Assembly (NCBI RefSeq): GCF_001907675.1
Contig: NZ_MPNT01000038.1
Span: 1-52,168 of the forward strand
Length of the DNA stretch: 52,168 nt
DNA from: Mycobacterium paraffinicum
GTDB taxonomy: Bacteria > Actinomycetota > Actinomycetes > Mycobacteriales > Mycobacteriaceae
Direction of reading: 5' to 3'
This document shows, one piece after another, positions 1 through 52,168 of this stretch (the first letter of the stretch is position 1; every line of letters starts with the position of its first letter). A program made the position numbers and the translations under genes. The notes beneath the pieces are model-generated. The model was not told the DNA's origin and made no database searches. It saw only the letters and a list, made by a program, of their open reading frames with translations.

Positions 1-1228
1 CCGGGGCCGGGGGCGCCGGTGGTGCGGCAGGCGGCGCGCCCATCGGCGGCGCGGGCGGCGGGGCCATCGGCGGCGCGGGCGGCGGGGCCAGCGGCTGCCC
101 CCATGGCGGGACGGCGTTGGGCGGCGGGCTCTGGGGCCCGACGCAGATCACCGTGCAGCCGGGCATTCGCGTCGGGGCCTGCTGCGGCATGGGCGTCATC
201 CACGGGAACATCGGCTGCTGACCGGGGCTCTGCGGCGCGGTGAGGTCGATCAGCGGCATACGCGCCAGGGGGTCGTCCGACGGCAGACCGTTGATGTTCA
301 TCGGCAGGTTCGGACCGAGCCCCTCGGCATGCTCGAGGTGCGCATCGGCGAGCGGAGGCGGCGGGCCCGTCATCGGAGGCAGGTCGACGGGAACCACGCC
401 GGTGGCGTACGCCGAGGCCCAGCCCAGCACGTTCTGCGCGTACGCCATCGAGTTGTTGTAGCGCAGGATCGCGGCCATCACCTGCGACGGGTCGCGGAGG
501 TTGAGGCCGCCGCTGCACAGATACCGTGCCGCGGCCAGGGTGGAGTCGAACAGATTCTGCGGATCGGCAACGCCGTCGCCTTTGCCGTCGGAGGCGTAGC
601 GCGCCCAGGTGCCGGGCAGGAACTGCATTGGCCCCATCGCACGGGCGTAGGTGGGGCGATTGCCGACACTGCTCTGAAGGATGATCTCGTTGCCCGGCAG
701 CGTGCCGTCCAGCGCGGGTCCATAGATGGGGACCACCGCCGTGCCGCGGGCGTCAACCGCCCCGCCGCCCGCGTGACCCGACTCGATGCGCCCGATCCCG
801 GCCAGCAGGTTCCAGCTGACGCCGCAGCCTGGGGCGGCCGCCGCCATCTTCTGTTCGGCGTTGCGATACGCCGCCAGCGCGATGCTCGGAATGCCGAGCG
901 CGCCGGGCGCATTGACGATCATCGGCTTCGGCGGTGCCGACAAGGCCGGCTCGGCGACGTGGAACGCGTTCGGCGAACGGTCGATGGAGACGACGGCCGG
1001 TCCCGAGAGATCGGGGACGGCGGGCGAGACCGCTGCCATCGGGGCGACATTCCGGTGCACCGGGGGGAGTTTCTCGGGGAGCGAGGGCGCGCCTCCGCTC
1101 ACTGCTCCCGCGAAGACCAGGGGGGTGATGGCGGCTACGCCGAAGGCGCGCGTGCGCGTCACCTGAAGAGCTCGCTGCCGCTCCGCCGCGGCGGCCGGGC
1201 GTGGACCCCGGCGTCCCCCAATGCGCAC
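1..1228 (-). CDS. Secreted lytic-transglycosylase-like protein (Rv1230c type), 3' end outside window
   Basis: The reading frame is open from a GTG at 1228 to the window edge (about 409 codons), so the C-terminus is missing. The N-terminus is Arg-rich and leads into a hydrophobic stretch typical of an export signal. The middle carries the SLT_2-type transglycosylase signature: an LLAGIGRIESGH block with the presumed catalytic Glu, followed by RAMGPMQFLPGTWARYA and a C-terminal block of the family (AAARYL, AILRYNNS). By family, it would cleave peptidoglycan glycan strands outside the membrane. The C-terminal part is Pro-rich and low complexity (APPMAPPP repeats). I prefer the GTG at 1228 because AGGACGG lies just upstream. 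A second GTG at 1162 also leaves a signal-like N-terminus. The gene matches Rv1230c in order and content. Confidence 0.85.
   Translation of the reverse strand, partial: MRIGGRRGPRPAAAAERQRALQVTRTRAFGVAAITPLVFAGAVSGGAPSLPEKLPPVHRNVAPMAAVSPAVPDLSGPAVVSIDRSPNAFHVAEPALSAPPKPMIVNAPGALGIPSIALAAYRNAEQKMAAAAPGCGVSWNLLAGIGRIESGHAGGGAVDARGTAVVPIYGPALDGTLPGNEIILQSSVGNRPTYARAMGPMQFLPGTWARYASDGKGDGVADPQNLFDSTLAAARYLCSGGLNLRDPSQVMAAILRYNNSMAYAQNVLGWASAYATGVVPVDLPPMTGPPPPLADAHLEHAEGLGPNLPMNINGLPSDDPLARMPLIDLTAPQSPGQQPMFPWMTPMPQQAPTRMPGCTVICVGPQSPPPNAVPPWGQPLAPPPAPPMAPPPAPPMGAPPAAPPAPPAP
41..88. repeat. Two perfect tandem 24-bp units inside the Pro-rich tail
   Basis: Positions 41-64 and 65-88 are identical 24-mers that encode an eight-residue Pro/Ala/Met unit of the transglycosylase-like protein on the minus strand. 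Such in-frame repeats are prone to copy-number change. Confidence 0.8.
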
Positions 1229-1333
1229 TCGACCGTCCTAGGTATGTGAGCTGGTCAACTGCTTCTCAGCCGTGAACTAGATCACCATACATAACTCTTG
1301 TGACCAGAGTGGCGCAATGGTCTGAACTGGTTC

Positions 1334-1876
1334 TCAACCCGATTTCTTAGTCGCGCGGTCGGCGCCGTCACCGTCCGGCACCGCCCCGGAGTCCTCAGAT
1401 TCGGCGTCCAAACCGGCCAGCAGCGAGCGCAGATCGTCGAGTTCGTGGCGCAGATACTCGCGGGTCACGACCTCGCCGACCGCAAGCCGGACCGCCGCCA
1501 GCTCGCGGGCCAGGAACTCGGTGTCGGCCTTGGTCTGCGCGGCGCGATGGCGGTCTTGTTCGAGGGCGACGCGGTCCCGGTTTTCCTGACGATTCTGGGC
1601 GAGCAGAATCAGCGGCGCCGCGTAGGCGGCCTGCGTGGAGAAGGCCAGGTTGAGCAGGATGAAGGGGTAGGGGTCCCAGCGCAGCCCCACGGCGAACAGG
1701 TTCACCGCGATCCACACGAACACGATGATCGTCTGCACCAGCAGGTAGCGGCCGGTGCCGAAGAAGCGGGCGATGGATTCGGTGATCTGGCCGACGGCCT
1801 CGGGGTCCAGGCGCAGCGAGTACCTGCGCGACGTCCGCGGGGTGTAGAGCCGGCGCGGGGCCGAGGACTTGCTCAC
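1334..1876 (-). CDS. DUF1003 membrane protein (Rv1231c type)
   Basis: The product has 180 residues. The N-terminal 40 residues are basic. Two hydrophobic segments follow at about 44-64 and 70-94, separated by the short LRWDPYPF loop typical of DUF1003. A charged, coiled-coil-like C-terminal half runs from about 96 to 160. Function is unknown, but the family is a small inner-membrane protein often found beside MgtE-type genes. The GTG start at 1876 overlaps the stop of the upstream MgtE-N/CBS gene by four bases (GTGA), so the two are co-translated and probably act together. The frame stays open upstream of the GTG but has no homology there. Confidence 0.85.
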   Translation of the reverse strand: MSKSSAPRRLYTPRTSRRYSLRLDPEAVGQITESIARFFGTGRYLLVQTIIVFVWIAVNLFAVGLRWDPYPFILLNLAFSTQAAYAAPLILLAQNRQENRDRVALEQDRHRAAQTKADTEFLARELAAVRLAVGEVVTREYLRHELDDLRSLLAGLDAESEDSGAVPDGDGADRATKKSG

Positions 1877-3180
1877 GCGGATCCTCCCAGTTCTTCCAGC
1901 CGGCCGGCGGCGTCGAGCGCCTGCACATCCACCCGCCAGTCGTGCGGCAGCAAGTGATCGAGCAGATCGTCCACCGTCACCGCGCCCAACAGATGGTTTT
2001 GATCGTCGAGAACCGGACCGCACACCAGGTTGTACGCCGCCAGGTAGCGCGTCACGGCCCCCAGTGGAGTCTCCGGGGTCAGGGTGAGCAGGTCGCTGTC
2101 GACGATCCCGCCGACCAGTTCGGCCGGCGGTTCGCGAAGCAGCCGCTGTAGCTGCACGCAGCCCAAGTAGCGGCCGGTGGGCGTGGCCGTGGGCGGGCGC
2201 ACCACGAACACCATGGACGAGAGGGCGGGGGTGAGGTCGGGGTCGCGGACCCGGGCCAGCGCCTCGGCGACCGACGTGTCGGGCGTCAACACCACCGGAT
2301 CCGAGGTCATCAGGCCGCCCGCGGTGTCCGGCGAATGCGCCAGCAGCCGACGCACCGGCGCCGAATCGTCGGGGTCCATCCGCGTCAGCAGCATCTCGGC
2401 GTCCGTCGGATTCAGCACACCCAGCAAGTCGGCGGCATCGTCGGGGTCCATCTCCTCGAGGACGTCGGCGGAGCGTTCGGTGCCCAGCTCGGACAGCACG
2501 TCGGCTTGGTCCAGCTCGGGCAGCTCCTGCAGGACGTCCGCCAACCGGTCGTCGTCGAGCGCCTTGAGCACCTCGTAGCGGCGCTTGGGCGGCAGGCCCC
2601 GGATGGCGTCCGCGACATCCACCGCCTTCCAGCCCTCGAACTGGCTCAGCAGCTGCGCCACCCCCTGTCCCGGCAGCGCCAGGGCCGACGGGCTCAGGCC
2701 CTGCACGTGGTACCAATCCACGACATGCACGGGGCCACGGCGGCCCAGCCGCCGCTGGCTGCGTACGGCGACCCGGCTCACCATCCAGTCGCGGGTGCGG
2801 GTTTGTTCGATGCCCAGGTCCGTGATGATGACGTCCAGGCCGGCCAACTCCGGCAGCGCCGGATCGTTGACCTTGACCTGGGTGTCGAGCACCTGGCCGA
2901 TCGCCAGCGCCTCGCCCGGGCGCTGTTCGAAGTGGCGTAGGGAGACGCTGCCGGTATTGAGCGTGACGGCCTCCGGCTCGATCGCGGCGACCCGGAGCAT
3001 CGGGATGAAGATGCTGCGCCGCGTCGCCAGATCGACGACGAGTCCAAGGACGCGCGGTTGTTGACGCACGATGCTGATGCCGATCACGACATCGCGGATC
3101 CGGCCGAAGGATTCGCCGAGTGGACCTAGCACCAACATCCGCGAGAGCCGGGCGATGTATACCCTATTGACCGATGCCAT
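1873..3180 (-). CDS. MgtE N-terminal and CBS domain protein without membrane domain (Rv1232c type)
   Basis: The product has 435 residues. Residues 1-150 look like two PRC-barrel-like halves (GESFGRIRDVVIG at about 22-34). Residues about 180-290 are the helical MgtE_N repeat rich in ELPELDQADVLSEL-type units. Residues about 295-425 form a CBS pair (LMTSDPVVLTPDTSVAEALARV and LLTLTPETPLGAVTRYL). The transmembrane channel of true MgtE magnesium transporters is absent, so this is a cytosolic Mg2+/nucleotide-sensing module rather than a transporter by itself. It may regulate the adjacent coupled DUF1003 membrane protein, which is inference from context. The ATG at 3180 has no ribosome site but lies six bases after TAGGCT, which suggests a leaderless transcript. 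Confidence 0.87.
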   Translation of the reverse strand: MASVNRVYIARLSRMLVLGPLGESFGRIRDVVIGISIVRQQPRVLGLVVDLATRRSIFIPMLRVAAIEPEAVTLNTGSVSLRHFEQRPGEALAIGQVLDTQVKVNDPALPELAGLDVIITDLGIEQTRTRDWMVSRVAVRSQRRLGRRGPVHVVDWYHVQGLSPSALALPGQGVAQLLSQFEGWKAVDVADAIRGLPPKRRYEVLKALDDDRLADVLQELPELDQADVLSELGTERSADVLEEMDPDDAADLLGVLNPTDAEMLLTRMDPDDSAPVRRLLAHSPDTAGGLMTSDPVVLTPDTSVAEALARVRDPDLTPALSSMVFVVRPPTATPTGRYLGCVQLQRLLREPPAELVGGIVDSDLLTLTPETPLGAVTRYLAAYNLVCGPVLDDQNHLLGAVTVDDLLDHLLPHDWRVDVQALDAAGRLEELGGSA

Positions 3181-3186
3181 GGGGAA

Positions 3187-3192
3187 AGCCTA
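3187..3192 (-). promoter_or_regulatory. Leaderless-type -10 element of the MgtE-N/CBS gene
   Basis: TAGGCT (TANNNT) on the minus strand is followed by six bases and then the ATG at 3180, with no Shine-Dalgarno sequence. This fits the mycobacterial pattern of transcripts that begin at the start codon. Confidence 0.5.
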
Positions 3193-3250
3193 GGCAGCCG
3201 ACGTCGACTCGGCTGATGACGGCGGTGGCGAGTCGGTCACCGTGATGCTG

Positions 3251-3868
3251 CTAACGCGAGTGCAGCGCGAACATCATGACGATCAGGCTCACCACCAAGG
3301 TCGCGATGCCGATGACGATGCCGGCAACCGCGAGGCCGTAGCCGTCTTGCTGGGTGCGCTTGATTTGGTTGATCGCGACTGCGCCAAGCACGATCGCCAC
3401 GATCGAGCCGATGCAGCAGCAGAACACGCCGGTGAACGACGAAATGAGCGACGCGATAGCGAGCTTGTTCGTCCCCGGTTTCACTCCGCTCGGTGATCCG
3501 TAGCCGCCGAGGTAGTCCGGTGCCGGGTAATAGCCGCCCGGGTAGGGCGGCGGCCCGTAGCCGCCGGGCGGAATGCCGTATTGGGCCGGCCCGGGCTGGT
3601 ATGGCGGCGCGCCATAGCCCGACGGCTGGTCATATCCGGGCGGCGGCCCATATCCGGGTGGCGGCGGGTATTGGGCCGCATAACCGGGGTGGTATTCGGA
3701 GGGATAGCCCGGCGGTGGATATGCCGGCGGCGGATATTCAGGCGCCGCTCCGGGTGCCGGCGGTTCCCACGGGGTCTCTGGCGCGTCCGGGGCGTCGCCG
3801 CCGGTGGGGAATGGTTTGGCCTGGTCGTCGTGGGCGCGTTCGCCGAAGCCATCACCGGGCGCTGTCAT
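3251..3868 (-). CDS. DUF4190 Pro/Gly/Tyr-rich membrane protein (Rv1233c type)
   Basis: The product has 205 residues. Residues 1-130 are a low-complexity cytosolic tail of PPPGYG-type repeats. The C-terminal 70 residues hold the DUF4190 domain, with two membrane segments (about 135-160 and 175-200) around a short INQIKRTQQDGYGLAVAGIVIG loop, the hallmark of the family. Function is unknown. Similar tails in mycobacteria and streptomycetes suggest a membrane-bound, disordered scaffold. I start at the ATG at 3868 rather than the longer frame because upstream codons have no membrane-protein character, and TAGGTT lies seven bases before this ATG (leaderless pattern; it could also be read as a weak AGGTTG ribosome site). 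Confidence 0.82.
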   Translation of the reverse strand: MTAPGDGFGERAHDDQAKPFPTGGDAPDAPETPWEPPAPGAAPEYPPPAYPPPGYPSEYHPGYAAQYPPPPGYGPPPGYDQPSGYGAPPYQPGPAQYGIPPGGYGPPPYPGGYYPAPDYLGGYGSPSGVKPGTNKLAIASLISSFTGVFCCCIGSIVAIVLGAVAINQIKRTQQDGYGLAVAGIVIGIATLVVSLIVMMFALHSR

Positions 3869-3875
3869 GTTGTTC

Positions 3876-3881
3876 AACCTA
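3876..3881 (-). promoter_or_regulatory. Leaderless-type -10 element of the DUF4190 gene
   Basis: TAGGTT on the minus strand stands seven bases before the ATG at 3868. The 161-base divergent region 3869-4029 also holds TAGGCT near 3975 as a possible -10 for the plus-strand gene at 4030. Confidence 0.4.
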
Positions 3882-4029
3882 GCCGATACGAAATCGGCGG
3901 AACGGCCCCGAATCGCCGCCGGCGGACGGACCGGGGGTGCCCTGTTTTCGCAGGTTGGCGAGCGGTCGCTGGATAGGCTAAGAAGGCCCGAGATGTGACC
4001 TTGGCCGGGGCGGAGGAGAATGAGCACCG

Positions 4030-6914
<2,885 letters not shown>

Positions 6915-6925
<11 letters not shown>

Positions 6926-7754
6926 ACAAGGATGGGCCCCGCGGGCCGCGGTTTGGGCCGTTCTCGACGCCGTGGTGGTGGTCTACGCACTTGTACCGGT
7001 GTTGTGGATCCTCAGCCTCTCGCTCAAGCCCACGTCAACGGTCAAGGACGGCAAGCTGATTCCGTCGTCGGTGTCCTTCGAGAACTACCGTGGCATCTTC
7101 CGGGGGGACCTGTTCGGTGCGGCGCTGGTGAACTCGATCGGGATCGGATTGATCACCACCGCGATCGCGGTGGTGCTCGGCGCGATGGCGGCCTACGCGA
7201 TCGCCCGGCTCAGCTTTCCGGGCAAGCGCGTTTTGATCGGCGCGACCCTGTTGGTCACCATGTTCCCCGCCATCTCGCTAGTCACCCCGCTGTTCAACAT
7301 CGAACGCTTCGTCGGACTGTTCGACACCTGGCCCGGCCTGATCCTGCCTTACATCACCTTCGCTCTGCCGCTTGCCATCTACACGTTGTCGGCATTCTTC
7401 CGGGAGATTCCGTGGGACCTGGAAAAGGCCGCCAAAATGGACGGCGCCACACCTGCCCAGGCGTTCCGCAAGGTGATCGTCCCACTGGCCGCTCCCGGGG
7501 TGGTGACGGCGGCCATCCTGGTGTTCATCTTCGCCTGGAACGACCTCCTGCTGGCGCTGTCGCTGACCGCCACAAAGGCGGCGATCACGGCGCCGGTCGC
7601 GATCGCGAACTTCGGTGGCAGTTCGCAATTCGAGGAGCCGACCGGGTCGATCGCGGCCGGCGCAGTGGTGATCACGGTCCCGATCATCCTGTTTGTTCTA
7701 ATCTTCCAACGTCGAATCATCGCCGGGTTGACGTCTGGCGCGGTGAAGGGATAG
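6915..7754 (+). CDS. sugB: Trehalose ABC transporter permease SugB
   Basis: The product has 279 residues and six membrane segments, with the EAA loop [31 protein letters not shown]. It is the second pore subunit of LpqY-SugABC. Alternative GTG starts at 6903 and 6906 exist. I chose the ATG at 6915 because GGTGG lies at a usable distance and because the product then resembles SugB of M. tuberculosis. It overlaps sugA by 11 bases and is followed by sugC after four bases. Confidence 0.94.
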
Positions 7755-7758
7755 CCCG

Positions 7759-8933
<1,175 letters not shown>

Positions 8934-8937
<4 letters not shown>

Positions 8938-9545
8938 CCCCGATCCTGGACCAGGTGCGAACGCACCTGCGTCGCCACTTCGCCGACACCGAGCCCAATG
9001 CCGACACCGAGCCCGATTCGGCGAGCGTGACCTTCCTGGGCGCCGAGCCCATCGAGGTGTTGCGTTTCCGCGGCGGCGACGGGTTGGTCCACTACGTGAC
9101 GCTGGGCTGTTCCCGCTACCCGATGACCGACCCCACGCAGCTCGTCGACGACCAGACGCGGGGCCCGCGCGCCGAAGTCGTCCTGCGCCTGCGTGATCCG
9201 GGACCCGTCACCGGCATCGCGCGCAGCCTGGCGGTCCTGGCCGCGACGCCGGCCGTCGAGGGTCTGGTGCTGACCGCCGACGCGTTGGTCGACCTCGGCA
9301 CGCCGCTATGGGCGCGGGCCGCCGGGCGGGTGCCGTTCACCGCGGTGTTGTTGGGTCCCAGCGACATCGACGATCTGCCGCTGGAACCGCCGCGCGACCC
9401 GGTGCAATTCTTCTCGGCGACCCCCATCACGGCGACCGAGGCGGCGTGGGTGCGGCTCAAGGGAGCCGAGGCAATGCGGGAGGCCTGGCAGAACGACGGG
9501 GTGGACGTGCTTAATCCCGATCGGCCTGCCGCGCAACCGCGTTGA
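8934..9545 (+). CDS. SUFU (suppressor of fused) domain protein coupled to sugC
   Basis: The product has 203 residues. The pattern [25 protein letters not shown], then [12 protein letters not shown], a mid-protein [11 protein letters not shown] and a late [14 protein letters not shown] block are those of bacterial SUFU-family proteins. In animals SUFU restrains Hedgehog transcription factors. In bacteria the fold is known mainly as predicted immunity proteins and single-domain proteins of unknown role. The GTG start is within the sugC stop (GTGA), with GGGGAG upstream, so it is made with the trehalose importer. I do not recall it at this place in M. tuberculosis. An 18-bp in-frame tandem repeat lies near its N-terminus. 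Confidence 0.75.
8982..9017. repeat. Tandem 18-bp repeat in the SUFU gene
   Basis: Two 18-mers at 8982-8999 and 9000-9017 differ by one base and encode ADTEPN and ADTEPD. This is a possible short variable-number repeat. Confidence 0.75.
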
Positions 9546-9581
9546 CCTGGCGTTCAGCGTGGACGCCCTCAAATCGCCAGG
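9546..9581. terminator. Bidirectional hairpin between SUFU gene and corA
   Basis: CCTGGCG at 9546-9552 pairs perfectly with CGCCAGG at 9575-9581, with further GGCGT/ACGCC pairing inside. It starts one base after the SUFU-gene stop and 20 bases before the corA stop, so it could end both convergent transcripts. No U-tract is present, which is usual in mycobacteria. Confidence 0.45.
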
Positions 9582-9600
9582 CGCACAATGAAAAGCGCGG

Positions 9601-10704
9601 CTAGAGCCAGTTGTTGCGCCGGAACTGGAAGTACAAGGCCAGACAGGCCAGCGTCATCGCGGCCATGATTCCCGGATAACCCCATGTCCAGTTCAGCTCG
9701 GGCATGAAGTGGAAGTTCATCCCGTAGATCGCGGCGACCATCGTGGGCACCGCCAGGATGCCGGCCCAGGCCGCCATCTTGCGCATGTCGTTATTCTGCT
9801 GCATCCCGACCCTGGCCAGCGCGGCCTGTATCAGCGAGTTCAGCATGTCGTCATAGCTGGAGATCTGGTCGGCGGCCTGGGATTGATGGTCGGAGACGTC
9901 GCGCAGGTAGCGGCGCACCTCTTTGGAGATGAGGTCCTTGTTCTCGACCTGAATGCGGTGGAATGCCACGGACAGCGGGCCGACGCACCTGCGCAGTTCG
10001 ACGACCTCACGCTTGAGCAGGTAGATCGGTTCGACGTCGATCTTGCTGCCCGGCGCGAACGCCACTTCCTCGATGCTGTCGATGTCGGATTCGATCAGGC
10101 TGCTCACCTCGAGGTAGTGGTCCACCACGTCGTCGGCGATGGCGTGCATCACCGCGAACGGGCCCAGCCGCAACTGCTCGGGGTCGGCGTCCATCCGCTT
10201 GCGCACCTCGGAAAGGCCGCCGTGCTCGCCGTGGCGCACCGTGATCACGAAGTCCTTGCCGACGAAGACCATGATCTCGCCGGTCTCCACGATCTGACGG
10301 GCCGCCACCACCGATTCGTGTGGGACGTAGGTGACCGTCTTGAGGACCAAGAACACCGTGTCGTCATAGCGCTCCAGCTTGGGTCGCTGGTGGGCGCAGA
10401 CGGCGTCCTCGACGGCCAGCGGGTGCATGCCGAAAAGGTCCGCGACTTCCTGCATCTCGGCGAGGTCGGGTTCGCGCAGGCCGACCCAGACGAAAGCGTC
10501 GTGTCCGAGCAGTTCGATCTCGCGCACCTTGTCGCGGGCGGCGTCATAGCTGAATTTTCCCGGCAGCCGGTGGCCTTCGGCGTACACGGCGCAGTCGACC
10601 AACGTCTCGTTCGGGGAGTGCGGTCGCGGCTCGGGTTGCGGGGGGCGCGGTTCGTGCGCGAGCGGCCGAAGCGCCTCGGGCAGTGCGTCAAAACCCTGGA
10701 ACAC
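9601..10704 (-). CDS. corA: CorA family magnesium/cobalt transporter
   Basis: The product has 367 residues. The large cytosolic domain is followed by a long helix and two C-terminal membrane segments. The selectivity motif YGMNF is at 327-331, and the FHFMPELNW loop follows. CorA pentamers let Mg2+ in down its gradient. I start at the GTG at 10704 because a perfect GGAGGT lies five bases upstream. The frame stays open further upstream (to 10749) but without family similarity, and the chosen start matches M. tuberculosis Rv1239c. Confidence 0.93.
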   Translation of the reverse strand: MFQGFDALPEALRPLAHEPRPPQPEPRPHSPNETLVDCAVYAEGHRLPGKFSYDAARDKVREIELLGHDAFVWVGLREPDLAEMQEVADLFGMHPLAVEDAVCAHQRPKLERYDDTVFLVLKTVTYVPHESVVAARQIVETGEIMVFVGKDFVITVRHGEHGGLSEVRKRMDADPEQLRLGPFAVMHAIADDVVDHYLEVSSLIESDIDSIEEVAFAPGSKIDVEPIYLLKREVVELRRCVGPLSVAFHRIQVENKDLISKEVRRYLRDVSDHQSQAADQISSYDDMLNSLIQAALARVGMQQNNDMRKMAAWAGILAVPTMVAAIYGMNFHFMPELNWTWGYPGIMAAMTLACLALYFQFRRNNWL

Positions 10705-10820
10705 ATCCACCTCCGATCGCAGCGCAGGTCTGACCAGGCGGTGCTCCATGCTACGCGTCCCGTCTTACCGAAGGGCGACGATCCGTTTGCCGGGAAAACG
10801 GTCGGGTATTGGACCGGAGG

Positions 10821-10848
10821 TTGGCGGCCCGCAACGGTGCGCTAGTTT
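10821..10848 (+). promoter_or_regulatory. Possible mdh promoter
   Basis: TTGGCG at 10821-10826 and TAGTTT at 10843-10848 are separated by 16 bases and lie upstream of mdh in the corA/mdh divergent region (10705-10898). In M. tuberculosis mdh is reported as cAMP-inducible. I could not identify a convincing regulator site here. Confidence 0.35.
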
Positions 10849-10898
10849 CGTGGCCGAGACCCGAACTGCACGACTACCTCCACAAGGAGCATTTCGAC

Positions 10899-11888
10899 GT
10901 GAGCGCAAGTCCACTCAAGGTCGCCGTCACCGGTGCCGCCGGCCAGATCGGCTACAGCCTGTTGTTCCGCCTGGCGAGCGGCTCGCTGCTGGGCCCCGAC
11001 CGCCCGATCGAGCTGCGGCTGCTCGAGATCGAGCCCGCGCTCAAGGCGCTCGAGGGTGTCGTGATGGAGCTCGACGACTGCGCGTTCCCGCTGCTCGCCG
11101 GGGTGGAGATCGGCGCGGACGCGAACAAGATCTTCGACGGTGTGAATCTGGCGCTCTTGGTCGGCGCGCGGCCCCGCGGCCCGGGCATGGAGCGCAGCGA
11201 TCTGCTGGAGGCCAACGGCGCGATCTTCACCGCGCAGGGCAAGGCCCTCAACTCCGTCGCCGCCGACGACGTACGCATCGGCGTGACCGGCAACCCGGCC
11301 AACACGAACGCGCTGATCGCGCTGAGCAACGCCCCCGACATCCCCAAGGAGCGGTTCTCCGCACTGACCCGCCTGGACCACAACCGGGCCATCTCGCAGC
11401 TGGCCAAGAAGACCGGCGCGAAGGTCACCGACATCAAGAAGATGACGATCTGGGGCAACCACTCCGCCACCCAGTACCCCGACATCTTCCACGCCGAGGT
11501 CGGCGGCAAGAACGCCGCCGAGGTGGTCAACGACCAGAACTGGATCGAGAACGACTTCATCCCGACGGTCGCCAAGCGCGGTGCCGCGATCATCGACGCG
11601 CGCGGCGCCTCCTCGGCCGCCTCGGCCGCGTCGGCGACCATCGATGCCGCCCGTTCCTGGCTGCTGGGCAGCCCCGACGGTGACTGGGTGTCGATGGCGG
11701 TCTTCTCCGACGGCTCCTACGGGGTGCCGGAGGGCATCGTGTCGTCGTTCCCGGTGACCACCAAGGACGGCGACTGGTCGATCGTGCAGGGACTGGAGAT
11801 CGACGACTTCTCCCGCGGCCGCATCGACAAGTCGACCGCCGAGCTGGTCGACGAGCGCAACGCGGTGACCGAGCTCGGTCTGATCTGA
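10899..11888 (+). CDS. mdh: Malate dehydrogenase
   Basis: The product has 329 residues, the same length as the M. tuberculosis enzyme. It interconverts malate and oxaloacetate with NAD(H) in the cytosol. The NAD-binding loop TGAAGQIGY is at 11-19, the substrate loop [14 protein letters not shown] at about 88-101, catalytic Asp160 with Arg163 in [10 protein letters not shown], and catalytic His188 in [12 protein letters not shown]. The GTG at 10899 has AAGGAG nine bases upstream. The gene is followed by a hairpin and then by a malic enzyme gene, so two malate-consuming reactions are encoded side by side. Confidence 0.96.
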
Positions 11889-11894
11889 CGCCGA

Positions 11895-11913
11895 AATCCT
11901 TCTCGAAAGGATT
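11895..11913 (+). terminator. Hairpin after mdh
   Basis: AATCCTT at 11895-11901 pairs with AAGGATT at 11907-11913 around a five-base loop, seven bases after the mdh stop. It overlaps a second inverted repeat, GATTAG-5-CTAATC, at 11910-11926. It could be a terminator or attenuator for mdh, or an operator for the malic enzyme gene starting at 11949. Confidence 0.4.
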
Positions 11914-11948
11914 AGGCCTACTAATCGGTAGTCAGTACCCTGGGGCGC

Positions 11949-13148
11949 GTGTCCGAGTTGATTGAATCGATACAGACGCTCGCCGAGCCCGGTGCGATCA
12001 CCGACGCCGAGATCTTCGAGGCACACGTAGGCGGCAAGCTTTTCGTGGGCCCGAAGGCCCCGTTGGACACCCAGCGCGCGTTGTCCATCGCCTACACCCC
12101 AGGTGTGGCTCAGGTCAGTCGCGCGATCGCCGCCGATCCCACCCAGGCCGCCCGCTACACGTGGGCGAACCGGCTGGTCGCCGTCGTCAGCGACGGCAGC
12201 GCGGTGCTCGGCCTCGGTGACATCGGACCCGCGGCGTCGCTGCCGGTGATGGAGGGCAAGTGCGCCCTGTTCCAGGCCTACGGCGGGCTGAACGCGATCC
12301 CGATCGTCCTGGACACCAAGGATCCGGACGAGATCGTGGAAACCCTGGTGCGACTGCGCCCCACGTTCGGCGCCGTCAACTTGGAGGACATCTCCGCGCC
12401 GCGCTGCTTCGAGATCGAGCGGCGGGTGATCGAGGCGCTGGACTGCCCGGTGATGCACGACGACCAGCACGGCACGGCGATCGTCGCCCTGGCCGCGCTC
12501 ATGGGCGCCAGCAAGCTGCTCGGCCGCGACATGACGTCGCTGCGGGTGGTGGTCTCCGGCGCCGGGGCCGCGGGCGTCGCCTGCACGAATCTGCTTTTGG
12601 CGATGGGTGTTTCGGACATCACCGTGCTCGACTCGCGCGGGATTCTGCACGCCGGGCGCGACGACATGAACAGCGTGAAGAGACTGCTGGCGCAGCGCAC
12701 CAACCCTGCCGGACTCACCGGCAGCATCGCCGAAGCGCTGCGGGGTGCGGACGTGTTCCTCGGCGTGTCCGGAGGCGTGGTGCCGGAGGAAATGATCGCC
12801 ACCATGGCGCCGAACGCGATCGTCTTCGCCCTGTCGAACCCCGACCCGGAGATCCACCCGCAGATCGCGGCCCGGTACGCCGCCGTGGTGGCCACCGGGC
12901 GCAGCGACTTCCCCAACCAGATCAACAACGTGCTGGCCTTCCCCGGAGTGTTTCGGGGGGCACTGGATGCCGGCGCGCGCCGGATCACCGAAAAGATGAT
13001 GGTGGCCGCGGCCGAGGCGATCTTCTCGGTCGTCAGCGATGACCTGGCTTTCGACCGGATTGTCCCGAGCCCGCTGGACCTGCGTGTCGGGAATGCGGTC
13101 GCCACGGCGGTGGCGCTGGCCGCAGATCCCGCAGACATCGCGGGGTGA
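11949..13148 (+). CDS. Malic enzyme (NAD(P)-dependent, short bacterial type)
   Basis: The product has 399 residues and catalyses oxidative decarboxylation of malate to pyruvate. Tyr49 in AYTPGV and Lys104 in [10 protein letters not shown] are the general acid/base pair. The metal ligands lie in NLEDISAP (Glu146, Asp147) and HDDQHGTA (Asp171). The Rossmann loop GAGAAG is at 204-209, and the C-terminal SNPDPEIHP block is intact. The size is that of the MaeA/MaeB core without a phosphotransacetylase fusion. The cofactor cannot be told from sequence. The GTG start lacks a strong ribosome site. The stop overlaps lpqZ by GTGA. In M. tuberculosis this interval holds vapBC33 and PE_PGRS23, and its Mez enzyme is elsewhere. 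Confidence 0.92.
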
Positions 13149-14014
13149 AAACGGGCTGGCTGGCGGCGCCGCTGGTCGCCGCCCTGCTCGCCGCGGCCTC
13201 CTGCGGCACGGACGCCGGTGAGCACCGAGCCCGCCCGGAACTCGTGGTCGGCTCGGCGGCGGATGCTGAGTCGACGCTGCTGGCCGGCGTCTATGTGGCC
13301 GCGCTGCGGTCCTATGGCTTCGCGGCGCGCGCCGAAACCGCGGACGATCCGATGGCGCGCCTGGACGCGGGCGTCTTCACCGTCGTCCCGGCCCTGACCG
13401 GACGCAAGCTGGAGAGCCTGCAGCCCGGCGCGGTGGCGATGTCCGACACCGACGTCTACCGCGCGATGGTGGCCGCGCTACCCGAGGGCGTCGCGGCGGG
13501 CGACTACACGACGGCCGCGGAGGACAAGCCCGTGCTGCTGGTGGCCGGGGCCACCGCGAAGGCATGGGGCGGCAGCGACGTCAGCGCCGACCTGAGCACC
13601 CTGCCGAAGCACTGCGCCGGCCTGGTCGTCGGAATCGTCACCGGACGCCAAGCCCCGTCGGCCGTGGGTTCCTGCCGGCTGCCGAGTCCGCGCGAATTCC
13701 CCGACGAGACAACGATGTTCGCCGCGGTGAAGGCCGGTCAACTGACCGCGGGGTGGACGACGACCGCCGACCCCGGCCTGCCCGCCGACCTGGTCACGCT
13801 CGTCGACGGCAAGCCCGCGCTGATCCGGGCCGAGAACGTGGTGCCGCTGTATCGCCGCAACGCGCTGAGCGATCGGCAGCTGTTGGCGATCAACGAAGTG
13901 GCCGGCGTGCTCGACACCGCGGCCCTCGTCGACATGCGCCGCCAGGTGGCCGGGGGAGCCGACCCGCAGGCGGTGGCCGGCGGGTGGTTGGCGGAGCACC
14001 CGCTGGGGCGGTGA
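13145..14014 (+). CDS. lpqZ: LpqZ, substrate-binding lipoprotein of OpuAC type
   Basis: The product has 289 residues. A short signal ends in the lipobox LAAASC with Cys20. The body has the features of glycine-betaine/choline-type (OpuAC) periplasmic binding proteins (LVVGSAADAESTLLAGVYVAALRSYGF; RRNALSDRQLLAINEVAGVLDTAAL). A ligand is not known. No permease or ATPase genes lie beside it, so it is an orphan binding protein here, as Rv1244 is in M. tuberculosis. The GTG overlaps the malic enzyme stop. It is followed by a tandem hairpin repeat. Confidence 0.88.
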   Translation: MKTGWLAAPLVAALLAAASCGTDAGEHRARPELVVGSAADAESTLLAGVYVAALRSYGFAARAETADDPMARLDAGVFTVVPALTGRKLESLQPGAVAMSDTDVYRAMVAALPEGVAAGDYTTAAEDKPVLLVAGATAKAWGGSDVSADLSTLPKHCAGLVVGIVTGRQAPSAVGSCRLPSPREFPDETTMFAAVKAGQLTAGWTTTADPGLPADLVTLVDGKPALIRAENVVPLYRRNALSDRQLLAINEVAGVLDTAALVDMRRQVAGGADPQAVAGGWLAEHPLGR

Positions 14015-14023
14015 CGGGTCGGC

Positions 14024-14131
14024 GCTGAATGGACCCCGGCTCTCTTCGCGCGTTCCGCGCTCATCGACCGGGGTCAGGCTGAATGGACCCCGGCTCTCTT
14101 CGCGCGTTCCGCGCTCATCGACCGGGGTCAG
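14024..14131. repeat. Perfect 54-bp tandem duplication, each unit a long hairpin
   Basis: Positions 14024-14077 and 14078-14131 are identical. Each unit folds: GGACCCCGG near its left end pairs with CCGGGGTC near its right end, and the inner GCGCG-TTC-CGCGC can also pair. The element lies between convergent lpqZ and the first short-chain dehydrogenase. The second copy includes the dehydrogenase stop codon (14128-14130). It probably acts as a doubled bidirectional terminator. Confidence 0.85.
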
Positions 14132-14979
14132 CGCTTGGGCAGCAACCGGGTCACGACACGCTGCACGCGACCCATGACGGGCCCACCCAAAAGCCGCTCG
14201 GGTTGCGAACCGGTCAGCCGCACCACCAGGTCCATGGCCTTGACGTCCGGTCCGACCAACACTCGGGCCCTGCCCTTGCGCACGCCCGCCAAGATGACCT
14301 GCGCCGCCCGCTGCGGCGTGGTCTTGGCTTGTTGCTCCTCGAACAGTTCCGCCAGGCCGTCCTGGTCGAGGCCCTCGGCGAAGATCGCGTTGCGGGCGAA
14401 CCCCGTCTTCACGCCGCCCGGGTGCACGGTCGTCACCCGCACCGGGTGACCCGCCTGCACCATCTCCTGTCGCAGCGCCTCCGTGAAGCCGCGGACCGCG
14501 AATTTCGCCGACACGTACGCCGCCTGCCCCGGCGCCGCGAACAGGCCGAGCGCGCTGGAGATGTTGATCAGGTGGCCGTCGCCGGAGGCGATCAGGTGCG
14601 GGAGGAACGCCTTGGTGCCATTCACGACGCCCCAGTAGTCGATGTCCATCACCCGCTCGATGTCCTTGAACCGGCTGTCCTCGATGGACCCGACGAACGT
14701 GATGCCCGCGTTGTTGTACAGCTGGTTGACCTGGCCGAAGTGCTCGCGTACCGCGTCGGCGTAGGTGAGGAAGGCCTCGCGCTCGGTCACGTCGAGGCGA
14801 TCGGCCTTCACGGGTGCGCCTATGCCCTTCAGTTGGTCCTCGGTCTGCGCCAGCCCTTCGGTGTTCACGTCGCTGATCGCGAGTTTGGCACCCGCGCGGC
14901 CCAGTTCCACGGCCAGCGCCTGGCCGATACCCGAACCCGCGCCCGTGACGACCGCGACCTTGCCGGCGAACTCATGCAT
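14128..14979 (-). CDS. Short-chain dehydrogenase/reductase, paralogue 1
   Basis: The product has 283 residues and is a classical SDR. The nucleotide-binding TGAGSGIG is at 12-19, YNNAG at 88-92, catalytic Ser141/142 in NISSALG, and Tyr155-x3-Lys159 in YVSAK. Asp in AISDV suggests NAD rather than NADP preference. Substrate is unknown. It is very similar to the next gene upstream (same length class, shared blocks such as FKDIERVMD and GTKAFLPHLIASGDGH) and to M. tuberculosis Rv1245c, so the pair is a tandem duplication. A TAGCCT -10-like element 33 bases before the ATG is shared with its paralogue. Confidence 0.9.
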   Translation of the reverse strand: MHEFAGKVAVVTGAGSGIGQALAVELGRAGAKLAISDVNTEGLAQTEDQLKGIGAPVKADRLDVTEREAFLTYADAVREHFGQVNQLYNNAGITFVGSIEDSRFKDIERVMDIDYWGVVNGTKAFLPHLIASGDGHLINISSALGLFAAPGQAAYVSAKFAVRGFTEALRQEMVQAGHPVRVTTVHPGGVKTGFARNAIFAEGLDQDGLAELFEEQQAKTTPQRAAQVILAGVRKGRARVLVGPDVKAMDLVVRLTGSQPERLLGGPVMGRVQRVVTRLLPKR

Positions 14980-15012
14980 GCGGTGCTCCCTTGTGGCGGC
15001 GTAACCGCGTCG

Positions 15013-15018
15013 AGGCTA
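15013..15018 (-). promoter_or_regulatory. -10 element of SDR paralogue 1
   Basis: TAGCCT on the minus strand, within a CCGGATAGCCTCGACGC block, ends 33 bases before the ATG at 14979. Nearly the same block, at the same distance, stands before paralogue 2. Confidence 0.45.
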
Positions 15019-15050
15019 TCCGGTGCGGTGATCCACCGCTATGGAACCCA

Positions 15051-15878
15051 TCACTGCTTGGGCATGAACCGGCCCATGACGGGGCCGAACAGCTGCTGGT
15101 ATCCGGAGCCCAGCACGCGAACCAAGGCATCCAGCACCTTGGCGTCCGTGCCGACCAGCACCCTGGCCCTCTTCTTGCGGACGGCCTCGAGGATGATCTG
15201 GGCGGCCCGTTCCGGGCTGGTCTTGGCGAGCCGTTTGTCGAACACCTTGGCCAGCTGGGCCTGGTCGAGGCCCTCGGCGGCGGTGGCGTTGCGGGCGATC
15301 GCCGTCTTGATGCCGCCTGGGTGCACCGTGGTAACCGCCACCGGGCGACCCGTTGCCGCCATTTCCTGGCGCAGCGCCTCGGTGAACCCCCGAACGGCGA
15401 ACTTGGCCGAGTTGTAGGCGGCCTGCCCGGGCACCGCGAAGAGCCCGAAGACGCTGGAGACGTTGATGACGTGGCCGTCGCCGGAGGCGATAAGGTGCGG
15501 CAGGAACGCCTTGGTGCCGTTCACGACGCCCCAGAAGTCGACGTCCATTACGCGCTCGATGTCCTTGAACTGGCTGACTTCGACGTCGCCGGTGAAGGCG
15601 ATGCCGGCGTTGTTGTAGATCTGGTTCACCTTGCCGAAGTGCTCGCGGACCGCGTCGGCGTACGCCAGGAAGGCCTCGCGCTCGGTGACGTCGAGCCGGT
15701 CGGCTTTGACCTCGGCTCCGATTGCCTTCAACCGTGCCTCGGTCTCGGCTAGGCCCTCGAGGTCGACGTCACTGATCGCGACCTTGGCGCCGGAGCGGGC
15801 CAACTCGACGGCCAGCGCCTGCCCGATACCGGATCCCGCGCCCGTCACCACTGCGACCTTGCCGGCGAACCCCTGCAT
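15051..15878 (-). CDS. Short-chain dehydrogenase/reductase, paralogue 2 (Rv1245c ortholog)
   Basis: The product has 275 residues. It has the same classical SDR motifs as paralogue 1: TGAGSGIG near the N-terminus, YNNAG, NVSSVFG and YNSAK. It is the closer match to M. tuberculosis Rv1245c along its whole length, so this is probably the ancestral copy. The substrate is unknown. AGGAAGG six bases upstream fixes the ATG at 15878; an in-frame GTG at 15884 lies too close to that site. It follows kgd on the same strand, but a 144-base gap with its own promoter-like element separates them. Confidence 0.91.
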   Translation of the reverse strand: MQGFAGKVAVVTGAGSGIGQALAVELARSGAKVAISDVDLEGLAETEARLKAIGAEVKADRLDVTEREAFLAYADAVREHFGKVNQIYNNAGIAFTGDVEVSQFKDIERVMDVDFWGVVNGTKAFLPHLIASGDGHVINVSSVFGLFAVPGQAAYNSAKFAVRGFTEALRQEMAATGRPVAVTTVHPGGIKTAIARNATAAEGLDQAQLAKVFDKRLAKTSPERAAQIILEAVRKKRARVLVGTDAKVLDALVRVLGSGYQQLFGPVMGRFMPKQ

Positions 15879-15911
15879 GAGCACCCTTCCTAGTACGGCC
15901 CGATTGCGTCG

Positions 15912-15917
15912 AGGCTA
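15912..15917 (-). promoter_or_regulatory. -10 element of SDR paralogue 2
   Basis: TAGCCT in a CCGGCTAGCCTCGACGC block on the minus strand lies 33 bases before the ATG at 15878, exactly as in paralogue 1. Confidence 0.45.
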
Positions 15918-15992
15918 GCCGGTACCGTCGGTCCCCGGTACACGTGGGTGGGCACCCGCGGGGCTCAGCCTCGACTGCCCAGCTCCTAACTC

Positions 15993-16007
15993 GCGCCGTT
16001 CCGGCGC
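15993..16007 (-). terminator. Hairpin after kgd
   Basis: GCGCCG-TTC-CGGCGC forms a six-pair stem 15 bases beyond the kgd stop on the minus strand. It has no U-tract. It is a plausible but weak terminator. Confidence 0.3.
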
Positions 16008-16022
16008 TCGCCGTCGCCGGGC

Positions 16023-19000
16023 TCAGCGGAAGGCTGTGTCGAGGATCTCCTGCTGCTCGACCGCGTGCACCTTCGACGACCCCGACGACGGCGCCGACAT
16101 CGCGCGGCGCGAGATGCGCTTGAGACCGGCCAACTTGTCGGGCAGCAGCTCCGGCAGCTCCAGGCCGAACCGCGGCCACGCGCCCTGGTTGGCCGGCTCC
16201 TCCTGCACCCAGAAGAACTCCCTGGCGCCGGGGTAGCGGTCCAGCGTCTCGCTGAGCCGGCGCCTGGGCACCGGGGCGAGCTGCTCGATCCGCACGATCG
16301 CGACGTCGTCGCGATTGTCCTTGGCCTTGCGCGCCACCAGCTCGTAGTAGAGCTTCCCGCTGGTCAGCAGGATCCTGGTGACCTTGCCGCGGTCGCCGAT
16401 GCCGTCTTCGTACGTCGGCTCCTCAAGCACCGAGCGGAACTTGATCTCGGTGAAGTCCCTGACGTCGCTGACGGCGGCCTTGTTGCGCAGCATCGACTTC
16501 GGCGTGAAGACGATCAGCGGCCGCTGCACGCCGTCGAGGGCGTGCCGCCGCAGCAGGTGGAAATAGTTGGACGGCGTCGACGGCATCGCGATCGTCATCG
16601 ATCCCTCGGCCCACAGCTGCAGGAAGCGTTCGATGCGGCCGGAGGTGTGGTCGGGTCCCTGGCCCTCGTGGCCGTGCGGCAGCAGCAGCACCACGTTGGA
16701 CAGCTGGCCCCACTTGGCCTCGCCGGAGCTGACGAACTCGTCGATGATCGACTGCGCGCCGTTGACGAAGTCGCCGAACTGCGCCTCCCACAACACCAAG
16801 GCGTCCGGGTTGCCCACGGTGTAGCCGTACTCGAAGCCGACGGCGGCGTACTCGGACAGCGGTGAGTCGTAGACCAGGAATTTGCCGCCGGTGGGTGTCC
16901 CATCGGGGTTCGTCGCCAGCAGTTGCAAAGGGGTGAATTCCTCGCCGGTGTTGCGGTCGATGATCACCGAATGCCGCTGGGAGAAGGTCCCGCGCCGCGT
17001 GTCCTGACCCGACAGCCGGACCAGCTTGCCCTCGGCCACCAGCGAACCCAGCGCCAGCAGCTCGCCGAACGCCCAGTCGATCTTGCCCTCGTAGGCCATC
17101 TCCCGGCGCTTTTCCAGCACCGGCTGCACGCGCGGGTGCGCGCTGAAGCCTTCGGGCAGGGCGAGGAAGGCATCCCCGATGCGGGACAGCAGCGCCTTGT
17201 CGACCGCGGTGGACAGCCCCGCAGCGACGATCTGGTGTGACTCCACCGACTCGCTCGGGGCCGCTCCGTGCTTCTCCAGCTCACGGACCTCGTTGAACAC
17301 GCGCTCCAGCTGGCCCTGGTAGTCGCGCAGCGCGTCCTCGGCCTCTTTCATCGAAATGTCGCCGCGGCCGATCAGCGCTTCGGTGTAGCTCTTGCGGACG
17401 CCGCGCTTGATGTCGACGACGTCGTACATGGCGGGGTTGGTCATCGACGGGTCGTCACCTTCGTTGTGCCCGCGCTTGCGGTAGCACAGCATGTCGATGA
17501 CGACGTCCTTCTTGAACTTCTGGCGGAAGTCCACCGCCAGCTGCGCCACCCACACACACGCCTCCGGGTCGTCGCCGTTGACGTGGAAGATCGGCGCCCC
17601 GATCATCTTGGCGACGTCGGTGCAGTACTCGCTGGACCGCGAATACTCCGGCGCAGTGGTAAAGCCGATCTGGTTGTTGACGATGATGTGGATGGTGCCG
17701 CCGACCCGGTAACCGGGCAGGTTCGCCAAGTTCAGCGTCTCGGCGACCACGCCCTGGCCGGCGAAGGCGGCATCGCCGTGCAGCATCATCGGCACCACCG
17801 AGAAGGCCTTCTCGTCGCCGTCGTCGTGGGCGCCGTGGTTCAGCAGGTCCTGCTTGGCCCGGACCAGACCCTCCAGCACCGGGTCGACGGCTTCCAGGTG
17901 CGACGGGTTGGCGGTCAACGAGACCGCAATGTCGTTGTCGCCGAACATCTGTAGGTACACGCCGGTGGCACCGAGGTGGTACTTGACGTCACCGGAGCCG
18001 TGGGCCTGCGACGGGTTGAGGTTGCCTTCGAACTCGCTGAAGATCTGCGAGTACGGCTTGCCGACGATGTTGGCCAGCACGTTGAGCCGCCCGCGGTGTG
18101 GCATGCCGATGACCACCTCGTCGAGCCCGTGCTCGGCGCATTGATCGATCGCGGCGTCCATCATCGGGATCACGCTCTCCGCGCCCTCCAGCGAAAAGCG
18201 TTTCTGCCCAACATATTTCGTCTGCAAGAACGTCTCGAACGCCTCGGCGGCATTCAGCTTGCTCAGGATGAACTTCTGTTCGGCCACCGTCGGTTTGACG
18301 TGCTTGGTCTCGACGCGTTGCTGCAGCCATTCCTGTTGTTCGGGGTCCAGGATGTGGGTGTACTCCACGCCGATGTGGCGGCAATACGCGTCGCGCAGCA
18401 GGCCCAGGATGTCGCGCAGCTTCTTGTACTCGCTACCCGCGAACCCGTTGACCTTGAACACCCGGTCGAGGTCCCACAGCGTCAGGCCGTGGTTGAGGAT
18501 TTCCAGGTCGGGGTGGCTGCGGAACCGGCTGCCGTCCAACCGCAGCGGGTCGATGTCGGCCATCAGGTGCCCGCGGTTGCGGTACGCCGCGATCAGCTCC
18601 ATCACCCGGGCGTTCTTGTCGACGATCGAGTCTGGGTTGTCGGTGCTCCAGCGGATCGGCAGATACGGGATGCTCAACTCGCGGAAGATGTCGTCCCAGA
18701 AATCGTCCGAGAGCAGCATCTCGTGGATGCTGCGCAGGAAGTCGCCGGATTCGGCGCCCTGGATGATGCGGTGGTCGTAGGTGGAGGTCAGCGTGATCAG
18801 CTTGCCGATCCCCAGCTCGGCGATGCGCTCTTCGCTGGCGCCCTGGAACTCGGCGGGGTACTCCATGGCGCCGACGCCGATGATCGCCCCCTGGCCGGCC
18901 ATCAGCCGCGGCACCGAGTGCACGGTGCCGATGGTGCCGGGGTTGGTCAGCGAAATCGTCACGCCGGCAAAGTCTTCGGCGGTCAGCTTGCCGTCGCGAG

Positions 19001-19739
19001 CCCGCCGGACGATGTCCTCGTAGGCGGTGACGAACTGCGCGAACCGCATGGTCTCGCAGCCCTTGATGCCGGCCACCACCAGGGAGCGCTTCCCGTCCTT
19101 GCCCTGCAGGTCGATGGCGAGGCCGAGGTTGGTGTGCGCCGGGGTGACCGCGGTGGGTTTGCCGTCGAACTCGGCGTAATGCCGGTTCATGTTGGGGAAC
19201 TGCTTGATCGCCTGCACCAGCGCGTAGCCGAGCAGGTGGGTGAAGGAGATCTTGCCGCCGCGGGTGCGCTTGAGCTGGTTGTTGATGACGATCCGGTTGT
19301 CGATGAGCAGCTTGGCCGGAACGGCGCGGACGCTGGTGGCGGTCGGCACATCCAGCGAGGCGGACATGTTCTTGACGACGGCGGCCGCGGCGCCGCGCAG
19401 CGTCTGCAGCTCGTCGCCCTCGGCCGGCGGGGGAGTCGGGGCCTTCGCTTTCGCGGGTACGGGTGCGGGGGCGCCGTTGCCGGAGCTAGCCGCGGGCTTG
19501 GTGGGCGCGGCGGTCTGGGTCGCCGGCGGCGCCGGCGTTGCCTGCGGGGCGCTCGCGGCGGCCTGGCCGTCGCCGGTGGTCGCGGCGCTCGAGGGGGACT
19601 CGCCGGTCGGCTCGGGGTTGTAGTCGACGAGGAACTCGTGCCAGCTCGGATCGACCGAGGAGGGGTCGTCGCGGAACTTGCGGTACATCTCCTCGACCAG
19701 CCATTCGTTTTGCCCGAATGGCGAACTTATGTTGCTCAC
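16023..19739 (-). CDS. kgd: Multifunctional alpha-ketoglutarate decarboxylase/dehydrogenase E1-E2o
   Basis: The product has 1238 residues and is a thiamine-diphosphate enzyme at the 2-oxoglutarate branch point of the TCA cycle. Residues 1-40 ([18 protein letters not shown]) are the N-terminal helix bound by the regulator GarA in mycobacteria. An Ala/Pro-rich linker runs to about 105. A succinyltransferase-like domain follows, with DHR at 322-324. The rest is the E1 part, with [29 protein letters not shown] and GDAAFAGQG. It matches M. tuberculosis Rv1248c almost throughout; the linker is the main variable part. The GTG at 19739 gives [10 protein letters not shown]. The frame is open 39 codons further upstream, but that part is not conserved. 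The Rv1246c-Rv1247c RelBE pair next to it in M. tuberculosis is missing. Confidence 0.96.
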
Positions 19740-19822
19740 GACCGCTGTTCGCCTCAATTCCTCTGTCCCGCAAGCGCTTTTAGCAGCTGGTGCGCGGCGC
19801 CTGCACGTTTGTCGACCCCGGA

Positions 19823-19840
19823 GTGTGGAGCACGTCACAC
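19823..19840. promoter_or_regulatory. CRP-like site upstream of kgd
   Basis: GTGTGG-AGCACG-TCACAC is palindromic except for one pair and resembles the mycobacterial CRP (Rv3676) consensus TGTGA-N6-TCACA. It lies about 85 bases before the kgd start. TAGCCT and TATAGG -10-like hexamers lie upstream of it on the minus strand (near 19868-19880). Confidence 0.35.
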
Positions 19841-19932
19841 CAGTGGCGATGCTCAACGTTTCCGCCCTATAAAGGCTAACCTTTCGCCGGCAATTCGCCA
19901 GGGAGACGGGGGTAGGAGGGGAGGGCGGTTCG

Positions 19933-20712
19933 CTAGCCGGCTTCGTGGAAGGGCGGCACTAGGTGCAGCGCCCGCGGCCAGCGCACCGGTGGGGTACCGA
20001 ACGCGTTGTTGGCATTGCGGACGATCTTCCTTGCGGCGAAATAGTTGCCGACGGCACCGACCACAATCCCGATGCCCACCGGCAGCAGCTTGCCGAACAC
20101 CAAAGCGCCGCGGCGCAGCGTGTATCGCTTGAGCCACGACTTGAGCAACCGGGAGTTCAGCCGCGACATCGACGACAGCGGCACCGCGGCCACGCTCTCG
20201 GAAATCCAGCCGCCGTTGGTGCGGGCCGGGCCGAACAGCTGGGTGACCGCTTCTTTGCTGTTGTCGCCGACCAGCACGGACAGCACCAGGGCGCGGCGCC
20301 GTTCCCGGTGGTCGGCGGGAATGTCGTACACCACCGCGACGGCAAGCACGAAAAACGCGGTGGCTTCCAGGAACGTCACCGTCTCGGCCGCCGCGGCGGA
20401 CAGCGCGCTCAGCGTGCCGATGCCCGGGATGGTCGCCGCCGCGCCCACCGCCATGCCGCTGGCCGTCACCATGCCCACGTAGCGTTTCTGTAGCTTGGCC
20501 AGGATGTCGCCGGGGCTGCTGTTCGGGTGCGCGTTGCGCAACCGGGATACGTAAGCCTCGGCGGCCGGGCCCTGGATCCGCGAGCTTCGCTCTATGACCT
20601 GGGCCAATGCCCGCGCGGACGCCTTGGGCCGGCCGTTGGTGGGCGTCGGCGGCCCATCCGCTTGCGACATGTTAAAAATCCGGTTCGAAGACCGCTTCCG
20701 TCGGGCCCGCAT
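19933..20712 (-). CDS. Conserved membrane protein (Rv1249c type)
   Basis: The product has 259 residues. The N-terminus is basic, and residues about 35-80 are helical and soluble. Two Ala/Gly-rich membrane segments follow at about 83-130, then a polar middle and a third segment near 205-235 ([19 protein letters not shown]). I do not recognise a function. I prefer the ATG at 20712 because AGGAGAGG lies five bases upstream and the length then approaches that of Rv1249c. A second ATG at 20670 lacks a ribosome site. It is divergent from the MFS gene. Confidence 0.82.
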
Positions 20713-20934
20713 TTTGCCTCTCCTGAAATGGCGTCCTACCAGGCTAACGTGCCCGCTGCGGAACACCGCCCGAACACGAAAGCTTGACGGTGGTGTACCC
20801 CGGATCGGATCCGTGGCTGCCGCCAATCGCCGCAGCGGCAATAATGCAGGCTGGATGTCCGTGATGGTCCGGGTCCGATAGCTCAGAAGGCCCGTGCAGG
20901 CACGCATCGCCGGAAGCTGAAACGAGGTGGGGAG

Positions 20935-22827
20935 ATGGCCACGGAGACGCCTCCGTCGGCCGGGGGAACCCGGCGCGCGGCGCCGAATCCACCCCGCCCC
21001 ACGCGCCGGAATTTCCTCGTCCAGAACTCGCCGCAATCGCAGAAGCCCTGGAACGCGCTCTGGGCGATGATGATCGGCTTCTTCATGATCATGGTCGACT
21101 CGACGATCGTCGCCATCGCGAACCCGACGATCATGACCAACTTGCACATCGGCTACGACACGGTGATTTGGGTGACCAGCGCATACCTGCTGGGTTATGC
21201 GGTCGTCCTGCTGGTGGCCGGGCGGCTTGGCGACCGATTCGGCCCCAAGAACATGTACCTGATCGGGCTGGTGGTGTTCACCGTCGCCTCGGTGTGGTGC
21301 GGGCTGTCGGGCAGCGCCGCCATGCTGATCGCCGCCCGGGTCGTCCAAGGGGTGGGCGCCGGGGTCCTCACGCCACAGACCTTGTCCACCATCACCCGGA
21401 TTTTCCCGCCGGAGCGCCGGGGCGTCGCGGTGAGCCTGTGGGGCGCCACCGCCGGTGTCGCCAGCCTGGTCGGCCCGCTGGCCGGCGGCGTGCTGGTCGA
21501 CGGGCTGGGCTGGCAGTGGATCTTCTTCGTCAACGTGCCCATCGGCGTGCTGGGACTGGCCCTGGCGTACTGGCTGGTCCCGGTGCTGCCCACCCAGTCG
21601 CACCGGTTCGACGTGGTGGGAGTCGCTCTGTCCGGCGCGGGCATGTTCCTGGTCGTGTTCGGCCTGCAGCAGGGTCAGGCCGCGCACTGGGAACCGTGGA
21701 TCTGGGCGATGATCGTCGCCGGCATCGGGTTCATGACGGTGTTCGTGTTCTGGCAGTCGATGAACACCGACGAGCCGCTGATCCCCCTGGTGATCTTCGG
21801 CGACCGCGACTTCGGACTGTGCAACGTCGGCGTGGCCATCATCTCGTTCGCCGCGACGGCGATGATGCTGCCGCTGACGTTCTACGCGCAGGCCGTCTGC
21901 GGCCTCTCGCCGACGCGCTCGGCCCTGCTGATCGCGCCGATGGCGATCGCCAACGGTGTGTTCGCGCCGTTCGTCGGCAGGATGGTCGACCGATACCATC
22001 CGCGGCCGGTTCTCGGCTTCGGCTTCTCGATGCTGGCGATCGCGCTGACCTGGCTCACGTTCGAGATGTCGCCGGCGACACCGATCTGGCGGCTGGTGTT
22101 GCCGTTCTTCGCGACGGGCGTCGGGATGGCGTTCGTGTGGTCGCCGCTGACCGCCACCGCAACGCGCAACCTGCCGCCGAGCCTGGCCGGCGCGGGCTCG
22201 GCCGTGTACAACTCGGTCCGCCAACTCGGCGCGGTGCTGGGCAGCGCCGGCATGGCCGCCTTCATGACTTCGCGGATCGGCGCCGAGATGCCGGCCCAGC
22301 CGTCCCCCGGCGCCGGCGGCGAGGAGGCCGCCACCCTGCAACTGCCCGCGTTTCTGCGCGACCCGTTCGCGGCCGCCATGTCGCAGTCGGTCCTGTTGCC
22401 CGCGTTCGTCGCGCTGTTCGGGATCGTGGCCGCGCTGTTCCTGGTCGGCTTCGCGCCGTCTGCCATGAGCGGTCACCCCGAGGCGGGCGACGCGGTCGAC
22501 GACGACTACGACGACGACGAGTACGTCGAGCTCATCCTGCTCCGTGCACCCGAGGCGGCCTCCGTCCCGGCCGGCCGGGTCACCCGCCCGCGCCCGTCGC
22601 CGGCCGACGCGCAACCAATCGGGTTCGCGCACAACGGCTCTCATGTGGACGCGCGCCAGCGTTTCCGTCCGGTCAGCGAGCGATCGGCGCGGCCCTACCC
22701 GTCCGCCCCCCGCAATCGGCTGGCGCCGCCGCAACGGCAGCAGAACGGCGCGCCGCTGGCTCAGCGCCCCGGCCGTGATCCCGACGACGAGCCCACCGGT
22801 TACGGCCGCCACTCCTCCGGCAACTAG
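20935..22827 (+). CDS. MFS exporter of the 14-segment DHA2 type (Rv1250)
   Basis: The product has 630 residues. The first membrane segment contains [19 protein letters not shown] (motif D1 of DHA2 pumps). The motif A region reads [16 protein letters not shown], and motif C-like Gly-rich segments follow ([22 protein letters not shown]). About 14 membrane segments run to residue 510. The C-terminus is an acidic DDDYDDDEY patch and a basic, disordered tail of about 100 residues. Such proton-driven pumps export drugs or lipids; the substrate is not known. GAGGTGGGGAG immediately precedes the ATG. The stop shares the tetramer CTAG with the stop of the convergent helicase gene. Confidence 0.9.
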
Positions 22828-25800
22828 GTGATCGCCGGGGCGGTCTGCGTCAGCGCCAGGAACGCGCCCAAGTCGATCAGGCCCGCGGGCGTGCCGGGCA
22901 GGTACTCGGTCAGCAATTCCGAGCGCACGACGACGGCCGCGTACTGGGCGCGGCTGATGGCGACGTTGAGCCGGTTCCTGTTGAGCAGGAACGAGATTCC
23001 GCGTGGCACCGTGTCCGCGGTGGAGGCAGTCATGGAGATGAACACCACGGGCGCCTGCCCGCCCTGGAACTTGTCGACGGTGCCGACCCGGATTCCGTCG
23101 AGCCCGGCAACGGTCAACCGCCGGCGCAGCAGCGTCACCTGGGCGTTGTACGGCGCCAGCACCAACACATCGGAGGCGGTCAGTGGTCGGGTACCTCGCT
23201 CGTCGGTCCAGGCCGTGCCGAGCAGGCGTTCGATCTCGTCGGCGATCGCGTCGGCCTCCTGCGGGCTATCGGTCGAATTGCCTTGGTGCTCAACCGTGAT
23301 CGTCCGCACTCCCGGCGGGTATCCGGCAAGGCGTCGCTCGGCGGTGCACTCGTGCGAGTGCAGCCTGCCCTCGTAGGACAGCGCGGACACCGCGGCGCAG
23401 ATCGCCGGATGCATGCGGTAGGAGCGGTCCAGGAAATATCCGCGCTCGTCGGGCAGGGTGCTCCAGCCGTCGACCAGCCAGTCGAGCGCGGACGTGTCGA
23501 CGGGGTCGGGATGGGTGCCTTGGCTGACCTGCGGCAGCTGCCGGGGATCGCCGAGCAGCAACAGGTTGGCCGCGGCCGGCGCCACGGCAATGGTGTTGGC
23601 CAGACAGAATTGGCCGGCCTCGTCGATCACCAGCAGGTCGAGGCCGCCCGGCGGCACCCGATTGGCGTTCGCGAAATCCCATGCGGTGCCGCCCAGTACG
23701 CAGCCGGGGGTGTCGGCGATGAACGCGGCGTAAGCGCTGCTGTCGATCTCCTGCCAGCGCGGGGCGCGGTGGTCGTTGCGTTTCTTCGCCACTCGCTGCG
23801 GGTCCAGCCCGGCGTCGAGCACACAGTCCAGCAGGTTCTCCACCGTGGCATGCGATTGCGCCACCACGCCGATCCGCCAGCCATGGTCGGTGGCCAGGCG
23901 CCCGACCACGCGCCCGGCGGTGTGCGTCTTCCCGGTGCCGGGCGGCCCGTGCACGGCCAAATACGACGAGTCCAGGTCGAGCAGGGCCGCCGTGATATCG
24001 GCGACGGTGTCGGCGCCGCGGGGCAGTGCGGAGCCGCTGCGGGTGCGCGGTGCGCGGCGCAGCAGGATGTCGAGGGCGGCGCTGCGGGGTAGCCGCGGCA
24101 AGCCGGCGGCCACGGCGGTGGCCGTGGACTCGATCGAGTCCCGCAGCGCGGTCGTCGGAATCGGCGGGCCGGGGGTCAGCGCGAACGGGAGTTGGTGAAA
24201 GGGCTTGCCGTCGTTGCCCACTCGTTCCACGATGGTGACTTCGGTGGGCAGCGCCGGATCGTCGGCGGCGATCACCGTGGCGCGCCCGGCCGCGCGCCGG
24301 TCGGGATCGTCGGACATGCCCGGCGGGGCGGGCGGGTCATAGAGGGTGAAGACGTCGGTCATCAGCTCACCGCGTGCGAGTTCGCCGCGCAGTCGCACCC
24401 GTCGCTGCGGCTTGCGGGCGCGCGGCGGCGTGTTCCAGCCCGCGGTGACCGACGCATCTTCCGCGACGAACACGTCGGTGTTGTCCGCCCATTCCTCCAC
24501 GGGGAAGTTCAACCGATCGAAGTGGGCCCACCAGAACGGCTTGTCCTCGCGCCGGTGGTAGCCGCGCGCCGCGGCCAGCAGCGCCACCGCGGTCTGCTCG
24601 GGCGTGCGCTCGCTCGCGGCGGCGTCGCCGGCGAACGTTGAGAGGGTCACCGCCAGCCGGTCGCGGTCGTCGACGGTGTTGCCGCCCCGCACGGGCTGTG
24701 CGCCGATCGGCACGACGCCGGATTCATAGGCGCGCAACATCAACCAGTTACGCAGTTCCTGGGTCGAGCGGCAGTCGTAGTGGTTGTAGTCCTCGATCTC
24801 CTTGAGCACGGAGGCGGCGTCGTCGCCGCGTCCGTCGGCCCGCAGCTCGCAGTACCGGGCGTAGGAGGTGATCGAGCCGGTGGCGGTGGTGACGTCGCCG
24901 GAGCGTAGCTGCGCCCCCATGTAGAGCGGCTCCAGCGCCTTCAGGCTGAACGACTCCGCGCCCACTCGAATGCTCTTGCGTACCAAGGGGTAAAGGTCGA
25001 CCAAGGTTCCGCTGCGCAGCAGCTCGTCAACCTGGTCCTCGCCGACCCCGTAGCGGCCGGCGAGCCGCAGCAACGCGGTCTTCTCGTACGGCGCGTAGTG
25101 GTAGATGTGCATGTGCGGCCGGCGCTTGCGGCGCTTGGCCACCATCGCGAGGAAATCCGTCAGGGCCTTGCGTTCCTCCACCCGGTTATGCGCCCAGATC
25201 GGCCGAAACGCACCGGCGGGCCCGGCCTCCAGGACACCGAAGAGGTATTCCAGGCCCCACTCCTTGCCGTCGACGGTCCACAGCGGATCGCCCTCGAAGT
25301 CGAAGAACAGGTCGCCCGGGTCCGGTTCGGGGAGCAGCGTCAAGGGCTGCGGGTCGACGATCTCGAACCGCGGTGTGCCGGTCTCGCGCTGGCGGACTTG
25401 AAGTCTCGCCTGGGCGGTCAACTTGCCGACCGCGACCGGCGCCAGGTCCGGCACCGGGCCGGCGTGCTGGGCCAGCCCGGTCACCGTGGTGATGCCGGCG
25501 CCGATCAGCTTGTCCCGCTGGCCCACTCGCATGCCGGCGACCAGGAGCAGATCGTCGGTGGCACGCAGCTGCTCGGTGCACAGCGGACAACGCAAACACG
25601 CGCCCACGCCCTCGTCGTCCCAGCGAACGGCGGCGCCGCCGGCGTGGTGCGTGTCGAGGAGCAGCTGCAACCGCGCCCGCTGGGAGCGGTAGACCGGAAT
25701 CAGGTCGTGGATCCGATAACGCGCGACGGTTTCGTCGCCCAGGTGCAGTTCGGCCTCGGGCGCCACCGGGAGGCCCGAGGCGGCCAGCGCGTCGGCGTAG

Positions 25801-26243
25801 GCCGCCAGCTGCAAGAGCGCGGTGACGTTGGCCGAACGGGCCAGCTTGGTGTCGATGACCCGGTACTGCTCGCCGTCGCGCACCAGAAAGTCGGCGAAAC
25901 CGACGAAACGGCCGTCGAACATGGCGGCCTGATAGACCACGGGCGCGCCGGTGGCGACGGCGCGCCGAGTCGCCTCTGCCGCCGCCGCGAGGCCGGCGGG
26001 CGTGTAGGCCGGGCGGCCGATGACCGCGACGCCATCGCCGAACTCGCCGCGCAGCCGGTCCAGTTCGCGCCGCTCGTGTTCGGTCCCGAGGGCGGCGGTC
26101 CGGGCGAGCAGGTCGTCCTCGACCGTGGCGGCCGGTGCCCAGCCGAGCCTGGCGTCGAAATCCCGCAACAACGCGTACTCGCAGCGGGCGGCGGCGGCGA
26201 GATCCGAGGCGCTGTACACGATGCTGTCGCCGGTGACGAACAC
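22824..26243 (-). CDS. Fe-S RecB-like nuclease / RNase H-like / SF1 helicase fusion (Rv1251c type)
   Basis: The product has 1139 residues, the length of M. tuberculosis Rv1251c. Domain 1 (1-225) is a Cas4/AddB-like PD-(D/E)xK nuclease. Asp118 in FADFL and Asp131-x-Lys133 in VIDTK form the active site, and Cys21 with Cys216-x2-Cys219-x2-Cys222 are spaced like a four-cysteine iron-sulfur cluster. Domain 2 (310-505) is an RNase H-like nuclease of the TM0106 class (FFDFEGDP at 313-320 and HYDC near 490). Domain 3 (750-1120) is a UPF1-like superfamily 1 helicase, with GPPGTGKT at 766-773, DEAG at 874-877, TVDKFQGGQ at 1055-1063 and NVAISRA at 1093-1099. All motifs are intact. A role in DNA end processing is inferred from the domains. 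The start is GTG; lprE lies 44 bases upstream. Confidence 0.92.
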
Positions 26244-26287
26244 AGCAGCAACTCTAGGTGAGGGGACCGACGAGAACTCGGCTCCGC

Positions 26288-26887
26288 CTAGTGTCCCGGG
26301 GCGTTACCGATCAGCTCGACGCCGTTGCCGTTCCAGTGGAACCGCACATCGGTGGTCAAGCCGTTGATGCCGCTGGGATAGGTCAGCGCGACCGTGTCGC
26401 CGGTGGTCTGCGCCGCGTCGACGCCGCTGAACCCGTAGGTGTCGGGCACCCCTTGCGGGATGAACTGCCCGAGATGGAACAGCACCGCCCGGGTGGAGGG
26501 ATTGACGGCGTTGGTGTTGGCCTTGATGATCACCGCCGACAGCTGCGCGCACTGGTTGTAGTTGCCGGCCAGCGGCTCCGGGTTCCAGGGTTGCTGGCTG
26601 CGCGGGTCGCGCGGCAACTCGGAGACCACCTTGGCGATGGTGGGTGAGGCGAGGTTGACCGCGCACGGGTCGGCCGGCGGGGCGTTGCCGCCGGGCGGCG
26701 CGGCGGCGCCGGACGGCTGGGCAGGGGCGGTGATGGACGGGGTCTCGCTCGTCGTCGTGGCCTGCGGCGTCTTGGCGACGGTGGAGTCTCCCGAACCACA
26801 GCCGGCCAACGTCATGGCAATCAGCGCGACAGCGGCCGAGCCGGTCAGTGGCTCGGTACGGCGGGGTAGCGACCACACATCGGGCAC
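26288..26887 (-). CDS. lprE: Lipoprotein LprE
   Basis: The product has 199 residues. A signal sequence ends in the lipobox LAGC with Cys30. A Thr/Pro/Ala-rich spacer (about 35-70) is followed by an LppP/LprE-family domain with two cysteines (ADPCAVNL and YNQCAQL) likely to form a disulfide, and a C-terminal VRFHWNGNGVELIG. The protein is anchored to the outer face of the membrane; its role is unclear. The start is GTG at 26887, since no in-frame ATG exists before the hydrophobic core. It is divergent from deaD. Confidence 0.88.
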   Translation of the reverse strand: MPDVWSLPRRTEPLTGSAAVALIAMTLAGCGSGDSTVAKTPQATTTSETPSITAPAQPSGAAAPPGGNAPPADPCAVNLASPTIAKVVSELPRDPRSQQPWNPEPLAGNYNQCAQLSAVIIKANTNAVNPSTRAVLFHLGQFIPQGVPDTYGFSGVDAAQTTGDTVALTYPSGINGLTTDVRFHWNGNGVELIGNAPGH

Positions 26888-27065
26888 CGTACCGTCACCG
26901 CGCGCGCGGGTGTGACAGGCATGGCCGGGCCGGGCGCGGCTGTGCTCATGATCACGAGCCGCAGCGCTCAGGTCTGGCGATCTGGCCGCGGCGACGGGGC
27001 TCGATGGTGGTGACCCGCAGCGCTCGCTCCGCCGAGCTCGCGGCCACCACTAGACTCCATGGACG

Positions 27066-28766
27066 ATGACCCTCCCGGACAGCTCGCCCGAGGCTGCCTC
27101 TACGACGTTTGCCGACCTGCAGATCCATCCCTCCGTCTTGCGGGCGATCGCCGACGTCGGCTACGAGTCACCCACCGGCATCCAGGCCGCGACGATTCCG
27201 GCGCTGATGGCGGGCTCGGACGTCGTCGGGCTGGCGCAGACGGGCACCGGCAAGACGGCGGCGTTCGCCATCCCGATCCTGTCCCGGATCGACGTCACCA
27301 GCACCGCGACCCAGGCGCTGGTGCTGGCCCCCACCCGGGAGTTGGCGTTGCAGGTGGCCGAGGCGTTCAGCCGCTACGGAGCCCATCTGCCGAAGATCAA
27401 CGTGCTGCCGATCTACGGCGGATCCTCCTACACCGTGCAACTGGCCGGGCTTAGACGCGGCGCCCAGGTGGTGGTCGGGACGCCCGGCCGGGTCATCGAC
27501 CATCTCGAGCGCGGGACGCTGGACCTGTCGCGGGTCGACTATCTGGTGCTCGACGAGGCCGACGAGATGCTCACCATGGGTTTCGCCGAAGACGTCGAGC
27601 GGATCCTCTCGGAAACCCCCGAGTACAAGCAGGTCGCCCTCTTCTCGGCCACCATGCCGCCGGCGATCCGCAAGCTCACCACCAAGTACCTGCACGACCC
27701 GCTCGAGGTCAGCACCAAAGCGAAAACCGCGACCGCGGAGAATATTTCGCAGCGCTACATCCAGGTCGCCGGCCCGCGCAAGATGGACGCGCTGACCCGG
27801 GTCCTGGAAGTCGAGCCGTTCGAGGCGATGATCGTCTTCGTGCGCACCAAGCAGGCCACCGAGGAGGTCGCCGAAAAGCTAAGGGCCCGAGGGTTTTCCG
27901 CGGCCGCCATCAACGGCGACATTCCGCAGGGCCAGCGCGAGCGGACCGTCGCCGCGCTGAAGGACGGCGGCATCGACATCCTGGTGGCCACCGACGTAGC
28001 CGCCCGCGGGCTCGACGTGGAGCGCATCTCGCACGTGCTCAACTACGACATCCCCCACGACACCGAGTCCTACGTGCACCGCATCGGACGCACCGGCCGG
28101 GCCGGGCGGTCGGGGACCGCCTTGCTTTTCGTGTCGCCCCGGGAGCGCCACCTGCTCAAGGCGATCGAAAAGGCAACTCGGCAAACCCTGACCGAGTCCG
28201 AGCTGCCCACCGTCGAGGACGTCAATGCCCAGCGGGTGGCGAAGTTCGCCGACTCCATCACCGACGCGCTGGGCCGTCCGGGCATCGATCTGTTCCGCAA
28301 GCTGGTCGAGGACTACGAACGCGAGCATGACGTCCCGCTGGCCGACATAGCGGCGGCGCTGGCGCTGCAGGCCCGCGACGGCGAGGAGTTCCTGATGGCG
28401 CCCGAGCCGCCACGCGAGCGGCGCGAGCGGCACACCGAACGCCGCGAGCGTCCCGAAAGATCCAGGCAGGACCGGACGTTCGCCACCTATCGGATCGCGG
28501 TGGGCAAGCGGCACAAGATCGGCCCGGGCGCGATCGTCGGCGCCATCGCCAACGAGGGCGGTCTGCATCGCAGCGATTTCGGCCACATCGCCATCGGCCC
28601 CGACTTCTCGCTGGTGGAGCTGCCGGCCAAGCTGCCCAAGTCGACGCTGAAAAAACTTGAACACACCCGAATTTCGGGGGTGCTGATCAACCTTCAGCCC
28701 GACCGGTCGGCGTCCAAGCCCCGCAGCCGCGACGGTCAGAAGCCCCGCAGGAAACACCCGGGATGA
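27066..28766 (+). CDS. deaD: DEAD-box ATP-dependent RNA helicase (Rv1253)
   Basis: The product has 566 residues. The Q motif is at about 15-41, AQTGTGKT at 57-64, PTREL at 89-93, DEAD at 163-166, SAT at 194-196, and HRIGRTGR at 338-345. An Arg/Glu-rich linker (about 425-455) leads to a DbpA-like RNA-binding domain (about 460-545) and a basic tail. By family, it unwinds structured RNA in ribosome assembly and cold adaptation. An out-of-frame ATG at 27059 is ignored. TAGACT nine bases before the ATG and the lack of a ribosome site suggest a leaderless message. The stop overlaps the acyltransferase start (ATGA). Confidence 0.94.
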   Translation: MTLPDSSPEAASTTFADLQIHPSVLRAIADVGYESPTGIQAATIPALMAGSDVVGLAQTGTGKTAAFAIPILSRIDVTSTATQALVLAPTRELALQVAEAFSRYGAHLPKINVLPIYGGSSYTVQLAGLRRGAQVVVGTPGRVIDHLERGTLDLSRVDYLVLDEADEMLTMGFAEDVERILSETPEYKQVALFSATMPPAIRKLTTKYLHDPLEVSTKAKTATAENISQRYIQVAGPRKMDALTRVLEVEPFEAMIVFVRTKQATEEVAEKLRARGFSAAAINGDIPQGQRERTVAALKDGGIDILVATDVAARGLDVERISHVLNYDIPHDTESYVHRIGRTGRAGRSGTALLFVSPRERHLLKAIEKATRQTLTESELPTVEDVNAQRVAKFADSITDALGRPGIDLFRKLVEDYEREHDVPLADIAAALALQARDGEEFLMAPEPPRERRERHTERRERPERSRQDRTFATYRIAVGKRHKIGPGAIVGAIANEGGLHRSDFGHIAIGPDFSLVELPAKLPKSTLKKLEHTRISGVLINLQPDRSASKPRSRDGQKPRRKHPG

Positions 28767-29902
28767 CCCTGTCGGAGGAACAAGACGCCCAGGGCGGACT
28801 CGAACAGACCGCCCATGTCGACCGGGTGGCGTCGCTGACCGGAATTCGCGCCGTGGCGGCCCTGCTCGTCGTCGGCACCCATGCGGCCTACACCACCGGC
28901 AAGTACACCCACGGCTACTGGGGGCTGGTCGGTTCCCGGCTGGAGATCGGCGTGCCGATCTTCTTCGTGTTGTCGGGCTTCCTGCTGTTCCGCCCGTGGC
29001 TGAAAGCCGCTGCCACCGGCGGCCCACCACCGTCGCTGAGTCGCTATGCGTGGCACCGGGTTCGGCGCATCATGCCCGCCTACGTCGTCACCGTGCTGTT
29101 CGCCTACGTGCTGTACCACTTCCGCGAGGCGGGACCCAACCCCGGGCACACGTGGCTCGGACTGGTGCGCAACCTGACGCTGACGCAGATCTACTGCAAC
29201 GGCTATCTCGGCAAGTACCTGCATCAGGGGCTGACCCAGATGTGGAGCCTCGCGGTGGAAGCGTCGTTCTATGTGCTGCTCCCGCTGCTGGCGTACGTGC
29301 TGTTGGTGCTCGTCTGCCGCCGGCGCTGGCAGCCGAGACTGCTGTTGGCGGCGCTGATCGGGCTGACGTTGATCAGCCCCGGCTGGCTCGTGCTCGTGCA
29401 CACCGATCACTGGTTTCCCGACGGCGCGCGGCTGTGGCTGCCGACGTACCTGGCCTGGTTCCTCGCCGGAATGTTGCTGGCGGTCCTGCAGGCGATGGGG
29501 GTGCGCGGGTACGCGTTCGTGGCGATACCGCTGGCGGTCGTCTGTTATTTCATCGTGTCCACTCCGATCGCGGGCGCGCCCACCACGTCGCCGGCGACGT
29601 TGAGCGAGGCGTTGTTCAAGACCTGCTTCTACGCCGTGATCGCCGCGCTCGCGGTGGCGCCACTGGCGCTGGGCGACCGGGGTTGGTACTGGCGGCTGCT
29701 GGCGACGCGGCCGATGGTGTGGCTGGGGGAGATCTCCTACGAGATCTTCCTGATCCACCTGATCACCATGGAGTTCGCCATGGTCTACATCGTGCGCGCG
29801 CACGTCTACACCGGCTCGATGCTGAACCTGTTCCTCGCGACGATGGTCGTGACGATTCCGCCGGCCTGGCTGCTGCACCGCTTCACCCGCGTGCCTACCT
29901 GA
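28763..29902 (+). CDS. Acyltransferase family 3 membrane protein (Rv1254)
   Basis: The product has 379 residues with about ten membrane segments. The family signature is present: IRAVAALLVVGTHA with His40 as the presumed catalytic residue, then GVPIFFVLSGFLLFRPW. LWSLAVE-type sequence (MWSLAVEASFYVLLP) lies in the middle, and EISYEIFLIHL near the end. Such enzymes O-acylate envelope sugars or lipids; the acceptor is unknown. ATGA overlap with deaD means the two are co-translated, although a functional link is not obvious. Confidence 0.9.
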   Translation: MTLSEEQDAQGGLEQTAHVDRVASLTGIRAVAALLVVGTHAAYTTGKYTHGYWGLVGSRLEIGVPIFFVLSGFLLFRPWLKAAATGGPPPSLSRYAWHRVRRIMPAYVVTVLFAYVLYHFREAGPNPGHTWLGLVRNLTLTQIYCNGYLGKYLHQGLTQMWSLAVEASFYVLLPLLAYVLLVLVCRRRWQPRLLLAALIGLTLISPGWLVLVHTDHWFPDGARLWLPTYLAWFLAGMLLAVLQAMGVRGYAFVAIPLAVVCYFIVSTPIAGAPTTSPATLSEALFKTCFYAVIAALAVAPLALGDRGWYWRLLATRPMVWLGEISYEIFLIHLITMEFAMVYIVRAHVYTGSMLNLFLATMVVTIPPAWLLHRFTRVPT

Positions 29903-29915
29903 GCGGACGCGGCGT

Positions 29916-30494
29916 CTAGCCCCGGACGGAGACCGGCGTGACGATCGGGACGACGAACTCCTCGATCATTGCCTTCTCGTCGGCCTCGTCGCGACCGGGG
30001 AACTGCAGCAGCGACGCGATCACCCGCACCACCCAGCGCGCCCGGCGCTCGACGATGGCGGGGTCTTCGGGCCCCAGCGAGCCGACGAACGCGGCGGCCA
30101 ACGCGGTGATCACCTCGGACTGCCCGGCCACCTCGGCGCCGATCGGCGGCCGGCTGACCGCGAACCACGAGGCCAACGCCCGGCTGCCGCGAACCATCCG
30201 CAGCGTGGCGGTGATGCTGGCGACCAGCCGCTCCCGGGGGTCGTCGATGCCGACGATCTGCTCCTTGATCGCGCGGCTGAGCCGACGGCTCTCGCGGTGC
30301 ACGTAGGCGGTCCGCAGCGCCTCCCGGCTCTCGAAGTATCGGTACAGCGTGGCGCGGGAACACCCTGCGGCCCTGGCGATTTCGTTCATGCCGACCGACG
30401 CCTGATCGCGCTCGGTGTAGAGCTGCTCGGCCGCGTCGAGGATCCGGTCCGCGGCGGCTTCGCTGCGGTGCGCGCTCAGCCAGTCGTTCGGCAT
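29916..30494 (-). CDS. TetR regulator coupled to cyp130 (Rv1255c)
   Basis: The product has 192 residues. Residues 15-60 are the TetR DNA-binding domain, with the helix-turn-helix MNEIARAAGCSRATLYRYF. The C-terminal ligand domain is helical and specific to this lineage. The ATG at 30494 shares one base with the cyp130 stop (TGATG), so it is translated by reinitiation after cyp130. The longer open frame upstream is antisense-like and lies inside cyp130. It probably represses its own operon; the ligand is unknown. Confidence 0.9.
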   Translation of the reverse strand: MPNDWLSAHRSEAAADRILDAAEQLYTERDQASVGMNEIARAAGCSRATLYRYFESREALRTAYVHRESRRLSRAIKEQIVGIDDPRERLVASITATLRMVRGSRALASWFAVSRPPIGAEVAGQSEVITALAAAFVGSLGPEDPAIVERRARWVVRVIASLLQFPGRDEADEKAMIEEFVVPIVTPVSVRG

Positions 30495-31735
30495 CAGGGC
30501 GTCACCCGGATCGGTACAGACAGCGGACGCCGCACATAACTGCCGCCCGACCAGACGATCGCGGACTCGTCCACCTCGAAATCCGGGCAGCGGGTGAGCA
30601 GTTCGGTCAGGGCGACCCGCGATTGCATCCGCGCCGCCGCTGCGCCCAGGCAATGGTGTGCGCCGTGGCTGAAGGTCAGGATGTTGCGCGGGCAGCGGGT
30701 GACGTCGAGCTCGCCCGCGTCGGGGCCGTACTGCCGCTCGTCCCGATTGGCCGACCCATACAACAGGAAAACCTTGCGGCCGGCCGGGATCGTGGTGTCG
30801 CCGATCGTCACGTCGCGGGTGGTCGTGCGGGCCAGCCCCTGCACGGGCGAGGTGAGCCGCAGCAGCTCCTCCACCGCGTCCGGGATCAGGCCCGGATCCT
30901 CGACGAGAAGCCGTCGCTGGTCGGGCCGTTGATGCAGCAAAGGCATTGAGCCGCCCAGCATTCCGGTGGTGGTGTCATTGCCGCCCGTGACCATGGTGAA
31001 CGTGAAGGCCAGCACGGACAACGTGCCGGCGATGTCGCCGTTGGCGCCGACGCCGGCGGCCACCAGGTGCGAGATGGTGTCGTCCTCGGGCTCGCTGCGG
31101 CGGCGCTCGATCAGCTCGGTGAAGTAGCCCATCATGGACCCGACCGCGTCGCCCACGGTTTCCAGCGCCCCGGCCACCCCGCCTTCCGCGGTGTTGGCCG
31201 CCACGATGACATCCGTCCACCAGTCGAATTGCGCCCGATCCGCTTCGGGGACACCCAGGTAGTGGGCGACCACCATCGACGGCAGTGGTTTGAACAGCTC
31301 GGTGACGATGTCGCCACCGCCGTCCGCGCGCAGCCGCTCGATGCGCTCGACGACGAACTCACGCACCTTGGGCTCCACCGCCTCAACCTGGCGTGGCGTG
31401 AAGCCGCGCGACACCAGTTTGCGAAATTCGGTGTGTACCGGCGGATCCTGCATCACGAACGGTGGATTGTCTTGCAGCCCGATCATTTCCAGGTCGCCAT
31501 AATTGACCGTCAGACCCTGCGCGGAGGAGAAGGTCTCGTGGTCGCGCGCCGCGGCCCACACGTCGGCGTGCCGGGACAGCACGTAGTAGTCATGCTCGGG
31601 CCGGTTGGCCGGGACGACGTGGTGCACCGGATCGTGGTCGCGAAGCGCTCGGTACATCGGCCAGGGATCCGCCCAGGTGTCCGCAGTGGCCAACTCGAAC
31701 GTGACGGGTGCGTCGTGAGACATAACCGCAGCCAT
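30494..31735 (-). CDS. cyp130: Cytochrome P450 CYP130
   Basis: The product has 413 residues and is very close to M. tuberculosis CYP130. The I-helix GGNDTTT begins at 251 and ExxR is at 290-293. The heme loop FSHGAHHCLG carries axial Cys362. By family, it is a soluble haem monooxygenase; the physiological substrate is unknown, and it needs a separate ferredoxin or reductase not encoded nearby. I kept the first ATG (MAAVMSHD) because a strong promoter ends six bases before it. A second ATG lies four codons on. It forms an operon with the TetR gene downstream. Confidence 0.95.
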   Translation of the reverse strand: MAAVMSHDAPVTFELATADTWADPWPMYRALRDHDPVHHVVPANRPEHDYYVLSRHADVWAAARDHETFSSAQGLTVNYGDLEMIGLQDNPPFVMQDPPVHTEFRKLVSRGFTPRQVEAVEPKVREFVVERIERLRADGGGDIVTELFKPLPSMVVAHYLGVPEADRAQFDWWTDVIVAANTAEGGVAGALETVGDAVGSMMGYFTELIERRRSEPEDDTISHLVAAGVGANGDIAGTLSVLAFTFTMVTGGNDTTTGMLGGSMPLLHQRPDQRRLLVEDPGLIPDAVEELLRLTSPVQGLARTTTRDVTIGDTTIPAGRKVFLLYGSANRDERQYGPDAGELDVTRCPRNILTFSHGAHHCLGAAAARMQSRVALTELLTRCPDFEVDESAIVWSGGSYVRRPLSVPIRVTP

Positions 31736-31741
31736 GTCTCA

Positions 31742-31770
31742 TTCGTACGACAACATACCGAAAATGTCAA
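31742..31770 (-). promoter_or_regulatory. cyp130 promoter with consensus -35 and palindrome
   Basis: On the minus strand, TTGACA (31765-31770), a 17-base spacer and TACGAA (31742-31747) precede the ATG by six bases. The perfect palindrome TCGTACGA (31743-31750) overlaps the -10 and is a candidate operator for the TetR protein of this operon. Confidence 0.55.
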
Positions 31771-31934
31771 CAGGGTTGGTGAGGTGAAACCACACCACAC
31801 TGAGCGTGAAAAGCACGGCACGGGCTGCCGCAACCGGCCTATCGTTGGCCGTCCCGCGCATCGCGTGGATTCACGGTCTAGTCATGACCATGCGGGCCGA
31901 AACGCCCGCGCCGGTGCACTACTGGACCGACTGG
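31771..31934. other. Spacer between cyp130 promoter and gcvH stop
   Basis: No convincing gene, hairpin or RNA was seen here. A short plus-strand open frame from 31806 runs antisense into gcvH and has no coding character. Confidence 0.5.
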
Positions 31935-32330
31935 TCAATCCCCAACGTGGGCTCGGTAAGCATCCGCATCCAGCAGTTCGCCGAGGCGCGCCTCAACCGA
32001 CCCCGCGTCGGCGCGTAGCTCGAGCAGCCAACCCTCTCCGTAGGGATCAGAGTTGACAAGGCTTGGGTTCTCCCTCAAGTCACTATTGACCGCAACGACC
32101 TTCGCGGTGATCGGGGCATAGAGGTCGGACACCGACTTCGTGGACTCCACCTCGCCGAAGGACTCGCCCGCCGTCACATCGGAACCGGCATCGGGCAGCT
32201 GGACGAACACGACATCACCGAGTGCGGACTGCGCATAGTCGGTGATGCCGATGCGTACGGTGTCATCGCCGGTGCGCTGCACCCACTCATGCTCTTCGGT
32301 GTAGCTCAAATCAGCTGGGAATGCGCTCAT
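31935..32330 (-). CDS. gcvH: Lipoyl carrier protein, GcvH-like
   Basis: The product has 131 residues and is a full-length glycine-cleavage H-protein fold. YTEEHEWV opens it, [19 protein letters not shown] follows, and Lys65 in [14 protein letters not shown] is the lipoylation site. The C-terminus has [13 protein letters not shown]. It closely resembles the housekeeping GcvH of mycobacteria, so by sequence it should be lipoylated. No gcvP, gcvT or lipoyl ligase is adjacent. It overlaps the redoxin gene by 20 bases, with AAGGAGGG just before its ATG. I infer a second, specialised lipoyl carrier working with the redox enzymes around it. It could also be a redundant copy for glycine cleavage. Confidence 0.88.
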
Positions 32331-32979
32331 CGCCCTCCTTGGCTCCATGGTTGCGCAAGCTTTCGGTTCCTGATCCGTCTGTTCCGCACCACGGCTCACC
32401 CACCCCGGTAGCGGGGGGCGAATACGGGTAGTGCCTCGACCGGTCCCCGTCGTCCCAGGCCTGGCGCAGGCCCGGCGCTAACGGATCCCAATCGGGGCGA
32501 ATTTCGCGAGTCACCTCACGAAGATCGCGCCGCAAGTCCTCAAAAGACGGCCGGCCCCAAAACCAGTAGCCGTTATAGATGCTATGGATTACCAAGCCGG
32601 GCTTCAGCACGAAGGTATGGGGAACCATCGGATCGTGATGCGGATCCGTGTACTCCTGGATCTGCAGGTCCTTCTGGACCTTGCGGCCGGCGTCGGAGAG
32701 GAAAGTCCATTGCGCCCCGACGGATGCGCGAAACTCTGCGGTTTCCACGATGTTGTCGGTTGAAATCGTCACGATCGCGGTGTACGCAACCGCGATCTTG
32801 GAGTAGTTGACGGACAACTCGAGGTGCTGCTGGTGATCCTTCGGGCAGAAGTGTCCGCGCGACAGCAACAGGACCATGGGGTCGATTCCTTGCAGTTCGC
32901 TCAGCCGTCTCCTGACTTTGGCGTGATCGGTCAGCTCGTAATCCGGGAACACCGCGCCCGGAACAATGTCGTCTCGCAA
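32311..32979 (-). CDS. Redoxin-domain protein (AhpC/TSA-like) upstream of gcvH
   Basis: The product has 222 residues. The thioredoxin fold starts at the N-terminus, with [16 protein letters not shown] carrying the presumed peroxidatic Cys45. [17 protein letters not shown] is the typical central strand pair. A second cysteine, Cys198, lies in a C-terminal extension that overlaps gcvH. Resolution could use Cys198 or an outside thiol. The start is TTG at 32979, chosen because AAGGAGA lies at the right distance and the protein then begins as expected for the fold. I read it as a peroxide or thiol reductase; the true substrate is unknown. Confidence 0.8.
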
Positions 32980-33055
32980 GACGCTCTCCTTCGATTCTTT
33001 CGTGCAACCAGGCGGACCAGGATCGGCGTCATTGCGTTATCAGCGGGACTCAATT

Positions 33056-34246
33056 TCATGGCGTGTCAACGGTTTTATATTCACGAGTTTCCGGCCGGGC
33101 TATGTTCGGCACGCCGGCGACTTCCCAGTCTTTGACCGTTGCGACAGGCCCGAACACATCGGCGGGCACATCAGGCGACAGAGGTTGGCCGGTTAGCACG
33201 CGGCGCGGCCAGTCCCGGTTGGCCAGCGCGGGTTTGGCCAGGGCGACGACATCGGCGGTGCCGGAGTCGATGATCGTGGCGGCGTCGCGGGGGTCATCGA
33301 GGTGGCCGTTGGCAATGATCGATAGGCCGCTGTACTGCTTGGCAAGCTCAGCCAGCGTCCTGGCAGTGTTATCGAAAGCTGGTGCCAGGGACCGGTATTC
33401 GGTGGTGTGGATGTAGTCGATGCCGGTGTCGGCCAGCGCGGTGAATATCGTGGCCGCGTCCTCCTCTCCGCCGGCCCACCGATGATGGTTGTCCGAAACC
33501 TTTCCCTGGGAGATGCGGATACCCACAGCCATGTCCGCCCCGACCGCAGCTACGACATCGGCGCAGACCTCGGTGGCCAAGCGAATTCGGTTGGTGACGC
33601 TACCCCCGTAGGCATCAGTGCGCGTATTCATGTAGTCGGTGAGGAATTCGTCGAGCAAATATCCGTTGGCGCCATGAATCTCCACACCGTCGAATCCCGC
33701 GTCGCGTGCCAACCGGGCCGCGTTGACAAACGCGGCGCGGACCTGGCCGATCTGCTCAGTGGTCATCTCTTCGGGAATCCGGAAGCCGCCCGATCCGCGG
33801 TACATGGACAGCTGCTCGCCTTTGGGGCGCACTGCCGAGGGACCCCAGGTTGTGGTGGTGTAAGAGTTGCCTTGGGACTGGCTTCCGGCATGCATCAATT
33901 GGGCGAAGAACCTCGCACCGGACGCATGGACGCCCTCGACGACCCGTTTCCACGCCGCGGCCTGAGCGGGATTCGTGATGCCGGGCTGGAAAAAGTAGCC
34001 CTGGCTGGTCTGGTCATCGATATAAAGACCTTCGGTGATCAACAGCCCAAAGCCACCGTCAGCGAAAACCCGGTAATAGGCGCCGATCCGATCGGTGGGA
34101 ACACCTTCGGCTGTTGCGCTTACCCTGGTCATCGGCGCCAGGGCGATGCGGTTGGTCAGGTCGACTTCCCCGATGGTTGTGGACTCGAAAAGGGATTCGT
34201 AGCGTGCACTTTGCTGGTCGGGCATGGACTTACTCATCTTGGGCAT
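33056..34246 (-). CDS. Old Yellow Enzyme family NADH:flavin oxidoreductase
   Basis: The product has 396 residues and is an FMN-binding TIM barrel. The ligands expected for the family are visible: NRIALAPMTR near the N-terminus, AQLMHAGSQS at about 115-124, HGANGYLLDEF at 191-201 (the substrate-binding His191/Asn194 pair) and NTRTDAYGGSVTNR. By family, it reduces activated C=C bonds or nitro compounds with NAD(P)H. It lies 76 bases upstream of the redoxin gene on the same strand. Of three closely spaced ATGs I kept the first. The gene has somewhat more A/T-rich codons than its neighbours, in keeping with transfer. Confidence 0.9.
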   Translation of the reverse strand: MPKMSKSMPDQQSARYESLFESTTIGEVDLTNRIALAPMTRVSATAEGVPTDRIGAYYRVFADGGFGLLITEGLYIDDQTSQGYFFQPGITNPAQAAAWKRVVEGVHASGARFFAQLMHAGSQSQGNSYTTTTWGPSAVRPKGEQLSMYRGSGGFRIPEEMTTEQIGQVRAAFVNAARLARDAGFDGVEIHGANGYLLDEFLTDYMNTRTDAYGGSVTNRIRLATEVCADVVAAVGADMAVGIRISQGKVSDNHHRWAGGEEDAATIFTALADTGIDYIHTTEYRSLAPAFDNTARTLAELAKQYSGLSIIANGHLDDPRDAATIIDSGTADVVALAKPALANRDWPRRVLTGQPLSPDVPADVFGPVATVKDWEVAGVPNIARPETREYKTVDTP

Positions 34247-34302
34247 CGAATCACGGTGGGGTCAAATAGAATTGGGGAGCATCGGATTTTCTCGACCTTG
34301 AC

Positions 34303-34788
34303 TCACCGAGCTTCGGGGTGCTCGGTCACATATCGGATGAAGCCGATCACGTCGTCGGCCACCAGTCGTCCGATGGCCCCGCTCGAGTACACGGCGAGGC
34401 ACACCCGCCCGTCGGGCGTCAGGATGAAGCCGGTCGATTGCAGATAGTGCGGATCGTCGTTGACGTAGGCACCGAGCGCCGCGGCGACCTTGTCGGCGTC
34501 GACGCTGTGGCCGACCGGAAACCGCAGTCTGCGCTTGGCGACGAGCGCGGCGGATGTGTCCTCGTCATCGACAGAAAAGGCGACCACTTTCGCGTTGACC
34601 TCGCTCAGCGCGTCGAGCGCGCGCGAGAACGCGGCGAGCTGCGCGTTGCAATAGGGGCACCAGGACCCGCGGTAGATCAAGATGACGCCGTAGGAGCCGG
34701 TGAGGTCATCCGGCAGCGAGATCATGCCGCCACCGACGGCGGGAATGTCGAGAGGCGGGAAAAGCTGGCCGTGGCTGAGTCGAGGCAT
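34303..34788 (-). CDS. Peroxiredoxin with CxxC (AhpC/TSA family)
   Basis: The product has 161 residues. IYRGSWCPYCNAQLAAF carries Cys44 and Cys47 in a CPYC arrangement, and GFILTPDGRV is the second half of the thioredoxin fold. This subgroup is typically annotated as peroxiredoxin-like or thioredoxin reductase-like. The ATG at 34788 has AAGGACG upstream; an earlier ATG at 34812 has no ribosome site. Its promoter region carries the near-identical element found also at the TetR/hydrolase promoter, which suggests control by the TetR protein next door. Confidence 0.88.
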   Translation of the reverse strand: MPRLSHGQLFPPLDIPAVGGGMISLPDDLTGSYGVILIYRGSWCPYCNAQLAAFSRALDALSEVNAKVVAFSVDDEDTSAALVAKRRLRFPVGHSVDADKVAAALGAYVNDDPHYLQSTGFILTPDGRVCLAVYSSGAIGRLVADDVIGFIRYVTEHPEAR

Positions 34789-34814
34789 CGGCGTCCTTGA
34801 TCGGTGATTCATTG

Positions 34815-34863
34815 ACTAGTCGCCATCATCCTGGGACAAAACTGGACTGACAATTACAATTGG
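34815..34863 (-). promoter_or_regulatory. Shared operator/promoter, copy A (peroxiredoxin)
   Basis: On the minus strand, TTGTCA (34848-34853), a 17-base spacer and GATGAT (34825-34830) form a promoter for the peroxiredoxin gene. About 49 bases here match copy B (35706-35755) with roughly five differences, including an unbroken 21-base core that contains CTGGACTGACAATT. Conservation of the whole spacer points to a bound regulator, most likely the adjacent TetR. Confidence 0.7.
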
Positions 34864-35058
34864 CCGCGTCATTGCCGTCCAAGAACCGCTGCCGCGCTAC
34901 GTCCACTTGCGAAAGACCGCGGTTAGGGACATACGTTGAGGCAGAACATCTTCGAGAACCCGTTGTCGCGGATATGCCGGGGCGATTCGACGAGCGCTCA
35001 ACGCAGGCAAGACAAGGCGCGGAGTCGCCGAATTGCGAACGACATCGGCGCGATGGCC
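34864..35058. other. 195-base gap between peroxiredoxin promoter and TetR stop
   Basis: No gene was recognised. Short open frames on both strands exist (for example 34826-35074, minus), but none has a recognisable motif, ribosome site or codon bias. The base composition is less G+C-rich than the flanks. It may be degenerate sequence. Confidence 0.4.
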
Positions 35059-35691
35059 TCAGTTCGTGCTGCACCGGTATCCGGCGACGTGCCCCAGGGC
35101 CATGCCGAGGGCGAGTTCGAGGGGACGGGCGCTACGCGTGGTCTGGGCCATGAGCAGCCCGCCTTGCAGCGCACTCATCATGGTTAACGCGAGATCGTCC
35201 ACGTCGGCCTCTTCGGCGAGTTCGCCATTGTCGCGCATCACCGCGAAACCCGCGGACAGATAAGACTGCCATTCGGCGAAGGATCGTGCGAGCTCATGTC
35301 GGGCCGCCTCCGATCGGTCGGCGAGCTCGCTCACCAGCGAGCCGAGTGGACAGCCGCCGATGCCATTGGTCTCGCGGACCATGCTCACGAGATGATCACA
35401 CCAGCGCTGCAGGCCATCCCACGAGGACAGCTCGCTCAGCAACGGTTCCTGGGCCTCGATGACGCGGCCCAACTGGGTCTTGATCACTTCGCCGATAAGC
35501 GCGTCTTTGTTGTCGAAATAGTGGTACAGCTGCGACCGGCTGGTGCCGGTAGCCGTCATGACCGCGTCCAGACTCGTCCCCGCCACGCCGTGCTCCCGGA
35601 CGAGGGATGCCGCACCGTCCACGATGCGAGCCTTGGTCGCCGCGCCGCGCACAGTCAGCCGCGCGCTAGGACGACCCGCCTTCGACGCCAC
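35059..35691 (-). CDS. TetR-family regulator of the redox island
   Basis: The product has 210 residues. Residues 17-63 form the DNA-binding domain, with LDAVMTATGTSRSQLYHYF as the helix-turn-helix. The C-terminal part has the LmrA/YxaF-like TetR_C pattern (GGCPLGSLVSELAD, then a long helical core). The start is GTG at 35691, six bases after TAATGT, so the message is likely leaderless. It sits between two copies of an almost identical promoter element, one before its divergent hydrolase neighbour and one before the peroxiredoxin. I infer that it represses both and itself. Confidence 0.9.
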   Translation of the reverse strand: MASKAGRPSARLTVRGAATKARIVDGAASLVREHGVAGTSLDAVMTATGTSRSQLYHYFDNKDALIGEVIKTQLGRVIEAQEPLLSELSSWDGLQRWCDHLVSMVRETNGIGGCPLGSLVSELADRSEAARHELARSFAEWQSYLSAGFAVMRDNGELAEEADVDDLALTMMSALQGGLLMAQTTRSARPLELALGMALGHVAGYRCSTN

Positions 35692-35697
35692 GGCCGC

Positions 35698-35703
35698 ACA
35701 TTA
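35698..35703 (-). promoter_or_regulatory. Leaderless -10 element of the TetR gene
   Basis: TAATGT on the minus strand (within GGATAATGTG) precedes the GTG at 35691 by six bases. It lies immediately beside shared operator copy B. Confidence 0.5.
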
Positions 35704-35705
35704 TC

Positions 35706-35755
35706 CGAATTGGAATTGTCAGTCCAGTTTTGTCTCAGCATGATGGCGAGTAGTC
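35706..35755 (+). promoter_or_regulatory. Shared operator/promoter, copy B (hydrolase, TetR)
   Basis: TTGTCA (35716-35721), a 17-base spacer and CATGAT (35739-35744) drive the plus-strand hydrolase gene. The region is the inverted twin of copy A at 34815-34863 and lies in the TetR/hydrolase divergent region, where a bound TetR could control both directions. Confidence 0.7.
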
Positions 35756-35854
35756 AGCGCACCGCCGTGAAGGATGCCGCGCCGCTATCTAGCTGTGGCA
35801 CAGGCCATTACGGGACGTTTGAGGGTGCATAACGCCCGTGAGAAAGGAGCCATG

Positions 35855-36586
35855 ATGGGTCGCGAATCAGCGAAACCCGCAATCGTGCTGGTCCACGGGG
35901 CCTTCGAAGATGGGTCGATCTGGAATCGCGTGATCCAGCGGCTTCAGCACGAGGGCTATCCGGTCGTCGCCTTCGCCAACCCGCTGCAGGGGGTGGCGGT
36001 CGATGCCGCCCACCTGCGCAGCATGACCGAAAGAATCGACCGGCCGATGATCCTGGTGGCCCATTCCTACGGCGGAGCCGTCATTACGCAGGCCGGCGCG
36101 GACGACCCCATGGTGAAGGGCCTGGTATACGCGGCCGCGGTGATGCCGGCGGCCGGCGAGTCGGCAAGCCAGTTGCTCAGCCGGTACCCGGGCAGTTCTT
36201 TCCTGACGTCAGTCGAGCAAGTCGATTACAGGCTGCCCGGCGGAACAAGCGGCTCGTATCTGCTCTATCAGCCCGACAAGTTCCACAGCCAGGTCGCGGC
36301 CGACGTGCCCGCGAGCGAGGCCGCCTTGATGGTCGCCACGCAGCGCCCGATGAACGTGGCGGCGCTGAACGAGACAGTGACGGCCGCCGCCTGGACGAGT
36401 AAGCCAAGCTGGCAGATCAGGACCCTGCAAGATCTCGCACTTCCGGTCGCCGAACAGAAATTCGAAGCCGACCGTGCCCATTCCCACGTTACTGAGGTGA
36501 ACTCGTCGCACGCGGTCACCGTCTCTAGCCCGGACGTCGTGGTCGACGTCATCGCACAGGCCGCCGCGGGCCCAGCCGCGCTGTGA
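35855..36586 (+). CDS. Alpha/beta-fold hydrolase
   Basis: The product has 243 residues. The oxyanion HGA is near residue 14, the nucleophile elbow AHSYGGA has Ser71, and the catalytic His is 219 in SSHAVTVS. The acid is probably Asp193, which is less certain. The family includes small esterases close to EstC; the substrate is unknown. GAAAGGAG lies five bases before the ATG at 35855; the ATG at 35852 is too close to it. It is transcribed divergently from the TetR gene from a promoter it shares with the peroxiredoxin. Confidence 0.88.
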   Translation: MGRESAKPAIVLVHGAFEDGSIWNRVIQRLQHEGYPVVAFANPLQGVAVDAAHLRSMTERIDRPMILVAHSYGGAVITQAGADDPMVKGLVYAAAVMPAAGESASQLLSRYPGSSFLTSVEQVDYRLPGGTSGSYLLYQPDKFHSQVAADVPASEAALMVATQRPMNVAALNETVTAAAWTSKPSWQIRTLQDLALPVAEQKFEADRAHSHVTEVNSSHAVTVSSPDVVVDVIAQAAAGPAAL

Positions 36587-36744
36587 CTGGGGTCTATCGG
36601 GTGGCGGTGCCGGCGCCACAACGTGCCTCGGGCCAGCGACGTCGACGACGGTGCGGCAGCTGTCTGGCGTTCCGTCTGCCGCAAGGAGTCGAATCAGCGT
36701 GATGACGGCAGCCATATCTGAGTTGGACAGGGGAGACCAGTGAC

Positions 36745-37206
36745 ATGAGCAAACCCGCAGACCATCTCACATTCCTTGAGCGAGTGGTACTTTCACGCAT
36801 CGTGAGGGTGCACACCTTCGGCTATCGAAAGACGCGCGGCCTGATCGGACACCATGTTCCCGGCATGCCCGCCAGTCTGCTCCTGCACACAGTGGGTGCC
36901 ACGACGGGCATCGCTCGGACCGCGGCCCTTACTTACGCGCGCGACGGTGGCGACTTTCTCGTCGTGGCTTCCTGGGCTGGTGCGCCGGTCGCTCCCGGCT
37001 GGTATCACAACCTGCAAAGGAGGCCGGCCGCGCACATCAATGTCGGAAGACAACGAATCCCGGTGATAGCTCGGGCAGTACTTCCTGGAGAGCCCGACTA
37101 CGGCCGGTTGTGGCGAATTGTCAACGATAACAATGCAAACAACTACGATGCCTACCAGCAACGCACGTCGCGGCCAATTCCGATTGTGCGGTTGACTCCG
37201 GCGTGA
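36745..37206 (+). CDS. Deazaflavin (F420)-dependent nitroreductase family protein, Ddn type
   Basis: The product has 153 residues. Family blocks: LLLHTVGATTGIARTAAL, FLVVASWAGAPVAPGWYHNLQ and PDYGRLWRIVNDNN. Ddn-type proteins bind reduced F420 and reduce quinones or nitro compounds at the membrane. GGGGAGACC precedes the ATG. It closes the redox island and is convergent with the FAD-linked oxidase. Its C-terminal 45 residues resemble a gene remnant at 46556-46721. Confidence 0.88.
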   Translation: MSKPADHLTFLERVVLSRIVRVHTFGYRKTRGLIGHHVPGMPASLLLHTVGATTGIARTAALTYARDGGDFLVVASWAGAPVAPGWYHNLQRRPAAHINVGRQRIPVIARAVLPGEPDYGRLWRIVNDNNANNYDAYQQRTSRPIPIVRLTPA

Positions 37207-37272
37207 ACGGCTTGGGAGCCGACCAGCCTGGCGCCGATCGCTACGGAGCTCGTGCAGTCCGCGGCCTCAGTT

Positions 37273-37296
37273 TCGAGCGTCAGCTCGGGCGCTCGA
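37273..37296. terminator. Hairpin between Ddn-type gene and FAD-linked oxidase
   Basis: TCGAGCG (37273-37279) and CGCTCGA (37290-37296) form a perfect seven-pair stem in the convergent gap 37207-37305. It is a candidate bidirectional terminator. Confidence 0.4.
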
Positions 37297-37305
37297 GTGA
37301 AAGCG

Positions 37306-38673
37306 TCAGATGCCCGCCCCCGGGTTGAGGATGCCCTTCGGGTCCAGGGCCTGCTTGATGCGCCGGTTGAGGTCCATCACCTCGGGCCCGAGGTAGCCGG
37401 CCAGCCACGGCCGCTTCAGCCGGCCGACGCCGTGCTCACCGGTGATCGTGCCGCCGAGCCCGACGGCGAGGTCCATGATCTCGCCGAAGGCGAGATTGGC
37501 CCGCTCGGTCATCGCGGCATCCGCGGGGTCGTACACGATCAGCGGGTGGGTGTTGCCGTCACCGGCGTGGGCGATGACCGAGATGGTCAGGTCGCGTTCG
37601 GCCGCGATGTCCGCGATGCCGGTGACCAACCGGCCCAGCGCCGGCAGGGGCACCCCGACGTCCTCGAGCAGCAGCGACCCCTTGGCCTCCACGGCGGGAA
37701 TGCAGAACCGGCGGGCGGCGACGAACGCCTCGCCCTCGTCGGGGTCGTCGGTCGAAAAGACTTCCGTCGCACCGCTTTCCGCGAATACGGCGGCTATCAC
37801 CGCGGCGTCCTCGCTGCCCGCGCGCCCCCGTTCGTCGGAGCCGGCCACCAGCATGGCGGCCGCGCCGCGATCCAGGTCCATGCGCAGGGTGTCCTCGACG
37901 GCGTTGATCGCCACCGAATCCATGAACTCCAGCATCGAGGGGCGCAGCCGGGCGGTGACGCCGAGAACCGCCTCGACGGCCGCCTCGATCGTCGGGAAGG
38001 AGGCCACCACGATGCTGGACGCGTTCTGCTTGGGCACCAGCCGCAGCGTGACCTCGGTGACGACACCCAGGGTGCCCTCGCTTCCGACGAAGAGCTTCGT
38101 CAGCGAAAGCCCGGCCACGTCCTTGAGCCGGGGGCCACCGAGCCGGACCGCAGTCCCGTCGGCCAGCACCACCTGCATGCCCAGCACATAGTCGGTGGTG
38201 ACCCCGTACTTGACGCAGCACAGCCCGCCGGCATTCGTGGCGATGTTGCCGCCGATGCTGCAGATCTCGAACGACGACGGATCGGGCGGATACCACAGGC
38301 CGTGCTCGGCGACGGCCTTCTTGACCTCGGCGTTGAACAATCCCGGCTGACAGACCGCGGTGCGGGTCACCGGGTCGACGGTGATGTCACGCATCTTCTC
38401 CGTCGACAGGACGATGCCGTTGTCCAGCGCCGTCGCGCCGCCGGACAGCCCGCTGCCGGCCCCCCGGGTCACCACCGGCACGCCATGCGCACAGGCCCAG
38501 CGCAACACGGCCTGCACGTCCTCGGTGCGGCGCGGGCGGACCACGGCCAACGGTTTGCCGGCCGACGGGTCGAGGGCGCGGTCCTGGCGATAGCCCTCCG
38601 TGACGGTCGGGTCGGTGACGACCATGCCGTCGGGCAGGCCGGCAATCAGCTCGGCCAGCGGGTCTGCGGTCAC
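37306..38673 (-). CDS. FAD-linked oxidase, GlcD/D-lactate dehydrogenase type (Rv1257c)
   Basis: The product has 455 residues, as in M. tuberculosis. The FAD-binding PCMH domain is shown by VVTRGAGSGLSGGATAL at about 67-83 and by SIGGNIATNAGGLCCVKYG. The C-terminal cap has VIAHAGDGNTHPLIVYD and ITGEHGVGRLKRPWL, with the His ligands of this oxidase class. By family, it oxidises a 2-hydroxyacid such as glycolate or D-lactate. The start is GTG at 38673. It is divergent from the SHOCT gene. The Tap efflux gene that follows in M. tuberculosis (Rv1258c) is not here. Confidence 0.92.
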   Translation of the reverse strand: MTADPLAELIAGLPDGMVVTDPTVTEGYRQDRALDPSAGKPLAVVRPRRTEDVQAVLRWACAHGVPVVTRGAGSGLSGGATALDNGIVLSTEKMRDITVDPVTRTAVCQPGLFNAEVKKAVAEHGLWYPPDPSSFEICSIGGNIATNAGGLCCVKYGVTTDYVLGMQVVLADGTAVRLGGPRLKDVAGLSLTKLFVGSEGTLGVVTEVTLRLVPKQNASSIVVASFPTIEAAVEAVLGVTARLRPSMLEFMDSVAINAVEDTLRMDLDRGAAAMLVAGSDERGRAGSEDAAVIAAVFAESGATEVFSTDDPDEGEAFVAARRFCIPAVEAKGSLLLEDVGVPLPALGRLVTGIADIAAERDLTISVIAHAGDGNTHPLIVYDPADAAMTERANLAFGEIMDLAVGLGGTITGEHGVGRLKRPWLAGYLGPEVMDLNRRIKQALDPKGILNPGAGI

Positions 38674-38750
38674 GAGGCGCTCACGGGACCGATCTTAAAG
38701 GCCCGTCGGCGCTGTACAGTTGAGCGATTCTGGCGAAAGGCGGGTCAGGA

Positions 38751-39347
38751 GTGTTTGGACGGCGAGATCTCAGCAAAGTCGGTATCCGCGCGTATGCCGA
38801 CGTCCTGGCCGCGGAGCAGTCGGCGCTGTCGGTCACCATCGGCAACCCGAACCTCGTCGACAACACCGAGGTTCGCTGGAAGCTGCACGTGCGCGTCACG
38901 CCAGACGGTGAACCGCCGTTCGAGGCCGGCGTCACCGCGCTGTTGCCCCAGCTGACCCGCCCCCACCCGGGCATGCGGCTGCCCGTGCTCTATGACCCGA
39001 AGGACCACAGCCGCATTCAAGTCGACCACCGGCCGGCCGCCACCGCCGACGCGGCCATCGATGCCGTGACCGCGGCCCGCCCCGACCTCGCGGGCGCTCA
39101 GGTGATGGGCATGCCGATGACCGATGTCATCCGGCGAGCCATCGCCGACCCCAACGCCTTCCGGGAAGAGATGATGCGGCGCGGGGCCGAGATGCAGCAG
39201 CAGGCGCTCGGCGCGATGCAGGCGGCACAGACCCAACAGGGCGCGGATCCCATCGAACGGCTCGAGCGGCTGGCCGCGCTGAAGGACCGCGGTCTGCTCA
39301 CGGACGACGAGTTCGAGCAGCAGAAGCGCAAGATCCTCGGCGAGTGA
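38751..39347 (+). CDS. SHOCT-domain protein of unknown function
   Basis: The product has 198 residues. Residues 1-80 look like a beta-rich domain (SVTIGNPNLVDNTEVRWKLHVRV; MRLPVLYDPKDHSRIQVDH). A helical Met/Gln-rich middle (about 120-160) leads to a C-terminal SHOCT motif (DPIERLERLAALKDRGLLTDDEFEQQKRKIL). SHOCT helices often target proteins to membranes or oligomers. The start is GTG at 38751, with AAAGG about ten bases upstream. TACAGT near 38714 could be its -10. Confidence 0.85.
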   Translation: MFGRRDLSKVGIRAYADVLAAEQSALSVTIGNPNLVDNTEVRWKLHVRVTPDGEPPFEAGVTALLPQLTRPHPGMRLPVLYDPKDHSRIQVDHRPAATADAAIDAVTAARPDLAGAQVMGMPMTDVIRRAIADPNAFREEMMRRGAEMQQQALGAMQAAQTQQGADPIERLERLAALKDRGLLTDDEFEQQKRKILGE

Positions 39348-39405
39348 ATCAAAGCGAGTGCCGGCTCCCGGGGGAGAATGTAGCCGTTGATCCGCGGCCC
39401 GACCA

Positions 39406-39417
39406 CCGAATATTCGG
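39406..39417. promoter_or_regulatory. Perfect 12-bp palindrome upstream of udgB
   Basis: CCGAATATTCGG is self-complementary over 12 bases, about 45 bases before the udgB start. It does not match the mycobacterial SOS box. It is a possible operator for a repair gene. Confidence 0.35.
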
Positions 39418-39459
39418 GGCGTTCTGCCGTCGCCCGCCGGCTGTCTGCAGGATGGTCAT

Positions 39460-40272
39460 GTGCTCGTCCACCCTCGTACCGGCCAGGCGTTCGATTCTCC
39501 AGTGGTTCCCGGCACCGGTTGGCCGGGGGATCCGGCGACCCCGCGGACACCGGTGGCCGCCGACGCCGCGCAGGTCGCCGCGTTGGCTCCTCGGGCCGCG
39601 TCGATCCCCGAACTCGACGCCTTGATCAGCGTCTGCCGCGCGTGCCCGCGGCTGGTCGACTGGCGCGAGGATGTCGCCGCGCTGAAGCGCCGCGCCTTCG
39701 CCGACCAGCCGTATTGGGGCCGGCCGGTGCCGGGCTGGGGCTCGGAACGCCCGCGGCTGCTGATCGTCGGGTTGGCGCCGGCCGCGCACGGGGCCAACCG
39801 GACCGGGCGCATGTTCACCGGGGACCGGTCCGGCGATCAGCTGTACGCGGCACTGCACCGGGCCGGGCTGGTGAACCAACCGACCAGCGTCGATGCCGCG
39901 GACGGGTTGCGGGCCAACGCGGTTCGGATCTCCGCGCCGGTGCGGTGCGCTCCGCCGGCGAACGCTCCGACGCCGGCGGAACGCGACACCTGCTGGCCGT
40001 GGCTGGAAGCCGAATGGCGGCTGGTGTCCGAGCACGTGCGCGTGATCGTGGCTTTGGGCGGATTCGCCTGGCAGATCGCGCTGCGGCTGCCGGGCGCGTC
40101 CGCGATGCGCAAGCCGCGATTCGGCCACGGGGTCGTTGCGCAATTCGCGCCCGGTGTGCGGCTACTCGGCTGTTACCACCCGAGCCAGCAAAACATGTTT
40201 ACCGGTAGGTTGACACCAGCAATGCTCGACGACGTTTTCCGGGACGCGAAAAGGCTGGCAGGGATTAAGTGA
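39460..40272 (+). CDS. udgB: Family 5 uracil-DNA glycosylase UdgB
   Basis: The product has 270 residues. Cys59, Cys62, Cys163 and Cys178 are the iron-sulfur ligands of family 4/5 UDGs. Motif 1 is [19 protein letters not shown] (about 104-122) and motif 2 is [13 protein letters not shown] (about 238-250), as in UdgB. It removes uracil, hypoxanthine and related bases from DNA. GTG at 39460 is the only usable start; an in-frame stop lies upstream at about 39388. The stop overlaps the FAD monooxygenase start by GTGA. Confidence 0.93.
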
Positions 40273-41387
40273 CTGACGTTCTGATTTCCGGCGCCAGTGT
40301 GGCCGGTGCAACGGCGGCTTATTGGCTTGGACGGCACGGCTATTCGGTCACCGTGGTGGAGCGCCACCCCGGGCCGCGGCCGGGCGGCCAGGCGATCGAC
40401 GTGCGTGGGCCGGCGCTGGGAGTGCTGGAACGCATGGGGCTGCTGGCCGCGGCGCAGAAGCGCAAGACGCAAATTCGCGGCGCTTCGGTCGTCGACCGCG
40501 ACGGCAACGAGCTGTCCCGAGACACCGAGGCGACACCGACCGGCGGACCCATCGACAGCCCCGACATCGAGCTGCTGCGTGACGACCTCGTCGAATTGCT
40601 CTACGGCGCAAGCCAATGGACGACCGAATACGTCTTCGACGACACCATCACCGGCCTCGAGGACGACGGCGCCGCCGTCAACGTGACCTTCGAACGCGCG
40701 CCCGCGCGCAGCTTCGACTTGGTCATCGGGGCCGACGGATTACACTCCAACGTGCGGCGGCTGGTGTTCGGCCCCGAGGAGCAATTCATTGAGCGGCTGG
40801 GCACCCACGCGGCGATCTTCACCGTGCCCAATTTCCTGGACCTCGACTATTGGCAGACCTGGCACTACGGGGACTCCACGATGGCCGGGGTCTACAGCGC
40901 CCGCAACAACGCCGAGGCCCGGGCCATGCTCGGTTTCATGGAAACCGATCTGCGGATCGACTACCGGGACACCGAGGCGCAGTTCGCCGAGCTGGAACGG
41001 CGGATGGCAGACGACGGCTGGGTGCGTCCCCAGTTACTCGAATACATGCGCAGCGCACCTGACTTCTACTTCGACGAGATGTCGCAGATCAAGATGGACC
41101 GCTGGTCGAAGGGCAAGGTCGCGCTGGTCGGCGACGCCGGGTACTGCTGCTCGCCGCTCTCGGGTCAGGGCACCAGTGTCGCGCTGCTGGGCGCCTACAT
41201 CCTGGCCGGCGAGCTCGCCGCTGCCGGTGACGACTACGAACTCGGCTTCGCCAACTACCACAAAGAGTTCAACGACTACGTCAAGCGCAACCAATGGCTG
41301 GTCGTCGACAACATCCCGGGTGGGGCGCCCATCCCGCAGGAGGTCTTCGACCGCATCGTCAGCTCGATCACCCTCAAGGACTACTGA
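40269..41387 (+). CDS. FAD-dependent monooxygenase (Rv1260 type)
   Basis: The product has 372 residues, matching M. tuberculosis Rv1260. The FAD-binding N-terminus reads [27 protein letters not shown]. The middle [15 protein letters not shown] is the DG motif, and [18 protein letters not shown] is the GD motif. This is the PHBH-type aromatic/polyketide hydroxylase class; the substrate is unknown. It is translationally coupled to udgB, although there is no clear functional link. A large inverted repeat follows it. Confidence 0.92.
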
Positions 41388-41399
41388 GAGTCCTTCGGC

Positions 41400-41457
41400 C
41401 GAGCAGACGCAAAATCACCCGACACGCCGGGCGGGCGTGCGATTTTGTGTCTGCTCG
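41400..41457. terminator. Large hairpin after the FAD monooxygenase
   Basis: Arms of 17 bases (41400-41416, CGAGCAGACGCAAAATC, and 41441-41457) pair with one mismatch. The loop contains a further CACGCC/GGCGTG stem. I have the impression that sequences of this kind recur in mycobacterial genomes. It begins 13 bases after the stop and precedes the next plus-strand gene, so a terminator or processing signal is likely. Confidence 0.55.
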
Positions 41458-41503
41458 CGACTAGGCGGGGAACGTTCGAGGGGCCGAAGGCGTTGACGGC
41501 AAC

Positions 41504-42535
41504 GTGCGTCTTTCCGTCCTTGACCTCGTCCCGGTGCGTACCGACCAGACGACCGCCGACGCGCTGGCGGCGACGGTGCAGCTGGCCCAGGCCGCGGATC
41601 GGCTGGGTTTCACGCGCTACTGGGTCGCCGAGCACCACAACATGCCGTCCGTCGGCGCCACCAGCCCGCCGGTCCTGATCGCCTATCTGGCCGCGCAAAC
41701 CACGCAATTGCGCCTCGGGTCCGGCGGCGTGATGCTGCCCAATCACGCGCCGCTGGCGGTGGCCGAGCAGTTCGCGCTGCTGGAAGCCGCCGCCCCGGGC
41801 CGTATCGATCTCGGCATCGGCCGAGCGCCCGGCTCCGACCCGGTGACCTCCTACGCGCTGCGGGGTAGCCGCGGCGACGAAGACATCGAGAACTTCCCCG
41901 AATACCTCGACGACGTCGCGGCGCTGATGAGCGCGCGCGGCGTCGTCGTGCCGCTGCGCTCGGGGGACTACCGGCTCAAGGCCACCCCGGCCGCCGCCGG
42001 CGAGCCGCGCCTGTGGTTGTTGGGATCGTCGATGTACTCGGCGCACCTGGCCGCCGCCAAGGGACTGCCGTACGTGTTCGCACACCACTTCTCCGGCCAG
42101 GGGACCGAAGAGGCGCTCGAGGTCTACCGGTCCCGGTTCAAGCCGAGCGCCGTGGCGGCCGAGCCGGTGACGTTCCTGACGGTGAACGCAGCGGTCGCCG
42201 AAACCCGGGAAGAGGCAACGGCATTGATGCTGCCCAACCTGCAGATGATGGCGAAGCTGCGCACCGGCCAGCCCCTCGGCCCGGTGCCGCTCGTCGAGGA
42301 GGCCGAAGGCGCCGAGCTGACGCCGCAGCAGCAGCTCATCGTGGACAGTGGGCTGCGGCGAGCGGTCCTCGGGACGCCCGCCGAGGCCGCCGAACAGCTA
42401 CGGGCGCTGGCGCAACGGTTCGACGTCGACGAGGTGATGGTCAACCCCGTCGCATCGGCCCACCGCGGCACCGACCCGGCCACCGCGCCGGCGCGCGTCG
42501 CGACCCTGGAATTGCTGGCCAAGGAGTTGTTCTAA
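41504..42535 (+). CDS. Luciferase-like (LLM class) flavin-dependent oxidoreductase
   Basis: The product has 343 residues and is a bacterial-luciferase-type TIM barrel. YWVAEHHNMPSVGATSP near residue 40, RLGSGGVMLPNHAPLAVAEQFALLEA, RIDLGIGRAPGSDP and WLLGSS are diagnostic of the MsnO8/LLM subgroup. It uses reduced FMN or F420, and the substrate is unknown. The start is GTG at 41504. The stop lies four bases from the stop of the convergent c-di-GMP gene. I do not recall it at this place in M. tuberculosis. Confidence 0.9.
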   Translation: MRLSVLDLVPVRTDQTTADALAATVQLAQAADRLGFTRYWVAEHHNMPSVGATSPPVLIAYLAAQTTQLRLGSGGVMLPNHAPLAVAEQFALLEAAAPGRIDLGIGRAPGSDPVTSYALRGSRGDEDIENFPEYLDDVAALMSARGVVVPLRSGDYRLKATPAAAGEPRLWLLGSSMYSAHLAAAKGLPYVFAHHFSGQGTEEALEVYRSRFKPSAVAAEPVTFLTVNAAVAETREEATALMLPNLQMMAKLRTGQPLGPVPLVEEAEGAELTPQQQLIVDSGLRRAVLGTPAEAAEQLRALAQRFDVDEVMVNPVASAHRGTDPATAPARVATLELLAKELF

Positions 42536-42539
42536 CCCC

Positions 42540-45500
42540 TCAATCCGTCACGCGCGATCGCTCGGAGTCGAACGACCTCACGATCGCGCCCCTCCCGATG
42601 ATCCAGCGTCGCAGTTGGTCCGGCGGCAGTGGCGGGCTGTGCACGAAACCCTGGGTGATGGTGCAGCCGTAACCGCGCAGCGCGCTCAGCGTCAGCTCGT
42701 CCTCGACCCCCTCGGCCACGAGGTCGGCGCCCAGGTTCTGGGCCAAGTCCACGGTGGACTGCACGATGGCCACCGAGCGGGGATCCTGGGCCAGCCGCGC
42801 CACGAATCGCCGGTCGAGCTTCAACTCGTCGACCGACACATCCTGCAGGCGGGCCAGCGACGACCACCCGGTGCCGTAATCGTCCAGCGAGATGCGCACG
42901 CCCAGCAGCTGCAGGGCGGCGACGGTATCGCGGGAGCGCTCCGAGTCGACGAGTGCGCTCTCGGTGATCTCGATGATCAGCGCGTCGGGGGGCAAGCCGT
43001 GGTCCCGCAGCAGCCGTTCGATGGTGACCGCGAGGTCGAGGTCGAGCAGGTTCGCCGTCGCCAGGTTGACCGCGACGGTCAACGGGATGCCCTGCTCGCG
43101 CCACGACCGAATCTGCTCGAGCGTCAGGCTGATCGCGCGATGGGCCACCGCGCGCATCAAGCCGGCGCGCTCCGCGGCGGGCAGAAAGGCCTCCGGCAGC
43201 AGTAGCCCACGGGTCGGATGCTGCCAGCGCAGCAACGCCTCGACACTGTGGACGCTCCCGTCGTCCGCGTTGACCTTGGGCTGATAGTGCAGTGTCAACT
43301 GGTCGCCGTGGTCCAGCGCGGCCCGCAACTCCCTAACCAGATTTGGGTCGTGGTCCCGGTCGGTCTCGAAGGCCGACTCGTACACCGCGATCCTGCTGAC
43401 GGCCGACTTGGCGTGCGGGATCCCCGCCTCGGCGCGATTCAACAGCTCCTGGGGATGGTCGCAGTGGTCGGGGTACAGGGCGATGGCGATGCAGGAATCG
43501 ATTTCCACACTGATCGCATCGAGTTCGAACGGGATGCTCATCGCTTCGAGCAACCGCCCCGCCTGGGCCCGCGCGGCCACCAGGTCCGATCCGTCGCCGA
43601 GCAGGATGGCGAATTCTTCGTCGCTTACCCGCGCCAGCAGATCGTCGCGACGCACGTTGTGCGTGAGCCGGTTTGCGATGCGCCACAACAGCTCGTCGCC
43701 GAAGTGCCGGCCGGTCGAGTCGTTGATCTCCCGCATCTTGTGCAGATGCAGCAACAGCAGCGCACGCCGCGACGACGCCCGGCCCGACGACGCCGAAGCC
43801 GACAGCGCGGTCAGCGCCGTCGCCAGTGACCGCCGATTGGGCAGCGTGGTCAATCGGTCGGTCATGGCTTGCTGGTGGCTCTCCGCCAGCAAGCTGACGT
43901 CCCGGAAGCTGACCGAGAAGCGCGCGGCGACCGCGACGAGGCTCAGTGCCGCGAGCGTCGAAGCGAGCCGCGAATTGTGTCCCAGGATGATGACGCCGAG
44001 CGCAACGACGGTGCACGTCACCGGCACCGCGTAGGAGCCGAGTCCGCGCCGCGCCGCCGGCATCGCCGACGAGGAACGGGCCCAACTGGCCATCGCCACC
44101 AGTAGCGACGACGCCGGCCAGAGTGCGTCCAGCGTGGTACCCACCCGGTACGAACCCGCCGAGGTTTCGAAGAGGTACGCGGTGTCCGCGACCGCGAAGC
44201 CCACCAGCCCGGCGACCAGCAATCCCCAGCGAAAGTCGCTGCGCCAGCCGAGGATTGGCAGCATCCCGACGGCCAGTGCCAGCAGCACCAGATCGCCCCA
44301 CGGGTAGACCAGACCCACCAGCACCGTCGCCGGCACCCTGGCCGCGGCGGCATGCATGGGTCCGGCTCTCAGCGCGGCGCCCAGCGCGGCAACGGCCAGC
44401 GCGCACACCAGGGAATCGAGGCGGATGGGCATCGGCACCCGTCTCAGGTGCGACCGCATCAGCAGCACAATCCCGGCATAGACGAACGGATAGAACGCCA
44501 GGTATTCCGGATCGGCGACCGACGGCGAATGCGGGTTGGGCACCCACAACGCATAGACGACGTCACCGAACGCCGACAGCGCCATGCCGGCCGCGATCAT
44601 CGACCACGCAACCCGGTCGGCTCTGAGGCGGTACGCGCGAACGGCGATCAAGCCGGCCGCCCCCAGGTTCAACACCGAATACAGATATTTGGCGAATAAG
44701 ACGCTGTTGCTGGCATTCGGGAAGAGGGCGCTGGTCGCGGTGAATGCGAGGACGCCAATCGTCAAGGCGGCCAACGTGATCCGGATCGCCGTCGGTGGCC
44801 ACCGAACGCCGTCGAGGGCATCCTGTGGTTGCGCCGGTTTCGGCGTCGTCAGGTCAGCGGCTCGCCTGAGCTTCGGGGCGGTGCTCGCCTCGACGGCGGA
44901 GTCCGCGGCGGGGGGCGAACCGGTCAGTTGGTCGACCGAAAACGAGTAGGAGAGCGGCAAATCGGGTACGAAGCTGCGAACGCATTGGCCGCCTTCGCGT
45001 TTGGCCGTGTACATGGCCAGGTCGGCGTGGCGGAGCAGCTGTTCGACGCTGCACTCCGACGCGGCGGTGGCCACCGTGAAGCCGACGCTCGGGCGGACCG
45101 GTATGGGAACGCCGTCCACCAGGATAGGCGTGTGGAATGCCTCGAGAACCCGATGCGCCGCCTCCCGCGAGTCCTCGACGGAACCCTCGAGCAGCACGGC
45201 GAATTCGTCACCGCCGAGGCGGGCGGTGATGCACTTGTCGCCCAAGCTGGCGGTGAGCCTCGCAGCCACCCGAACCAGCAGCTCGTCACCGGCGGGATGG
45301 CCGAGCGCGTCGTTGACCGATTTGAAATTGTCGAGGTCCAAGAACAGCATCCCGACGGGTGTGCCGTCGTGTTCGCGACGGGCGACGGCCTCTTCGAGCC
45401 GCTGCAGGAAGTAGGCCCGGTTGGCCAGGCCGGTCAGGCTGTCGCGGAAAGCTTCCCGAGCGACCTCCGATAGCAGGCGCTGGTTCTCCATCAGAACCAC

Positions 45501-46463
45501 GAATTGCCGGAAGAGCACCGCGGCCACCAAAATTCCCAGGGCGAACAGCAGCGGCCCGTGCGCCATCAGCCCCACGGCGTGGGCCAATCCGACCGCGGCG
45601 GCAACCACCAGTGGCAGATACGGCAACCACAGGCGGGTGCGCGACCGAATCTGCTCGGCGCGCGACGTCGGCAACGGCGACTCGTTGACGCTCGCCAGCG
45701 CGGCGAACGCGATCATTGCCAACCCGGCCACCCTGCCAAAGTCCACCACGGCGCTGACCTGATAGCTGCCGACCCCGCTCTTGAACACCGTCGCAATGTC
45801 GACGACGCTGATCGTCGCCACTCCGCCGGCCACCAGGTTGCGACTGGGGATGTCGCCGGTCACGCCCCGGGCCAGCAGCAGGATGGCGATTGTCAACAGG
45901 ACGACGTCGTTGAAGACCTCGGGAAGCGTCGTCAGCCGCGAGCCGCTGTCCACCCGCAGTTGCTTGTCGAGCACGAAGACCCACGACACGACGAACAGCG
46001 ATGTCGCCACGATGAGACCGTCCAGCGCCAGCCGCGGTGGACTGCGACGGGACAGACGCGACAACAGCACCAGCGAGGCCATGGCGCCGAACGGCCAGAA
46101 AAGCAGCACGATCTCGGCGGTGGCCGGGTGCGTCGCATGGGCCAGCACCGGGCGCGCCTCGTAGACGGCCCAGATGACCTCACCGACCGCCCAGCCCAGC
46201 AGGGCCGCCAGCATCGCCAGCCAGCCGAACCTGTGTCGTCCGGTGGCGAAGCGGGCCGCATAACCGGCGCACGCCGCCCCGAGTAAGAGGCAAAGCGCGA
46301 GCACGATCTCGTCGACCGGCCGGGTCGCGTAGGCGCCCTCCCAGCCGGCGACCGACGACGTGACCACCAGCGTGGCCGCCAAAGCGTAGGTGCCGAGCAG
46401 GAGCCAGCCCAGGCGCGGGGACAGCCCTAACCGCCGCCAGGGATTTCCCGTCCAGGGTTTCAT
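42540..46463 (-). CDS. Membrane c-di-GMP enzyme: two membrane-GGDEF modules plus EAL
   Basis: The product has 1307 residues. Module 1: about ten membrane segments (18-325) and a GGDEF domain with intact GGDEF at 417-421, but no RxxD inhibitory site at the expected place. Module 2: about ten membrane segments (560-850), a GGDEF-like domain whose signature is degenerate (SDEEF, 947-951) but which keeps RxxD at 938-941, then a complete EAL domain with EAL at 1075-1077, Asn1133, Glu1165, DDYGTG at 1194-1199, Lys1215, Glu1251 and Gln1271. By motif it can make and degrade cyclic di-GMP. The two membrane parts resemble each other (FWPFGAMASLVLLSRLSRR against FYPFVYAGIVLLMRSHLRR), so the gene looks like a fusion of two related genes. 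GGAG five bases upstream fixes the ATG at 46463. Not at this place in M. tuberculosis. Confidence 0.9.
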   Translation of the reverse strand: MKPWTGNPWRRLGLSPRLGWLLLGTYALAATLVVTSSVAGWEGAYATRPVDEIVLALCLLLGAACAGYAARFATGRHRFGWLAMLAALLGWAVGEVIWAVYEARPVLAHATHPATAEIVLLFWPFGAMASLVLLSRLSRRSPPRLALDGLIVATSLFVVSWVFVLDKQLRVDSGSRLTTLPEVFNDVVLLTIAILLLARGVTGDIPSRNLVAGGVATISVVDIATVFKSGVGSYQVSAVVDFGRVAGLAMIAFAALASVNESPLPTSRAEQIRSRTRLWLPYLPLVVAAAVGLAHAVGLMAHGPLLFALGILVAAVLFRQFVVLMENQRLLSEVAREAFRDSLTGLANRAYFLQRLEEAVARREHDGTPVGMLFLDLDNFKSVNDALGHPAGDELLVRVAARLTASLGDKCITARLGGDEFAVLLEGSVEDSREAAHRVLEAFHTPILVDGVPIPVRPSVGFTVATAASECSVEQLLRHADLAMYTAKREGGQCVRSFVPDLPLSYSFSVDQLTGSPPAADSAVEASTAPKLRRAADLTTPKPAQPQDALDGVRWPPTAIRITLAALTIGVLAFTATSALFPNASNSVLFAKYLYSVLNLGAAGLIAVRAYRLRADRVAWSMIAAGMALSAFGDVVYALWVPNPHSPSVADPEYLAFYPFVYAGIVLLMRSHLRRVPMPIRLDSLVCALAVAALGAALRAGPMHAAAARVPATVLVGLVYPWGDLVLLALAVGMLPILGWRSDFRWGLLVAGLVGFAVADTAYLFETSAGSYRVGTTLDALWPASSLLVAMASWARSSSAMPAARRGLGSYAVPVTCTVVALGVIILGHNSRLASTLAALSLVAVAARFSVSFRDVSLLAESHQQAMTDRLTTLPNRRSLATALTALSASASSGRASSRRALLLLHLHKMREINDSTGRHFGDELLWRIANRLTHNVRRDDLLARVSDEEFAILLGDGSDLVAARAQAGRLLEAMSIPFELDAISVEIDSCIAIALYPDHCDHPQELLNRAEAGIPHAKSAVSRIAVYESAFETDRDHDPNLVRELRAALDHGDQLTLHYQPKVNADDGSVHSVEALLRWQHPTRGLLLPEAFLPAAERAGLMRAVAHRAISLTLEQIRSWREQGIPLTVAVNLATANLLDLDLAVTIERLLRDHGLPPDALIIEITESALVDSERSRDTVAALQLLGVRISLDDYGTGWSSLARLQDVSVDELKLDRRFVARLAQDPRSVAIVQSTVDLAQNLGADLVAEGVEDELTLSALRGYGCTITQGFVHSPPLPPDQLRRWIIGRGAIVRSFDSERSRVTD

Positions 46464-46555
46464 GCCCGCTCCAGCCGATCGGCGCCGTGTGGTGAGCAAC
46501 CGGGAGGAGTTCACCGCGCGTTACAGGAGAATAAACCTCCGCGCGGCGTTCGAGG

Positions 46556-46721
46556 TCAACGCCGCGTGAGTACCACAACCGGGATCGGCCGCGACGTTTT
46601 CTTCTGGTAAGCCGTGTAACGGTCGCCATTGTTCTTGTTGACGATCTGCCAGAGCCGCGGGTAGTCGGCATCGTCGGGCAGTACGGCGCGGGCGGTTACC
46701 GCGAAACGCTTCGGCCCAGTA
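46556..46721 (-). pseudogene. C-terminal remnant of a Ddn-type nitroreductase (Rv1261c position)
   Basis: On the minus strand about 53 codons read as the C-terminus of an F420-dependent Ddn-family protein (RAVLPDDADYPRLWQIVN, then YQKKTSRPIPVVVL) and end in TGA. They abut the HIT gene directly, with no start codon, and the N-terminal two thirds are missing. M. tuberculosis has Rv1261c, a Ddn homologue, exactly here between Rv1260 and the HIT gene. A full-length relative survives at 36745-37206. Confidence 0.7.
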
Positions 46722-47150
46722 TTACTGGCTGGCGTCGATGCGGGCCAGGGCCGAACGCAGAATTTGCGCGGTGGCGTCCCGGTCGGGGTCGCGCCGCAGC
46801 AGCAGCCCCTTGGCGACCGACAGCTTGTCGCCGTTGCGCCGCGGCAGCACGTGCAGGTGGATGTGGAACACCGTCTGGAAGGCGGCGCTGCCGTCGTTGA
46901 TGGCGATGTTGGTGGCGTCGGCCAATTCCGTCGCGTGCGCGGCGCGGGCGATCCGCTGGCCGAGGGTGACCATGCCGGCCAGCGTTTCCGGGGGCGTGTC
47001 GGTGAGGTCCACGGTGTGCCGCTTGGGAATCACCAGGGTGTGACCGCGGGTGAACGGCCGGATGTCGAGGATGGCGAGGTAGTCGTCGTCTTCACAGATC
47101 CGGATGGCCGGCGCCTCCCCGGCGACGATCGCACAGAACACGCAAGACAT
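46722..47150 (-). CDS. HIT-family nucleotide hydrolase (Rv1262c)
   Basis: The product has 142 residues. CVFCAIVAGEAPA opens it (Cys3 and Cys6 may help bind zinc), DIRPFTRGHTLVIPKRH is the middle, and FHIHLHVLPR is the histidine triad. By family, it hydrolyses dinucleoside polyphosphates or AMP-adducts. The ATG at 47150 matches the usual start of the family; the frame extends upstream without similarity. It is divergent from amiB2, with 47 bases between starts. Confidence 0.92.
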   Translation of the reverse strand: MSCVFCAIVAGEAPAIRICEDDDYLAILDIRPFTRGHTLVIPKRHTVDLTDTPPETLAGMVTLGQRIARAAHATELADATNIAINDGSAAFQTVFHIHLHVLPRRNGDKLSVAKGLLLRRDPDRDATAQILRSALARIDASQ

Positions 47151-47185
47151 GTCGCCCACGGTACTGGCCGGTGCGATGTGGGGGA

Positions 47186-47191
47186 TACGCT
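47186..47191 (+). promoter_or_regulatory. Leaderless -10 element of amiB2
   Basis: TACGCT (after GGGGA) lies six bases before the GTG at 47198. No Shine-Dalgarno sequence is present. Confidence 0.5.
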
Positions 47192-47197
47192 GCCGCA

Positions 47198-48589
47198 GTG
47201 GACGCTCGCGACGTGGCCTTTGCCGGCGCGGCCGCTCAGGTGAGGATGCTGGCCGACGGCGAACTGACTGCTCCCGAGCTGCTCGAGATCTATCTGGACC
47301 GGATCGCGCGGATGGACAGTCAGCTGCGCTGCTACCGCGTGGTGCTCGCCGACAGCGCGCGCTACGAGGCCGCCGTCGCACAGGACCGCCTCGACGCCGG
47401 CGAGCGGCTCCCCCTGCTCGGCGTGCCGATCGCGATCAAGGACGACGTCGACGTCGCGGGTGAGGTGACGACCTACGGCAGCGGCGGACACCGGCCGGCG
47501 GCGGCGTCCGACGCTGAGGTGGTGCACCGGCTGCGCGCCGCGGGCGCCGTGATCATCGGCAAGACCAATGTGCCCGAGCTGATGATGTTTCCCTACACCG
47601 AGTCGCTGACCTTCGGTGCGACCCGCAACCCCTGGAATCCCAGACGCACCCCGGGCGGCAGCAGTGGTGGCAGCGCCGCGGCGGTGGCCGCGGGCCTCGC
47701 TCCGCTGGCGCTGGGATCCGACGGCGGCGGCTCGATTCGCATTCCGGCGATCTGGTGCGGACTGTTCGGCGTCAAACCGCAACGAGACCGGGTGTCGTTG
47801 GAGCCGCACGACGATGCCTGGCACGGGCTGAGCGTCAACGGTCCACTGGCCCGCTCGGTGCTCGACGCCGCGATGTTCCTCGACGCGACGTCGACGGTGC
47901 CGGGGCCCGAGGGGGAGTTCGTGGCCGCCGCGACCCGTTCGCCCGGCAGGCTGCGAATCGCCCTGAGCACCAAGTCCCCGACGCCGCTGCCGGTCAGGGT
48001 CGGCAAGGAGGAGCTGACGGCGGTCGAACAGGCCGGCGCGCTACTGCGCGACCTGGGCCACGAGGTGATCAACGCCGACCCCGACTATCCACCGTCGGCC
48101 ATCATGACCAACTACCTGCCGCGCTATCTGCGCGGCATCAGCGACGACGCCGACTCGCTACCGCACCCCGAACGCCTGGAACCGCGCACCCGCAACCTGG
48201 CCCGCGCCGGCTCGTTCTTCTCGGATCACCGCATGACGGCCCTTCGCGAGGCGGAGCCGGCGCTGACCGCCCGGATTCAATCGATCTTCGACGACGTCGA
48301 CGTCGTTCTCACGCCGGGCAACGCGACCGGCCCCTCCCGCATCGGCGCCTACCAACGCCGCGGCGCGATATGGACGCTGCTGGCGGCGGCGCAGCGCGTG
48401 CCATACCAACAGGTCTGGAACCTGACCGGACAACCCGCCGCGGCCGTGCCGTGGGACTTCGACGGTGACGGCCTGCCGATCGCCGTGCAGCTGGTCGGCC
48501 GGCCGTACGACGAGGCGACCCTGTTGTCGCTGGCCGCGCAGATCGAAACCGCCCGGCCATGGGCGCACCGCCGACCGCCGGTGTCATAG
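47198..48589 (+). CDS. amiB2: Amidase AmiB2
   Basis: The product has 463 residues, close to M. tuberculosis Rv1263. It is an amidase-signature enzyme with Lys81 in IAIKDDVD, cis-Ser155 in TPGGSSGGSAAA and nucleophile Ser179 in SDGGGSIRIP. The triad is intact, so it should hydrolyse an amide to acid and ammonia; the substrate is unknown. The GTG at 47198 is chosen because TACGCT precedes it by six bases and the protein then aligns with AmiB2. The last bases overlap the convergent glycosylase gene. Confidence 0.94.
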   Translation: MDARDVAFAGAAAQVRMLADGELTAPELLEIYLDRIARMDSQLRCYRVVLADSARYEAAVAQDRLDAGERLPLLGVPIAIKDDVDVAGEVTTYGSGGHRPAAASDAEVVHRLRAAGAVIIGKTNVPELMMFPYTESLTFGATRNPWNPRRTPGGSSGGSAAAVAAGLAPLALGSDGGGSIRIPAIWCGLFGVKPQRDRVSLEPHDDAWHGLSVNGPLARSVLDAAMFLDATSTVPGPEGEFVAAATRSPGRLRIALSTKSPTPLPVRVGKEELTAVEQAGALLRDLGHEVINADPDYPPSAIMTNYLPRYLRGISDDADSLPHPERLEPRTRNLARAGSFFSDHRMTALREAEPALTARIQSIFDDVDVVLTPGNATGPSRIGAYQRRGAIWTLLAAAQRVPYQQVWNLTGQPAAAVPWDFDGDGLPIAVQLVGRPYDEATLLSLAAQIETARPWAHRRPPVS

Positions 48590-49174
48590 CGGCGGCGCCT
48601 CATCGATCGCGCCCCGCGAGCGGGTGGGGGTTCCTGCCACTTGTGGGGGCGTGCGCCCATCGCCGGGCTTCGCCGCGCTCGCGATCAACGCGATGGCGCT
48701 CCAGGCGGCCAGCTTCGAGTGCGGCGGCACGGCGTGCGCCGGGCTCGTCGACGGCAGCCGCCGGTACTGGACCCGGTCGTCGGCCTCGGCCAGCCTGCGG
48801 TACAGCTCGGCGGCCTTGGCGCCGTTGAAGTACACCCGCGCGATGGCGGGGTAGCGGGCGTACAGTTCGCCGAAGTCGTTGACCTCCAAGCTTTTCGGTT
48901 CGATCGCCGAGTCCGCGCTGCCGGCTCGGCGGCAGGCGCGCACCACGTCCCAAAGCGCCACACCGCCCGATTGCAATGCGGCCAGCCGCGTTTCGTAAGG
49001 CGCCGTCGCGGCGAAGCCGAACAGCTCTGCGGTGATCGGCCAGAATGCATTTCGCGGATTGGCGTAGTACTGACCCACCGCCAGGGATTGCACGCTGGGA
49101 AAGGAGCCCAGGATCAGCACCCTGGCGCGCTCGTCGACGACAGGCGGGAATCCCCGCAACAGTGGTGCGCTCAT
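48584..49174 (-). CDS. DNA-deoxyinosine (hypoxanthine) glycosylase, UDG superfamily
   Basis: The product has 196 residues. [12 protein letters not shown] at about 20-31 and [13 protein letters not shown] at 35-47 are the active-site blocks of the hypoxanthine-DNA glycosylase family. PSTSPAHA at 141-148 is the second catalytic block. It should remove deaminated adenine from DNA. Family members usually end near residue 165. The last 30 residues here are encoded by a dispersed repeat, so the tail looks like an acquired extension. The stop overlaps amiB2 by six bases. Confidence 0.88.
48653..48687. repeat. Dispersed repeat, copy 1
   Basis: About 35 bases containing CCATCGCCGGGCTTCGCCGC then CTCGCGATC match 49231-49268 with about five differences and in the same orientation. 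This copy encodes the end of the glycosylase (SAAKPGDG). Confidence 0.6.
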
Positions 49175-49230
49175 CGCTTCACATCATGGCTCGCCGTGTC
49201 TGCTGGCGACCCGTCCCCCGCAAGCGCGAG

Positions 49231-49268
49231 GAGCCCCCATCGCCCGGCTTTGCCGCCCTCGCGATCGG
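49231..49268. repeat. Dispersed repeat, copy 2
   Basis: This is the partner of 48653-48687, placed between the glycosylase start and the adenylyl cyclase promoter. The two copies flank the glycosylase gene as direct repeats. Confidence 0.6.
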
Positions 49269-49277
49269 CGCGCGTTG

Positions 49278-49283
49278 TACGTT
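49278..49283 (+). promoter_or_regulatory. Leaderless -10 element of the adenylyl cyclase gene
   Basis: TACGTT lies six bases before the GTG at 49290, with no ribosome site. It overlaps an upstream TTG (49275) that I do not use as a start. Confidence 0.5.
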
Positions 49284-49289
49284 GGCGAA

Positions 49290-50426
49290 GTGGAGGACGA
49301 CGGTCACAACCGCGCCGACCCGCACATCGAGGACCTGCTGGACGGACTCGAGGGCAGCGCACGCGCCGAGCGGGCGGAACTCGTGCAGTGGCTGCTGGAT
49401 CAGGGCATCACCCGCGGCGAGATCCGGGCCACTAACCCGCCGCTGCTGCTGGCCACCCGGCACCTCCTCGGCGGCGACGGGACCTACGTGTCCACCCGTG
49501 AGATCAGCGAGACCTACGGCGTCGACCTGGCGTTGCTGCAGCAAGTGCAGCGCGCCATCGGCCTGGTGCGGGTGGACGACCCCGACGCGATCGTGCACAT
49601 GCGCGCCGACGGCGAAGCCGCCGCCTTCACCCAGCGGTTCGTCGAGCTGGGACTCGATCCCGAGCAATTGGTGCTCGTGGTCCGGGTGCTCGCCGAAGGC
49701 CTGTCCCGCGCCGCCGAGGTCATGCGCTATGCCGCCCTTTCGACGATCATGCGCCCGGGAGCCACCGAGCTGGAAATCGCCAAGGCGTCAAAGGCATTGG
49801 TCAGCCAGGTCGCGCCGATCCTAGGCCCGATGATCCAGCACATGCTGTTCATGCAGTTGCGGCACATGATGGAGACCGAGGCCGTCAACGCCGCCGAGCG
49901 GGCGGCGGGCAAGCCGCTTCCGGGCGCGCGCCAGATCACCGTCGCGTTTGCCGACCTCGTCGGCTTCACTCGGATAGGCGAAGTGGTATCGGCCGAGGAG
50001 CTGGGGCACCTGGCCAACCGGCTGGCCCACCTCGCCCGAGACGTGACCGTGCCGCCGGTGCGGTTCATCAAGACGATCGGGGACGCGGCGATGTTCGTCT
50101 GTCCCGAGCCGCTGCCCATGCTCGACGTCGTGCTGAAGCTCGTGGAGGCCGTCGACACCGACAACGACTTCCCGCGGCTGCGGGCCGGCGTGGCCTCCGG
50201 CATGGCGGTGAGCCGGGCCGGGGACTGGTTCGGCAGCCCGGTCAACGTGGCAAGCCGGGTCACCAGCGTCGCGCGCCCGGGAACCGTGCTGGCGGCGGAC
50301 TCGGCCTGGGAGACGATCGGCGACACCGGCGAGTTCAATGGCTCCTTCGCCGGCGCGCGCCGCCTCAAAGGCATCAAGAACGAGGTGAAGCTGTTCCGGA
50401 TTCGTCGGGGCGACCGCGGCGACTGA
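49290..50426 (+). CDS. pH-sensing class III adenylyl cyclase (Rv1264 type)
   Basis: The product has 378 residues. Residues 1-200 are the regulatory domain, ending in the switch helix [10 protein letters not shown]. Residues 210-375 are the cyclase. Metal ligands are Asp222 and Asp265, substrate residues Lys261 and Asp312, and transition-state residues Asn319 and Arg323. These numbers coincide with those known for M. tuberculosis Rv1264, which supports the GTG at 49290. Rv1264 is a soluble enzyme activated at acid pH. The C-terminal tail of Rv1264 beyond about residue 380 is missing here. Downstream lies the intergenic region that holds sRNA Mcr11 in M. tuberculosis, then abmR. Confidence 0.94.
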
Positions 50427-50429
50427 CTC

Positions 50430-50665
50430 GGGGATCCTGCCGACATGGGCAGGCCCGGACGACACTAGGGGGCGTTTGACTCCGTCATGCGCGGGTCCTA
50501 CGCGGCCGGTTTTCTACCCTGACTTCCGGCGCTTGGAATTGGTCGTTTCCGGGCCTGCTTCGCTACCAAAAATACAACTTTGATCTGCCCATATCAACGG
50601 GTTCTGCGGAGTCGGACGCGGTTCTGGCGGGCCCCCGACGCGGCGACCCGGTTCGCCGCGGGTGA
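50430..50665 (-). ncRNA. mcr11: Probable Mcr11-like small RNA locus, approximate ends
   Basis: In M. tuberculosis the sRNA Mcr11 fills the gap between Rv1264 and Rv1265, transcribed opposite to abmR from a divergent promoter and ending just past the Rv1264 stop. The same gap here (50427-50706, 280 bases) has no protein-coding frame. It contains a strong CGCGGCGA-6-TCGCCGCG hairpin (50639-50660) and ends with the hairpin at 50436-50453. The call rests on synteny and structure only. The gap is longer than in M. tuberculosis, and the ends are guesses. Confidence 0.4.
50436..50453. terminator. Hairpin after the adenylyl cyclase gene
   Basis: CCTGCC-GACATG-GGCAGG is a perfect six-pair stem starting nine bases after the cyclase stop. 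It could end the cyclase transcript on the plus strand and a Mcr11-like RNA on the minus strand. Confidence 0.45.
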
Positions 50666-50674
50666 ACACTGTTC
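50664..50674. promoter_or_regulatory. Palindrome GAACACTGTTC in the mcr11/abmR divergent region
   Basis: GAACA-C-TGTTC is a perfect 11-base palindrome extended by GGGT on the left and CCC on the right. It lies 33 bases before abmR, where a regulator could act on both divergent promoters. AbmR and the cAMP-linked regulator Cmr are candidates by analogy with M. tuberculosis. Confidence 0.4.
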
Positions 50675-50690
50675 CCTTTCTGTTGTAACG

Positions 50691-50714
50691 ATGTAATCAT
50701 GTAATAATGAAATC
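50691..50714 (+). repeat. Three tandem octamers spanning the abmR start codon
   Basis: ATGTAATC (50691-50698), ATGTAATA (50699-50706) and ATGAAATC (50707-50714) repeat head to tail. The first two are start-stop codon pairs (ATG TAA), and the third carries the abmR initiation codon. Confidence 0.7.
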
Positions 50715-51291
50715 GCATCACACGCACGGCCGGCGCTACGGCCGCCCCGGCGGCTGGCAGCAGGCCCAGCAACCCGACGCCAGCGACGCCGCCGAATGGT
50801 TCGCCGGACGCCTGCCCGAAAGCTGGTTCGACGGTGATCCGACGGTGATCGTCGACCGCGAAGAGATCACGGTTATCGGACGGCTGCCCGAGCTCGAGGG
50901 CTCAGAGAAAGAGGAGAGCGAGGCCCGCGCCGAAGGACGTGCCTCGCGGTTCCGCGAGAAAACCCGTTCGGAGCGAATGCGCATCGCCGACGAGGCGCAG
51001 GATCGCTACGGCCGCAAGGTTTCCTGGGGCGTCGAGGTCGGCTCGAAATCCGGCCCGGAGCGAATCCTGTTCACTCACATCGCGGTACCGGTGATGACGC
51101 GCCTGAAGCAACCGGAACGGCAAGTCCTCGACACGCTCGTCGACGCCGGCGTCGCCCGGTCGCGGGCCGACGCCCTGGCCTGGTCGGTCAAGCTGGTCGG
51201 CGAGCACGCCGAGGAATGGTTGGCCAAGCTGCGCAGCGCCATGTCGGCCGTCGACGACTTACGCGCCGAGGGCCCGGACCTTCAGTCGTAG
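50707..51291 (+). CDS. abmR: AbmR-like DNA-binding regulator (Rv1265 type)
   Basis: The product has 194 residues. The N-terminus is basic and Gln/His-rich. Residues about 25-70 (WFAGRLPESWFDGDPTVIVDREEITVIGRLPELE) and the charged helical segment at 75-105 (EARAEGRASRFREKTRSERMR) are followed by a helical C-terminal domain (VLDTLVDAGVARSRADALAWSVKLVGEH). In M. tuberculosis Rv1265 is a cAMP-responsive, ATP-binding transcription factor that controls Mcr11. Position beside the cyclase and the divergent gap supports orthology; I place it by synteny. The ATG at 50707 follows two start-stop mini-ORFs and has no ribosome site. Confidence 0.82.
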   Translation: MKSHHTHGRRYGRPGGWQQAQQPDASDAAEWFAGRLPESWFDGDPTVIVDREEITVIGRLPELEGSEKEESEARAEGRASRFREKTRSERMRIADEAQDRYGRKVSWGVEVGSKSGPERILFTHIAVPVMTRLKQPERQVLDTLVDAGVARSRADALAWSVKLVGEHAEEWLAKLRSAMSAVDDLRAEGPDLQS

Positions 51292-51315
51292 GCGAAACCT
51301 ACTCTTCAGGGCTCG

Positions 51316-52088
51316 CTACGCGTTGTCGACTTTGGCGACGATCTTGTCGACGATCTGGGTGCCCTGATCGCTGATGTGGTATCCGCACGCGTTGACGTCC
51401 ACGATGACGTTGTTGGCCGCGCTCATCGCGCGCTGGCACTCCCACCCGTCGGCGCCTTCTTGGGTGTCCAACACGGCGATCTTCGGCGGGCCGCCCTGAA
51501 CTTGGGCAAACGTCCAGCGATACGTCTTGCCCTTGTTCGTCACGGTCACCGTCTTGCCCGCGCAGCCCTTCCACTTGCCCGCCGACGTCTCCACGAAGGC
51601 CTTCGCCTTGTCGGCGGACGGAAAGAGGACGACGGCCTGGTTGACCCAATGGTCGTAGTTGTCACCCGGTTCCGACGACACCAGCCCGTTCACCGCTGAG
51701 TACCCGGTGCCCGAGTACACCGGGCTTTGGGTGGTGTACAGCGCTCCCTGGCAGTCGGGCTGCGACACCGTCAGCGACGAGGCGTCCATTGACTGAATGG
51801 GCTTGCCGGGCTCCATGGTTGACGACCCCATGACGGAGTTGATGTCGGAGGCGCCGAGCAGGAGCGCGCTGAGGCGCTCGGCCGGTATCGGATCGGGTAC
51901 CGGCGCCGGCTTCGGTCGCACGACGAACCAGATGCCCACGGCACCGGCGGCGAGGACGACGACCAGTGCGGCGACGCCGGCGATGAGGGGCCAGGGGTTG
52001 CGGCGTTTGGGTGGGGGTTGGTTCCAGGCGGGTGTGCCGGTGAATGGTTGCGGGGTTGGTGGTGGGGGGCCGCCCCAATTGGGCTCAC
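51316..52088 (-). CDS. PknH-type extracellular sensor-domain protein with a frame break near its N-terminus
   Basis: From about 52063 down to 51316 one frame reads a Pro-rich segment (PPPPTPQPFTGTPAWNQ), a membrane segment (WPLIAGVAALVVVLAAGAVG) and a PknH_C sensor domain with four cysteines (DCQGAL, KGCAGK, WECQRA, NACGY) that would form its two disulfides. No start codon exists upstream in that frame before a stop; the first in-frame GTG (51939) lies inside the membrane segment. A GTG at 52088 reads VSPIGAA in the neighbouring frame. One extra base in the G6 tract at 52064-52069 would join the two. There is no kinase domain. In M. tuberculosis pknH follows Rv1265 in this orientation. Confidence 0.65.
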
Positions 52089-52168
52089 AGGTATGCGACT
52101 CCCTGTGTGTGGCACTTTACGACGCCCACGCAGGGTGCGGAAGAATCGCGGTCAGCATGGACCACAAC
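52085..52168 (-). CDS. Possible C-terminal end of an upstream gene, cut by the window edge
   Basis: The minus strand is open from the window edge to TGA at 52085-52087, which overlaps the GTG at 52088 (GTGA). The 27 codons have no recognisable motif. The overlap pattern is the main support, and chance is quite possible. Confidence 0.2.
   Translation of the reverse strand, partial: VVVHADRDSSAPCVGVVKCHTQGVAYL

Follow-up and report, generated by a model that had tools for sequence, protein, structure and literature searches.

The window, the whole 52,168-nucleotide stretch of Mycobacterium paraffinicum contig NZ_MPNT01000038.1 analysed here, carries a run of minus-strand genes in the order tetR, prx2, OYE, redoxin and gcvH (Table 1). 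The intergenic gaps are 56 nt between prx2 and OYE and 76 nt between OYE and the redoxin gene, and gcvH is the last member of the same-strand run. The F420H2-dependent quinone reductase-like protein encoded on the opposite strand has a 79% relative near the corresponding cluster of another genome, G140.

Table 1. Features of the locus, in window coordinates
Feature	Position	Strand	Basis or remark
Inserted low-GC island	31774..37277, approximate		blastn junctions; P450/FAD-oxidase adjacency
gcvH	31935..32330	-	131 aa; PF01597, TIGR00527, NF002270, trees and AU tests
gcvH Lys65 codon, presumed lipoylation site	32136..32138	-	
Redoxin frame/gcvH overlap, 20 nt	32311..32330	-	
Redoxin, one-Cys peroxiredoxin-like	32311..32979, conserved part ~32407-32979	-	PF00578; AlphaFold pLDDT 93; Prx fold
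Old Yellow Enzyme (OYE) family oxidoreductase	33056..34246	-	PF00724
prx2, peroxiredoxin-like with RGSWCPYC	34303..34812	-	PF00578 and PF08534
Promoter/operator-like element upstream of prx2, contains TTGTCA-17-GATGAT	34824..34854	-	
TetR-family regulator	35059..35691	-	PF00440, PF16925
Second element copy, between tetR and abhydrolase	35715..35745	+	
Alpha/beta hydrolase	35774..36586	+	PF12697
F420H2-dependent quinone reductase-like	36745..37206	+	PF04075

The initial annotation had placed an Old Yellow Enzyme and a CxxC peroxiredoxin upstream on the same strand and had described gcvH as full length with Lys65. Domain matches (PF00724; PF00578 with CPYC) and a canonical product of 131 residues that keeps Lys65 bear out both descriptions. 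The annotation's further statement, that sirtuin, macrodomain, lipoyl ligase and gcvP/T are lacking, holds for the 32 ORFs of the window that were run against Pfam: domains of the sirtuin, macrodomain, LplA-type ligase or gcvP/T kind are reported for none of them. These ORFs, which are part of the window's ORFs, were scanned as sets of 7, 5 (of 8 proteins), 10 and 10, the last two at E 1e-6; they include 12 taken as genes, at 27066-38673, and some are perhaps not genes. Anti-phage defence was dropped as a reading after PADLOC returned no match for 4 proteins.

The redoxin frame does overlap gcvH by 20 bases, as had been noted, yet the carrier is not "fused by overlap" to the redoxin, as the initial annotation put it. 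The overlap stems from a C-terminal tail without homology, the last ~30 residues of the redoxin having no counterparts in relatives. Most of the 120 relatives listed are ~190-200 aa long; close ones align over ~86% of the 222-aa query, and their alignment stops where the extra tail of the window protein starts, the conserved part ending near 32407. In G140, redoxin and gcvH are separated by 211 nt, and this absence of the overlap speaks against its having a meaning; AGGAGG lies upstream of the gcvH start in both the window and G140. A small 3'-end change of the redoxin gene in the window's lineage would explain this local overlap.

The redoxin combines a peroxiredoxin fold with one conserved Cys at the peroxidatic position, as a one-Cys peroxiredoxin does. 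Cys45, previously singled out as its only obvious active-site cysteine, is the sole invariant Cys across 47 aligned redoxins (L024, which contains a stop, and several other rows were left out of this alignment, and four were added). With a single invariant Cys, the redoxin would need an external thiol for its recycling. Typical peroxiredoxins have Thr or Ser three residues before the Cys; this putative peroxidase has Gly there (RGHFC).

An inserted island with a repeated element

The cluster lies between a P450 gene (30494-31735) and a FAD-oxidase gene (37306-38673). Eleven genomes were picked for an empty-site search, ten of which hold both flanking genes; nine of these ten have them side by side, at a distance of ~60-190 bp, and the exception, G062, has a 7.4-kb stretch with further genes between them. 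In blastn comparisons with G001, G140, G241, G209 and G062, homology to the empty sites stops at 31752-31773 and restarts at 37278-37308. Since the P450 and FAD-oxidase genes are neighbours without the cluster, the P450 gene belongs to the flank and was ruled out as a member of the operon. At 0.616, the GC content of 31935-34246 lies below the 1-kb median (0.682); 1.1% of same-size windows are equally low, and the lowest-GC 1-kb window starts near 32200. G140 has its cluster at 0.40 Mb and the window's flanking site at 4.93 Mb of one contig, and in G001 the two are on different contigs. The two junction stretches compared share no repeat of at least 9 bp and no tRNA was found in 30-39 kb, for which reasons an integrase-type insertion was dropped.

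The window has two copies of an element that holds a sigma-70-like promoter, one just ahead of prx2 and the other separating tetR from the divergent abhydrolase gene; they match at 92% over 49 bp (E 6e-14). G001 has the element at both places and G140 has it before prx2. A 31-bp pattern built with the G001 and G140 sites recovers both window copies and has zero matches in shuffles; allowing at most two mismatches, it marks 8 sites in 7 of 396 genus genomes, five of these seven being new, and the reversed control marks none. A promoter scan found 2 sites against 0.8 expected in shuffles, which is weak alone, so that the weight rests on the repeat of the whole element.

The element is followed by the same prx2 in all seven genomes, with tetR (85-90% identical) alongside in six and OYE next in six. 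G118 has no OYE behind prx2, and no tetR was found in G140 within the 19 kb read. What stands behind these genes varies. None of the queried genes was found there in G106, G252, G269 and G118; G041 has a flavoprotein, in two tblastn pieces; G001 has the redoxin and a shortened flavoprotein; G140 has redoxin, gcvH and flavoprotein; and the window has redoxin and gcvH. Beside the core, gcvH is absent from the six other genomes with the core operon. Because prx2, tetR and OYE recur with the element, the core can be read as TetR, element, prx2 and OYE, with redoxin, flavoprotein and gcvH as extras that a cluster may carry or lack. We infer that TetR binds the element. Trees of OYE plus redoxin supported no particular order of gain and loss among the window, G140 and G001.

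Origin and constraint of the probable accessory GcvH

Matches to gcvH occur in 244 of 248 genus genomes, 22 of which have two or more. Nineteen of the best 20 genus gcvH loci adjoin garA, the sole exception being the redoxin-linked copy of G140, a genome that also has a second, garA-linked gcvH. When 60 gcvH loci were examined, garA adjoined 47; the remaining 13 include the G140 redoxin-linked copy, one contig fragment and four loci from other genera. The GC content of gcvH is 0.621 in the window and 0.606 in the linked copy of G140, both below all 47 garA-linked copies (minimum 0.625). Isolated second copies of gcvH also turn up elsewhere in other mycobacteria, for example near a metK-like gene (the gene being judged by eye).

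In the GcvH trees, the window protein forms one clade with six database proteins, two of them named M. simiae, and with the G140 redoxin-linked copy. Over 131 columns, this clade has support of 91/94 in the first tree and 94/93 in the second, whose bootstrap was not settled, and it is not starred; the first tree left out the fragment L089, and the second 12 divergent or partial rows including L089. In the first tree the clade is nested in a starred group (97/90) whose other members include copies linked to garA and copies named Mycolicibacterium. AU tests, with groups named after the first tree, rejected a grouping of the window clade with the garA-linked copy that G140 also has (p 0.0013), as well as one with a set of five garA-linked copies that takes in those of G140 and G001 (p 0.00017). 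By this rejection, the window GcvH did not arise through recent duplication of the housekeeping gcvH; from its place in the trees, it would be an acquired accessory copy of foreign origin, from a Mycolicibacterium-type lineage. Since the window and G140 linked GcvHs fall in one clade, the cluster probably gained gcvH once. The initial annotation had doubted that this was simply the housekeeping gcvH, and the doubt was probably justified, given the inserted island, the non-garA exception to the garA pattern, and the presence in G140 of the redoxin-gcvH pair together with a garA-linked gcvH.

Conservation of the redoxin-gcvH adjacency, which the initial annotation had made a check on its proposal, did not materialise: a GcvH profile search found GcvH within 5 kb in one of 81 redoxin loci (not dereplicated, with 5-kb flanks as far as contig ends permit) and tblastn found it in none of 80, ruling out a module conserved across bacteria. 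Among 396 genus genomes, seven have the redoxin, and gcvH lies in the flank read of one, a flank of ~1.5 kb for most; these genome sets are samples of a larger group, and the flanks read were often short. A family-wide search aimed at the M. simiae locus matched one of 401 genomes, G140. In M. simiae, the protein records alone pair redoxin P0002 with GcvH P0122, by a common contig count of 4 and longest contig of 5,788,994, and redoxin P0003 with GcvH P0123, by a common longest contig of 274,973. Clusters that looked like readings of the opposite strand or of another frame of these genes were excluded on visual inspection. With GcvH beside the redoxin at different chromosomal places in two genomes, and with both proteins in M. 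simiae, a functional tie between them is possible.

The window GcvH scores above the NCBIfam cut-offs (157.6 against 115.85 bits for TIGR00527; 173.9 against 117 for NF002270). Its lysines are residues 65 and 77, the former within ESTK, a conserved ExxK context, and it has zero Cys. Between the window and G140, dN/dS is 0.222 at dS 0.62; the median is 0.205 over 626 garA-linked pairs of like dS, which were drawn from 44 sequences and are not independent, and 41% of the pairs equal or exceed the window-G140 value. At 59 near-invariant GcvH sites, a change of the start residue is the only departure common to all five linked copies compared. The initial annotation had suggested a special lipoyl role for this protein; it shows no sign of specialisation, and to judge by these comparisons the window GcvH is an ordinary, constrained H protein. 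Glycine cleavage would be its default client; gcvP was found in all three relatives tested (G140, G001 and G002).

Reading of the operon

We favour, at a probability of roughly 55%, an acquired, mosaic and mobile detoxification operon with a TetR-controlled core and an accessory GcvH as its last gene. The minus-strand genes would be cotranscribed; an electrophile or oxidant might release TetR, after which OYE would reduce activated alkenes or similar compounds and the two peroxiredoxin-like proteins, prx2 and the redoxin, would reduce peroxides. Oxidised Cys45, with no resolving Cys of its own, would most likely be recycled by a general thiol, mycothiol/mycoredoxin, which by analogy with AhpE is most likely the default reductant of the redoxin in mycobacteria; AhpE is reduced by mycoredoxin/mycothiol there, according to the available part of PMC4360819. 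The extra GcvH would be lipoylated by the host and would add H-protein or lipoyl-carrier capacity under operon control. The lack of tetR from the part of the G140 locus read counts against this explanation, as do the possible tie between GcvH and the redoxin and the limits of the GcvH trees given above. What the locus offers is a view of operon assembly, in which a TetR-Prx-OYE core with a recognisable element stands at differing chromosomal places with differing cargo, one item being a lipoyl carrier of apparently foreign origin; with the 31-bp element in hand, the regulon can be tested directly.

A bolder and rather doubtful alternative is that GcvH belongs to a dedicated lipoyl relay, running from NAD(P)H through an Lpd-type flavoprotein and lipoyl-GcvH to the one-Cys redoxin and/or OYE. 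The flavoprotein step would fall to the host's Lpd in the window, while G140 would have all members in a row, its order being redoxin-gcvH-flavoprotein. The need of Cys45 for an external thiol fits such a relay, as does the occurrence of an Lpd/MerA/GR-family flavoprotein within 5 kb in 21 of the 81 redoxin loci (E<1e-40, not dereplicated); such flavoprotein genes are few, numbering 6, 6 and 9 in three mycobacterial genomes (E<1e-20), and nearly all flavoprotein matches listed have Cx4C. In the G140 flavoprotein this redox-active Cx4C is present, GGECRHWGCIPSK, but the protein falls below the Lpd model TIGR01350 (252.9 against 408.8 bits) and has F where two HIHPTVSE members have H. Precedents exist, as far as the excerpted sources go: the binding of OYE by GcvH-L depends strictly on lipoylation of the carrier (PMC4518038), lipoylated proteins reduce Ohr (PMC5962072), and a chain runs through Lpd, DlaT, AhpD and AhpC (PMC12028322). 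Against the relay stand the 80 redoxin loci without GcvH within 5 kb, the lack of a flavoprotein in the window and of GcvH at the G001 locus, and the near-invariant GcvH sites, at which the linked copies share no departure beyond the start residue. It is likewise rather doubtful that an H protein has been recruited as dedicated dithiol donor of a TetR-controlled detoxification operon, with lipoyl-GcvH charged by a flavoprotein or the host's Lpd and recycling the one-Cys redoxin and perhaps the OYE, in a peroxidase chain based on GcvH and not on an E2 component.

At the other extreme, gcvH may have joined the cluster by chance and do nothing specific there, its proximity to the redoxin in several species going back to one event. 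The single GcvH clade with its probable single gain, the absence of gcvH beside the core in six other genomes and the stray second copies known elsewhere in mycobacteria all suit such a passenger; the gcvH frame, however, is open and under ordinary purifying selection (the dS and dN/dS values given above), which makes this quite improbable. That the foreign copy replaced the garA-linked one and is now the host's only gcvH is more improbable still, a very long shot given that G140 keeps both.

The lipoyl-dependent peroxide defence envisaged by the initial annotation would not be the first in mycobacteria, the chain NADH-Lpd-DlaT-AhpD-AhpC of M. tuberculosis being already known from the text at hand of PMC12028322. 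A putative window chain would likewise couple a lipoyl carrier to a peroxidase in a mycobacterium; the carrier described there is an E2 component with AhpD as adaptor, whereas here it would be an H protein with no adaptor. Compared with the GcvH family as modelled by TIGR00527, the window copy is alike in being full length, with Lys in ESTK, a score above the equivalog cut-off and constraint like that of garA-linked copies, and unlike in lying away from garA and gcvP/T, in a redox island, and in being, in G140, an extra copy. The operons of SirTM, macrodomain, LplA2, GcvH-L, OYE and LLM share with the window, in the portion of PMC4518038 consulted, an H-type carrier beside OYE in a redox setting; the window differs in having no sirtuin, macrodomain or ligase in the 32 ORFs, a canonical GcvH and an added one-Cys redoxin. 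The redoxin differs from AhpE, with 18% identity and the CPKD motif as a further listed difference (PMC4360819, in part). LbpA proteins, too, are GcvH-like carriers outside glycine cleavage; as the excerpts of PMC6067878 have it, they serve Hdr-like sulfur oxidation and bear two conserved Cys save some archaeal ones, in contrast to the Cys-free GcvH of the window. Among the matches listed from openly licensed literature, none gives an account of a gcvH-redoxin arrangement. If the carrier does feed the redoxin, GcvH would be added to the short list of lipoyl proteins that are known to drive thiol peroxidases.

Control element and interrupted frames in relatives

The TetR-Prx-OYE operon, which carries a CPYC peroxiredoxin, is marked by a 31-bp promoter/operator-like element and is present in 7 of 396 genomes of the genus. 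In two loci from relatives, L001 (6726-7886) and L002 (6864-7978), the OYE frame contains in-frame stops, and in L001 the Lpd/MerA/GR-family flavoprotein is also shortened (8739-9964). The redoxin frame remains open in both loci.

Features of the window
Feature	Position	Strand	Remark
Control element, copy 1	34824-34854	-	31 bp, promoter/operator-like
Control element, copy 2	35715-35745	+	31 bp, promoter/operator-like
2-oxoglutarate decarboxylase/dehydrogenase-type fusion	16023-19856	-	E1 and acyltransferase domains
TM0106-type RecB-like nuclease	22824-26243	-	fused with helicase-like region
FAD-binding protein	40269-41387	+	above PRK05868 cut-off
1324-aa large open frame	42540-46514	-	GGDEF and EAL domains

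We take the 2-oxoglutarate-type fusion to be Kgd. The FAD-binding protein resembles tetracycline destructases, with a score far under their cut-off.

The redoxin and its neighbours

It is possible that the one-Cys redoxin and a Cx4C flavoprotein form a redoxin-reductase pair across phyla; the Cx4C sequence usual in redoxin-associated flavoproteins is GGECSYWACIPSK. Two redoxin homologues listed under ena, P0001 and P0009, contain internal segment repeats, reflecting either duplication or an assembly artefact. Cx4C flavoproteins often lie near the redoxin (L015, L018, L046, L048, L060, L061 and other loci).

Insertion site and second gcvH copies

In comparison genome G062, a 7.4-kb set of genes unlike those of the window occupies the equivalent site between P450 and FAD-oxidase genes (L158, 1870-9270), and this site may therefore be an insertion hot spot.

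Second gcvH copies elsewhere, with neighbours judged by eye from translations, lie in a gcvT-gcvH-glyA-like order (L150, L152), close to P450-like and SnoaL-like genes (L147), or adjoining a metK-like gene (L148, L149).
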